Part shown: piece by piece, positions 1-64,000 of the stretch
Layout: each line of letters starts with the position of its first letter
How positions within the stretch are numbered: the first letter of the stretch is position 1
Origin: Bathymodiolus brooksi
Taxonomy: Eukaryota; Mollusca; Bivalvia; Mytilida; Modiolidae
Length of the DNA: 64,000 bases
Direction: 5' to 3'
Assembly (NCBI GenBank): GCA_963680875.1
Contig: OY804580.1
Coordinates: 98,609,353 to 98,673,352, forward strand
Notes under the pieces: model-generated
Seen by the model: only the letters and a program-made list of their open reading frames with translations
Databases searched by the model: none
Told to the model about the DNA's origin: nothing
Made by a program: the position numbers and the translations under genes

Positions 1-159
1 TATTGTATTTCAAAATTTAAATGGTAACATCTTTGATATATGTAACACAACACACCAGCAGATATCTTCTTCAAAACTCAAAATACAAACAGTTTAAACA
101 ATAGCATATCCATCGAGAAAAGACAGAACACTGAGGGGAGTGTGTCTACTCAAGAAAGT

Positions 160-357
160 ACAAAGGGGTAATCAGAATCCGTAAATCGAAGAAGAACAGA
201 CAACACAATGGTCAAAAGAAAAAGTACAAAAGGACAAAAAAGTATGTACAAAGCATACACATAAAACTAAAGATCAAGTAACACGAACCCCACTGAAAAG
301 CGGGGTGAACTGAGGTGCTCCGGATGGGTAAGCAGTTCCTGATCCACTAGCGGCACT
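160..357 (+). repeat. Dispersed mussel-type repeat A, copy
   Basis: Resembles 11950-12120 closely, and appears in reverse at 9545-9600, 13000-13160, 14500-14660, 17115-17280, 53565-53720 and 55085-55230. Recurrent blocks are an AATCAGAATCCGTAAATCGA-like start, a CTAAAGATCAAG-AAC core, and a GGTGCTCCGG..GGTAAGCAGTTCC end. I recall this family from Mytilus sequence. No coding function is seen. Confidence 0.75.
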
Positions 358-359
358 AG

Positions 360-1290
360 TAAAACATTTATCATAGATCTTAGAACTAGATTATTGGGTA
401 ATAAACAATGATATCAATATGAATACAGTTATTTTGTGGCCGTCAATATTATTATAGCAAAATAAATACACTAAAATTACATTAAAAAGCAAAAAAACAC
501 AAGCCTATTTTGGTTATCTTGTTTGGTCCCTTTGGTTTATTTGCTCCCAAAGACTTTTAAATACCAATCTTTTAATTATTAGCTTATCTGGTGACAGTTA
601 TTCTAGAAACACGTCGTGCACACTAAATTAGTTATCCGTCATCTTTAGATCATTCAAACACATTTTGTCACCTGATTATAAAATTGCTATGTGCTGCTTC
701 TCTATTGAGCACTCAGTATTAAGAAGTAAGAGCGCAAATAATGATTGGCTTGTAATCAGGTTAATGTTTCCGACTGTGGCCACATGCATATTCATATTTG
801 ACAATTGTTCCAGTTCCACCATAAAAACTCCAGCCAAGCTTGTTGATCTAGTAAAAATCGGACATCCTCATAATCATTTCATCTAAATATAACTTGTTCT
901 CGCCATGATATAGCTGAAAAACCCTCACGTGGAGTAAAACGACAATCAATTGTTGAGTTTAAAGTCAGATAAATTCCTTGTACTTGTAATTTGCGTGAAT
1001 AGTGTTTATAATTATTGAAATATTGATACCATTGCTTTTATCATTTTTTATCAGAATGTTGTATCACAATGTTGTATTGAAATACCAACCAACAAGATTT
1101 AACCATTCGTACGTGATATATTTGTTGATAATTAAAATCTAACCTTTACAGGCAACTTGAAGATTATTTATATGCCCAAATTTGTCATTGGTATTGTCAC
1201 AGCCATGTGAGCAGGCCATCTTGCGACATTTATAACTCGTCATGTATTCATGCTGCAATGTAAATCTTTAGGTTTTTATTTTATGTCGAC
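360..1290. other. AT-rich stretch with no recognised gene
   Basis: No convincing exon, RNA gene or complete element was found. Around 925-950 there is a short match to mussel-type repeat sequence (CCTCACGTGGAGTAAAACGA). The short open frame at 665-886 lacks protein-like composition. Confidence 0.4.
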
Positions 1291-1299
1291 TTTAATAGA

Positions 1300-1475
1300 A
1301 CTAATAAAATGGAAAACAAAAAATATCACATCGTCGGAACATTTCCAAAATTCATCTAGAAAAACCGTAGAAAGAGTCAAAATTGATACCTCTAACATAC
1401 AAATACATGAACGCGCACTTTTCTGACATGGCACAGGCGCATAAACAAAATGTAAGCGAGTTAATCTAGTTGTAT
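1300..1475 (+). repeat. Dispersed repeat B, copy
   Basis: Shares an ordered set of words with 25620-25770 and 54805-54985: AATAAAATGGAAAACAAA, CGTAGAAAGAG.CAAAA, then a conserved tail reading GGCGG.G.TA.ACTAGTTTTATGG in the other two copies. The family is non-coding and dispersed. Confidence 0.6.
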
Positions 1476-1674
1476 ATGATAAATCCGAGATATTTATATT
1501 TTCAATAATACGTTTTACAACTATATTTTTATATACATTTTATATATTTAATAATGGTAGCTTGTAAAGATCTACATTTTTTAATATGTACATAATAAAA
1601 GCAAGATGTTCTACTGAATTTAAAATAAGTTTTTAGACAGTATATGTTGTCACTATAATTGAACGTTAGAGAAA

Positions 1675-1865
1675 ACCAAGTGTGCAATCATGAATGGATA
1701 AACTAGAGACATTGGCAAGATAGGGCACATAAAACACAGGACGAAGATAAATAAAAGGCAAGCATACAACACAATACAGAAAGCTAAAATTTTGAGCAAC
1801 ACAGGCCCACCAAATTTTGGGGTGAACCATGGTGCAGACGATTGGTAGTCCAATATATATAGTGA
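1675..1865 (+). repeat. Dispersed repeat A, diverged copy
   Basis: Contains the recognisable core AAAGCTAAAATTTTGAGCAA followed by CACAGGCCCACCAAATTTTG, matching the repeat A consensus. The reverse-strand open frame across it (1653-1955) is a repeat translation and is not called as a gene. Confidence 0.55.
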
Positions 1866-1986
1866 AGTTATCGAGTACCATTGGACTACCAATAGTCTGT
1901 TGAAAACCCGTCTGTCAAACAGGACAAATATTTTGTCGATCACAAAATCTAACATTTGAATGATTTAGACCAGTATATATTTATTA

Positions 1987-2237
1987 TTATATTTTGAATT
2001 GTTTTTTACAAAGTACTTCATGAATTAGTTCTCCTAAATAGTCATTTAAGTCATGAAAAGGAATATATACATACAATATATCTATATTGTCGTAAAGTAT
2101 CAAAATTGCTGTACGAGCTTTAGAGTTTTTATGTCCTTTTTTCCAGCGTGTGCAAATTAATTTTAAATTGTCCGACAAAGTGCCCATATTGTGTGTATCC
2201 TGCAATGTCAAAAAACCCAAAGCAACTGCTAAATTGT
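1987..2237 (-). CDS. Candidate terminal exon, hydrophobic start, unknown protein
   Basis: On the minus strand a pyrimidine-rich stretch ends in AG at 2238-2239. An open frame then runs from 2237 (entered with two bases, phase 1) to a stop at 1987. It starts with a hydrophobic run (NLAVALGFLTLQ) and continues for about 80 codons (CTRWKKGHKNSKAR, ending CKKQFKI). Its first 65 bases are clearly homologous to 25312-25376, where the same segment sits between a good acceptor and a GTAAGT donor. This suggests two paralogous exons coding the end of a signal peptide. No first exon was identified, and a repeat origin is possible. Confidence 0.3.
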
Positions 2238-2394
2238 CTTAAAATGAGCACAACCAGCGTTATTCGAATAATATATATATATTATCGGTATCGTTGCACA
2301 ATCTTCTAGACTTCTATAATGTATTTTGTTTGTGCTGCATCGTCATGTCTCGACGATCCGTTACTCATTAAGTTCTCTGGTTGGTAGATTCCCT

Positions 2395-2872
2395 TAGACT
2401 TTATATATATTTAGCATTAATCTAGTATCCTTAGTAACTTTGAGATCCAGTGGGACAGATATATTGTATGGTTGTCACTTGCTTCTAGACGTTTGTATAA
2501 TATACTTTATTCCTGTGACTGTATAATGAATTCTTCATTATCCTATACAATATATTAAAAATTGCTGAGTTAGATTGCTGTCAAATTATAATATTAAGTA
2601 TATATGTACCATCTACACACGCTTATACACATGTCTTACGTGTATCCCTAGATTTGCCTTACGAGAAAAGGTAACACTACGATTATTGAAGCTCCTTTTT
2701 TAGGGAGTGGATGTAGTCGAGTGGTCTAGGGCGCTGGACGTAAGGCTAAGCGAATGATGCTGTAGTGTATCAATGGTGTGGGTTCAAATCCCGTCGAGGG
2801 AGGAACAACAATTTGACAGCTCTAAAATCTAATTCTAACACTGTTTGGTTTAATTTTCAGACGTATATATAT
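2395..2872 (+). repeat. 470-bp repeat unit with tRNA-like region, single copy
   Basis: Plus-orientation copy of the unit that forms the array at 56628-60160. The part at about 2705-2805 looks tRNA-derived. It has an A-box-like TAGTCGAGTGGTCTAGGGCG and a B-box GGGTTCAAATCCC, with long spacing as in Leu/Ser-type tRNAs. I cannot fold a proper acceptor and anticodon stem, so I call it a tRNA-related repeat rather than a tRNA gene. Unusually, about 300 bp of unit precedes the tRNA-like part, unlike a standard SINE head. Confidence 0.7.
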
Positions 2873-2928
2873 ATATATAAAAGAAATTATTAAAAAAAGA
2901 ACAAAACGGATTTTTCACAACATTCTTG

Positions 2929-2962
2929 TACTAACGTTTTCACTACTGTTGCAGATCTTCAG
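2929..2962 (-). ncRNA. Hammerhead-like motif in a PLE tail (copy 1)
   Basis: On the minus strand, downstream of the PLE remnant at 3142-3435, the order is CTGAAGA (matches the hammerhead CUGANGA box), a short stem CTGC/GTAG around AACA, GAAAAC, then GTTAGTA. The extra A in the GAAA box and a poor stem I argue against an active ribozyme. Hammerhead ribozymes are known from PLE terminal repeats, so the location fits. Confidence 0.35.
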
Positions 2963-3141
2963 GTACAATGTTTATAAGTGTATATATATGACGTTAACAA
3001 TAGTGTGACGTTAACAATATAAAGGGAGTCTATAATATTACGTTTTCGCGGTAAAATATATTACCTATAAAATTAATTAAGTTGCTATAAGATTAATAAA
3101 AATCTTTAAAGTCATTGTAAGATTAACGAAAATCTTTAAAG

Positions 3142-3435
3142 TCATTTATCATTTAACGAAGGTTTAAGAATATTAATTAATAAAGTTTCTTTTCTTCTTC
3201 TTAAAAAATCACCCTCTGTATTAACTTTATACAGCGGGAATATTTTGAAATGTTCTCCAGAACAATGATGGAAATGTTCATTAGCTCTTATTATAGTAAG
3301 GTCCTGGTGCCTTGTTTGTTGTCTATGAACAGTCATTCGAGTCCGCAATTCATTTTTGGCTTCACCTACATAGAATTCTCCACATTAGAGCAAATAATTG
3401 CGTATACAAGATTCTTAGTTTTGCATGATATATCT
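3142..3435 (-). pseudogene. PLE GIY-YIG endonuclease fragment (remnant 1)
   Basis: The minus-strand frame from 3348 to 3142 reads like the C-terminal half of a retroelement GIY-YIG domain: RTRMTVHRQQTRHQ, then FKIFPLY and a closing LRRRKETLLINILKPSLN. Upstream (to about 3435) the nucleotides encode NLVYAIICSN in another frame, where the GIY-YIG core would begin, so one or more frameshifts separate the halves. It is a dead fragment without its reverse transcriptase. It differs clearly from the copies at 60.9-63.8 kb and so represents another PLE lineage. Confidence 0.6.
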
Positions 3436-3568
3436 TGCATAACTGTAAAAGTCCGTCATATATATATATAAACGTCTAAAATGTTAGCACAACGATATCA
3501 AAAAAAGATGTTAAAATGTAACAAATATAACTATAAGTCTACAAAAAGACTATAATTATAATTAAATC

Positions 3569-3603
3569 GACGGATATTTCGCTTGACCGACAAGCTTTAT
3601 CAG
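3569..3603 (-). ncRNA. Hammerhead-like motif in a PLE tail (copy 2)
   Basis: On the minus strand: CTGATAA, A, a five-pair stem GCTTG/CAAGC closed by TCGGT, GAAA, TATCC, GTC. It lies downstream of the PLE remnant at 3833-4432. The layout equals copy 3 at 60448-60482, but four of five stem pairs differ with compensation. The canonical CUGANGA box has A in place of its second G, so activity is doubtful. Confidence 0.4.
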
Positions 3604-3832
3604 CGTCTGTAATCTGATTTGAAAAATTGTCACGAGACCATCAGTTATCGTGACGTAAATTACTAAAAATCATAATTTTGAACTTTATACTTTATATTAT
3701 TCAAGTATATATGTACACTTATTTATAAACAATATGAAAAGAATGAGAAAATGTAATGATGAAGTTTACCAACTGGCTAAGGACCAGGCACTGGTTAAAA
3801 AGTTAAAAAACAAAAGATTTAGGCCTTTTTGT

Positions 3833-4432
3833 TTATGCCTTCCGGATGTAATGTTTACAACTCGCGGATCCAAAAACTCTCTCTTTTCTGTCTTTGATTT
3901 TCTTTCCAACTTGGATTGTGGTCAATGATATAAATTTTGGATCCTTTGAATGCCCCGGCGACACAAAGTGTTGACTCACGGGCAAGAGCGTCTTTTTCTT
4001 AAGGTCACTTCTGGGTCCATACATTCTTTTGTTGAATGGTTGGACACTTTCTCCTACGTACTGCGACCCGCAGACGTGACAGTCAAGGAGGTAAACCACA
4101 TTAGGTGTTTTGCAATTGATATTGCAAAATATCTTACACTCCTTTCCTGTCGTCTTGCTATGAAACGCTTGTGTGTGTTGCAATTGGAGACAGCACTTGC
4201 AACGCTTGTCACCACATTGTTTACACTGGCCGACCGTCGATGAAGGTCTAGATACCGCAGCTCTAACCAGTGTATCCTTAATGCTTTTAGGTCGCCGGAA
4301 CGCTACAACGGGTGGTTCAGGGAACAACTTGGCCAGCGTTTCACTTTTTTCAATTTCTTTCCAATGATGACATTTATTTATCATTTTTGTTTGTTTGCAC
4401 AGTATCGTTAACACTTGTTTCCGATCCGACAT
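3833..4432 (-). pseudogene. PLE C-terminal GIY-YIG endonuclease fragment (remnant 2)
   Basis: An open minus-strand frame of about 200 codons matches the C-terminal region of Penelope-like elements. It has a linker (PEPPVVAFRRPKSIKDTLVR), a Cys-rich zinc-binding-like segment (QCKQCGDKRCKCC), and then the GIY-YIG core (NVVYLLDCHVCGSQYVGES). In active elements this endonuclease nicks DNA for target-primed reverse transcription. The reverse transcriptase is absent. The C-terminus has lost the usual Glu-Phe-Trp-Ile pattern seen in the 61-63 kb copies, so it is a truncated relic. Confidence 0.75.
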
Positions 4433-4439
4433 CTCGTAG

Positions 4440-5225
4440 GTTCATACGTTGGCTACTTTTTCAGACGTTTATAGAATAGAATAGAATAGTTTTATTAAAT
4501 CAATCAAGAAGCCCGTGAGAGCACAGAATTACAGACATTTGCATTTTACACTTACAATGATTTTGATGACTAGTAACATATATGACATATATAAAAAGAA
4601 TAAAAACAAGTATAGATGATCGACACTGCAGGGGCGAAACCACCCATAGTAAGAACAAACTATGGCAGTTTATAGCTATTATTATGATATACATAAAAAA
4701 TATATATTATACAAATATAATATGATGCAGATATAACATGGTGTTCATATCACGAATACTGTTTTATCTTTAAGTAAGGTTAAATTTGCAATGTATATAT
4801 ATAGAGGCCTAGAAGATTGTGCAACGATACCGATAAAGATGTTACAAAATATATATTGACAAAATTTTCGATCAAAAAATGACCTTCTTCAACGTCTTTC
4901 AAAATTAGACTGAGTTTGTAGTGATTAGATGGTATAATTACAACTCACTAAATAGTCAGGCGACAAAGTGTGACGCATTTGAGAATGTTAAAGATTATCG
5001 TTAATTAAAGGTGGTGAACACAAATCCTTAACTTTGTGACAGTAGTAAAATATTCGTTGACTATAAACACTGTGAAAGAAAATATACATAAAAACCTATT
5101 GTTTTCTGTTAATAACGTCCGGATGTAAAACACGGAGTTCTTTAATCCAAAATCTTTCCCGATTCTTATGATGAAAATCACTCCACAGACAGTTCTGTTC
5201 AATTGGGAAAGATATAAAAATATAG
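4440..5225. other. AT-rich stretch with no recognised gene
   Basis: Near 4475-4500 there is a short (AATAG)n run of the kind found at 3' ends of some non-LTR elements. Otherwise no exon, RNA gene or complete repeat is recognised. Confidence 0.35.
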
Positions 5226-6075
5226 CTTCAATAGTCGAAGTGTTATCTTGTCTCGCAAGGAAAATCTAGAGATAGACATAAGACATGTGTCTAAGCGTGA
5301 GTAGATGGTACATATATACTTAATATTGCAATTTGACAGCAGTCTAACTCCGTAATTATTAATATATTGTATAGGATAATGAAGAATTCATTATACAGTC
5401 ACAGGAAATAAAGTATATTATACAAACATCAAAGCAGGTGACAACCATACAATATATCTGTCCCACTGGATCTCAAAGTTACTTGTGATACTAGGTTAAT
5501 ACTAAATAGTATATACGTCTGAAAATTAAACCAAACAGTGTTAGAATTAGATCTTTGAGCTTTCAAATATTTCCTCTTCCCTCGACGAGATTTGAACTCA
5601 AACCATTGATTTACTGCAGCACCAATCGCTTAGCCTTATGTCAAGCGCCTTAGACCACTCGACCACATCCGCTATATAAAAATACAGCTTCAATAGTCGA
5701 AGTGTTACCTTGTCTCGTAAGGAAAATCTAGATATAGACATAAGACATGTGTGTAAGCGTGTGTTGATGGTACATATATACTTAGTATTATAATTTGACA
5801 GCAATCTAACTCAGCAATCTTTACTATATTGTATGGGATAATGAAGAATTTCATTATACAGTCACAAGAAATAAAGTATATTATACAAACATCTAAGCAG
5901 GTGACAACCATACAATATATCTGTCCCACTGGACCTCAAAGTTACGTGTGATACTAGGTTAATACTAAATATTATATACATCTAAAAATTAAACCAAACA
6001 GTGTTAGAATTAGATCTTTGAGCTGTCAAATTTTTGTTCTTCCCTCGACGGGATTTGAACTCACACCATAAATAT
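5225..6075 (-). repeat. Two diverged 470-bp repeat units in tandem
   Basis: Two minus-orientation copies lie head to tail, with tRNA-like parts at about 5575-5670 and 6040-6070 (the second truncated). Identity to the 56.6-60.2 kb array is visibly lower than among array members, so these are older. At 6080-6145 follows a PLE tail fragment shared with 60365-60432. Confidence 0.65.
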
Positions 6076-6155
6076 ATATAAATGTCTGAAATGGTTTGTA
6101 AAACAACACCAAGTACACAAAACAAAGTAATAAAGAATTAAACACTATATATTTA

Positions 6156-6307
6156 AGGAATATTTGAAATTGTTGAACAGGATATACGATATAACCTGGT
6201 TTGGGTCAGTTTACGCTTAAAAAACCGCGAAGCAGTTTATGAAAAGCGTAAACTGACCCAAACCAGGTTGTGCAAGTATAACCTGTTCAACAATTTCAAA
6301 TATTCCT
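6156..6307. mobile_element. Small foldback element (hairpin)
   Basis: Near-perfect inverted repeat. The left arm starts AGGAATATTTGAAATTGTTG and includes AACCTGGTTTGGGTCAGTTT. The right arm is its reverse complement ending at 6307, with a loop of about 20 bases. Arms are about 66 bases with one small interruption. No ORF. It would form a long RNA hairpin if transcribed. Confidence 0.8.
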
Positions 6308-6577
6308 CATAATTTAATTTTTACAACAAAATTTAATGATTCCTCGATTTTAATTACGATTATTTCATGTGACTATTTGAATTTGTCGTTGGCGGATGAA
6401 CATGTTGGTGGCGTCACAATACCAACCAAGGTTATCGAGTATAACCAAAATTTTGTCCAGGCGGATTAGCCAATCAGATTGAAATTTTCAAATCAAATTA
6501 AATTATATATATATACATTCAATATATGAATATATGTATTCAAGCTATTTCATAACTGATTACTTATTTGTACTCAC

Positions 6578-6720
6578 TGCACGTTCGGTATTGTGAAAGT
6601 TTTCAAGCATTTCCTCTATGTTGCATCCTTCCCTGCACTCTTCGTCAGAACTTCTTTTGTGTCGTTTCAGAAATCTAACTGCGTGCTTTTTGTCAATGTA
6701 TGGTGTGAATTCATTCTCAT
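6578..6720 (-). CDS. Exon 3: propeptide plus Gla domain
   Basis: The acceptor TTTATTTTGCAG ends at 6721 and the donor GTGAGTA starts at 6577. The 143 bases are two leading bases plus 47 codons, so phase 1 in and 0 out. Glutamates occur in the Gla-type pattern around the Cys pair (EEC.EGC..EE...NF). A proline-free basic site KRHKR separates propeptide and mature protein. A chance open frame is unlikely given the combined motif, splice sites and phase agreement. Confidence 0.78.
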
Positions 6721-8801
6721 CTGCAAAATAAATAAAATGATGGGAAGAAATTTAAGGAATACATATGTTACATTCCATTTACAGGTACATCTACTTATTT
6801 TAATTAGAATAATAATTTTATACAATTATAGTACTTTGGTGCGATCAATACATGTTTTACACCAATAAATGTACATAGACAAAGGATCGATAAAAACATG
6901 TATTGACTGATATAAGTTTATTTATAATATCTTATTATATATGAAAAAAAAATGATTTGCTAATCCAAATATACTACATATGCAGCATCTTATGGAATGT
7001 TGTTGTATATAAATGGAAAGTTCACAATGGGAAAATTAAATCCATCTCTTTTTGATCTGTAGTATCCTTTATTTTAATTTTAAAGTTCAGTTGAATATAT
7101 ATATGATCAACATAGTCCCCAAACTTTGAATTGAGTAGTGCACGGGCATCTATATAAGGGAACGTTGAAATTAAACGACCGGTCTAGTTGTTTTCTTCTT
7201 TTTCTTAGTAAAACCTATACATATAGTCTGCTTCGTATAAAACAAATATATTTACCATATATTCTAATAAAATGTAACACTACTGTGGATGATAATATCA
7301 ATTATTTGCACACTAAGTAATACTCACGTTGTGTAGCATTAACACACAGAATGGAGACTTCTGAAATACAATAACAAATACATAATTTGTCTTCTTATTT
7401 TATGGCTTGCCGTGTGGTGAAGTTCCTTGACTTCAGACAAGCATAGCACAATTGACACGGATCCGTGCCCCATCTGCTTCCGCAACGTTTATGGTTACAA
7501 GAGACCACGTTCGGGTGTATCAGGAGTCAGTTCATTTCCCGTCTTTGACCCACAAACACGTATATGGTAGTCATTATACAGCTGAAGCATTGCCGAAAGT
7601 GACGATCAACTCCAATAATCAAAACAAGTCTTTCTTTTTTCTTTTTCTTTTTGGTTTGGCTTAAAAGAAAGGTGTGTCTGTTTCACTTACATGAACGTTT
7701 CTGTTGTCCACTCATTCGTTATTTCATATCTGGTTTATTTCGGTTCTATCCCTATTTATATTTATATTTCACTTTTGGCTATATATATTCACACATGGTT
7801 ACCTTTTAACCGTTATGAACTTCTTCCAATTGACATCTTCATTTTATTGAATTTGCCAAATATTATATCTAAACTGTATTATTTTCGCTTTTCATATATT
7901 ACATTGTATTTGCATACATTTTTGTAGTAATGTGCGTGATAGAGTGTTAAATATTTATTCTAAAACATATATACAGTCCTTCTAATTAGTCTAATCACTT
8001 CAACTACCTATTAAACTGTCGATTTTTCTTACTATTTACCGGATGGGAGCACTTTTTCTGTATTTGTAAACTCCCACTGTGGTGTCAGGCACAATAATAA
8101 CAGTATGTGTAAAATTAATTCCCCAGTATGTAGTGTTCTTTGAAACCCCATATTAGGGTACTGTAAAACACTGCATGACTAAATAACTACAAACATACCC
8201 AGATATAGCGCTTATCGGCAGAAGTAAAGAGTACGAATCGACTGTAGACTAAGGGCTATTTCACACTCATTTTAGAGTATAAGTAATGTTTATTATTTGA
8301 GGACCACACCGTGACGGTGAACCGAAGAACTGCAATAAAAATTGCTGTTCCGTTACTTAAATTGTGCAATGTAATTATTCGCGCTTGTTCATTGCCATCC
8401 ATATCCATTCTTACTAGGGACCGTCGTGGTTGTGATCGTATGGTAGTAGAATTTACAACTACCTATGTAACCCGTGTCTATCACCACTAAAGTTGTGAGT
8501 TCCAACCCCGTTCATGACGAGGTCTACTCGATACAACATCATGTGATAAAGTTTGCGAATGATTTGCGACAGGGCGGTGGTTTTCTCCGGGTACTCCGGT
8601 TTCCTCTACCAATAAAACTGACCGCCACGAAATAACTGAAATATTGTTGAAAGTGGCAATAAACACCATAAACCAAACAAACCTTTCTTACTACAGCAAT
8701 GTTCCTGATTGGTGTAATTGTGTTATAAAATATCAATTAAGTCAGTTAAGTAGTTACTTACCTACGAAGAAGAGGAGAATGATACATGTCATCAAACCCA
8801 T
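6578..8801 (-). CDS. Secreted Gla-domain protein, 5' three exons
   Basis: Exons at 8801-8762, 7360-7328 and 6720-6578 join through introns with good GT-AG sites and matching phases (1, then 1). The product begins with a signal peptide ([17 protein letters not shown]), then a propeptide ([18 protein letters not shown]), then a Gla-like domain ([20 protein letters not shown]). Relative to the KR cleavage site, Tyr -16, Ala -10, Leu -6 and Arg -1 match the gamma-carboxylase recognition pattern of vertebrate vitamin K-dependent precursors. The Gla exon ends at NTERA, where clotting-factor genes also have a phase-0 intron. In family terms, Gla residues bind calcium and membranes. Oddities: C-x3-C instead of C-x4-C, and a short N-terminal loop. 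The 3' exons (phase 0 entry) were not found; they may lie further left or beyond the window. Confidence 0.72.
6970..7095 (-). pseudogene. Reverse transcriptase remnant in Gla intron 2
   Basis: The minus strand reads ELKIKDTTD and, further on, [18 protein letters not shown]. This is a conserved C-terminal stretch of a retroelement reverse transcriptase family whose larger remnant lies at 18440-19005. It is short, frameshifted and non-functional. Confidence 0.5.
7328..7360 (-). CDS. Exon 2: 33-nt micro-exon of the Gla gene
   Basis: Flanked by TTGTATTTCAG and GTGAGTATT. It encodes the end of the signal peptide ([10 protein letters not shown]). Both ends are phase 1 and the length is a multiple of three, so skipping it would keep the frame and shorten the secretion signal. 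Confidence 0.65.
7370..8410. other. Gla intron 1, unclassified part
   Basis: AT-rich intronic sequence. At 8220-8330 there is a diverged match to 55310-55400 (CACACTCATTTTAGAGTAT / CACACTCATCTTAGGGTAT), so part is an old dispersed repeat. No further exon is recognised. Confidence 0.35.
8414..8686 (+). mobile_element. tRNA-related SINE, full-length-like
   Basis: The head carries a degenerate A box (CGTGGTTGTGATCGTATGGT) and B box (GTGAGTTCCAACCCC). A conserved central segment GGTTTTCTCCGGGTACTCCG and a tail ATATTGTTGAAAGTGGCAAT follow. The same order is found at 54040-54290 and, reversed, at 43552-43770. It sits in intron 1 of the Gla gene, antisense to it. Confidence 0.75.
8762..8801 (-). 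CDS. Exon 1: start and signal peptide of the Gla gene
   Basis: The ATG at 8801-8799 begins 13 codons plus one base, ending at a perfect GTAAGT donor (8761). The hydrophobic run CIILLFFV identifies a secretion signal. The start is the first ATG after the conserved upstream segment and is the only one giving the phase needed by exon 2. Confidence 0.68.
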
Positions 8802-8804
8802 AGC

Positions 8805-8860
8805 TTATGTCTAAAACATATCATAAAGTAGACTTTTAAAATAGGCTAACGTTAAATAAC

Positions 8861-8909
<49 letters not shown>

Positions 8910-9160
8910 TGATGGTCTCTCATGGAACAATTCAGGCTATAACGACTTTCATACATTGCATCTGTCTAATCCTTTTCAGTACTTTTCTGAATAAAATATG
9001 TTTAAATTAAATCATGTCTATAACATATCATAAAGTAGACTTTTGATATAATCTAACGTTAAATAACATACAAGCAGGGATGAGAGGGAGAGATAAAGAA
9101 CTTATGATGGTCTCTCATGGAACAATTCACGCTATAACGACTTTCATACATAGCATATAT
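8805..9160. promoter_or_regulatory. Tandem duplication upstream of the Gla gene with a GA tract
   Basis: About 150 bases at 8808-8960 recur at 9012-9155, sharing ACATATCATAAAGTAGACTT, CTAACGTTAAATAACATA, CTTATGATGGTCTCTCATGG and CTATAACGACTTTCATACAT. The proximal copy contains a pure (GA) run of about 44 bases at 8862-8905, while the distal copy has only a short GA-rich part. The first copy starts 4-10 bases upstream of the ATG, so this is the 5' UTR and promoter region of the gene. Confidence 0.6.
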
Positions 9161-9544
9161 CCCAGTCAACTTGAGATACAGAATACTACAAACACCAGAA
9201 TTCAACTCCATATTTTGAGATTCAAATTGTACAAACAAAATTATTTAAATTTTCCAAATTCGACTGTTCCTATTGTATGTTATAACATCACATTAGCCCA
9301 TGAATATAAGTATCAAAGCTGATAACTCTAGACCCTATCTTTGATATCCAAATTTGTTTAGATAGATGCGTTACTGCTTTCCAACAAGGCAATAGAGAAA
9401 GAATTTCTAATTATGTGATCAACACATATTTTACGGTCGCTTTCTTGAATTGGTTTATCGATACCAAAATATATGTTCCCTTGTCATAACATTATCGCAA
9501 CGCTCTTACTCGATTCGGAAGTTATTTACTAGATTTTGAATATG

Positions 9545-9610
9545 GGTTTAACCACGGGTGCCACTAGTGGAGCAGGAACCACGTCATATTTCCGGAGCGT
9601 CTGATATCAT
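9545..9610 (-). repeat. Repeat A fragment
   Basis: GGGTGCCACTAGTGGAGCAG is the reverse complement of the repeat A end. The remainder to 9860 has no recognised feature. Confidence 0.5.
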
Positions 9611-9861
9611 CGGTGTTGGTTGGCGTTAGTGCTTCTCTTTTTTAAATTTCTTTCCAATATTTTTGAATAATGTTTGTCAATGTCTTTGTTTTCTATCATG
9701 GCTGTGTTGTTTTCTATTAACTTAAGGCATTTGATGATCATTCCTTTTTCGTACCTTCTGACTTTACATGTTTGCTGCATTAGATACCAATAATCCCAGA
9801 TATGAATTATACTTGAATGCCATTTGCACTGTACATAGTGAAGAGATAGACAGCTTGCACT

Positions 9862-10110
9862 AGACCAACACGCTTACCTGGATTTGCATAGTGCTAACAC
9901 GTTGACAATAATAGACATGTCGCTCCATCGAATACATTATTATTATTCCGTGAACCATCCTTTGCATTTACTACATGCATCGCAGATACGCAACAAACAC
10001 CAATTGTATAGTCTTTGGTTTGCCCAATCAGGGCTTGAACCAACGATATATTACACACGATGCATGTACGCTAGCTATTACGCTATCAATGCTGTTTTCA
10101 AGGTTTTATG
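9862..10110 (-). repeat. Dispersed repeat with tRNA-like B box
   Basis: CTAGACCAACACGCTTA..TGG at 9862 also occurs at 55462. On the minus strand, GCGTAATAGCTAGCG and GTTGGTTCAAGCCCTG (10080 to 10030) look like an A and B box pair. Probably another decayed SINE head. Confidence 0.4.
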
Positions 10111-11940
10111 ACCAACTTCTATCTATATACCGGTAAACTGTCAACCTATTATTAACGCTCCAATAGCGACATGGAAGACTTGTTTGTGCAATAATTCTTT
10201 CTTTCTCTAATCATCCTCTACGAACTTGTCCGAAGCGAATCTCAGAAATCAGAAGTAGTATGACTTTGAACGTCCATGGTTTGTGCATTAAAGACTTGAT
10301 ATTTTCAATACCTTTACCATGGTAAAAATGCTAAAATGAATTTGGAAATGATTATAAGGGGGTTCGATAACGATTGATGGTCCAAAGGGAGGTTGTAGAT
10401 ACTTTTGTAGCAGTTCAGATGCATCTTGAAGATATGGCTACCACGGTATTCCCAGAACAAGTAGAAGATGAACGCTAATGGTACCTATGATGTTAGTGCC
10501 AATGAAAGACAAGCGCAAGATTCCGTCGAAGGAACTATTTATTTAAATGAGAATAATATAAATAGCACAACAATAAAATGTTATATATGTAGCACACTGT
10601 TTACCCGCGTATATCGACGATGTGATCCCAGTATTACCAGTGTCTCTGGATCGTCCATTCTTGATTGCCCCTTCGGTTTTCTCTAATGTTTACCTATATC
10701 TTTCTATTAGCAGTATTTGCGTTCCATAATGTACGATACCTTCAATTTTATTGAGTGGCAATATTCCTTCCCTTCGTGTTTACAGAGTGTTCGTGTCGAT
10801 GTAGATACACTTGGTTATATAATGTTCTTCTTATATGGAGATTATGAGCAGTAAGAAAAAGTCAACATCGTATTTTGATCACGAGACAAAACTTATTGTT
10901 TGTTTAATTTTCCTCGATTTCGTCTACCTAAGTTTGTAGATGAAAATATTACATTCAAGTCAACATAAATATGCACGAAATTGCCACTTTAAAATTCGCT
11001 TCTTACACACGAAGGCACATTATTAAAAATAAACCAAGAATTCACACTTGTATTTATAATGGAGGCGAAGTGAGAGTACACCCTGGCGCTTGACTAGTCG
11101 AATATATTTATTTTATGTAAAAGCATTAAATCATATTTGGTTTTTGGATATGAAAGATACATGATTTAAATTTAATTTAATGGGGTTTAATTTGAAACAT
11201 CATACATATGTATTGACAATTAATTGTCAAATATCTGGTCCATGCCGATGATACAAACAGCAGACGCAATTATTATTAAATGCAATTTCTTCTTATAGGG
11301 AAAATATAATATTTGTATGATAAATTTACTTTATTAAAAGTTGTGCCACTTGGAACTGGAAATTTAATGCAAATTAAAGCAATTTTCTTTCTACACTGAA
11401 GGACACTGTTTACATAGTGTAGTATAATTTTAAAATCAATGTCGGATATGTGAAAATAGTTTATTTTTATTATTATTGTTATTATTAAGACAATTTTAAT
11501 ATTCGGACAAAACATACACCTAGATTTTTAGAAACGTTTTCACTACATTCCAAGCTTTCCTTAAAAATCAAAATGAATTTCTGCAATCTTCCATCTTCCT
11601 TATTATCATTGTTGCAGTTCGTTCTGTAAATAAAAATAAATTATCAATAAATTATTTACCTTCATTGAGTGATCTTCCCCAACCTCTTTTGAACTTCAAA
11701 ATAAATCTGAACTCAGTTGTTTTTTTTTATGTACAGTCAAGACGTTTACATGGAGATAAAAACTATGATACTGAGATATCATCAAAACTTTATCTTTAAA
11801 ATAAAATTTATTCAATAATCAAACAATTCTCCCAAGATTTAAACTGCGTGGGTATCAACCAAAATACGCACTGAAAATAACTGAATTTGATATAGTAAAT
11901 TACCCCTTAACATACATTCTATCCAGAAGAGTTTGAAGAT
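10110..11940. other. Stretch without a recognised gene
   Basis: A 72-codon open frame at 10468 (MNANGTYDVSANERQAQDSV) runs into a reverse repeat A fragment at 10640-10690. The first 40 codons look protein-like but have no splice support. The rest is AT-rich and unclassified. Confidence 0.3.
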
Positions 11941-13397
11941 ACCAGAGTCCGTAAATCGAAGAAGGACAGACAACACAATGGCCAATAGACAAAGGACATT
12001 ACACGATCTACAAAACATACACATAAAACTAAAGATCAAGTAACCCGAACCCCACTAAAAACCGGAGGTGAAATCAGGTGCTCCGGGGGCATGAGCAGTT
12101 CCTTCTCCACTAGTGGCACCCATCGTGTTAATCTAGTTACAAACCTGGTGATAAGTCATGCATGAGGAAAGGACCGGGTATTTAAGAAAAGAAAAAAACA
12201 TCTACAGATTGACAACTATTAGTTATATTCAAACCAACATATTTTATGGACGTGTAATATTAGAACGTTAGCAAAGCAACAGTATCCCTTCTTCAATAGA
12301 AAAAGTACCATTCAAAAACAGTCTGAATACACGTTAGGGAAACACAACACTATACGTAAGCAAGCACAAATAATGTAAGTAAGACGTGAACCTTCTTACA
12401 AGCAACTGGAGGTAAAGACGAACCGAAAATCGTTGCTATGAGTAATTCGTAAATAAGGGTAATAACAAAATTACCGAACTCCGAACAATCTTACAAAGGG
12501 AAAGTCAAAACTCATAAGTATATAAACAGACAAAATCAGTCAACAACCGGAAAACTGTGAAAACCGTAATGACCCTGACTTAGTACAGGCATTTCTAAAG
12601 AAATGGTGGGTTGAATAAGATTTTAAAGCGCCAAACATCCCGCTTTCATTACGGCTCAAAGGTTCCGGCTGTTAACGGACATAACAACACGGAGCTAATT
12701 ATGCAAAGACACATAATAGGACACCACAAAAAATATAAAAAAGAAAAACACGGAGCCACCAAAAAGCAGGGAGTGAACGCAGGTGCTCGCGAAGGGTAAG
12801 CATTTCAGTGTTCACGTGGAAAGGTTCCGATGTAACTTATAATGAGTCTTCTTGTAGATCAGTTTTTATAATACAATAAATACCGATTCTATATGTCTTA
12901 TTTACGTTAATTGTGTTTGTTCGTGCATAGTGGTGCAAAACACGTGTTGACTATGTGAATAACATGGCGGGTGTCTTAATAGATACAGGATCAGCTTACC
13001 CTTCGCGAGCACCTAGGTCCACCCCCAGTTTTTGGTGGGGTCTGTGTTGCTCATCTTTTTAGCTTTTTGTGTTGTGCTTTTTTCCGTCATGTGTCATGTC
13101 TGCTCTATGTTTCCATTGTTGCTGGATTGTCCATTATTGATTGCCCCTTCGGTTTATATTATTTATATATATTATATCATGACCAATACCGCACATCTTT
13201 CAGCTGACTTATTGAAAAATCAGGTTTCTTCACAATAAAAATGTAGATATCAAATTTAGTGCGCACGACGCGTTTCTGGAATAAACTTCATTCATTGTTT
13301 TGTAGCGGTTCAAACTATTCGTGTCGTTTCTTATTTTCATTATGAAAAGAACATTTAAACAATGATAGTCAACCATTCCATCAATATAAAAAAAACG

Positions 13398-13985
13398 AAT
13401 AACCACCTCTAACCTCAAACCAACAAGCAAATAACCACCTCTAACCTCAAACCAACAAACAAAATAACCATCTCTAACCTCAAACCAGCAAACAAAATAA
13501 CCACCTCTAACCTCAAACCAACAAGCAAAATAACCAACGCTAACCTCAAACCTACAAGCAAAATAACCACTTCTAACCTCAAACCAACAAACAAAATAAC
13601 CACCTCTAACCTCAAACCAACAAGCAAAATAACCACCTCAAACCAACAAACAAAATAACCACCTCTAACCTCAATTCAACAAGCAAAATAACCACCTCTA
13701 ACCTCAAACCAGCAAACAAAATAACCACCTCTAACCTCAAACCAACAAATAAAATAACCACCTCAAACCAACAAACAAAATAACCACCTCTAACCTCAAA
13801 CCAACAAACAAAATAACCTCCTCAAACCAACAAACAAAATAACCACCTCTAACCTCAAACCAACAAGCAAAATAACCACCTCTAACCTCAAACCAACAAA
13901 CAAACTAACCACCTCAAACCAACAAGCAAAATAACCACCTCAAACCAATAAGCAAAATAACCACCTCTCACCTCAAACCAACAAG
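13398..13985 (-). repeat. 33-bp minisatellite, largest array
   Basis: About 18 units, some shortened, of AATAACCACCTCTAACCTCA plus AACCAACAAGCAA. Since 33 is a multiple of three the minus strand stays open and would encode an 11-residue repeat (VGLRLEVVILL). Arrays at 14898, 17521 and 19030 share the unit. No start, signal or conservation argues for a protein. Confidence 0.85.
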
Positions 13986-14897
13986 AAAGACCTCGACATA
14001 TGGTGTTAGAAATTTAGGTCTATTCTTGGGTCAGGCACAAACATGTGCCGGGATTAAACCTGTTGATGGAGTGTTTGCTTCAGTTTGTATTACTAATTGA
14101 CAGTATTGTATTCAACATTTACAGCGAAACATATATATTATGAAAATTTCCAGTCAAACTGTTTTCGTGTATAATCTGTGTTTTGTCGTACTATTTATGT
14201 TAACAGCTACATATAAGATACAAAATAAACTAATGTAAACATAGAATATTGTATTGAAATTGAACCAATCAAATTGTAGAGAACAAAACAAAGACGGCTG
14301 TGAGTAGAGTACTTCCCAGTTTAAATGGCATTCTAATTTACTTTCATCATGTTTGCATTTGACTGCCTAGAATAGAAAGAATTTAATAGCATATATTGGT
14401 GAAACGAAAATGAAGTGGGACCTATCTTGACCTATCTAATAAATGTCTTAAATCGTGATAACATGGAGGGTGTCTTATAAGAGACAGAATCAGCTTACCC
14501 TTCGCGAGCACCTGGGTCCATCCCTGGGTTTTTGATGGGGTCTGTGCTGCTCATCTTTTTAGTTTTTTGTGTTGTGTTTTTTTCCGCCATGTGTCATGTC
14601 TGCTCTGTGTTGCCATTGTCGCTGTATAATCCATTCTTGATTGCTCCTTCGGTTTATATTATTTATTTATATTATATCACGACCGATACCGGATATCTTT
14701 CAGCTTACTTTTTGAAAAGTCAGGTTTCTTCACAATAAAAATGTAGATATCAAATCTAGTGCGCACGACTCGTTTCTGGAATAAACTTCATTCATTGTTT
14801 TGTAGCGGTTCAAAGTATTCGTGTCGTTTCTTATTTTCATTATGAAAAGAACATTTAAACAATGATAGTCAACAATTCCACCAATATCAACAAAAAT

Positions 14898-14998
14898 GAA
14901 TAACCACCTCTAACCTCAAACCAACAAGCAAAATAACCATCTCTAACCTCAAACCAACAAGCAAAATAACCATCTCTAACCTCAAACCAACAAGCAAG
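14898..14998 (-). repeat. 33-bp minisatellite, short array
   Basis: Three units of the same sequence as at 13398, in the same position of the next repeated module. Confidence 0.8.
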
Positions 14999-15559
14999 TC
15001 CACGACATATGGTGTTGAAAATTCAGCTTGGGATAAGCGTAAACATGTTCCGGGGTTAAACCTGTTGATGGGGTGCTTGTTTGTATTACTAATTGACAAT
15101 ATTGTATTCTACATTAACAGCGAAGCATAAATATTATGAAAATTTGCAGTAAAACTGTTATCGTGTATATTGTGTGTTTTGTCGTACTATTTATGTTAAC
15201 AGCTACAGATAAGATACAAAATAAACTAATGTAAACATTTTATATTGTATTGAAATTGAACCAATCAAATTGTAGAGAACAAAACAAAGACGTCTGTGAG
15301 TAGAGTACTTCCCAGTTTAAATGTCATTCTAACTTACTTTGATCATGTTTGCATTTGACTGCCTAGAATAGAACAAAATTGATAGCATATATTGTGAAAC
15401 GAAAATGAAGTGGGACCCATCTTGATCTATCTAATAAATGTCTTAAATCGTGATAACATAAGTTGTAGTTTTACAGTTTCTAGTTATTAATAGATGAAGA
15501 CATGCTTTCTGCATTCTTATTGTGAATTAAAACGTAAATATCTAATATAGTGCGCACGG

Positions 15560-16390
15560 CGCGTCTTTGGAATAATCTTCATCAGGTACGCTAATGATAA
15601 AGAGATTGGAAAGCCAAATAATTGAAACATCTTTGGGAGCAAGCAAGCCAAATAACATAAGCAGTGTAGCCATAATCGGTTAAGGTCATCTATGCCCAAG
15701 GGAGCAGAACCTTCATTTATTGGTCCCTGGTTTTGTTAAGTCTACTAATCAACATGCAATCAAGAAATTGGGTCCTACAAGGTGACAGTGCTTACGGTTG
15801 TTAAAGTAAAAAGCGTTGTTAATGATTTCGTTTAAACGGGTTCTTAAACTGTTCATGATGAATGGTAGTGATTGATTGATGCTTAGCGCCAACATTTGCA
15901 ATATTTCAGTTATATCGTGCAGTGGAACGGTAGTGTATATTGTAGAAAAGTCAAATATTTGGATAGTTGTTTGTTGTTGTTTTTTTCATTTTAATTCTTA
16001 CGATTGCTTTGTGTACTATTTAATATCTAAATGATGTGATTGACTCCATGTAACAGAAAAGATATTATATATATGTGACAACTTCTATGTCACGAAGTAT
16101 AATTATAGTTTGCATACATCTTAGGATTAATGCGTTCTTTATTACAACGCTACTCGTCCAATTATATGTCATGGGTTATACCAATATGTGGATAATGCTT
16201 TCATGATCATATCATTTCATCAAGTGGTGAGGTTTGGGTTCCTAAAACTAGCTTAAGTTCATCACTGTTTATTGAAGTGTCTGTATCAGCATGTGTGCAC
16301 AGGTATCGATTTGTTTTGTTTTTTTACGATTTTTCGACAGGATTTTTGGAATTGTTCCTTCGGCGTGGTATTTAATTTTCGTTTGTTTCC
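15560..16390. repeat. Long dispersed module, copy 1
   Basis: Matches 19790-20600 in order: CTTCATCAGGTACGCT, AAAAGCGTTGTTAATGATTT, a TTAGCGCCAA..GCAATATTTC segment also found in SINE tails, and TTAGGATTA..TTCTTTATTACAACGCTACTCGTCC. No coding potential was recognised. Confidence 0.55.
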
Positions 16391-17520
16391 GGGGGAACGA
16401 GCAGTTCCTCCTCCACTAGTGGCGCCCATCGTGTTAATCTAGATACAAACCTGGTGATAAGTCATGAATGAGGAAAGGACCGGGCATTTAAAAAAAGAAA
16501 AAACATCTGCAGATTGGCAACTATTATTTATGTTCAAACCAACATATTTTATGAACGTGTAATGTTAGAACGTTACCAAAGCAACACTATCCCATATTCA
16601 ATAGAAAAAAAGACAATCAACAAATGGACAATCCAGAGAAACTGGAAGCGTTTCGTACACAAGACGAAGACAAATAAAACAAAACACAACACTATACGTA
16701 AGCAAACACAAATAATGTAAATAAGACGTGAACCTTCTTACAAGCAACTGGAGGTAAAAACGAACCGAAAATCGTTGATATGAGGAATTTATAACGGACA
16801 TAGCAACACGGAATTAATGATGTAAAGACACATAATAGGACACCACAAACAAAAATTAAGACAAAGAACACCACGGAGCTACCAAAAAGCAGGGAGTGAA
16901 CTCAGGTGCTCGCGAAGGGTAGGAATTTCAGTGTTCACATGGAAATGTTCCGATGTAACTTATAATTAGTCCTCCTATAGATCAGTTTTTATAATACAAT
17001 AAATACCGATTCTGTATGTCTTATTTACGTTAATTGTGTTTGTTCGTACATAGTGGTGCAAAACACGTGTTGACTATGTGAATAACATGGCGGGTGTCTT
17101 ATAAGATACAGGATCAGCTTACCCTTCGCGAGCACCTAGGTCCACCCCCAGTTTTTGGTGGGATCTGTGTTGCTGATCTTTTTAGCTTTTTGTGTTATGC
17201 TTTTTTCCTTCATGTGTCATGTCTGCTCTATGTTGCCATTTTCGCTGGATTGTCCATTCTTGATTGCTCCTTCGGTTTATAGTGTTTATTTATATTATAT
17301 CACGCCGATACCGCACATCTTTCAGCTTACTTATTGAAAAATCAGGTTTCTTCACAATAAAAATGTAGATATCAAATTTAGTGCGGGCGACGCGTTTCTG
17401 GAATAAACTTCATTCATTGTTTTGTAGCGGTTCAAAGTATTCGTGTCGTTTCTTATTTTCATTATGAAAAGAACATTTAAACAATGATAATCAACCATTC
17501 CACCAATATCAACAAAAACG

Positions 17521-17715
17521 AATAACCACCTCTAACCTCAAACCAACAAGCAAAATAACCACCTCTAACCTCAAACCAACAAACAAAATAACCACCTCTA
17601 ACCTCAAACCAACAAGTAAAATAACCACCTCTAACTTCAAACCAAGAAGTAAAATAACCACGTCTAACCTCAAACCAACAAGCAAAATAACCACGTCTAA
17701 CCTCAAACCAACAAG
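17521..17715 (-). repeat. 33-bp minisatellite array
   Basis: Six units. The minus-strand frame continues into unrelated flanking sequence, giving a spurious 108-codon ORF. Confidence 0.8.
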
Positions 17716-18439
17716 CAAGTCCACGACATATGGTGTTGGAAATTCAGCTTGGGACAAGCGCAAACACGTGCCGGGGTTAAACCTGTAGATGGGGTCCTTG
17801 TTTGTATTACTAATTGACAGTATTGTATTGAACATTTACAGCGAAGTGGAGTAGAATAGTAGTGTATATTGTAGAAAAGTCAAATATTTGGATAGTTGTT
17901 TGCTGTTTTTTGTTCATTTTAATTCTTACGATTGCTTTGTGTACTATTTAATATCTAAATGATGCGATTAGCTCCATGTAATAGAAAAGATATTATATAT
18001 ATGTGACAACTTCTATAAGGGTAATAACAAAATTACCGAACACCGAACAATCTTACAAAGGGAAAGTCAAAACTCATAAGTATATAAACAGACAAAATCA
18101 GTCAACAATCGGAAAACTGTGAAAACCGTAATGACCCTGACTTGGTACATGCATTTCTAAAGAAATGGTGGGTTGAATCAGATTTTAAAGCACCAAACCT
18201 CCCTCTTTCATTACGGCTCAAAGGTTCCGGCTGTCACTATAACAGTATTTATAACAATACTGAAACAAAATAGGTAAAATAGTTGTCAAAGCAGTACCAA
18301 ACCCAGTGAAGCAAATGTCAAAAACTATTCTACGTCACACATTGATAAAAAAATATTTTTGACATTTTTGCTGACTTCCTTATCTATATGCATTTTCACT
18401 ATATGAAAATGCATCGTTCATCATCGTCTCTGCAGAGAC

Positions 18440-19005
18440 GGAATATATTTCGACAAGATTTTCGTATCGGAATATAAACTTTTTAAGAGATTGAATAAGG
18501 GGAATGTTTTTAATAGCCCTGGTCCAGTAGCTTGTTTCTCAGATGAAGATGACGTTTCAGGAAATCAGAATAATTTCTACTGGCCCTTGCATAGCGAATC
18601 AATTGCGAGATGTAAGCACCATATGCAGGAGACGCTGGTATATTACTGTACATATTTGGAAAATTTATGATTTTAAAATTGAAGTCGTCCCGTTTATCAT
18701 AAATTTTAGTACTGAGTTGACCACTGTCGTCAAATTCGAGGCATCAGTCCAAAAATTATGCGGACGAAGCTGTATCTGTGGTCTTTTTAACTTCTAGCTC
18801 TGGAGGATATATCAATGGAAAAATTCTGCAAATCTAGAATTATTGATAGATAATACGTCATCAATATACCTGTATGTGAAATTAAAGGCTCTAGCCTCAT
18901 GAATCTTCTTATCGTTTACAAGCTTTTGAAGAAACTCCGACTCATATGAGTATGCCGACGACCTGTTGAAACAGTGTCTCTCCAAAGGAGACACATATGT
19001 TATCG
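18440..19005 (-). pseudogene. Reverse transcriptase C-terminal remnant
   Basis: On the minus strand the frame from 19005 reads AYSYESEFLQKLVNDKKIHE, then FNFTYRYIDDVLSINNSRFA, with the YIDD catalytic motif of reverse transcriptases. Frameshifted stretches downstream still encode YDKRDDFNFKI and PAYGAYISQLIRYARASRNY. I recall this arrangement from retroelement RTs common in bivalves but cannot assign the order (Penelope-like or other). Several stops and frameshifts show it is dead. Confidence 0.65.
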
Positions 19006-19029
19006 ATGAAACCAAATATGTTATCGATC

Positions 19030-19205
19030 AAACCAACAAGCAAAATAACCACCTCTAACCTCAAACCAACAAGTAAAATAACCACCTCTAACCTCAAACC
19101 AACAAGTAAAATAACCACCTCTAACTTCAAACCAACAAGTAAAATAACCACCTCTAACCTCAAACCAACAACAAAATAACCACCTCTAACCTCAAACCAA
19201 CAAGC
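19030..19205 (-). repeat. 33-bp minisatellite array
   Basis: Five units placed immediately next to the RT remnant, suggesting the array travels with the surrounding module. Confidence 0.8.
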
Positions 19206-20639
19206 AAGACCACGACATATGGTGTTGGAAATTTAGGTCTATGCTTGGGACAAGCGCAAACATGTGCCGGGGTTAAACCTGTTGATGGGGTGCTTGTTTG
19301 TATTACTAATTGACAATATTGTATTCTACATTTCCGGCGAAACATATATATTATGAAAATGTGGAGTAAAACTGTTTTCGTGTATATTATGTGCTTTGTC
19401 GTACTATCTATCTTAAGAGCTACAATTTAAAAGATATAAAATAAACCAACATCTTATCAATTATGTAAGCATTTTAGATTGTATTGAATTTGAACCAATC
19501 AAATTGAAGAGATCAAAGCAAATACGTCTGTGAGTAGAGTACTTCCCGGTTTAAAAGTTATTCTAACTTACTTTGATCTTGTTTGCATTTGACTTCCTAG
19601 TATAGAAAAATTTGATAGCATATATTGGTGAAACGAAAATTTACTGTCAAATTAAGTGGGGCCTATCTTGATCTTGAACTGATTACTGTCTTGAATCTTG
19701 ACAACATAATTTATAGTTTTACAATTTCTAGTTTTTTTAAGAGATGAAGGTATACCTACTACAATCTTATTTTGCATTCAAACGTAGATATCGAATTTAG
19801 CCCGCACGATGTGTTTCTGGAATAACCTTCATCAGGTACGCTCATAATCAAGAGATTGGAAACATCTTTGAGAACAAACAAGTCAAATGACATAAGCAGT
19901 GTAGCCAGAATTGGTTATGGTCACCTGTGCCCGGGGAGGAGAACCTTAAGTTATTAGTCCCTGATATTGTTATATTTAGAAAATCAACATGCAATACACA
20001 AATTGGGTCCAGCAAAGTGGCATTGCTTACGGTTGTTAAATTAAAAAGCGTTGTTAATGATTTCTTTTAAACGGGTTTTCAAACTGTTCATGGGGAATGG
20101 TAGTGATTGGTTGATAGATGTTTAGCGCCAATTTTTGCAATATTTCAGCTATATATTGGAGTGGAATGATAGTGTATATTGTAGAAAAGTCAAATATTTG
20201 GATACATTGTAGTTGGGGTTGTGTTTTTTTCATTTTAATTCTTACGATGGCTTTGTGTACTATTAAATATCTAAATCATGCGATTGGCTTCCTGTAATAG
20301 AAAAGATATCATATATATGTGGCAACATCTATGTCAATAAGAATAATTATATTTGGCATAAATCTTAGGATTAGGGTGTTCTTTATTACAACGCTACTCG
20401 TCCAATTTTATATACTCTACCAATATGTGGATAACACTTTCATCATCTTATCATTTCATTACAAGATGATGTTTGGGTCCCTAAAATTAGCTTAACCTCA
20501 TCACTTTTTATTGAAGTATTTGTACCGGCATGTGTGCGACTAAAATTGTATCGATTTGCTTCTGATATTTTACGATTTTCCGACAGGATAATTGGAATTT
20601 GGGGGGGGGGTTGCTTTTTGTTGTTTTCTTTCTGTTTTT

Positions 20640-23600
20640 AGCTCACCTGGCCATAGGCCATGTAAGCTTTTGTCATGGGTAAGCGTCCGTCGTCCGTCCG
20701 TCCGTCCGTCCGTTCGTCCGTCCGTCCGTTAGCTTTTCACATTTAAATCTTCTTCTCTGAAACCGCAGAACAGAAATCAGCCAAACTTGCCAGAAATGTT
20801 CACTGGATGGTCCTCTACCAGATTTGTGTTTTTGGTGCTGATTTGAAATCCAACATGGCTGCCAGGGTCCATAATGTGTTCTCGTTGGCTGAAATTTTAA
20901 AAAATCTTCTTGTCAGAAACCACTAAGTCAATTGAATTGTGACTTTGCAGGAATGATCATTGGGTGGTCCTGTACTAAAATTGTGAATCGTTTGCCGATC
21001 GGAATTTCAACATGGCCGCCATGACTCGACTTAGTTTAACATTGGACCCTATGGGAATTTCACATTTTCATCTTTTTTTCTGAAACCACAAAACAGATTT
21101 GAACCAATCTTGGCAGAAATATTCATTGGATGGTCATATACAAGATTTTTGTTTTTGGCGCTGATCGGAAATCCAACATGGCTGCCAGGGTCCATAATGT
21201 GTTCTGATTGGCTGAAATTTTAAAAATCTTCTTGTCAGAAACCACTAAGTCAATTGAATGTGAATCGTTTGCCGATCGGAAATTCAAGATGGCCGCCATG
21301 ACTCGACTTAGTTTAACATTGGACCCTATGGGAATTTCACATTTTCATCTTTTTTTCTGAAACCACAAAACAGATTTGAATCAAACTTGGCAGAAATGTT
21401 CATTGGATGGTCATATACAGGATTTTTGTTTTTGGCGCTGATCGGAAATCCAACATGGCTGCCAGGGTCCATAATGTGTTCTGATTGGTTGAAATTTTAA
21501 AAATCTTCTTGTTAGAAACCACTAAGCCAATTGAATTGTGACTTTGCAGGAATGATCATTGGGTGGTCCTGTACTAAACCTGTGAATCGTTTGCCAATCG
21601 GAAATTCAAGATGGTCGCCATGACTCGACTTAGTTTAACATTGGACCCTATGGGAATTTCACATTTTCATCTTTTTTTCTGAAACCACAAAACAGATTTG
21701 AACCAAACTTGGCAGAAATGTTCATTGGAAGGTCATATACAAGATTTTTGTTTTTGGCGCTGATCGGAAATCCAACATGGCTGCCAGGGTCCATAATGTG
21801 TTCTGATTGGCTGAAATTTTAAAAATCTTCTTGTCAGAAACCACTAAGTCAATTGAATTGTGACTTTGCAGGAATGATCATTGGGTGGTCCTGTACTAAA
21901 ATTGTGAATCGTTTGCCGATCGGAAATTCAAGATGGCCGCCATGACTCGACTTAGTTTAACATTGGACCCTATGGGAATTTCACATTTTCATCTTTTTTT
22001 CTGAAACCACAAAACAGATTTGAACCAAACTTGGCAGAAATGTTCATTGGATGGTCATATACAAGATTTTTGTTTTTGGCGCTGATCGGAAATCCAACAT
22101 GGCTGCCAGGGTCCATAATGTGTTCTGATTGGTTGAAATTTTAAAAATCTTCTTGTTAGAAACCACTAAGCCAATTGAATTGTGACTTTGCAGGAATGAT
22201 CATTGGGTGGTCCTGTACTAAATTTGTGAATCGTTTGCCGATCGGAAATTCAAGATGGCCGCCATGACTCGACTTAGTTTAACATAGGACCCTATGGGAA
22301 TTTCACATTTTCATCTTTTTTTCTGAAACCACAAAACAGATTTGAATCAAACTTGGCAGAAATGTTCATTGGATGGTCATATACAAGAATTTGTTTTTGG
22401 CGCTGATCGGAAATCCAACATGGCTGCCAGGGCCCATAATGTGTTCTGATTGGTCGAAATTTAAAAAATCTTCTTGTTAGAAACCACTAAGCCAATTGAA
22501 TTGTGACTTTGCAGGAATGATCATTGGGTGGTCCTGTACTAAACCTGTGAATCGTTTGCCAATCGAAAATTCAAGATGGCCGCCATGACTCGACTTAGTT
22601 TAACATTGGACCCTATGGGAATTTCACATTTTCATCTTTTTTTCTGAAACCACAAAACAGATTTGAATCAAACTTGGCAGAAATGTTCATTGGAAGGTCA
22701 TATACAAGATTTTTGTTTTTGGCGCTGATCGGAAATCCAACATGGCTGCCAGGATCCATAATGTGATTCGATTGGTTGAAATTTTAAAAATCTTCTTGTT
22801 AGAAACCACTAAGCCAATTGAATTGTGACTTTGCAGGAATGATCATTGGGTGGTCCTGTACTAAATTTGTGAATCGTTTGCCGATCGGAAATTCAAGATG
22901 GCCGCCATGACTCGACTTAGTTTAACATAGGACCCTATGGGAATTTCACATTTTCATCTTTTTTTCTGAAACCACAAAACAGATTTGAATCAAACTTGGC
23001 AGAAATGTTCATTGGATGGTCATATACAAGAATTTTTTTTGGCGCTGATCGGAAATCCAACATGGCTGCCAGGATCCATAATGTGTTTCGATTGGTTGAA
23101 ATTTTAAAAATCTTCTTGTTAGAAACCACTAAGCCAATTGAATTGTGACTTTGCAGGAATGATCATTGGGTGGTCCTGTACTAAATTTGTGAATCGTTTG
23201 CCGATCGGAAATTCAAGATGGCCGCCATGACTCGACTTAGTTTAACATTGGACCCTATGGGAATTTCACATTTTCATCTTTTTTTCTGAAACCACAAAAC
23301 AGATTTGAACCAAACTTGGCAGAAATGTTCATTGGATGGTCATATACAAGATTTTTGTTTTTGGCGCTGATCGGAAATCCAACATGGCTGCCAGGGTCCA
23401 TAATGTGTTCTGATTGGTTGAAATTTTAAAAATCTTCTTGTTAGAAACCACTAAGCCAATTGAATTGTGACTTTGCAGGAATGATCATTGGGTGGTCCTG
23501 TACTAAATTTGTGAATCGTTTGCCGATCGGAAATTCAAGATGGCCGCCATGACTCGACTTAGTTTAACATAGGACCCTATGGGTATTTCACATTTTCATC

Positions 23601-24790
23601 TTTTTTTCTGAAACCACAAAACAGATTTGAATCAAACTTGGCAGAAATGTTCATTGGATGGTCATATACAAGAATTTGTTTTTGGCGCTGATCGGAAATC
23701 CAACATGGCTGCCAGGGCCCATAATGTGTTCTGATTGGTCGAAATTTAAAAAATCTTCTTGTTAGAAACCACTAAGCCAATTGAATTGTGACTTTGCAGG
23801 AATGATCATTGGGTGGTCCTGTACTAAATTTGTGAATCGTTTGCCGATCGGAAATTCAAGATGGCCGCCTTGACTCGACTTAGTTTAACATAGGACCCTA
23901 TGGGAATTTCACATTTTCATCTTTTTTTCTGAAACCACAAAACAGATTTGAATCAAACTTGGCAGAAATGTTCATTGGATGGTCATATACAAGAATTTGT
24001 TTTTGGCGCTGATCGAAATCCAACATGGCTGCCAGGGCTCATAATGTGTTCTGATTGGTCGAAATTTTAAAAATCTTCTTGTTAGAAACCACTAAGCCAA
24101 TTGAATTGTGACTTTGCAGGAATGATCATTGGGTGGTCCTGTACTAAATTTGTGAATCGTTTGCCAATCGGAAATTCAAGATGGCCGCCATGACTCGACT
24201 TAGTTTAACATTGGACCCTATGGGAATTTCACATTTTCATCTTTTTTCTGAAACCACAAAACAGATTTGAACCAAATTGGCAGAAATGTTCATTGGATGG
24301 TCATATACAAGATTTGTGTTTTTGGTGCTGATCGGAAATCCAACATGGCTGCCAGGGCCTATAATGTGTTCTGATTGGTCGAAATTTTAAAAATCTTCTT
24401 GTTAGAAACCACTAAGCCAATTGAATTGAGGCTTTGCAGGAACGATCATTGGGTGGTCCTGTATTAAACTTGTGAATCGTTGGCTGATCGGAAACTCAAG
24501 ATGGCCCCCATGACTCGACTTAATTTTAACATAGGACCCTATGGAAAAAATGTTTAAAGGTCTTCTTTTCTGAAACCAGTCAGCCAATTTAAAGCAAACA
24601 TGGCATGGATGGTCCTTGGGTAGTATATTTTCAAAATTGTGTCCGGTGACCACGACCTCCATCCAAGATGGCTGCCATGAGCAGACATAGTTTTAACATA
24701 GAAACCTATGGCAGTATGGGATTTGAATAGTAACTTAGATGTATTCAGCATGCAGACATTCTTAAGAGGACTTATTTATGTCAGGTGAGC
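20640..24790. mobile_element. TIR element expanded by internal 321-bp tandem repeats
   Basis: Begins AGCTCACCTGG and ends CAGGTGAGC, a short terminal inverted repeat. I recall this family (GCTCACCTGG..CGTCCGTCGTCCGTCC start, CAGGTGAGCGATACAGGCTC end) as common in mollusc UTRs and introns. A (GTCC)n run lies at 20686-20730. The interior is about twelve copies of a 320-323-bp unit, with landmark CAACATGGCTGCCAG at 20851, 21174, 21451, 21773, 22095, 22416, 22738, 23058, 23380, 23701, 24021 and 24341. The third interval is 277 bp because of a deletion. No ORF. Confidence 0.85.
20750..24560 (+). repeat. 321-bp tandem array
   Basis: Units carry TTTTTTCTGAAACCACAAAA, TCCAACATGGCTGCCAGG, GATCATTGGGTGGTCCTGTA and CAAGATGGCCGCCATGACTC. 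The last resembles a YY1 binding site and is present in nearly every unit. Neighbouring units share private variants (for example CAGGGCCC versus CAGGGTCC alternating), pointing to higher-order duplication of two- or four-unit blocks. Confidence 0.85.
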
Positions 24791-24809
24791 GATACAGGCT
24801 CACCTGAGA

Positions 24810-25300
24810 CTCTAGTTTTTTTATTTAGTTTTTCGTTTCGTTCTGTTTTGTTTTTATTTTTTATCATTTCATTGATGATTGTCAATACATTTAATGATTC
24901 ATCTTAATACGTTTTCAATATCAAATACCTTCTGTACAGATAACACAAGAAGGAAGTAGACTGGTTATTGATTTCAAACAATTTACCCGGGTATTTAGTT
25001 GTTTAGTGTATCTAAGTAATTCAGTGTCTATGCAAATGAAACAAATGTGGGGGAATTATTTAATCTATCAAGAAGACAAGACAGAATGCCACACAAGAAT
25101 AGCATATATAATTGACAATTTAAATATTGTACAAACAAAATTATTCTGTGTCTTAAAACTGGCTTTGTTTGCATATAAATATATAATATACGTACATTGT
25201 CGGCAAATATTTAACTTATTTGCACAAGCTTTAGAAACAGGTCCAAAAACGAGCCTAAAGCGAGCTTATCTGGCCTTTGTCACAGCGAGTGTAAATTAAT
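24810..25300. other. AT-rich stretch with no recognised gene
   Basis: Flank of the TIR element. The 97-codon open frame at 25006-25299 has no splice or start support and an unremarkable composition. Confidence 0.3.
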
Positions 25301-25311
25301 TTCATACTTAC

Positions 25312-25376
25312 TGACAGTGGGCGTATATTGTGTTTATCCTGCAATATCAAAAAGTCCAAAACTACTAACAAATTGT
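25312..25376 (-). CDS. Candidate internal exon, signal-peptide-like
   Basis: The minus-strand acceptor CTCTTCTTTTCAG precedes 65 bases that end at a GTAAGTATG donor. Entered in phase 1 it reads NLLVVLDFLILQDKHNIRPLS and leaves in phase 0. It is homologous to the start of the exon at 2237. No matching first exon was found between here and 26.3 kb. Confidence 0.35.
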
Positions 25377-25619
25377 CTGAAAAGAAGAGAAACAAGCCTC
25401 GTACTAATCTGTTTTAACTCTGTTCTCTATCACATCTGTATACATTTGTAGTTTTTTTACCATCGCGCGATACGAAACAGGTACAAGAAAAGATTTATTT
25501 GTTCCATGACTAAATAATACTGAAATTTGTATATACCCTTTACTGGTACTCAAATTACACAATTGCAAGATAAAAATATGTACGTGCAGTTGATCGTTCT
25601 ACTAGTACCGGAATAAACA

Positions 25620-25775
25620 GAACAGTCCAAATGTCAATAGAAAAATCGTAGAAAGAGGCAAAAGAGATATCCTGACACTCAAATATATGAGTAGCTCACT
25701 TTCATGACTTGGTACAGACTCTTCAATTAACAAATGGCGGGGTTAAACTAGTTTTATGGACCTAAACCCCCCCCC
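25620..25775 (+). repeat. Dispersed repeat B, copy
   Basis: Same word order as 1300-1475 and 54805-54985, ending GGCGGGGTTAAACTAGTTTT followed by a poly-C run. Confidence 0.65.
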
Positions 25776-26374
25776 TTTTTAAGAGTGAAATGATATTGTC
25801 ATGCAAGTGCTTTTCCCATGTGAATTAAATGTTAACCCTAATATATAACAGGACGAACAGCCTTAATATAAAGAACTATACAATCGTCAACAGTATACAT
25901 AATATTCTTAATCTTCGCGTCACAAAAGTCGCCATGAGTCCATTTACTGAAAGAGTGCTTCTTTGAAAATGACAATAAAAACACATTGAATGTAGAGTAG
26001 AACTCAGAATTTATTTTTATAAATGTGTTGTTAATTTCATTTAGTATAATATTTAATAACTTCAAAACACTTGAAGTAAAGACGAATGTTTCGCTTCAGA
26101 ACTTTATGTTCAATAAACAAACAAACAAAAAAAGATTTTTTATCTTGCTTTAGTTCAAAGTGCATTTTACCTGCACAAATTAAAAGGATCACATTGAAAT
26201 GCAAACAGTTTCAAACTGATACGAAATTGATAACACGCTCACAAAATAAATCGGCAAAAAAATAAAAAGTCCACAGTTACCAGATATTCCTCCGCTGAAA
26301 AATCAATAAATCATATACTAGGTAGATTAAGATATCTCTCAATAAATACATACAGTATACATGTAGGAAATAAG

Positions 26375-26531
26375 ATGGTTTTCTTAATTTTCCTTTTGTC
26401 TATTCTTCCAATAACGGATGGTGTACCTTTTAGTCATACTGTTGACTTTGAACACCCGGAGAGTGGTGAACGGGTAAAACTTCAGAGTACTGGGCAGTTA
26501 ACTAATGCCGTGGATCTTGACAGAATTGAAG
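26375..26531 (+). CDS. Exon 1: signal peptide and N-terminus
   Basis: The ATG is in good context (AAG before, G after). It begins [16 protein letters not shown], a clear signal peptide, followed by an acidic stretch ([20 protein letters not shown]). Two donors are possible: AAG|GTAAGA after 26539 is stronger but leaves phase 0, and GAAG|GTATTA after 26531 leaves phase 1, which is what exon 2 needs. If the stronger site is used, another small exon must exist in the intron. Confidence 0.6.
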
Positions 26532-29500
26532 GTATTAAGGTAAGACACTTTACTGATTTTTGTTTTTCACTGAATAGACTAGTATATTTTATCTACATGA
26601 CTACATGTATAAGAAAATTATGAATAGCCAGAAGCCATAAATGGAAGAAAAGACAACACAATGGCCAAAACTAACACAAAACTTTGAGCGGCACTAGCCC
26701 AACTAAATACTGTTGGTGTCTTATGTGCTCCAGATGTGATAGCAGTTCATGCGCTTATCGTGACCTCCGTCGTATAACTGTTAAATTACAAGAAGATTAT
26801 CTGACATTGAAATCGTGCTGGACACAAGTATGCGTAAATAAATACAAATAAGATACATAATACTGTGAGATCTGCCATTTGAGTCCAATTTGGGGGAGGG
26901 GGATATATTTTTTATTTTGTATATTTATGTGTCAGATAGCACAATTATTGATATTCATTTCTGTATAGTAATCAGAAATATTGTTTCAGTCGAATTCAGA
27001 ATGAATTAAGTGATAAAGTTTACCGTTGATATTAATTAGCACATGGTGTTGACAATATTATGGTTATTTTGTATTTTGAGATGTCCCCTTCTTGTAGCGA
27101 TACAGAGATCAACACATGTTTCATAAAATTTGTCATTTCTTAGGACATGGCATATTAACTTACTAATATCTATTGTTTCTTTAGGTTATATTTGTTCCTA
27201 GAATCATATTCTGAAGTCAATAGTATTTAGCTAAACGTGTTAATTTTTCGATCTCTGTGTTGGCTAGCACTTCCACTTTCTCGTCATCGACCATTATTGA
27301 CATTTGAACTCAGAGGTTATATTACATAATTGCTATAGATAAAATTTGTTTTGATGAATTTTTTATTTATGTAAAATGGACATAATTTATTGTTTTATTA
27401 TAATTGATGATATATTGTAATAATTCGCTTTTGAGTATTTGATGTATCGATTTTTCTGATTGATTCGAGATTATTAGATACGTTATTTCTTATTGATTAT
27501 TGATTTAGGCTTTCATGCGCATGCCTGCACCAACTTTTTGGTGCACTTATTTTCTGATTGGTCAAAGATTTTTCGATGCGCTGTTTTGATTGATTAATAA
27601 ATTTATATTCAATGCGCAAGCCTGCACCATATTTTTGGTGCACTGCACAGACATTTTAGTGCAACTATAAATAGCGACGCAACGCTGAAACTGAAGTCAC
27701 TTCACATTCATTTAATTTCAAAAGCAGACGTTACTTCAGGCTCATTTATTTTCGAAAGCAGGGTTGTGTTAAATTTTCAGGAATATTTAAAGTAAGATAT
27801 TTTCTTGACTGATAATAGTAAATTAAGGTTTAAATACATTTTTTTTAATAATTCATTACTAAATTTTTGTGAAAATCGAAATGTTCAAGTTCTTTGTTAT
27901 TTTAGTGACAAAATCAGACTTAACCAAATTAGTTTAATTTTTGTTTTGCATTGAAGAACCAATTCAGTTAATAAATTAAGCGGTTTAGGTTAATATTTTA
28001 GCCAGAATTTTTTCTATATGAGGTATTAGAAATTATATTGGTTATGAGTATAATTATTTTGACACTGATCTCCAGTTAAACAAAAATATGAAAATCACTA
28101 TTTAGACATTCAAGACATGCATTACTAGCGAGGTTGTTAGTACTTGTCTTGTCCAAATTCAAATAGATGTAAACTTTTGTCTTGTAATAATTCAAGACAT
28201 ACATTACTAGCGAGGTTGTTAGTACATGTCTTGTTAATCTATATGTAAAATACCAATACTTTAGAAATTCAAGACATACATTACTAGCGAGGTTGTTAGT
28301 ACCTGTCTTGTTAAACTATATGTTAGATACCAATACTCTCGAAATTCAAGACATACATTACTAGCGAGGTTGTTAGTACATGTCTTGTTAAACTATATGT
28401 AAAATACCAATACTCTCGAAATTCAAGACATACATTACTAGCGAGGTTGTTAGTACCTGTCTTGTTAAACTATATGTAAAATACCAATACTCTCGAAATT
28501 CAAGACATACATTACTAGCGAGGTTTTTAGTACCTGTCTTGTTAAACTATATGTAAAATACCAATACTCTCGAAATTCAAGACATAGATTACTAGCGAGG
28601 TTGTTAGTACCTGTCCTGTTAAACTATTTGTAATATACCAATACTTTAGAAATTCAAGACATACATTACTAGCGAGGTTCTTAGTACTTGTCTTGTCCAA
28701 ATTTAAATAGATATAAACTTGTAATAATTCAAGACATACATTACTAGCGAGGTTGTTAGTACATGTCTTGTTAAACTATATGTAAAATACCAATACTTTA
28801 GAAATTCAAGACATACATTACTAGCGAGGTTGTTAGTACCTGTCTTGCTAAACTATATGTAAAATACCAATACTTTAGAAATTCAACGCATACATTACTC
28901 GAGAGATTGTTAGTACCTGTCTTGCTAAACTATATGTAAAATACCAATACTTTATAAATTCCAGACATACATTACTAGCGAGGTTGTTAGTACTTGTCTT
29001 GTCCAAATTTAAATAGATATATACTTGTAATAATTCAAGACATACATTACTAGCAAGGTTGTTAGTACTTGTCTTGCTAAACTATATGTAAAATACCAAT
29101 ACTTTATAAATTCAAGACATACATTACTAACCAGGTTGTTAGTACATGTCTTGTTAAACTATATGTAAAATATCAATACTTTAGAAATTCAAGACATACA
29201 TTACTAGCGAGGTTGTTAGTACCTGTCTTGTTAAACTATATGTAATATACCAATACTTTAGAAATTCAAGACATACATTACTAGCGAGGTTCTTAGTACT
29301 TGTCTTGTCCAAATTTAAATAGATATAAACTTGTAATAATTCAAGACATACATTACTAGCGAGGTTGTTAGTACATGTCTTGTTAAACTATATGTAAAAT
29401 ACCAATACTTTATAAATTCAAGACATACATTACTAGCGAGGTTGTTAGTACTTGTCTTGTCCAAATTTAAATAGATATAAACTTGTAATATTTCAAGACA

Positions 29501-32500
29501 TACATTACTAGCGAGGTTGTTAGTACCTGTCTTGCTAAACTATATGTAAAATACCAATACTTTAGAAATTCAAGACATACATTACTAGCGAGGTTGTTAG
29601 TACCTGTCTTGTTAAACTATATGTAAAATACCAATACTTTAGAAATTCAAGACATACATTACTAGCGAGGTTGTTAGTACCTGTCTTGTTAAACTATATG
29701 TAAAATATCAATACTTTAGAAATTCAAGACATACATTACTAGCGAGGTTGTTAGTACCTGTCTTGTTAAACTATATGTAAAATACCAATACTTTAGAAAT
29801 TCAAGACATACATTACTAGCGAGGTTGTTAGTACATGTCTTGTTAAACTATATGTAATATACCAATACTTTAGAAATTCAAGACATACATTACTAACGAG
29901 GTTGTTAGTACTTGTCTTGTCCAAATTTAAATAGATGTAAACTTGTAATAATTCAAGACATACATTACTAGCGAGGTTGTTAGTACATGTCTTGTTAAAC
30001 TATATGTAAAATACCAATACTTTAGAAATTCAAGACATACATTACTAGCGAGGTTGTTAGTGCCTGTCTTGTTTTATTGATGAATATTGGATTATCAAAT
30101 ATAGTATAAAAATAAACTATTTATTACTGAACATATTTTCTATCAATTTTGCCATGTTTTCCGTTCGCCTTAGTAAAGATTAAATGACCCGGTACTGAAA
30201 GCTAGTACTGTACGCGAGACAATTATTGCTTTACCAGTACATGAATAACGACACATAGAATCACTTTGTCAATATTTTTATATCAGTTATATCGTGGTAT
30301 ATTTGAGGATTCCATCAAGGGATAGAATAGAACTTGTGTTCTTCCGTTTTGATGCGTTTTCTATGTAAGACAAGCCATAAAGACACCTGCGCGTGACCTT
30401 GTCTTACATGGCATTGTCAGCCAATCAATTCGGCCGAGTATAATCAATGGAGTCCACTTCTACCACTGCTGTAGTAATATAAATTGTCGTCAATTTTACC
30501 TGAATTTTAACTGATTTCCCCTAATAGATTTAATGCGGTTTTAAATAAGTGTGTATTTACTGCATTGCACGTGGCGTTGTAATATTTTGTGTAGTAAACA
30601 TGACATTGACATGCGAATGAATGAATGAAATCGACATGCTTTGTTTTTAAGTTGAAACGGAAGAAACAGGTACTTGCGCTCGTCCTTATTGAAGATCTGG
30701 TATTTCTTCCACTCTTTGAGAGAAAGTCAGCGTCTTTCCACTCGTTCCGCTACGCTCCACTCGTGAAAAGACGAAATTTCTCACACTCGTGGAAGAAATC
30801 CCAGATATTCAATCGGAACTCGTGTAAGAACCTGTTAATCTATTTATTTCACCAGCTAACCCGCTACATAATGTTTGGCATCCTCTGCGGGATCTATTTG
30901 AAGATATCAGTTGATTTCTTATTGGGTATAGTGATACGAAGCTATTCATAGAAGTAGAAGTTAGCAGGTGTTGAGATGGTGAAAGAAAAATCAGTAGTTC
31001 CCATTCACTTCAAGACAAAATGGAGAACACAACTGTTACCGAAGAGAGTGACATGAATGAAACTGGTCTGAATGAAGAGTCTGAAACTGAAAATGTTGAA
31101 CCAACAACCAGTAGACTTAATTAACCAAGATATAGAATCAGATGAAGAGATGAATGATACTATGATACTTCGCCCACAACTGAGACATAAAACCTTAAGG
31201 AGCAGTACTGGAATATTTGTTCTCCCCAGAGACCAAGAACCCCTAGATATTGACGGCCATCAATTATAGCGGAAGTTCAGGTTGAACCTCCAGCTGACCA
31301 AGCACAAAGTGACAAGGAAAGTCTGTATGGGCTAATGAAATCTGCCTTTCAGGAGATGACGACCCAAGTAGTGGTCGCTATTCAAACAGCTTTTAGGGGA
31401 ATGAAAGGGCATACCCCAGAAAAAGAAAGAACGGATACACCCCCAGAACAAAGAGAAAATGTTAATCTAAGCCAAGATATTAAAAGGGCAGAGAGGCGAG
31501 AGCCATCAAAGTCGAGAAGCTATAGCTATAATGAGTCATTTTCTTCATCTGAAGATACCACTGAGGAATCAGATTTAGAAAGTCTAGCAACTAGTCAAAT
31601 AGTAAGACCAAAACAAAGGAAAAGCAACCATACTGCCATAGCCAGATTACCAGCTTTCACCTTGAAAGAGAAGTGGGAAGTATGGATCAATATATTTGAA
31701 GCGATAGCACGCTTACAAGATTGGAACAATAAAAGTAAGCTGCAGGAATTATTGCCCAGACTTCAGGGAGCAGCTGGAGACTTTGCTTTTGACCAAATGT
31801 CAGAAAACACTAGCTATTCCAAGCTAGTAAGCGAGCTCAAAAATAGTTTTACTGCTGATACAGGAACAGCGAGAACTGTAATTTCATCAAAACCGTTCAG
31901 AAAGATTCCAAATTCCAAGACTTGAAAGGTTTAGTGCTTTGGCCAGTGTAAATGGTTAGCCTTTAACAGAAATGGGTAAAGCTGTTTTTAACATTACCCT
32001 AGGTAGCTTAAACCTTGATAGCGAGTTAATTGTTGCCGAGATCGAAGATGAAGCCCTGTTAGGCTTAGATATCCTAATGAAGGGTAAAGCGGGACCCGCT
32101 GATATCAAATTGAGTGAAGGATTAATATTGTTGGATGGGATAGCTATTCCTTGCACCCAGATAGGTTAACCAGAACCTGTCAAAAACATTACAGCTGCTG
32201 ATGATTGTATCATTCCTCCTAGAAGTGAGGTTATCATAAATTGATAAATTCCATAGTGATAACTTGTCTGGACCACAGAACTACTTGTTAGAACCAAACA
32301 ATTTCTTTGTTGAGAAATATCCAGTAGCAATGGCTTCTTGTCTTGTTGACATTATACATGAAGTTACAAATAAAGTTAGATTGATGAACCCTTTTGACCA
32401 TGAAGTGGACATTAGACAGGATACTGTACTTGGGGAAGTAGAATACCTCTATCTCTTTTTGCAGCAGAAGATTGTACTGAATCACATAATTTTGATAATG

Positions 32501-35500
32501 TAAAGAGGATTACATTGGTTGAGCAGAAACCTGTTACCTGGCCAACTAATGTTGGCATCATAAGAAACATAACTAAGAAAGGTATCTCTGATGGAGGAAA
32601 AAGTGGAATTGTACCACAACATTTAGAGAATTTGTTTGATGAAGCAGTCCAAGAGCGTTCTCCGGAAGAAATCATTATCGTTGCAGAGCTTTCACCAAAG
32701 TTTTCAGACACATTTTCGAAGAATGACACAGATCTTAGTCTGACTAATTTGGTAGAACACCACATAGACACCGGTGATGCAAAACCATTAAAACAACCTC
32801 CACGCAGAGTGCCAATGGCGTATGCTGAGGATGAAAAGAAATTAATTGACCAGATGCAAAGACAGGGAATCATACAGCAATCCAGTTCAACATGGTCTGG
32901 CCCTTTGGTTTTAATCATGAATAAAAATGGCAAGATTAGACCATGTATAGACTATTGAAGACTTAACTCAATAACAAAAAAGGATGCAATTCCTTTACCA
33001 AGAATCCAAGACTGTTTGGACACAGTTTCAGCAGCTACTTTGTTCAGTACATTTGATTTGACCAGTGGGTTTCACCAAATTCCTGCTAATCCTAGAGATG
33101 TTCATAAAACAGCATTTGTGACGAAATATGGGCTTTACGAATATAAAACTTTTCATATGGGCCTTTGTTATGGACCTCCAACTTGTCAGCTTCTGAATGG
33201 GTTACGATGGCAAATGTGCCTCATATATTTAGACGATGTGATTGTCTTTGGTTCAAGTTTTTCAGAACACATTCAGAGACTGGGGACAGTTCTTCAAAGA
33301 ATCCTTGATGCTGGTTTGAAGCTGAAACCTGAAAAAATGTACGATACTGAAACCTGAAGCTACCGTTCTGGGGCATGTTGTCTCACAAAAAGGAATACAG
33401 CCAAACCCCGATAATATAGCCAAAATATTATCTTGGCCTGCACCTAACAATGTCTCTGAAGTTCGACAAAGTTTAGGAATATGACGTTACTACCGTCGAT
33501 TTATAAAAGACTTTTCCTTGATGGTTTAACTCCTTACAGAGCTGACCAAGAAGTCAAATGAATGTATATGGTCCGATGTCTGTCAGGATACCTTTAAGAA
33601 GTTAAAACAAGCTTTCATAAGTTCTGAAATAATGGCGTATCCAGAAGATCATGGATATTTTATACTCGATACAGATGCATGTGACTCCTCTATTGGTGCA
33701 GTATTAAGCCAAATTCAGGATGGACGTCTTCGAGTTATAGCCTATGGTAGTCGTACCCTCAACAAGTCAGAAAAGAATTATTGTATTACAGACAAAGAAC
33801 TTTAGCAGTGCGATATTTTATAGAGTACTATAGACAGTACTTGTTGGGCAGAACTTGTACTGTCAGAACAGATCACCAAGCACTGATTTGGCTCTTTAGA
33901 CTTACAGAACCCAAAGGAAGGATTGCCAGATGGGTTTAAATCCTTTCTGCATTTGATTTTACTGTTGAATACAGAACTGGATCTAAACATGGCAATGATG
34001 ATGCAATGTCCAGATGCTTGAATCCGCGTGAATGTGATTGTCCAGAAACAGACCATTTAGAATACTTGAAATGTGGCCCTTGTGCCAAGTGCACAAACCG
34101 AGCACATGATATGATGAGCTCATTAATAACATTTGCAAGTAATATTAGTAGTAAAGAAACAGAAGTTTTAAATACCGTTAAAACTAGAAGCCAGACCGAA
34201 GATGAAAATATTTGGACAATCTGGAAAGCTGGGTATTCCATAACAGAATTCAAGTCCTTTCTGGAAAATGATGAAGATATAGGCCCTCTTATGCAGTGAA
34301 AAATTGATGGAGCTAGGCCATTAAGATCAGAAATTGAAAAGAATAGTCCTGCAACACGACATTATTGGTTTTTGTGGGATTCCCTTTTATTGCAAAATGT
34401 TCTATTATTCAAGGAATATATGAACCGTAATGGAACTGGTTAACATTATCAATTTCTGACCCCCCAGAAATTCAAAAATGAAATTTTACATCAAATGCAC
34501 AATTCAGTTTTATTTGGTCATTTGGGTAAAAAGAAAACAAAAGACAAATTATCTCAAAGATTTTTCTGGTTTGAAATGCGGGAAGATATTAACATTTGGA
34601 TTCAACAATGCGAAATTTGTGGTGTTATTAAGCCACCAGCAAAAGCATCCAGGGCCCCTCTTGGGAGTATGCCAACTGGTGCACCCTGGGATAAATTAGC
34701 TACTGATATATTGGGACCACTGTCAGTGACCCCTAGAGGGAATATATATATGTTGACTGTCACTGACTATTTTACCAAATGGATAGATGTATTTCCCATT
34801 CCTGACCAAACTGCTGTTACATGTGCCCATATTATTTTGAACGAAATAATGGGCAGATTTGGATGTCCCCTTGCTATGCATTCAGATCAGGGCAGAAATT
34901 ATGAGAGTAAAGTATTTCAAGAGTTATATGAACTTCTTGAAATAAGAAAACTCCGAACAAGCCCCATGAATCCAAAAGCAAATGGACAGATAGAACGTTT
35001 TAATAGAGCCCTTTTAGCCATGATACAATCCTATTTGAGAGGTGAACAAACAAACTGGGATGTAAATTTAGGGTGCTTAGCTGGTGTTTATAGAGCAGCC
35101 CCAAATGAGTCAATAAACATACTTCTTTTTGGTAGAGAAATAAGAATGCCATATGAAATAATAAAAGACGGAATTTCTTTTGGTTTAGAAGAAAATTCAA
35201 AAAATTGGGGATAGCATGCAATAAAAATTAGAGACAGGCTACACAGGGCTCACCATGTGGCAAGAAAACATTTAGCAGTAAATACAAAGCGAAGAAAAGA
35301 TTATTATGATCTTAAATCAAATTTAAATACCTACGAAGTTTATGATAAAGTATGGTATCTCCATGAAACCCGTAAAGAAGGCATTAGCCCAAAATTACAA
35401 CCATATAAATAAAATTTAAAAAAAAAATGACTTCATCGGCCGGTGAATAGCACTTTAATCACATGTTGTTTTTTTGTTTTTTTTTAAATTAATTTCTTCT

Positions 35501-38500
35501 TCAAATGCACACATGAAAATGTAATAGTTTTAAAGAGCATTAATAAAGTAGAAAAGGACCTAATTTAGAATTTTTAATTGCACAGTTGTTCAGTATAATA
35601 AAACACTTATAGACTTGATATTCTGGTATTAGCACTTTAATTGTCCCCTCTGTACCAACTATTTTCCTCACCGTTGCCTCGGAGAATAGTTGGTACCTTG
35701 GGGACAATGAAAGTGCCATTACCCTCATACCCAGTCGATAAGTGTATAATATTAACCTCAACAAAAGTCAATATCCTCGTGTGATGGGTTTTTGTACTAT
35801 TATCGATTTTCGATATAGCGATTAACAGTGTTAACCCTTCATTCATATGACCATTATAATTTTCAAAGAATGGCTAGTTAAGTATTTCTTTGTACATAAG
35901 ATTGTTTTAAAAGCCATTCTTGTATTTTAATATACTCTCGATTATCTGGCAACTTTTGCTGTCAGTAAAATGGCGTCGTATGTTTTCGTACAAAGTAAAA
36001 ACAGGGCCGCAATACGGGATGGAAACGAATATAAAAACCGGAAATGGCTGGTTTTAAAATTTCATGGTTCTGGCCATCTACAAATCATACTACATCTAGA
36101 TAAAATAACAGAATGTTTGAAAATGACCACTTTCAAAATTGTGTTTACTTTTGATGGTTTTTTTAGTGCTGAAGTCACATGCACTGCAGATGCTTTGCAC
36201 ATTTATTTAGTGTTTAGTATTTATTTGGCTAAAAAGAAACAAATATGTAAATAAGTGTTAATCATTTTATGTATTTTTGTCAAAGATACAATGAAATGAC
36301 ATACATTGTTGTGACTAGTATCAAGTGAAATATTACAAACAATAATTCCCTAAAGTAGTTGGAGAGTTGCCTTATCTGTGCCTCTTGGCAGTGGATTTCT
36401 ATAATACATATGACAATAATAAAAAAATAAAAATAAAACAAATTAAAAAAGATTACAACCATTATATACTGGACCTTGTTTGATTACTCAAAAGTTAAAT
36501 TACATTTATTATGAAATTCAAATTGATGGGCAAGGAACCTGAACAATTGTCAACCATGACAAGTTAAACCCTTATAATGGGGATCAAAATCCAAAATGGA
36601 TGAAATTGGTTGAAAGAGGGAAATTGGGTAAGAAGAAACAGTCATAATGAAATATTAAAAAATTAGTTGCATTCCAACTATAGCTAAGTCACAGGTTAAA
36701 TGGAAAACATGGCATATCAAAATGTTATTAGGCTTAAATGGATACAATTTTTGTTTTTGTTTTTGGTTCACATATCCTCTAAGGTCTGAGGATCCGAACA
36801 ATATTCATCAAAAACTATGTTTAGTTGATAAAGAAAACAAATTGTTCACAAGGTCTGAGGATCAGAACATAGATGTCTCCAGATATGTGACATAAAATTA
36901 AAGGTATTAATTTGTCATAACTGGAATCTATATATATTGATTGTAACTTTCAGGATGACTACATATAATCAGCAAAATAAACAAAATGTAAGGAGAGCAT
37001 GGAAATGCCTGAGATGTCCAGAGGACTCTGCCTTCATAGGACAGAGGTTTCGAGTAGAAACACACATATTAAAGGAGCATCTGACTCCTGAGATTGACAG
37101 TCCTTTCTCATGCTTATTATGCAAGTTTGCATGCCTAACGTATAAAGAATTGGAGAGGCACATTAACCATTATTCACCGCATAAAATACTGCGTCGGGAG
37201 GCGATAAAGGAAGGGTTGTACACTTTCGACTCAGCCTACTTTATCACAAATCCATCTCCGTTTCGCTTCACTGACAGTGATTACTGCATCCTGTCCAGAG
37301 ATGAATCGACAAAACAATATAAGAAAATGCCTACATTACCGTTGTCTACAGATTTTAACTTCGATAAAACAGAAAAAATTATCTCTGATTTGACTGCCTA
37401 CTGCCCTACATTTGGACCTCTGTCTCATACTATTACTACTGACAACCAATTTGACGTGGAAGCAGTTCTGGAAAGTCTGCAGGATCAGGCGGCTGATGAT
37501 TGTGTTGTCCCCAATCAGCTGGTTCTGGGCAATGCTACAGTTTCGAATCGGAGAATCTGTGATAAACCAAATCTTAAACTCACTAACATTATTGACTCAC
37601 CTGTTATTGGTACGCCTGACTTGCCATCACCTATTCGTCAGATAATTTTGAATGACAGAGAATCCGAGCCTACAGATTCTCTGGACATCTTACCACAAAT
37701 TCTAGGAACAGATTCCAATATTATTGACAACTCACAACCGGCTGCGGAATGGAATATGGTATCAACTACCTCCAACCATGATTCTTCCTCAAGTTCATCA
37801 AGTTCGTCGTCATCTTCATCATCGTCAAGTTCTTCGTCGTCTTCTTCTTCATCTACTCTCCAGATTATTTTAAATGCAGTCAACGAACTAACAGGAAACA
37901 TTAATAACAAAATTGACACTCTCAATTCCACTGTAGAGACTCTTCAGTCTCAAGTGACCGGTCTTCGCTCTGTTATCCGCCAGCAGAGTGAAAAGATTAC
38001 GACTTTCTACAAACCACAATCTTCACCGATTCCTCCTAGATGTAACAATAACTTCCAGACCTATCCATACAACAGATACAACCGTTACAACACACTTTTC
38101 CATAACAACAAAAGATATAGATCACGTTCACCGATCAACTCTGCAACCAAGAAACCCAGAAACAGGACCCCAGTCTCATCACCCAGGAAAACACCAATTA
38201 GGACGCCAAGAAAGATGATACTAGCAAAAAGACATTAGAAGTATTATTTGAATTTGAACATTATGAGTACATTTTATTGTAGGTATATTAATTCTTAAAT
38301 TTGAACATTGTGAGTGACATTTTAAATTGTAGGTTATATATGACTATGAATTCATTTACTTAGTTAATTGTTCAAATGTTTATTGTATGTAATTGTTCAT
38401 ATTAAAACTAGAATTATAATGCTAGGAATAATTTCCTTTCATTTGTGAGGACACAACTATTAAGGGGGGGGGGGGGGGATAATGTGAGATCTGCCATTTG

Positions 38501-41500
38501 AGTCCAATTTGGGGGGAGGGGTAAATTTTCAATTTTTATATTTATGTGTCTGAAAACACATTTGTTGATATTCATTTCTGCATAGTAATCAGAAATATTG
38601 TTTCAGTCGAATTCAGAATGAATTAAGTGATAAAGTTTACCGTTGATATTAATTAGCACATGGTGTTGACAATATTATGGTTATTTTGTATTTTGAGATG
38701 TCCCCTTCTTGTAGCGATACAGAGATCAACACATGTTTCATAAAATTTGTCATTTCTTAGGGCATGGCATATTAACTTACAAATATATATTGTTTCTTTA
38801 GGTCATATTTGTTCCTGGAGTCATATTCTGAAGTCCATAGTATTTAGCTAAACGTGTTAATTTTTCGATCTCTATGTTGGCTAACACTTCCACTTTCTCG
38901 TCGTCGACCATTATTAACATTTGAACTCAGAGGTTATATTACATAATCGCTATAGATAACATTTGTTTTGATGAATTTTTTATTTATGTAAAATGGACAT
39001 AATTTATTGTTTTATTATAATTTTTTTGATTGGTTCGAGATTATTAGATACGTTATTTCTTATTGATTATTGATTTAAGCTTTCATGCGCAAGCCTGCAC
39101 CAACTTTTTGGTGCACTTATTTTCTGATTGGTCAAAGATTTTTCGATACGCTGTTTTGATTGATTAATAAATTTATATTCAATGCGCAAGCCTGCACCAG
39201 ATGTTTGGTGCACTGCACAGACATTTTAGTGCAACTTTATATAACGACGTAACTCTGAAACTGAAGTCACTTCACATTCATTTAATTTCAAAAGCAGACG
39301 TCACTTCAGGTTCATTTATTTTCGAAAGCAGGGTTGTGTTAAATTTTCAGGAATATTTAAAGTAAGATATTCTCTTGACTGATAATATTAAATTAAGGTT
39401 TAAATACATTTTTTTTAATAATTCATTACTAAATTTTTGTGAAAATCGAAATGTTCAAGTTCTTTGTTATTTTAGTGACAAAATCAGACTTGACCAAATT
39501 AGTTTAATTTTTGTTTTGCATTGAAGGACCAATTCAGTTAATAAATTGAGCGGTTTAGGTTAATATTTTATCCAGAATTTTGTCTATATGAGGTATTAGA
39601 AATTATATTGGTTATGAGTATAATTATTTTGTCACTGATCTCCAGTTATACAAAAATATGAAAATCACTATTTAGACATTCAAGACATGCATTACTAGCG
39701 AGGTTGTTAGTACTTGTCTTGTCCAAATTCAAATAGATGTAAACTTGTGTCTTGTAATAATTCAAGACATACATTACTAGCAAGGTTGTTAGTACATGTC
39801 TTGTTAAGCTATATGTAAAATACCAATACTTTAGAAATTCAAGACATACATTACTAACGAGGTTGTTAGTACTTGTCTTGTCCAAATTTAAATAGATATA
39901 AACTTGTAATAATTCAAGACATACATTACTAGCGAGGTTGTTAGTACCTGTTTTGCTAAACTATATGAAAATACCAATACTTTAGAAATTCAAAACATAC
40001 ATTACTAGCGAGGTTGTTAGTACTTATCTTGTCCAAATTCAACTAGATATACACTTGTAATAATTCAAGACATACATTACTAGCGAGATTATTATTACAT
40101 GTCTTGTTAAACTATATGTAAAATACCAAAACTCTCGAAATTCAAGACATACATTACTAGCCAGATTGTTAGTACCTGTCTTGCTAAGCTATATGTAAAA
40201 TACCAAAACTTTAGAAATTCTAGACATACATTTCTAGCGAGGTTGTTAGTACTTGTCTTGTCCAAATTTAAATAGATATAAACTTGTAATAATTCAAGAA
40301 ATACATTACTAGCGGGGTTGTTAGTACCTGTCTTGCTAAACTATATGTAAAATACCAATACTTTAGAAATTCAAGACATACATTACTAGCGAGGTTGTTA
40401 GTACTTGTCTTGTCCAAATTTAAATAGACATAAACTTTTGCTTTGTAATAATTCAAGACATACATTACTAGCGAGGTTGTTAGTACCTGTCTTGCTAAAC
40501 TATATGTAAAATACCAATACTTTAGAAATTCAAGACATACATTACTAGCGAGGTTGTTAGTACTTGTCTTGTCCAAACTATAATAGATATAAACATGTAA
40601 TAATTCAAGACATGCATTACTAGCGAGGTTGCTAGTACCTGTCTGGTTAAGCTATGTAACATATTCAATTCTTTAGAAATTCAAGACATACATTACTAGC
40701 CAGGTTGTTAGTACCCATCTTTTCCAAATTTAAATAGATAATATAAGAAACTTGAAATTATAGTGTTTAATCCTAAAACACTTCATAAGACTATATAAGA
40801 TTTGTTAGTTAGAGTATTAATTAGTAGAGTATCAGTTTGCTCTGAGTAAATTTTGAGATCAACAGTATATGATTAACTATTAAACACATATTGCATAATC
40901 TCTGTATTAGTCTTTAGTCAGTAAGCACTTTCAATTGTAATAGATTTTACTCATTGAAAGGCAGAACCATTATAAGAACTAAAAACCAGGTCTCAATTCT
41001 GTTTGAACAGATATATAATTACAAACACAAGACTACATAAACACCTTAAAACATAATATTGAGACATCAATTCATGTTTGTGTATAATAAGTATACCTGG
41101 AGACATATATTTTGTTAATTTGTATTTATCCACATATCCTGTAAGGTCTCAGGATCCGGATAATTGTTTTATTGATGAATATTGGATTATCAAATATAGT
41201 ATAATAATAAACTATTTATAATTGAACATATTTTCCATTAATTTTGCCATGTTTTCCGTTCGCCTTAGTGAAGTTTAAATGAACCGGTACTGAAAGTTAG
41301 TACTGTACGCGAGACATAGTATTGCTTTTCCAGTACATGTATAGCGACACATAGAATCACTTTGTCAATATTTTTATATCAGTTATATCTTTGTATATTT
41401 GAGGATTCTATCAAGGGATAGAATATAACTTGTGGTCTATTTATTTCACCAGCTAGCCCACTACATATTTTTTGGCATCCTCGGCGGTATCCATTTCAAG

Positions 41501-44500
41501 ATATCAGTTGATTTCTAATTGGGTATAGTGATACGAAACTATTCATAGAAGTAGAAGTTAGCAGGTGTTGAGATGGTGAAAAGAAAAACCAGTAGTTCCC
41601 ATGCACTTCAAGACAAAATGGAGAACACAACTGTTACCGAAGAGAGTGACATGAATGAAACTGGTCTGAATGAAGAGTCTGAAACTGAAAATGTTGAACC
41701 AACAACCAGTAGACTTAATTAACCAAGATATAGAATCAGATGAAGAGATGAATGATACTATGATACTTCGCCCACAACTGAGACATAAAACCTTAAGGAG
41801 CAGTACTGGAATATTTGTTCTCCCCAGAGACCAAGAACCCCTAGATATTGACGGCCATCAATTATAGCGGAAGTTCAGGTTGAACCTCCAGCTGACCAAG
41901 CACAAAGTGACAAGGAAAGTCTGTATGGGCTAATGAAATCTGCCTTTCAGGAGATGACGACCCAAGTAGTGGTCGCTATTCAAACAGCTTTTAGGAGAAT
42001 GAAAGGACATACCCCAGAAAAAGAGAGAACGGATACACCCCCAGAACAAAGAGAAAATGTTAAACCAAGCCAAGATATTAAAAGGACAGAGAAGCGAGAG
42101 CCATCAAAGTCGAGAAGCTATAGCTATAATGAGTCATCTTCTTCATCTGAAGATACCACTGAGGAATCAGATTTAGAAAGTCTAGCTAGCAACTAATAAA
42201 ATAGTAAGACCAAAACAAAGGAAAAGTAACTATACTGCCATAGCTAGATTACCAGCTTTCACTTGGAAAGAGAAGTGGGAAGTATGGATAAATATATTTG
42301 AAGCGATAGCACGCTTACAAGAATGGAACAATAAAAGTAAGCTGCAGGATATATTGCCCAGACTTCAGGGAATACCCTGAATAGCTATTCCATGCTAGTA
42401 AGCGAACTCAAAAATAGATTTGGAGTCATAGAGAACAAGAAGACATACAGGGTCCCATTTAATAGAAGAAATCAGAAGACAGGAGAGACTGTAGAAAATA
42501 ACAACAAAATAAAAACACTCGTTACTTCGGGTCTCTATAGGCAATGATTGTATTCGTAGATATTTATACATCTAAAATACGATCTTAACGATAGCTGGCA
42601 ACGTTCATAACTAATTCTGGAGGGTCAATCTTATTAACCAGTAAAATCGTGTTTGAGTTGACTAAATGTTTAATTTTGGATTCATTTTAATTACAACAGG
42701 ACCTAAATGGGATAAGAAGGTCAAGGCGTGTGTGTCACTTATTGACAAATATATGATGTATTCACGGAACCACTTATTGAAAAATACAGAACAAGTGGCG
42801 TTTTACAACACAGAGAATGATAATTCGGCTGCACATGGATTAGCATGTAAAAATGGAATCAAATGTGTTGAAAATGTGCAACTGTATAGTATTCTACGTA
42901 AGATTTATTTTCATTGGTTTTTGGTTTGGTTTTGTAGTGTTTAACACCACTTTCAACAATATTTCAGTTATATCGTGGCGTTCAGTTTTATTGGTGGAGG
43001 AAACAGGAGAATACCGCCGACCTGTCTTAAGTCACTGACAAGCGTTTATCTTTATTTTCAATCTAATATAAGACAAACTAGAGAGGTTATACACTATATC
43101 AAGTGGTCCGTTTTCTACATGATGATATTAGTAACTAATAAGAACTTATATATTGTCTCTATGCATAACTATCGTTTCTCAAATCAATAGGCAATTGCTT
43201 ATTTAAATACAGTGTAAGGAAAGTAAAGAAAAAAAAAGTTTGAATTTACCAAAAGGGTAATTAGAAGCCTTAATTTGATGATGTAAAGGCCAAGAGGTAA
43301 TTATTAATGGACAAAGAAACACAGAAAGCTAAAGATTGAGCAACACAAACCCCACTAAACAACCGGAGTGGACTCCAGAATTGATGTTTGAGAGTAGTAT
43401 GTGTGACCCAACGAATCAATCCGAGACGATTCGTGATACATTTCATACAACATACGCGTCGTAATACAACGGATTGTACATTCACATCTTTGCATATGAC
43501 TGTTTTATAAAACAATAAAACACTTAAATGATTTCGAAGAGAATTATGGTGTTTAGCGCCACTTTCAACAATATTTCAGTTATATCGTGGAAGTCAGTTG
43601 TATTGATGATGGAAAACCACGGACCTGTCGTTAGTGACTGACAAAATGTTATCACATAATGTTGTATCCAGTACACCTCACCATGAGCGGGATTATAACT
43701 TTAGTGGTGTAATGCACATGCAGTTGTAAATCTAATTACATTGGGATCACAACCACGATGGTCCCTCGATGAAAATTAAGTATTCACGTTAAACATACAG
43801 TCTCTGGTCAAACGTATTCGGACAAAATGAGTTTTTACTATATATTTCATGTAAAACCACATTTTTGAAAAACATTATTCCAAAGTCGACTCTTGTTCGA
43901 TTTTGATGATTTATTTACCAACAAAAACGGAATTCAATGTAGTTTTACACTGTAATTTTAGCATAAATTTATAATCTATAATTTTTATGAGTTCGCGATT
44001 TAAACACAAAACTAAATTTTGAACGTCAAAAATACAATACAATGATAGTACATTTGAAGACAAATAATTTAAGTTTGTGTTTAAATCATGAACATTTAAA
44101 ATCTGTGCTCCCAAAAAATATTTCAAAATAATCACAGAAAACTAAGTACGTGCTCGCTTCTGTTGGTAAAAATGTCATCAAAATCGAACAAGAATTGACT
44201 TTGGAATAATGCTGTCAAATATTGTGGTTTTATATGAAATATATAGTAAAAAATCATTGACCAGAGACTATATATAATATCAAAGGAATATTTCACGGCA
44301 TTTGACTAATCAATTTCAGATTTTTTTGTATGAATATCCCTGTATTTGATCTGTTTCGATATTATCATAATAAGGGTAATAACAAAATTACCGAACTCCG
44401 AACAATCTTACAAAGGGAAAGTCAAAACTCATAATTATATAAACAGACAAAATCAGTCAACAACCGGAAAACTGTGAAAACCGTAATGACCCTGACTTGG

Positions 44501-47500
44501 TACAGGCATTTCAAAAGAAATGGTGGGTTGAATCATATTTTAAAGCGCCAAACCTCCCGCTCTCATTAGGGTTCAAAGTCTCCGGCTGTCACTATAACAG
44601 TATTTAAATACAGGAACAAAATAGGTAAAATAGTTGTCAAAACAGTACCATATTCAGTGAATGTAAATGTCAAAAACACTTTTACGTCACACATATGCCG
44701 TACAATTGAAAACTTCTGCTCTTTCAAAATTAAAATTATGCAATATAAAAGATATGAAAATGTCTGTATCTTACCTTTCACGAACACTCGTGTTTCCTCC
44801 AGTTTTATGGTGGGGGCCAAGTTGTTCATCGTTTTAGTTGTGTTGTGTGTGTGTGCGTGTTGGTTTTTTTTAGGGGGGATGGTTTCTGTCTTCATCCTGT
44901 GTCCTGTGCAACCTTCGTTGCCAGTGTCTGGTTTGTCCATTCGTGATTGCCCTTTCGGATTTCTCTTACGTTAGTAGTATATGGGGACAGCTCAGTTAGT
45001 ATTTGTGGAGGATCCATGTGGAGGATCCAGAGGATCTGACCATTGCGCATGTTTGACAGGAAGTGACGTCACCGGAAGTCACGTGACTTTTCCCCTTACT
45101 TTTCCCCGTATTTTCCCTTACTTTTTTTCCCGTATTTTTTCCGGTATTTTTTTTCTACTTTCTTCCCGTACTTTTTTCTTAGTAGTAGTACACAAATGTT
45201 GGTTGGGGTGTTCTCTACAACGTACGCGTCCTATATACATAGGAAACTACCCCTCCCCTTTTATGTTCATATATTATGTGTTCTCTACGACGTCCGCGTC
45301 ATATGAACATAGAAAATTCCCCCCTTTTTTCATATATTAGGTGTTCTCTACGACGTCCGCGTCCTATAACCTACAAACTAGCCCTTATCATTATCTGCCC
45401 CTTTCCCGCCATTTTATTTTCATTATCTACTAGCCCTTTCACTGGTTATCTGCCCCTTCCACGCCATTTCATTTTCATAATTACATTATTTATTTCAATA
45501 ATGGTTTTCACCTACGGTGTTTTTGGATATAGACTATGTTGTGTAGTACTCCAAGTAATCTATTACGTCCGCAAATGCGCGCATGTGCGATCTGAAGGGA
45601 CCAAAATTTTATTTATTTAACCTAAAAGAGGATTGAAATGTTTTATTGTACCAACCAATCATATCACTGGAAATTGAACCAATCAGAAGTCGATATTTCC
45701 GGCCGATTAGCCAATCAGATTGTAAGAATTGATTTTATTTTCATTATGTGCGTCCTATAACCTTATTATTTTCTCCGAACTAGCCCTTTTACTGGTTATC
45801 TGCCCCTTTCCCGCAATCTTATTTTCATTTTCCGCTTCCTATAACCTTATTATTTTGTACGAACTAGCCCTTTTACTGGTCATCTGCCTCTTCCCCGCCA
45901 TTTTATTTTCATTATGCGCGTCCTATAACCTTATTATTTTCTACAAACTACCCCTTTCACTAGTTATCTGCCCTTCCCTGTCATTTTATTTTCATAATTA
46001 CATTATTTATTTCAATAATTACATTTCTTACAAAAGTTTGCCACCACCACCACCTTTACCTCCACCACCACCACCACCACCACCAATTTTCCTATCTTTT
46101 CACTATTCAACTTACTTTTCCTCTGTATTTTCCATCTCTTCACTATTCAATTTACTTTTCTTCCATATTTTCCATATCATTTCACTATTCAATTTGCCTT
46201 TCTTGTGTATTTTCCAAATCTTTTCACTATTCAACTTGGGTTTCTTCCATAATTTCCAAATATTTTTCACTATTCAGCTTACTTTTCTTCCGTATTTTCC
46301 CTATCTTATCACTAATCAACTTGGCTTTCTTCATATTTTCCATATCATTTCACAATTTTCTTCCATATTTTCCATATCATTTCATTATTCAACTAGCCTT
46401 TCTTCCGTATTTCCCAAATCTTTTCACTATTCGACTTGGATTTCTTCCATATTTTCCATATCTGTTCACTATTCAACTTACTTTTCTTCCATATTTTCCC
46501 TATCTTATCACTATTCGACTTGCCTTTCGTCCATATTTTTCATATCATTTCACTATATTCTTCCATATTGTCCCTATCTTTTCACTATTTTCTTCTATAT
46601 TTTCCATATCATTTCACTATTCAACTGACTTTTCTTCCATATTTTCCATCTCTTTTCACTATTCAACTTATTTTTCTTCCACACTTTCCAAATCTTATCA
46701 CATTTCTTCCATATTTTCCCTAGCTTTTCACTATTCAACTTACTTTTCTTCCATATTTTCCCTATCTTATCACTATTCGACTTGCCTTTCTTCCATAGTT
46801 TCCATATCATTTCACTATATTCTTCCATATTTTCCCTATCTTTTCACTATTTTCTTCTGTATTTTTTATATCCTTTCACTATTCAACTGACTTTTCTTCC
46901 ATATTTTCTATATCTTTTCACTATTCAACTTATTTTTCTTCCACACTTTCCAAATCTTATCACATTTCTTCCATATTTTCACTATCATTTCACCATTCAA
47001 CTTACTTTTCTTCCATATTTTCCCTAGCTTTTCACTATTCAACTTACTTTTCTTCCATATTTTCCATCTTATTTCACAATTTTCTTCTGTATTTTCCAAA
47101 TCTTTTCACAATTCAACCCACCTGTCCTTCGCATTTTCCATATCTTTTCACTATTCAACTTACTTTTCTTCCGTATTTTTCATATCTTTTCACTATTCAA
47201 CTTGCTTTTCTTCATTTCTTACTCCCCCACTTACACAACTCACTCAATGATATTTCCAACATAATTAAGTTTTAAAATTCTCCTCTGATTTAAATTTATT
47301 TCAAAGAATACCCATTGCCCTAAAATATATTGTGTTCTCCAGCTATTTGAAGAGTATTGAGCAATGTTTTCCAGTTATCAGAAACAAGCATTAACAGTTA
47401 TGATATCTCCTTTATGTACAAACTGCCACGATATAACTGTAATATTGTTGAATGTGGAATTAAACACCATAAACCTAACCCTTTATTTACAAAGACATAT

Positions 47501-50500
47501 ACCTACCTACCTATCTATCTACATTTTTATCAGAATTATAGATTTTATTCAATTTTATTGCTAGTTATTTTCCTATCTTGATGAGTTTCAAATTTCCACA
47601 ATCAAATTTATTTAACATAACAGCCTAACACAGTGTTCTATTTTTAGAGCAGTGAGAAAGCTTACTTCCTGAACAGGACAGGGTTTTAGTATATATTTAC
47701 CTGCCAAAGGCAAGCAAATATCTGTATATAAGTTTAAATATATCTATTTTCCTGCAAAGGGCAAGTAAAACGCTGTGTATATAAGTGTAACAATCGATTT
47801 CCAAATAGCCATTTTTTGATACGTATTATATAGTATTTCTCTTTCTGCACAGGTATATGTCCATATGCAGAGTCATGACCCCCGCCCCCTTTATCCTCCA
47901 CATAAAGAGTTATTCCCCCTACTGTAGTATTATCCTTGCACATACAGATTTGCAACTTATTCCCCACATAAAGAGTTATATCCCCTATTACAGAGTTATC
48001 CCTTCAGATGCAGAGTTATTCCCCTTACTGTAGGGCATAATGTAAACTTAAATAAATTACATTTTTCTTCCATATTTTCCATATCTTTTCACTATTCAAC
48101 TTATTTTTCTTCCATACTTTCCAAATCTTATCATTATTCAACTTATTTTTATTCCATATTTTCCCTATCATTTCACCATTCAACTTACTTTTCTTCCCTA
48201 TTTTCCCTATCTTTTCACTATTCAACTTACTTTTCTTCCATATTTTCCATCTCATTTCACAATTTTCCTCTGTATTTTCAAAATCTTATCACTATTCAAC
48301 TTACTTTTCTTCCATAATTTCTTTATTTTTCACTATTCGACTTACTTTTCTTCTGTATTTTCCATATATTTTCACTATTCAACTGACTTTTCTTCCGTGT
48401 TTTCCATATCTTTTCACTATTCAACTGACTTTTCTTTCATAATTTCCATATCATTTCCCTATTTCCTTCCATATTGTCCATATCTTATCACTATTCAACT
48501 TGCCTTTCTTCCATATTTTCCATATCATTTCATTATTCAAGTTATTTGTTTCCATATTTTCCATATCATTCTACTATTCAACCGACTTTTCTTCCGTGTT
48601 TTCCATATTTTTTCACTATTCAACTTTCCTTTAGTCTGTATTTCCCATATCTTTTCACCTTTCAACTTACTTTTCTTCCATATTTTTCGTATCTTTTCAC
48701 TTTTCAATTTACTTTTTTTCCCTATTTACCATATCATTTCACTATTCAACTTACTTTTCTTCCGTATTTTCCATATCTTTTCACTATTCAACTTACTTGT
48801 CTTCCATATTTTCCAAATCTTTCCACTATTTTCTTCCATAATTTCAATATCATTTCACAATTTTCTTCCGCATTTTCAATATCTTTTCACTATTCAACTG
48901 GGGTTTCTTCCGTATTTTGATGAGTCATCGAAGTGCTGTGACATTCGACACTGTCTGCTTAATTATAGTTGTCTCTTCGTTTATCTCTCCGTTTTTTTAT
49001 ACTTACCTTGCTGTTTTCTGTTTCTAATTTCTACTTCACGTCACAATACCACCAATTTTCTCCCTCCTCCTCCTCCTCCTCCTCCTCCTCCACTACCACC
49101 ACCACCACCACTACCACGATAACGTTGAATTTCCACCCAAAAAACGAAAAAACGTAAACAAAAACCTTAACAAAACGAACAAATAGTCATTAAAAAGTTA
49201 AATGGACACGAAAAACGTGATTAAAACTGAAAAGATAACGTGAAAATGTCACTACAAACGTGAAACACACGTAAAGAATACGACAAAAAATCGAAAAAAT
49301 GAGAAAATGTTCGTATCTTTTCACTTTTCAACTTTCTTTTCTTCCATATTTTCCATATCTTTTCACTATTCAATCTACCTTTCTTTCAGTTCCGAGTATT
49401 CATTTTGACCATGAGCTTTAGCAGTGCATTTATTGTCTGTTTTGCAAGAACATATAGTTGTTGGTTCCGAATGTTTATTAGAAAATTGTCTGTTTTTCAG
49501 GTACATATAGATGTAGGTTCCGAGTATTCATTTTGACCATGAGTTTTAGCGGTGCATTTATTGTCTGTTTTGCAAGAACATATAGTTGTTGGTTCCGAAT
49601 GTTTATTAGAAAATTGTCTGTTTTTCAAGTACATATAGTTGTAGGTTCCGAGTATTCATTTTGACCATGAGCTTTAGCAGTGCATTAATTGTCTGTTTTG
49701 CAAGTACATATAATTGTAGGTTCCGAATGGTTACTTCACGCTTTAATTATCAGTACAGCTACAAAAATATGCAACTGAAATTTGTTGTTTCTGTAACCAT
49801 AATTTATTTGGGAAAGGTGTGCTACCGAAAAAACGTCACCGGAAATGGCGTTACTGGAAGTGACGTGTCCAGAAGTGACGTGACCGGCAGTGACATCAGT
49901 CACGTGACCGGAAGTGACGTCACAGGAAGTGACGTTATTTCCCGCGCTTTTTTCTTACTAGAGTAGTAGTACAAAATGTTCCCTTACACGAGGATACGAA
50001 AGGAATAATCAGAAGCCGTCAATCGAATGACAAACAACAATGGGACATTTTGTACTACTACTCTAGTAAGAAAAAAGCGCGGGAAAATAACGTCACTTCC
50101 TGTGACGACACTTCCGGTCACGTGATAACCAGTAAAAGGGCTAGTTCGTAGAAAATAATAAGGTTATAGGACGCACATAATGAAAATAAAATCAATTCTT
50201 ACAATCTGATTGGCTAATCGGCCGGAATTATCGACTTCTGATTGGTTCAATTTCCAGTGATATGATTGGTTGGTACTATAAAACATTTCAATCCTCTTTT
50301 AGGTTAAATAAATTCATTTTTGGTCCCTTCAGATCGCGCATGCGCGCATTTGCTGACGTGATAGACTACTTGGAGTACTACACAACATAGTCTATATCCG
50401 AAAACACCGTAGGTGAAAACCATTATTGAAATAAATAATGTAATTATGAAAATAAAATGGCGAGGAAGGGGCAGATAACCAGTTAAAGGGCTAGCAGATA

Positions 50501-52897
50501 ATGAAAATAAAATGGCGGGAAAGGGGCAGATAATGATAAGGGCTAGTTTGTAGGTTATAGGACGCGGACGTCGTAGAGAACACTTAATATATGAAAAAAG
50601 GGGGAATTTCCTATGTTCATATGACGCGGACGTCGTAGAGAACACCTAATATGTGAAAATAAAAGGGGAGGAGGTAGTTTCCTATGTATATAGGACGCGT
50701 ACGTTGTAGAGAACACCCCAACCAACATTTGTGTACTACTACTAAGAAAAAAGTACGGGAAGAAAGTAGGGAAAAAAATACCGGAAAAAATGTACGGGAA
50801 AATACGGAGAAAAGTAAGGGAAAAAGTCACGTGACTTCCGGTGACGTCACTTCCGGTCAAGCATGCGCAATGGTCAGATCCTCTAGATCCTCCACGTGAA
50901 TCCTCCACAAATACTAACTGAGCTGTTCCCATATACTACTAACGTTTATCTACATTATGATTCATTACAGAAACTACTGTTATGGCGAAATATAAACCTC
51001 ATGTCAACAGTTCTATTGAAGAAACTGTGTTTGATGGCCATGATGATCCCAGTCCACTTCTTGAAATCGTGGAACAACAAATTGCAAAACAAGCAAAAGG
51101 AAATGTTACTGTTTATATAGAGAATATATGAGACATATCCGCACTGCGAAACGTGTTAAAAGTAAGTCATTATTAACCTTATATTATAGATAGCCTTAAA
51201 ACAAATAAGAGATGGTCGATCCTACCCGTTTGTCGCACATTGTACAATTTATCACGACCTCACTGGCTTTACGGAGATGGTTGATCTTACACAATTGTCG
51301 CACGTTGTAGATTGTAACAAGACAAAAACATAAGAGATAGTTGATCCTGCACAATTATCGCACGTTGTAGATTGTATCAAGGCATCACTGATATTAAGGA
51401 GATAGTTGATCCTACACAATTGTCGCAAGTTGTTTATTGCATCACAACCTCATTAGTGTTAAGCAAATGGTTGATCCTACACAATTATCGTGTGTTGTAG
51501 ATTGTAACAGGACCTCACTGGTGATAAGGAGATGGTTGATCCTACACAATTGTCGCACTTGTTTATTGCATCACAACCTCACTAGTGTTAAAGAGATGGT
51601 TGATCCTACACAATTGTCGTGTGTTGTAGATTGTAACAGGATCTCAATAGTGTTAAGGAGATGGTTGATCCTACACAATTGTCGCACGTTGTTAAATGCA
51701 TCACAACCTCACTAGTGTTAAGGAGATGGTTGATCCTACACAATTGCCGTGTGTTGTAGATTGTAACAGGACCTCAATGGTGTTAAGGAGATGGTTGATC
51801 CTACACAATTGTCGTGTGTTGTAGATTGTAACACAACCTAACTGGTGTTAAGAAGGTGGTTGATCCTACACAATTGTCGTGTGTTGTAGATTGTAACAGG
51901 ACCTCAATGGTGTTAAGGAGATGGTTGATCCTACACAATTGTCGCACGTTGTTAAATGCATCACAACCTCACTAGTGTTAAGGAGATGGTTGATCCTACA
52001 CAATTGTCGAGTGTTGTAGATTGTAACACAACCTCACTGGTGTTAAGAAGGTGGTTGATCCTACACAATTGCCGTGTGTTGTAGATTGTAACACGACCTC
52101 ACTGGTGTTAAGGAGATGGTTGATCCTACACAATTGTCGAGTGTTGTAGATTGTAACAGGACCTCAATAGTGCTAACAATTATTAAGAGTAACACTATAA
52201 TAGAACAACAATAGCTTAAAACAGTAACAACTGAAATTCTGGAAGACAAATGGACAACAGAATTAATAAGTAAATCGGGATTCATATAAGGTTAAAAACC
52301 AGCTAAAAATGGATAATAGTTCATGACTTTTCTGTTAAACGGAGTATTTACTTCCACCATCGAATATATCTAGCAGAATAGTTGTACATGTACAATGCAT
52401 GTATAAAAGTGAGAGAGAGAGGGTGGAGAGAGTGATGTGAATATAATATAACGAGGATATAAAGGGTATTGTAGGTGTCTTAAGTTGATATAAAAAAAAT
52501 TAACGCCACAATATAGTAGAAATACTGCTAATGTTGGCGTTAAGCACCAATAGATAAATCAATCAATTTAATGATTAGTATTTTTCATATTCTTATACCT
52601 TTGTATTGGTATATTGTATGCCATAAATGTAGTTATATTTTATTTAAATGTTTGGTGAAAACAAATATTAGTTTGATTTGGGCATATGCTAGTACTACCA
52701 TTGCTAATGTCTACCACATTAAAAGTAGGCCTTTGTTCTCACATATATGACTTGTATGCTTTTAGGTTTTGATGATATATAATAGAGATGTCAAACATGT
52801 GAATTTCTTAACCTTAAAAGGTGTCAGCAAAGATAAGCTAGCATCGGCTATCCAGCGGAAGATTGAGACGTGGGCCGGAAGTGCTTGTCCAATATGA
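26375..52897 (+). CDS. Secreted protein gene of unknown function, four exons
   Basis: Exons 26375-26531, 42700-42897, 50971-51161 and 52821-52897 fit together with every intron in phase 1. The predicted product has a signal peptide, about 206 residues if the exon 3 frame break is discounted, four cysteines (three in exon 2, one near the C-terminus in SACPI), and N-glycosylation sequons NSS and NVT in exon 3. As written, exon 3 contains TGA at 51129-51131, so this allele would end at 171 residues unless the GAGA at 51120-51123 is a sequencing or assembly error. The introns (16, 8 and 1.7 kb) are filled with transposons and satellites. I do not recognise the family. Confidence 0.5.
26640..26790 (+). 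repeat. Repeat A, degenerate copy
   Basis: AGACAACACAATGGCCAAAA, then TGTGCTCCAGATGTGATAGC, match the repeat A order. It lies between exon 1 and the LTR element. Confidence 0.5.
27513..27674 (+). promoter_or_regulatory. LTR promoter region with TATA box
   Basis: TATAAATAG at 27666-27674 is preceded by two copies about 100 bp apart of GCGCA.GCCTGCACCA followed by TTTTTGGTGCAC, and by an inverted CCAAT (GATTGG). In the other LTR the same place reads TATATAA (39238-39244). This is the likely retrotransposon transcription start. Confidence 0.6.
28108..30071 (+). repeat. Array of palindromic 77-bp repeats in the 5' LTR
   Basis: About 26 units. Each holds an imperfect palindrome of about 41 bases, CAAGACATACATTACTA, then GCGAGGTTGT, then TAGTACATGTCTTG. 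The outer 7-8 and inner 4 bases pair. The linker of about 36 bases exists in a few variants (TTAAACTATATGTAAAATAC or TCCAAATTTAAATAGATATA types), which alternate. Confidence 0.9.
30665..30836. mobile_element. Small foldback inside the 5' LTR
   Basis: About 48-base arms: AACAGGTACTTGCGCTCGTC..TTTCTTCCAC against GTGGAAGAAATCCCAG..CACGAGTTCCGATT-type ends, roughly 80% complementary. It is absent from the other LTR, so it arrived after, or was lost from, one copy. Confidence 0.65.
31020..31850 (+). pseudogene. gag: gag of the Ty3/Gypsy element, broken
   Basis: The frame opens [14 protein letters not shown], shifts by one base near 31115 and returns near 31262. A longer run follows with the capsid-like segment [20 protein letters not shown] and [16 protein letters not shown]. 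Gag packages the RNA in the cytoplasmic particle. The same two shifts are present in the second gag at 41618, so the parent was already defective or the break is ancestral. After ELKNSF the sequence jumps straight into protease, so the C-terminal gag and any zinc knuckle are deleted. Confidence 0.8.
31851..32170 (+). pseudogene. pol: Aspartic protease region of pol, truncated
   Basis: [14 protein letters not shown] carries the retropepsin Asp-Thr-Gly site. After a frameshift near 31925, [10 protein letters not shown] is the usual second conserved motif before the C-terminus. The active site is fused directly to the gag core by a deletion. Confidence 0.7.
32264..33640 (+). pseudogene. pol: Reverse transcriptase region of pol, broken
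   Basis: The linker is followed by [54 protein letters not shown] and the catalytic YLDD (33226-33237). A TGA at 32956-32958 interrupts right after the RPCIDY motif, a frameshift lies near 33345, and further stops follow at 33481 and 33526. The catalytic aspartates survive but no intact protein is possible. Confidence 0.85.
33641..34015 (+). pseudogene. pol: RNase H region of pol, broken
   Basis: [20 protein letters not shown] supplies the first catalytic Asp, [14 protein letters not shown] the conserved Glu region, and [13 protein letters not shown] the next Asp. Stops or shifts occur at about 33803 and 33938. Confidence 0.8.
34440..35411 (+). pseudogene. pol: Integrase region of pol, nearly open
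   Basis: Zinc domain: His-His pair in [13 protein letters not shown] and Cys pair in CEIC. Catalytic core: Asp in LATDILGP, Asp in MHSDQGRN and Glu in NGQIERFNR. The second and third are 36 residues apart, as in D,D-35-E integrases. One TAG at 35213 precedes the C-terminal GPY/F-type tail ([19 protein letters not shown]), and the frame ends at 35411. It is the best-preserved pol domain. The D,D-35-E spacing and GPY-like tail place it with Ty3/Gypsy. Confidence 0.85.
35604..35744. mobile_element. Foldback hairpin in the element interior
   Basis: Arms begin CACTTATAGACTTG and end AGTCGATAAGTG. The inner part pairs almost perfectly: GCACTTTAATTGTCCCC with GGGGACAATGAAAGTGC, and TACCAACTATT with AATAGTTGGTA. 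The loop is about 20 bases. It may be a MITE insertion or a structured RNA of the element. Confidence 0.75.
35970..36254 (+). CDS. Short ORF in the retroelement spacer, unknown
   Basis: 94 codons from an ATG in good context (AAAATGG). It reads [20 protein letters not shown] and ends in a hydrophobic, lysine-terminated segment. No family is recognised. It may be chance, since nothing else supports it. Confidence 0.2.
   Translation: MASYVFVQSKNRAAIRDGNEYKNRKWLVLKFHGSGHLQIILHLDKITECLKMTTFKIVFTFDGFFSAEVTCTADALHIYLVFSIYLAKKKQICK
36955..38238 (+). CDS. Extra ORF: zinc-finger, coiled-coil, basic-tail protein
   Basis: An intact 427-codon ORF between integrase and the 3' LTR, where retroviruses carry env. 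The first ATG is at 36955, one base after TTGTAACTTTCAG, a good splice acceptor, so a spliced subgenomic mRNA is plausible. Domains: two Cys2His2-like fingers (C18-x2-C21-x15-H37-x4-H42 and C53-x2-C56-x12-H69-x2-H72), an acidic middle, a poly-Ser tract of about 26 (residues 277-302), a coiled-coil-like stretch about 306-350 ([20 protein letters not shown]), and a basic Arg/Ser/Pro tail ([20 protein letters not shown]). There is no signal peptide or membrane segment, so it is not an envelope protein. I do not recognise the family. It may be a captured host gene or an accessory nucleic-acid-binding protein. Confidence 0.75.
   Translation: MTTYNQQNKQNVRRAWKCLRCPEDSAFIGQRFRVETHILKEHLTPEIDSPFSCLLCKFACLTYKELERHINHYSPHKILRREAIKEGLYTFDSAYFITNPSPFRFTDSDYCILSRDESTKQYKKMPTLPLSTDFNFDKTEKIISDLTAYCPTFGPLSHTITTDNQFDVEAVLESLQDQAADDCVVPNQLVLGNATVSNRRICDKPNLKLTNIIDSPVIGTPDLPSPIRQIILNDRESEPTDSLDILPQILGTDSNIIDNSQPAAEWNMVSTTSNHDSSSSSSSSSSSSSSSSSSSSSSSSTLQIILNAVNELTGNINNKIDTLNSTVETLQSQVTGLRSVIRQQSEKITTFYKPQSSPIPPRCNNNFQTYPYNRYNRYNTLFHNNKRYRSRSPINSATKKPRNRTPVSSPRKTPIRTPRKMILAKRH
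38463..38482 (+). promoter_or_regulatory. Polypurine tract before the 3' LTR
   Basis: AAGG followed by a run of about 15 G and ATAA directly precedes TGTGAGATC of the downstream LTR. This is the place and composition expected of the plus-strand primer. Confidence 0.6.
38483..41465 (+). mobile_element. Second LTR (about 3.0 kb)
   Basis: The same ends as the first LTR. It holds about 14 palindromic units instead of 26 and a private segment at 40740-41160 that includes a copy of the internal AAGGTCT.AGGATCCG motif. It serves as 3' LTR for the element at 30869-38482 and as 5' LTR for the truncated internal region that follows. Confidence 0.8.
39678..40722 (+). repeat. Palindromic 77-bp repeat array in the second LTR
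   Basis: About 14 units of the same palindrome as at 28108-30071, more diverged (for example CGAGATTATTATTACATGTC near 40085). The first unit is identical in position and flank in both LTRs. Confidence 0.85.
41618..42425 (+). pseudogene. gag: Second gag fragment after the second LTR
   Basis: Nearly identical to 31020-31840, including both frame breaks and the shared stop contexts. It continues past ELKNRF into [20 protein letters not shown], gag sequence that is deleted in the upstream copy. It is truncated near 42500, with no pol and no third LTR. Confidence 0.75.
42700..42897 (+). CDS. Exon 2 of the secreted protein gene
   Basis: Acceptor TTAATTACAACAG, donor TAC|GTAAGA. 198 bases, phase 1 at both ends. 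It reads [20 protein letters not shown] and later [18 protein letters not shown]. The balanced composition, with three cysteines and no stops, is unlike the surrounding AT-rich DNA. Confidence 0.6.
42917..43045 (-). mobile_element. SINE fragment
   Basis: Reverse-oriented tail and core of the SINE at 8414: TTTAACACCACTTTCAACAA, TATTTCAGTTATATCGTGGC, GGTGGAGGAAACAGGAGAAT. It starts 20 bases after the exon 2 donor. Confidence 0.65.
43250..43400 (+). repeat. Repeat A, diverged copy
   Basis: AAAGCTAAAGATTGAGCAAC and CAAACCCCACTAAACAACCG match the repeat A core. Confidence 0.55.
43552..43770 (-). mobile_element. tRNA-related SINE, nearly complete
   Basis: The tail (GGTGTTTAGCGCCACTTTCA) is on the left. 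The tRNA-like head (GGGATCACAACCACGATGGT, reverse complement of the A-box region) ends near 43770. A degenerate B box lies around 43690. Confidence 0.7.
43798..44270. mobile_element. Tc1/mariner-type MITE
   Basis: Long terminal inverted repeats of about 130 bp start CAGTCTCTGGTCAAACGTAT and end CCAGAGACT(A), flanked by TA on both sides. CGTATTCGGACA near the terminus is typical of Tc1 elements. There is no transposase, so this is a non-autonomous copy of 473 bp. Confidence 0.8.
44370..44592 (+). repeat. Repeat C copy
   Basis: AAGGGTAATAACAAAATTAC through TGGTGGGTTGAATCATATTT, matching 12455-12670 and 18005-18240. Confidence 0.7.
44790..44972 (-). repeat. Repeat A, left half of a split copy
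   Basis: Reads TTCGGATTTCTCTTACGTT up to the foldback. The expected continuation AACGTTTATC is found at 50941, on the other side of the element. Confidence 0.6.
44973..45800 (+). repeat. Left arm of the giant foldback
   Basis: Contains CCGGAAGT (45073), TGACGTCA (45064-45071), CACGTG (45080-45085) and three CCAAT boxes (45655, 45679, 45711). Repeated ACGTCCGCGTC..ATA blocks occur at 45285, 45345 and nearby. Confidence 0.8.
46035..47220 (+). repeat. 42-bp minisatellite, block 1
   Basis: A (CCA)n run at 46035-46082 is followed by variants of CTTTTCTTCCATATTTTCCA plus TATCTTTTCACTATTCAACTTA. Because 42 is a multiple of three, both strands stay open over long distances and give spurious ORFs up to 299 codons. 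Confidence 0.85.
47220..48055. other. Non-repetitive interior of the giant foldback
   Basis: AT-rich sequence with small internal duplications (CTGCCAAAGGCAAGCAAATA / CTGCAAAGGGCAAGTAAAAC at 47701 and 47752; AAAGAGTTAT.CCCCTA motifs at 47904-48035). No ORF or RNA gene was recognised. Confidence 0.4.
48060..48930 (+). repeat. 42-bp minisatellite, block 2
   Basis: Same unit as block 1. A short third piece lies at 49315-49385. A (CTC)n/(CCA)n run at 49060-49110 mirrors that at 46035. Confidence 0.85.
49390..49735 (+). repeat. 128-bp tandem repeat, 2.7 units
   Basis: TTCCGAGTATTCATTTTGAC starts at 49390, 49518 and 49646, each followed by TTGTCTGTTTTGCAAG. No coding frame is conserved. Confidence 0.75.
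49902..50123. repeat. Nested hairpin next to the right arm
   Basis: 82-base arms (49902-49983 and 50042-50123) containing CACGTGACCGGAAGTGACGT and TTTCCCGCGC, around a 58-base loop made of a repeat A fragment. It directly abuts the right arm, so the right side of the foldback is itself a nested palindrome. Confidence 0.75.
50124..50940 (-). repeat. Right arm of the giant foldback
   Basis: Inverted copy of the left arm. It keeps GCGCATGCGC (50336-50345, an NRF1-type site), TGACGTCA (50842-50849) and CACGTG (50828-50833), plus three inverted CCAAT boxes. Confidence 0.8.
50971..51161 (+). CDS. Exon 3 of the secreted protein gene, frame break
   Basis: Acceptor GATTCATTACAG, donor AAAA|GTAAGT. 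Entered in phase 1 it reads [20 protein letters not shown] and [20 protein letters not shown], then VTVYIEN and a TGA (51129). Removing one GA from GAGA (51120-51123) would continue as [13 protein letters not shown] to the donor in phase 1, which is what exon 4 needs. The acceptor begins only 24 bases after the foldback's target duplication. Confidence 0.55.
51195..52185 (+). repeat. 64-bp tandem array in intron 3
   Basis: About 15 units of GAGATGGTTGATCCTACACA, ATTGTCG[CA/TG]..GTTGTAGA and TTGTAACAGGACCTCA.TGGTGTTAAG. Two unit types alternate in part (GTGTTGTAGATTGTAAC and CACTTGTTTATTGCATC). Confidence 0.85.
52500..52565 (+). mobile_element. SINE tail fragment
   Basis: AACGCCACAATATAGTAGAA, then TGCTAATGTTGGCGTTAAGC. 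It is the forward version of the tail segment at 15885 and 20110. Confidence 0.5.
52821..52897 (+). CDS. Exon 4: C-terminus of the secreted protein
   Basis: Acceptor TTCTTAACCTTAAAAG. Entered in phase 1 it reads [20 protein letters not shown], then ACPI and TGA (52895-52897). An ATTAAA at about 53077 could serve for polyadenylation. Confidence 0.5.
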
Positions 52898-52899
52898 AG

Positions 52900-53555
52900 T
52901 CGGTTTGCAGTAGTACCTTACAATGTAGAAAGAGTGCCTTCGAAGTATTGAAGATGGAAAAAATCGGAACAAATTGAAAGACAAACAACGTAACTGGGAG
53001 ATAGATTGGATAATGATGACTTGATTTACCAAACAATTCAAAACTTGTTTTCAAATACATTTGTATATTTCAAATATTAAATGAACTGCATCCATCTATT
53101 CTTAAGTGTATATAAATCGGTTTCAGTCCTGAATTTAACAATGTCGCGCCATAAGATTGCCTTTTTTCCTTCTGTGTGACCTCTCGGTGTCAAATTTTCA
53201 TACCACACAAAACAATACCCTTCAACATTTTTCGATTTCTTTCCAATTTTCTAGCAAGAGTACTGCTCAACATTGAAACAATCCTACCTTTCTTTCCTTC
53301 ATCAATAGCTGTACAATTCTTTAGATTTATCGTGACAGTGCAAATGTTCAGCAACGTATTTACCTACACAACAGGACATTCATTGAGTAGACGAGGAAAT
53401 TGTGTTCCCTTCTGATGTTGAATTGTAATGCTTTGTATTATAGTGGTGATCGTCAGAATCTCAACAGCAATTTAGATTCACACCCGACATAACGTTGTAA
53501 AAATTGAAAATCGACATCGAAAAATAAAATCATTTTCTTTTTTCAATTTGTAATT
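52900..53555. other. 3' flank, no recognised gene
   Basis: Likely the 3' UTR of the gene above, then unclassified sequence. Short frames at 53176-53415 show no motif I recognise. Confidence 0.3.
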
Positions 53556-53561
53556 TTGGGT

Positions 53562-53720
53562 TCAATCCCCTCCCCCCACCCCCCGGTTTTTGGTGGGGTC
53601 CATGTGGTTGATCTTTTTAGTTTTCTGTGTTGTATTTTTTGTTCTGTTTATCTCCTGATTGTCCATACTCTATTGCCCCTTCGGTTTTTTTCTAACGTTT
53701 ATTTATTTGGGGGAAAATTT
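53562..53720 (-). repeat. Repeat A, reverse copy
   Basis: CCCCGGTTTTTGGTGGGGTC through TGCCCCTTCGGTTTTTTTCT and AACGTTTATT. It shows the uninterrupted sequence used to infer the foldback target site. Confidence 0.7.
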
Positions 53721-53754
53721 ATGTTTTATTTCACAACTGAAAATAAACTGAAAG

Positions 53755-53905
53755 CAGTTGCTTCCACTCTATACATACAGGCACGCCACTGTAATGCCAG
53801 CTCCCTGAAACAACAATTCGCAATTAGATATGTCGCTCCTCTTGATTCCTATCCATCCAATATTTGCTCTTATTCCTTTGTGCTGCGAGCTTAGCGGATG
53901 CCAAT
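53755..53905. repeat. Dispersed repeat D fragment
   Basis: Part of a family also at 9862 and 55462 (GCACGCCACTGTAATG.., ATATGTCGCTCCTCTTGATT). Diverged, non-coding. Confidence 0.4.
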
Positions 53906-54039
53906 TTTATAGACTTTGGGTTCGATGGGAGCTCGAAAACATTAGCCATTACATCAACGATGTGGTGACAGAAGATTGATGATGTCAAAATGTTGAAAGA
54001 TGTTTACTCTTGTTAAGCACATTAAGCTCAATGATTACA

Positions 54040-54290
54040 GGGGCAGTCGTGGACGTGATCGTATGGTAGTTGGCTTTACAACTACCTATGCAATCAGTAC
54101 CTATCACCACTAACGTTGTGAGTTCGAATCTCACTCAGGCTATACAACATTATGTGATAAAGTCTGTCAATAACTTGCGACATGTCGATGGTTTTCTCCG
54201 GGTACTCCGGTTTCCTCCACAAATAAAAACGAACTGACATATTGTTGAAAATGGCATTAATCACCATAAACCCACCATACATGATTACAA
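54040..54290 (+). mobile_element. tRNA-related SINE
   Basis: The best-preserved head: CGTGGACGTGATCGTATGGT (A-box side) and GTGAGTTCGAATCTCACTC (B box). Core GGTTTTCTCCGGGTACTCCG, tail ATATTGTTGAAAATGGCATT. Confidence 0.75.
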
Positions 54291-54804
54291 CTACACAAAG
54301 AAAATTCCACATTATTAAAGTAGAACACAAGGACAATCATACATAGATAGATACTAAAATATCTTGAATACAACTCACAGTTAAATTGTGATTTATAGTG
54401 GTTGCTAGCATATTATCAGAAAGAGTAAGAAAATACATTTTGTAGACCAAACTACAATATATTTACATGTACCAATGACTTGGTGTAAAGTCTGGAAGTA
54501 AACAATTGGTCACAAAATGATACGAACAGATTGAGCAACACTAAAAACAACCTGCGATGAACTCGTGTATTCCGGAAGGGCAATCAGCAATATACATTCC
54601 AATAGTAGCACCCGTTGTGTTACTCGCGCTAAGAATCTGAGAGGAAACAAATTTTTCATTGAGATTACGGCAAACGGAACATATTCGTTTTCATCTGTGA
54701 GACAGATATGCTATAACAGTTGACCAAGTTATGATGGAGACCCTAACTGTTTTTGAAGTGATTTAACCAATAGGAAATCTTGGTTCAGAAGCTTCTTTGT
54801 TACC

Positions 54805-54985
54805 AATAAAATGGAAAACAAATATACCACACTGTCGGAAAAGTTCTAAACTCCACTAGACAAATCGTAGAAACAGAGGCAAAATCGATACCCGTAGAAC
54901 ACATATAAATGACCGCTCACTTTCCTGGCTTGATGCAAACACTTGAATAACAAGTGGCGGAGCTAGACTGGTTTTATGGGCACGC
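54805..54985 (+). repeat. Dispersed repeat B copy
   Basis: AATAAAATGGAAAACAAATA through AAGTGGCGGAGCTAGACTGG and TTTTATGGGC. Confidence 0.65.
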
Positions 54986-55084
54986 TTAGTGCAATGATAC
55001 GGTCATCAGTTGTTTCCTCATGTTTGTAAAATGCCAATCCTCACTGGGCGAACAGCGCTATCTTCAAGAACGGTATAAGCACAT

Positions 55085-55235
55085 CATTTCACCCCCGGTT
55101 TTAGTGGGGTTCCTGTTCCTATAGTTTTATGTGTATGTTTGTAGATCGTTGTTTGTAATTTTTCTTTTGGCCATTGTGTTGTCTGTTCTTCTTCGATATA
55201 TGGATTCTGATTACCCCTTTGGTAACTTCAAGCTC
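55085..55235 (-). repeat. Repeat A, reverse copy
   Basis: CACCCCCGGTTTTAGTGGGG, then GTGTATGTTTGTAGATCGT, matching the repeat A reverse strand. Confidence 0.6.
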
Positions 55236-56003
55236 TTCTTCTTGCAGTTTATATGTAATTTAGTTAATCTTCGTGACACAGAAGTTGTGATTTATCCATC
55301 GTTAGAAAGGAAGAAAAGAGTACCCATAAACTGCAGGCTAGTGATCGTTTCACACTCATCTTAGGGTATGAATTATTATCATTGGTGAAGACACTACTGT
55401 GACTGTGATTGAGTGAGAACAAGTGAATTTTAAATGAGATGATGATGAGGTCTGTTTTGTACTAGACCAACACGCTTAGTTGGGTTTTTATAGTGCTAGC
55501 TCACTGAAACAACCAGTTCGCGGATATACATGTATCCACGCTTGGACACATTACCCTGATTCCGAGCAAATCAGTCATTGCTCATTCTCCTTATGTAAAA
55601 AATGACGATCGCCGGAAACAATCCTATTGTTACCCGCCAGACATTCCATTGTTCACGTACAAGGAATACAATTGTGTAATTCGTCTGCAAAAATCAGCAA
55701 TGGTCATCTCGCCTGTTCAAGAGACACTAGAGGAAAAAAATTAGAATCCCAAGGTGCAGTGATAAGAACAATGTCAAAATGTTAGATGGAAGGAAAACAA
55801 TCGCATAGTATTAACCTGACAATCTCTTCCACATTTATTTAAAAGATATGTGAAAGAGATTGTCAGACTGGTAATGTTTGTTGTGGTTGGGGTCATAGAA
55901 AACGACAAGCGTCGGCTCTTATGGCATTGGTATTTACTCCAACAAAATGGCTTGTTTCATATAAGATATGTATTACTACTGTGGATAAAAATAATAAAAC
56001 TGT

Positions 56004-56134
56004 TGTGCCCTCATCTGGTAGATATTCAGATTCGTCAACCCATAAAACAGTGTGGTACCTCGGGCAAGCCTTCAGGAAACAATCGCTCTCGGGTTGACAA
56101 ATCTGAATTAATATCTCAAATGAGGGCAATAATT
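56004..56134. mobile_element. Small foldback
   Basis: Arms TTGTGCCCTCATCTGGTAGA..TCGTCAACCC and GGGTTGACAAATC..GAGGGCAA, about 39 bases each with a loop of about 50. No ORF. Confidence 0.55.
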
Positions 56135-56284
56135 GCATGATATGCTAGGATAGGTCATTGGTGCTCCGTTGAAATGTAAAATTAAAAACATTCTCAAGAA
56201 ATATTTTTATTAAAAAAAATAATGTTACAATGGAATTGATTGTCATAACTATTTTGCATGCAAATGATATGATATTGATGGTTT

Positions 56285-56368
56285 GTGGTGTTTAACGCCA
56301 TTTTCAACAATATTTCAGTTACATCGCGGCGGTCAGCTTTATTGGTGGAGGAAACCGGAATACCCAGA
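56285..56368 (-). mobile_element. SINE fragment
   Basis: GGTGTTTAACGCCATTTTCA through GTGGAGGAAACCGGAATACC, truncated core and tail. Confidence 0.65.
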
Positions 56369-56455
56369 GAATATATGATATTCAGTGCTACTTTCATCGT
56401 GATATATGAGGGGGAAAGATATTGATATTTGTCATTGTTTTGCAGTATATATATC

Positions 56456-56775
56456 CAGGGAGTGGATGTAGTCGAGTGGTCTAGGGCGCTGGACATAAGG
56501 CTAAACGAATGGTGCTGCAGTGTAACAATGGTGTGGGTTCGAATCCCGTCGAGGGAAGAACAAAAATTTGACAGCTCTAAAATCTATTTCTAACACTGTT
56601 TGGTTTAATTTTCAGACGTATATATAAACCAAACAGTGTTAGAATTAGATTTTAGAGCTGTCAAATTTTTGTTCTTCCCTCGACGGGATTTGAACCCACA
56701 CCATTGTTACACTGCAGCACCATTCGCTTAGCCTTACGTCCAGCGCCCTAGACCACTCGACTACATCCACTCCCT
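56456..56775. repeat. Inverted pair of tRNA-like repeat ends
   Basis: A plus-strand tRNA-like segment (56456-56620) is followed within about 8 bases by its reverse complement (56628-56775), the first unit of the array. The transcript would be a hairpin of about 150 bp. Confidence 0.85.
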
Positions 56776-59700
56776 AAAAAAGGAGCTTCAATAGTCGTAG
56801 TGTTACCTTGTCTCGTAAGGCAAATCTAGGGATAGGCGTAAGACATGTATATAAGCGTGTGTAGATGGTACATATATACTTAATATTATAATTTGACAGC
56901 AATCTAACTCAGCAATTTTTAATATATTGGATAGGATAATGAAGAATTATTCATTATACAGTCACAGGAAATAAAGTATATTATACAAACGTCTAGAAGC
57001 AAGTGACAACCATACAATATATCTGTCCCACTGGATCTCAAAGTTACTTTAAAGGATACTAGGTTAATACTAAATATTATATACGTCTGAAAATTAAACC
57101 AAACAGTGTTAGAATTAGATTTTAGAGCTGTCAAATTTTTGTTGTTCCCTCGACGGGATTTGAACCCACACCATTGTTACACTGCAGCACCATTCGCTTA
57201 GCCTTACGTCCAGCGCCCTAGACCACTCGACTACATCCACTCCCTAAAAAAGGAGCTTCAATAGTCGTAGTGTTACCTTGTCTCGTAAGGCAAATCTAGG
57301 GATAGGCGTAAGACATGTATATAAGCGTGTGTAGATGGTACATATATACTTAATATTATAATTTGACAGCAATCTAACTCAGCAATTTTTAATATATTGG
57401 ATAGGATAATGAAGAATTATTCATTATACAGTCACAGGAAATAAAGTATATTATACAAACGTCTAGAAGCAAGTGACAACCATACAATATATCTGTCCCA
57501 CTGGATCTCAAAGTTACTTTAAAGGATACTAGGTTAATACTAAATATTATATACGTCTGAAAATTAAACCAAACAGTGTTAGAATTAGATTTTAGAGCTG
57601 TCAAATTTTTGTTCTTCCCTCGACGGGATTTGAACCCACACCATTGTTACACTGCAGCACCATTCGCTTAGCCTTACGTCCAGCGCCCTAGACCACTCGA
57701 CTACATCCACTCCCTAAAAAAGGAGCTTCAATAGTCGTAGTGTTACCTTGTCTCGTAAGGCAAATCTAGGGATAGGCGTAAGACATGTATATAAGCGTGT
57801 GTAGATGGTACATATATACTTAATATTATAATTTGACAGCAATCTAACTCAGCAATTTTTAATATATTGGATAGGATAATGAAGAATTATTCATTATACA
57901 GTCACAGGAAATAAAGTATATTATACAAACGTCTAGAAGCAAGTGACAACCATACAATATATCTGTCCCACTGGATCTCAAAGTTACTTTAAAGGATACT
58001 AGGTTAATACTAAATATTATATACGTCTGAAAATTAAACCAAACAGTGTTAGAATTAGATTTTAGAGCTGTCAAATTTTTGTTCTTCCCTCGACGGGATT
58101 TGAACCCACACCATTGTTACACTGCAGCACCATTCGCTTAGCCTTACGTCCAGCGCCCTAGACCACTCGACTACATCCACTCCCTAAAAAAGGAGCTTCA
58201 ATAGTCGTAGTGTTACCTTGTCTCGTAAGGCAAATCTAGGGATAGGCGTAAGACATGTATATAAGCGTGTGTAGATGGTACATATATACTTAATATTATA
58301 ATTTGACAGCAATCTAACTCAGCAATTTTTAATATATTGGATAGGATAATGAAGAATTATTCATTATACAGTCACAGGAAATAAAGTATATTATACAAAC
58401 GTCTAGAAGCAAGTGACAACCATACAATATATCTGTCCCACTGGATCTCAAAGTTACTTTAAAGGATACTAGGTTAATACTAAATATTATATACGTCTGA
58501 AAATTAAACCAAACAGTGTTAGAATTAGATTTTAGAGCTGTCAAATTTTTGTTCTTCCCTCGACGGGATTTGAACCCACACCATTGTTACACTGCAGCAC
58601 CATTCGCTTAGCCTTACGTCCAGCGCCCTAGACCACTCGACTACATCCACTCCCTAAAAAAGGAGCTTCAATAGTCGTAGTGTTACCTTGTCTCGTAAGG
58701 CAAATCTAGGGATAGGCGTAAGACATGTATATAAGCGTGTGTAGATGGTACATATATACTTAATATTATAATTTGACAGCAATCTAACTCAGCAATTTTT
58801 AATATATTGGATAGGATAATGAAGAATTATTCATTATACAGTCACAGGAAATAAAGTATATTATACAAACGTCTAGAAGCAAGTGACAACCATACAATAT
58901 ATCTGTCCCACTGGATCTCAAAGTTACTTTAAAGGATACTAGGTTAATACTAAATATTATATACGTCTGAAAATTAAACCAAACAGTGTTAGAATTAGAT
59001 TTTAGAGCTGTCAAATTTTTGTTCTTCCCTCGACGGGATTTGAACCCACACCATTGTTACACTGCAGCACCATTCGCTTAGCCTTACGTCCAGCGCCCTA
59101 GACCACTCGACTACATCCACTCCCTAAAAAAGGAGCTTCAATAGTCGTAGTGTTACCTTGTCTCGTAAGGCAAATCTAGGGATAGGCGTAAGACATGTAT
59201 ATAAGCGTGTGTAGATGGTACATATATACTTAATATTATAATTTGACAGCAATCTAACTCAGCAATTTTTAATATATTGGATAGGATAATGAAGAATTAT
59301 TCATTATACAGTCACAGGAAATAAAGTATATTATACAAACGTCTAGAAGCAAGTGACAACCATACAATATATCTGTCCCACTGGATCTCAAAGTTACTTT
59401 AAAGGATACTAGGTTAATACTAAATATTATATACGTCTGAAAATTAAACCAAACAGTGTTAGAATTAGATTTTAGAGCTGTCAAATTTTTGTTCTTCCCT
59501 CGACGGGATTTGAACCCACACCATTGTTACACTGCAGCACCATTCGCTTAGCCTTACGTCCAGCGCCCTAGACCACTCGACTACATCCACTCCCTAAAAA
59601 AGGAGCTTCAATAGTCGTAGTGTTACCTTGTCTCGTAAGGCAAATCTAGGGATAGGCGTAAGACATGTATATAAGCGTGTGTAGATGGTACATATATACT

Positions 59701-60156
59701 TAATATTATAATTTGACAGCAATCTAACTCAGCAATTTTTAATATATTGGATAGGATAATGAAGAATTATTCATTATACAGTCACAGGAAATAAAGTATA
59801 TTATACAAACGTCTAGAAGCAAGTGACAACCATACAATATATCTGTCCCACTGGATCTCAAAGTTACTTTAAAGGATACTAGGTTAATACTAAATATTAT
59901 ATACGTCTGAAAATTAAACCAAACAGTGTTAGAATTAGATTTTAGAGCTGTCAAATTTTTGTTCTTCCCTCGACGGGATTTGAACCCACACCATTGTTAC
60001 ACTGCAGCACCATTCGCTTAGCCTTACGTCCAGCGCCCTAGACCACTCGACTACATCCACTCCCTAAAAAAGGAGCTTCAATAGTCGTAGTGTTACCTTG
60101 TCTCGTAAGGCAAATCTAGGGATAGGCGTAAGACATGTATATAAGCGTGTGTAGAT

Positions 60157-60160
<4 letters not shown>
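56628..60160 (-). repeat. 470-bp tandem array with tRNA-like segment
   Basis: Seven and a half units of exactly 470 bp, seemingly identical apart from rare substitutions (GTTGTTCCC at 57141 versus GTTCTTCCC elsewhere). Each minus-strand unit carries an A-box-like and a B-box-like (GGGTTCAAATCCCG) element, a possible internal RNA polymerase III promoter. Identity implies very recent amplification. Confidence 0.9.
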
Positions 60161-60192
<32 letters not shown>

Positions 60193-60232
60193 ATATAGAT
60201 CTAATTCTAAGACTGTTTGGTTTAATTTTCAA

Positions 60233-60287
<55 letters not shown>

Positions 60288-60290
60288 ACG
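60160..60290. repeat. (TA)n microsatellites around a unit end
   Basis: Two TA runs (60160-60188 and 60236-60284) flank CTGTTTGGTTTAATTTTCAA, the end piece of a 470-bp unit in the opposite orientation. Confidence 0.9.
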
Positions 60291-60447
60291 TCTGAAAAAC
60301 CAATCAACGATCAATCTTACGGGATGTTGGATCGTTACGGTATAACCATACTATACAAGTAAAACAATTATAAACGTCTAAAATGGTTTGTAAAACAACA
60401 CCAAGTACACAAAACAAAGTTATAAAGAATTAAACGCTTCGTAGAAT

Positions 60448-60482
60448 GACAAATTTTTCGTCCCACCGAGGGACTTTATCAA
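60448..60482 (-). ncRNA. Hammerhead-like motif in a PLE tail (copy 3)
   Basis: On the minus strand: TTGATAA, A, stem GTCCC/GGGAC closed by TCGGT, GAAA, AATTT, GTC. It is about 190 bases beyond the shared 3' region of PLE copy A and in the same orientation. C3 and G8 of the hammerhead box are both changed (to T and A, still a possible pair). Confidence 0.45.
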
Positions 60483-60675
60483 TGTCTAATTAAATAAAAT
60501 CTCGAAACAGTATGGCGACTTTTCAAATTTCAAAAAAAGGTTTTTGACGGTCCATATAAGGCACAAAAGAACCAGAAGATGCACATATGAAACTACATGC
60601 ATAAAAGAATGGAAATCCTACATATAAATTAATAAAAGTACAATAACAATAATATAAATATACAATAGGGCTACA

Positions 60676-61632
60676 CATTTAAATAAATGTTAAATTAGAA
60701 ATAGAAATAAATATAAAAATGAGACATTATTGGTAAATGTATCAAATAACATTGTCAAAATATTGTTGAAAACGGTATGATACCCAAACTCATTCAAAAA
60801 ATCGGCCCGCCAGTGTGGAATATATACTTTGGGCCAATAGAGCAAACTGTATGTCCTAATACGACTGGGGGATATCAACACGAATAGGAGTCAAGAGAGG
60901 ATATTACTTTTTCTCATTGATTCCATTCGGTGATAAGGTCTTAAGTTTTCTAATCCAGAAGCTGTCCCTTTCCTGTCTGCTTTTATCATCCCACTTGGGG
61001 TTATGGTCAATTATGGTGACCTTCAGTTTGCCGAAAGAATCATGGTGGCCCGTCGATCTGAGATGTCTGCTGAGTGGAAGGTCAGGTTTGCAATTTGCAT
61101 CGCTTCTGTGGCCATTCAAGCGTTTACAAAGTTGTTGTTTAGTTTCTCCGATGTATTGGAGACCACAAATTGCACATTCCAGGAGGTAGATAATATTTTC
61201 TGTCTTGCAGTTGGCATTGCAGTATATGATGAATGTTTCTCCTGTATGTGTGCTGCTGAATTTTTGTGTGCATTGGATGTTTTTGCACGTCATACATCGT
61301 CTCGAATCACATTTTTGACACTGACCATTGTAGGCAGATCGAGGGGAGATGTCAGCTCTCACCAAGATGTCTTTCAAACTTTTGGGTTTCGTGAAGGCCA
61401 AGACGGGTGGTTCTTTGAAGATTTTACACAGTTCTGGGTGTTTTTGTATGGTTGTCCAGTGCTCACGAACGATGCTGGATAAATTACTGAGCGCAGGATG
61501 GTATGTGATGACAAATGGCACTCTGTTGTTCGCGTTCTTTTCTTTATATTGGATGAGGTCTTTTCTGTCAATACCACTTGCTTTGTTAAAACAATGGTTA
61601 ATGCTCGCATTGTTGTAACCCCTCTTTTTCAG
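60676..61632 (-). pseudogene. PLE copy A, 5'-truncated endonuclease part
   Basis: The coding part (61632 to 60904) is open for about 240 codons. It has linker IFKEPPVLAFTKPKSLKDIL, Cys-rich QCQKCDSRRCMTC, GIY-YIG core IIYLLECAICGLQYIGETKQ and a C-terminal ERDSFWIRKLKTLSPNGINE. The frame appears to continue to 61830 only because it runs into antisense sequence of copy B. The reverse transcriptase is missing. The 3' flank 60676-60903 equals that of copy B. Confidence 0.85.
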
Positions 61633-63050
61633 CCCCACCCCCAACAAAATCAACGAGGAGCAACTATCAGCTGATCTCGACAAATTTGCTAGATCTCTTC
61701 GTATTAAAGAATATTTCCCAGCCAAAGAGAGAGACTGTCCTGTAGATGGGTCGTCCGATTCGGAAGATGATAATGACATCCCCCTTCCTAGGTTTAAGAA
61801 AAAAAGTTCATGGATTCCAAAACCCAGCAAAAATACAATTTAGAATCCTTTATTGATTTAGTCAAAAATGATGTCCAGACAGCAACCAACACGAACATAC
61901 CAACCCATAACAACCTCACTCCAGCAGAAACAGGTGCGCTACAAGAATTAAAGGAAAGGGATGACATTGTTATAAAGTCAGCAGACAAGGGTAGCGCAAT
62001 TGTTGTTATGGACAAAGTAGATTATTTAGAGGAGGCAAACAGACAACTGACGGATGAAAGATTTTACAAAAAACTGGACTCTGACCCCCACGGAAGAATT
62101 CAGCACTAAAATAACACAGGAGCTAAAAATTATGAAAGAAAATAGTCATATCGACAAGAACACTTTCGATTATTTGAAATCAGACAAACCCAAAGTCGGA
62201 CGCTTCTACCTATTACTTAAAATTCATAAAGTCAACAACCCCGGGAGACCCATTGTTTCAGCAAATGGGCACCCCACAGAATAAATCTCCGAATTCGTCG
62301 ATTTCCACCTTCGACCTCATGTAGAAGCGTTACCCTCACATTTGAAAGACACCACTGATTATCTTCAAAAAATGGAATTCATGAACCCCCTTCCTTCGGG
62401 GATCATTATTGTTTCGATGGACCTTACGTCATTATACACTAACATCCCACATAATGACGGTATCGAAGCATGTCGAGAGGCCTAGGACCAAAGAGTCGTG
62501 AAAGAACCACCAACGGAATGTCTTGTCCAGTTGCTCACATTGGTACTGAAGCATAACAATTTTACATTTAATGGAGAGCATTTTTTACAAATCAACGGAA
62601 AAGCTATGGGAACAAAGATTGCACCTTCATACGCCAACATCTTCATGGGGAAACTTGAAAAACTTATCATACAATCTGCACCTCACAAGCCACTTTCCTG
62701 TTTTCGTTTCATAGACGACGTTGACATGAAGTGGACCGAGTCGGAAGAAAACCTCAATCGTTTCTTTGACCATGCCAACAATGTTCACCCCACTATAAAA
62801 TTCACCCATGAAACATCTAGAAATAACATCTCCTTTCTGGATACTTACACCACCTGTGAAAATGGTATTATGTCAACTGACAAATACAACAAACCGACAG
62901 ATAAACATCAGTACCTGTCCCCACAGAGTTGTCATCCTAAACATTGCACCAAAAGTATTCCGTACAGCCAGGCTCTCCGAATCAAACGCATCTGCTCCAA
63001 TTAACAAACCACCAAAAAACGTTTGGGGAACTGAAATGTCATCTGAAAAA
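61633..63050 (+). pseudogene. PLE reverse transcriptase, broken
   Basis: Motifs in order: [60 protein letters not shown] and catalytic FIDD in FRFIDDVDMKW (about 62700-62733). Lesions: TAG at 61840 with a frame change to the ORF at 61810, frameshift near 62090, TAA at 62282, TAG at 62484, and a shift near 63000 before the endonuclease. In active PLEs this enzyme copies RNA primed at the nicked target. Here it is dead. Confidence 0.85.
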
Positions 63051-63771
63051 GAGGGGTTACAACAATGCGAGCATTAACCATTGTTTTAACAAAGCAAGTG
63101 GTATTGACAGAAAAGACCTCATCCAATATAAAGAAAAGAACGCGAACAACAGAGTGCCATTTGTCATCACATACCATCCTGCGCTCAGTAATTTATCCAG
63201 CATCGTTCGTCAGCACTGGACAACCATACAAAAACACCCAGAACTGTGTAAAATCTTCAAAGAACCACCCGTCTTGGCCTTCACGAAACCCAAAAGTTTG
63301 AAAGACATCTTGGTGAGAGCTGACATCTCCCCTCGATCTGCCTACAATGGTCAGTGTCAAAAATGTGATTCGAGACGATGTATGACGTGCAAAAACATCC
63401 AATGCACACAAAAATTCAGCAGCACACATACAGGAGAAACATTCATCATATACTGCAATGCCAACTGCAAGACAGAAAATATTATCTACCTCCTGGAATG
63501 TGCAATTTGTGGTCTCCAATACATCGGAGAAACTAAACAACAACTTAGTAAACGCTTGAATGACCACAGAAGCGATGCAAATTGCAAACCTGACCTTCCA
63601 CTCAGCAGACATCTCAGATCGACGGGCCACCATGATTCTTTCGGCAAACTGAAGGTCACCATAATTGACCATAACCCCAAGTGGGATGATAAAAGCAGAC
63701 AGGAAAGGGAAAGCTTCTGGATTAGAAAACTTAATACCTTATCACCGAATGGAATCAATGAGAAAAAGTAA
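63046..63771 (+). pseudogene. PLE copy B endonuclease, open frame
   Basis: About 240 codons nearly identical to copy A (few substitutions, e.g. QQLSKRLNDHRSD versus QQLCKRLNGHRSD). The GIY-YIG motif and Cys pairs are intact. Because it is out of frame with the RT, a functional polyprotein is not made. Confidence 0.85.
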
Positions 63772-64000
63772 TATCCTCTCTTGACTCCTATTCGTGTTGA
63801 TCTCCTCCAGTCGTATTAGGACATACAGTTTGCTCTATTGGCCCAAAGTATATATTCCACACTGGCGGGCCGTTTTTTTTTAATGAGTTTGGGTATCATA
63901 CCGTTTTCAACAATATTTTGACAATGCTATTTGATACATTTACCAATAATGTCTCATTTTTATATTTATTTTTATTTCTAATTTAACATTTATTTAAATG

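Follow-up and report, generated by a model that had tools for sequence, protein, structure and literature searches.

A 64,000-nucleotide stretch of Bathymodiolus brooksi DNA, referred to as a whole as the window, carries on its minus strand what we read, with a probability of about 80%, as the 5' portion of a gene whose product is secreted or exposed at the cell surface. This protein would bear a mini Gla segment devoid of the membrane keel, encoded by a two-exon module that is homologous to the corresponding vertebrate exon pair. The analysis shows the exons and their phases, a family of such exons with conserved residues, and co-linear domains downstream.

Exons of the window gene

Exon 1 (8762..8801, 40 nt) contains the start codon and the signal-peptide core and ends in phase 1 with the donor GTAAGT. 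Exon 2 (7328..7360, 33 nt, phase 1 to 1) supplies the end of the signal peptide (splice sites TATTTCAG and GTGAGT), and exon 3 (6578..6720, 143 nt, phase 1 to 0) encodes a gamma-carboxylase-type propeptide and a shortened Gla-like segment (splice sites TTTTGCAG and GTGAGT). As proposed in a preceding sequence-only reading, these three minus-strand exons have consensus splice sites and phases 1, 1 and 0; joined, they form 72 codons with no stop. A threshold-based scan for signal-type first exons with phase 1, covering window position 9600 to the EGF-like exon described below, returned exon 1 alone. The close copies L012 and L013 retain exon 2 together with its two splice sites; 2 and 1 of the 33 nt differ, respectively, and by eye all of these differences are synonymous. 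The introns flanking exon 2 are, however, likewise about 90% alike. The sequence directly upstream of exon 1 occurs twice (8807-8966 and 9014-9161), with two repeat families at 81% and 90% identity, and is possibly a promoter or 5' region that underwent duplication.

The joined exons also have the signal peptide and propeptide that had been proposed, with Tyr at -16, Ala at -10, Leu at -6 and a basic end: the propeptide ends in RFLKRHKR, with positions counted back from the KR end. An aromatic residue at -16, Ala at -10 and Leu at -6 make up the propeptide recognition rule as stated in PMC5578492. The mature Gla-like segment that follows contains seven Glu. Exon 4 (1144..1252, minus strand, 109 nt, phase 0 to 1; HEYMTSYKCRKMACSHGCDNTNDKFGHINNLQVACK) is absent from the preceding reading; it has a good acceptor (CATTGCAG) and a weak donor (GTTAGA). 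Its product continues HEYMTSYKC..., of which residues 1-8 align with the vertebrate aromatic stack and the remainder is a four-Cys module.

The motif E-x2-[ERK]-E-x-C-x6-[EDR], which we take to be the core of the Gla signature, occurs once in the six frames of the window, compared to 0.015 times per shuffled window (200 shuffles). Against an HMM of vertebrate propeptide-plus-Gla sequences, the exon-3 ORF ranks first among the 1134 window ORFs of at least 30 aa (E 0.03). When the exon-3 peptide was shuffled, 8 of 5000 shuffles reached the real score, and exon 3 alone is therefore moderately significant at most. Searching the 47-codon exon with a Gla HMM had been suggested as a check, and here the expectation failed: Pfam gave no hit for exon 3 alone, and joined to exon 4 the product still scores below the cut-off. 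For a three-row alignment, Pfam returned no Gla and one stray match, PBECR3 (E 0.059). A six-frame genome search with PF00594 found nothing and is uninformative because 14 control genomes gave nothing either. The observation is settled by an 11-member family, and chance resemblance is rejected by the motif and HMM tests together with the profile shuffles given below.

Elsewhere in the window, ORFs that by eye resemble GIY-YIG ends of Penelope-like elements lie at 3836-4441 (no Pfam match), 60907-61839 and 62941-63768, and ORFs like LTR-retrotransposon gag-pol, again by eye, at 31254-35211, with a second gag-like copy at 41852-42193. At 56922-59996, a 470-bp unit with near-identical ORFs recurs at least seven times, and 44001-48000 is occupied by a long repetitive array with strong strand asymmetry (GC skew -0.34) and Phe/Ser/Tyr-rich reading frames.

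An exon family and its vertebrate counterparts

The 2.0-Gb genome of the window contains 11 exons of the exon-3 type, three on contig C6, one on C8, four on C14 and three on C19. Six of them matched with E <=0.001 and five with E >0.001 (weakest 0.15). Exon 4 lies downstream of four of these five; the fifth, L019, lay outside the downstream survey, and its sequence and that of L018 read alike. All 11 frames are open, and each exon ends with a phase-0 donor GT[AG]AG. The protein collection yielded two relatives, P0001 and P0002 (79% and 75% identical), no others, and none of 127-402 aa, while the viral-contig and genome-contig collections searched gave no relative.

Ten of the genome exons (L019 left out) were aligned with P0001 and P0002. 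The propeptide Ala and Phe-Leu, both Cys and five core Glu are invariant in all 12 rows; these Glu are the equivalents of factor IX residues 17, 21, 26, 27 and 30. The window exon lacks counterparts of the loop Glu (factor IX 7, 8 and 15), and the N-terminal loop with its hydrophobic keel is absent from the window gene. The shortened loop and the C-x3-C spacing noted at the outset are genuine, C-x3-C replacing C-x4-C in 12/12 rows. Of the proposed recognition set, Ala and Phe-Leu stand in every row, whereas an aromatic residue six positions before the invariant Ala was seen by eye in only 6/12 (the five closest rows and L021). In L016, L018, L020 and L021, one to two more residues separate the Ala and Phe-Leu columns from the basic end. 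The exon 3 boundary, which had been likened to that of vertebrates at an NTER position, does fall two residues before the aromatic-stack positions, but NTER itself is not conserved. It was dropped as a diagnostic motif because the relatives carry NYEL (P0001) or DTEY (P0002). Two copies and no others, L017 and L021, have a longer, partly hydrophobic stretch before the first Cys (RDFWTTVEEEC and RWFVSSVRTTPSEEC, respectively), possibly a remnant or precursor of the membrane keel.

The putative stack positions of exon 4 carry Tyr or His at +3, Met instead of Trp at +4 and Tyr at +7 in nine of nine copies, and in six copies this part aligned with vertebrates without gaps. A search for a strict aromatic 'FW' exon came back empty because exon 4 reads YM..Y.

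For comparison, we used ten vertebrate propeptide-plus-Gla sequences entered by hand, four of which were verified at full length against PDB sequences. Aligned to this set by hhalign, three family rows gave a probability of 75% and a score of 26.5, the highest of 300 shuffles reaching 18.8. The 12 rows gave 96.4% (P 1.2e-9) and a score of 45.9 vs a maximum of 20.0, with none of 300 column shuffles as high, and the seven distant paralogues on their own 96.7%. Six rows extended by the first eight exon-4 residues reached 96.75% (P 3.2e-10; 49.2 vs 25.1 in 200 shuffles). With the vertebrate set restricted to the four PDB-checked sequences, the values were 95.7% for 12 rows and 96.4% for the six rows plus stack. 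In an HMM test including the stack, five of six rows scored above all 3000 of their own shuffles, and L017/L037 was equalled by 2/3000.

The Pfam Gla model is curated and independent of the hand-entered set. With exons 3 and 4 joined, Gla was the top family for five of nine products, with E 9.5e-5 at best and 0.0027 for the window, and it was also top for the 293-residue window product assembled below (E 0.014). The match spans the exon 3/4 junction and extends to profile position 40-41 of 41. None of the nine products reaches the PF00594 cut-off of 27 bits (best paralogue 22.9, window exons 3+4 18.3) and four lack any Gla match, which is why we speak of a divergent form. A PDB profile search returned no individually significant Gla protein (E 0.43 to 1), with a fibroblast growth factor ranking higher. 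This best match, FGF7 (E 0.09 and 0.06), was judged a coincidence, as no common propeptide was seen.

As judged by sequence comparison, the propeptide-Gla exon and the 0-to-1 exon after it are divergent homologues of the two corresponding vertebrate exons. The initial proposal that exon 3 corresponds to the vertebrate propeptide/Gla exon is supported by the profile comparisons and by Pfam Gla on exons 3+4, and its phase 1 to 0 is that of vertebrates, with a 0-to-1 exon next. The propeptide, the core Glu, the Cys and the exon phases are kept; the membrane keel and the C-x4-C spacing are not. The modest single-sequence scores, the different Cys spacing and the absent keel would also fit convergence, in which a carboxylase-recognised prepropeptide like that of cone-snail Gla peptides became joined to a short Glu/Cys segment of unrelated origin. 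However, propeptide, core and stack match co-linearly with an intron in the same place and phase, curated Pfam Gla appears only once the next exon is joined, and L017 and L021 have their longer, partly hydrophobic loops; we consider convergence unlikely. Identity of the exon phases with those of vertebrate genes such as factor IX is what a recent gain of a true Gla domain from a vertebrate, by contamination or horizontal transfer, would also produce. Against this stand eleven copies on four contigs that are strongly diverged from one another and have departures of their own in common, namely C-x3-C, the four-Cys module and TSP1, and we give such a gain next to no weight compared to homology in divergent form.

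Downstream exons and divergence between copies

The sequence downstream was surveyed for ten of the 11 Gla loci (L019 left out), over about 10 kb each and 18 kb for the window gene. Exon 4 follows on the same strand in nine of the ten loci and is missing in L013/L023. The exon 4 of the window cross-matches L022, L024, L025, L036 and L037, and that of L038-L040 was found with queries from other loci. TSP1 repeats, up to four per locus, follow in seven of ten. The other three, L025, L039 and L040 on C14, make up a subfamily in which Gla and exon 4 are present but no TSP1 repeat was found over the next ~8 kb. A co-linear exon 4/TSP1 control on 70 kb of control sequence gave no matches. All three C6 copies have an EGF-like exon downstream in the same orientation, and in L024 an EGF domain above the Pfam cut-off comes after four TSP1 repeats. 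Two extra EGF-like exon copies (C6:98403146 (+) and C6:98508104 (+)) have no listed Gla match upstream. Two more matches are probably spurious, one to exon 4 in antisense orientation in L036 (E 0.001) and a weak one to TSP1 at 8845 in L023.

The window gene itself continues on its strand beyond the window, with a TSP1 exon at contig C6 98608943-98608785, an EGF-like exon at 98608019-98607897 (both phase 1-1) and a candidate 273-nt exon at 98606491-98606219 that is common to L023. Joined to exons 1-4, these give 293 residues in frame with no stop. Scanned as isolated exons, TSP1 of the window gene (27.3 bits) and of L024 (37.2 bits) exceed the TSP_1 cut-off of 21.6, though TSP_1 is absent from the Pfam scan of the whole 293-residue product. 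In the EGF-like exon of the window gene, six Cys follow the EGF pattern, and no Pfam EGF model exceeds its cut-off. A direct Gla-to-EGF splice is ruled out by phase conflict. Past the candidate exon come long ORFs that match FN3 weakly, and no protease was found in the ten downstream ORFs scanned with Pfam. Because exon 4 is downstream in 9/10 loci and TSP1 in 7/10, the gene reads as signal-propeptide-Gla-Cys module-TSP1-EGF-like. This is a layout other than that of a clotting factor; a clotting-factor architecture finds no support for the gene as a whole, as Cys module, TSP1, EGF-like and FN3-like ORFs follow instead. L023 (C6:98438500-98448499, Gla copy L013) is without exon 4, yet TSP1 and the EGF-like exon follow. 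The L013 frame would not join without exon 4, and this copy may therefore be damaged or otherwise spliced.

The three C6 copies differ from one another at 1-3 of 69 nt in the propeptide and at 7-11 of 72 nt in the mature part, where every Glu and Cys is kept. Synonymous to nonsynonymous codon differences in the mature part are 0:9 between the window exon and L013, 2:4 between the window exon and L012, and 1:6 between L012 and L013; with a nonsynonymous share of 0.82 expected by chance, these counts do not prove positive selection. A nearly fixed propeptide next to a variable mature part is what one would expect were docking and calcium binding important and the surface free to vary. Conversely, the paralogues could be passive duplications of a mobile exon that is now a decayed or non-expressed relic. 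The C6 copies have intron sequence in common (88-92% identity upstream of exon 3, pieces of 67-95% downstream), L013 lacks exon 4, and the mature part changes at about intron pace, all of which fit a relic. Yet frames are open and donors intact in 11/11 copies, the propeptide has hardly changed while the mature Glu and Cys all persist in the C6 copies, and the exon order persists on C6, C8 and C19 and, in part, on C14. We hence regard a relic as improbable, more so than convergence, and prefer a gene that encodes a secreted or cell-surface protein.

Proposed product and known systems

The predicted protein would comprise a signal peptide, the propeptide, the mini Gla, the four-Cys module, TSP1, an EGF-like domain and probably long FN3-like exons. 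The signal peptide would direct it into the ER, where the propeptide would most likely dock on the animal's own predicted gamma-glutamyl carboxylase and several of the seven mature Glu would be converted to Gla. A furin-type protease is predicted to cleave after RHKR. The Gla-calcium helix may stiffen the N-terminus in a calcium-dependent folding step, and the protein could bind matrix, glycans or microbes in a calcium-dependent manner, jointly with the TSP1 and EGF-like domains; we propose such a role because these domains point there. As the loop bearing the hydrophobic keel is missing, the protein is unlikely to insert into phosphatidylserine membranes.

These findings suggest that the Gla module arose long before blood clotting. 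We give even odds to the further proposal that the module of propeptide plus Gla core and aromatic stack predates the protostome-deuterostome split and here heads a multigene Gla-TSP1-EGF family. The keel-less Gla segment of this family would vary quickly between copies with Glu, Cys and docking site fixed, and would serve as a calcium-dependent tip for recognition or matrix binding instead of anchoring the protein in a membrane. With this family the age of the Gla exon can be tested, and it indicates that docking site, Glu/Cys core and stack can occur in the absence of the membrane keel on which clotting depends. No molluscan Gla-domain gene was found by title or abstract in the literature searched, by which we do not claim its absence from print. 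The usual targets of the Conus and Drosophila carboxylases, venom peptides aside, are an old puzzle. A multigene family with a carboxylase-type propeptide and a Gla-like core provides named candidate substrates for invertebrate carboxylases, such enzymes being known in Conus and Drosophila (PMC12112360).

Thrombospondin type-1 repeat proteins resemble the window gene and L024 in the TSP_1 domain above cut-off, whereas the window gene has a Gla-like N-terminus before the repeats. To our knowledge, no such combination of a Gla-like N-terminus with TSP1 repeats has been described. Gas6, protein S and the PRRG transmembrane Gla proteins have an N-terminal calcium-dependent Gla module as well and are not proteases; they differ by a full loop and are not known to contain TSP1 repeats. 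Conus Gla peptides (conantokin precursors) are not known to have a Gla domain, disulfide core or stack exon. Their likeness lies in being carboxylase-dependent Gla peptides of a mollusc (PMC12112360). Factor IX, factor X, prothrombin and protein C share with the window gene the signal peptide, the -16/-10/-6 propeptide with its dibasic end and the Glu/Cys core. They also share the 1-to-0 exon, the 0-to-1 exon bearing the aromatic positions and the phase 1-1 modules that come after it. In contrast to these clotting factors, the window gene has no keel, a C-x3-C spacing and Met for the stack Trp, and where they continue with EGF or kringle domains and a protease, it continues with the Cys module, TSP1 and EGF-like domains.
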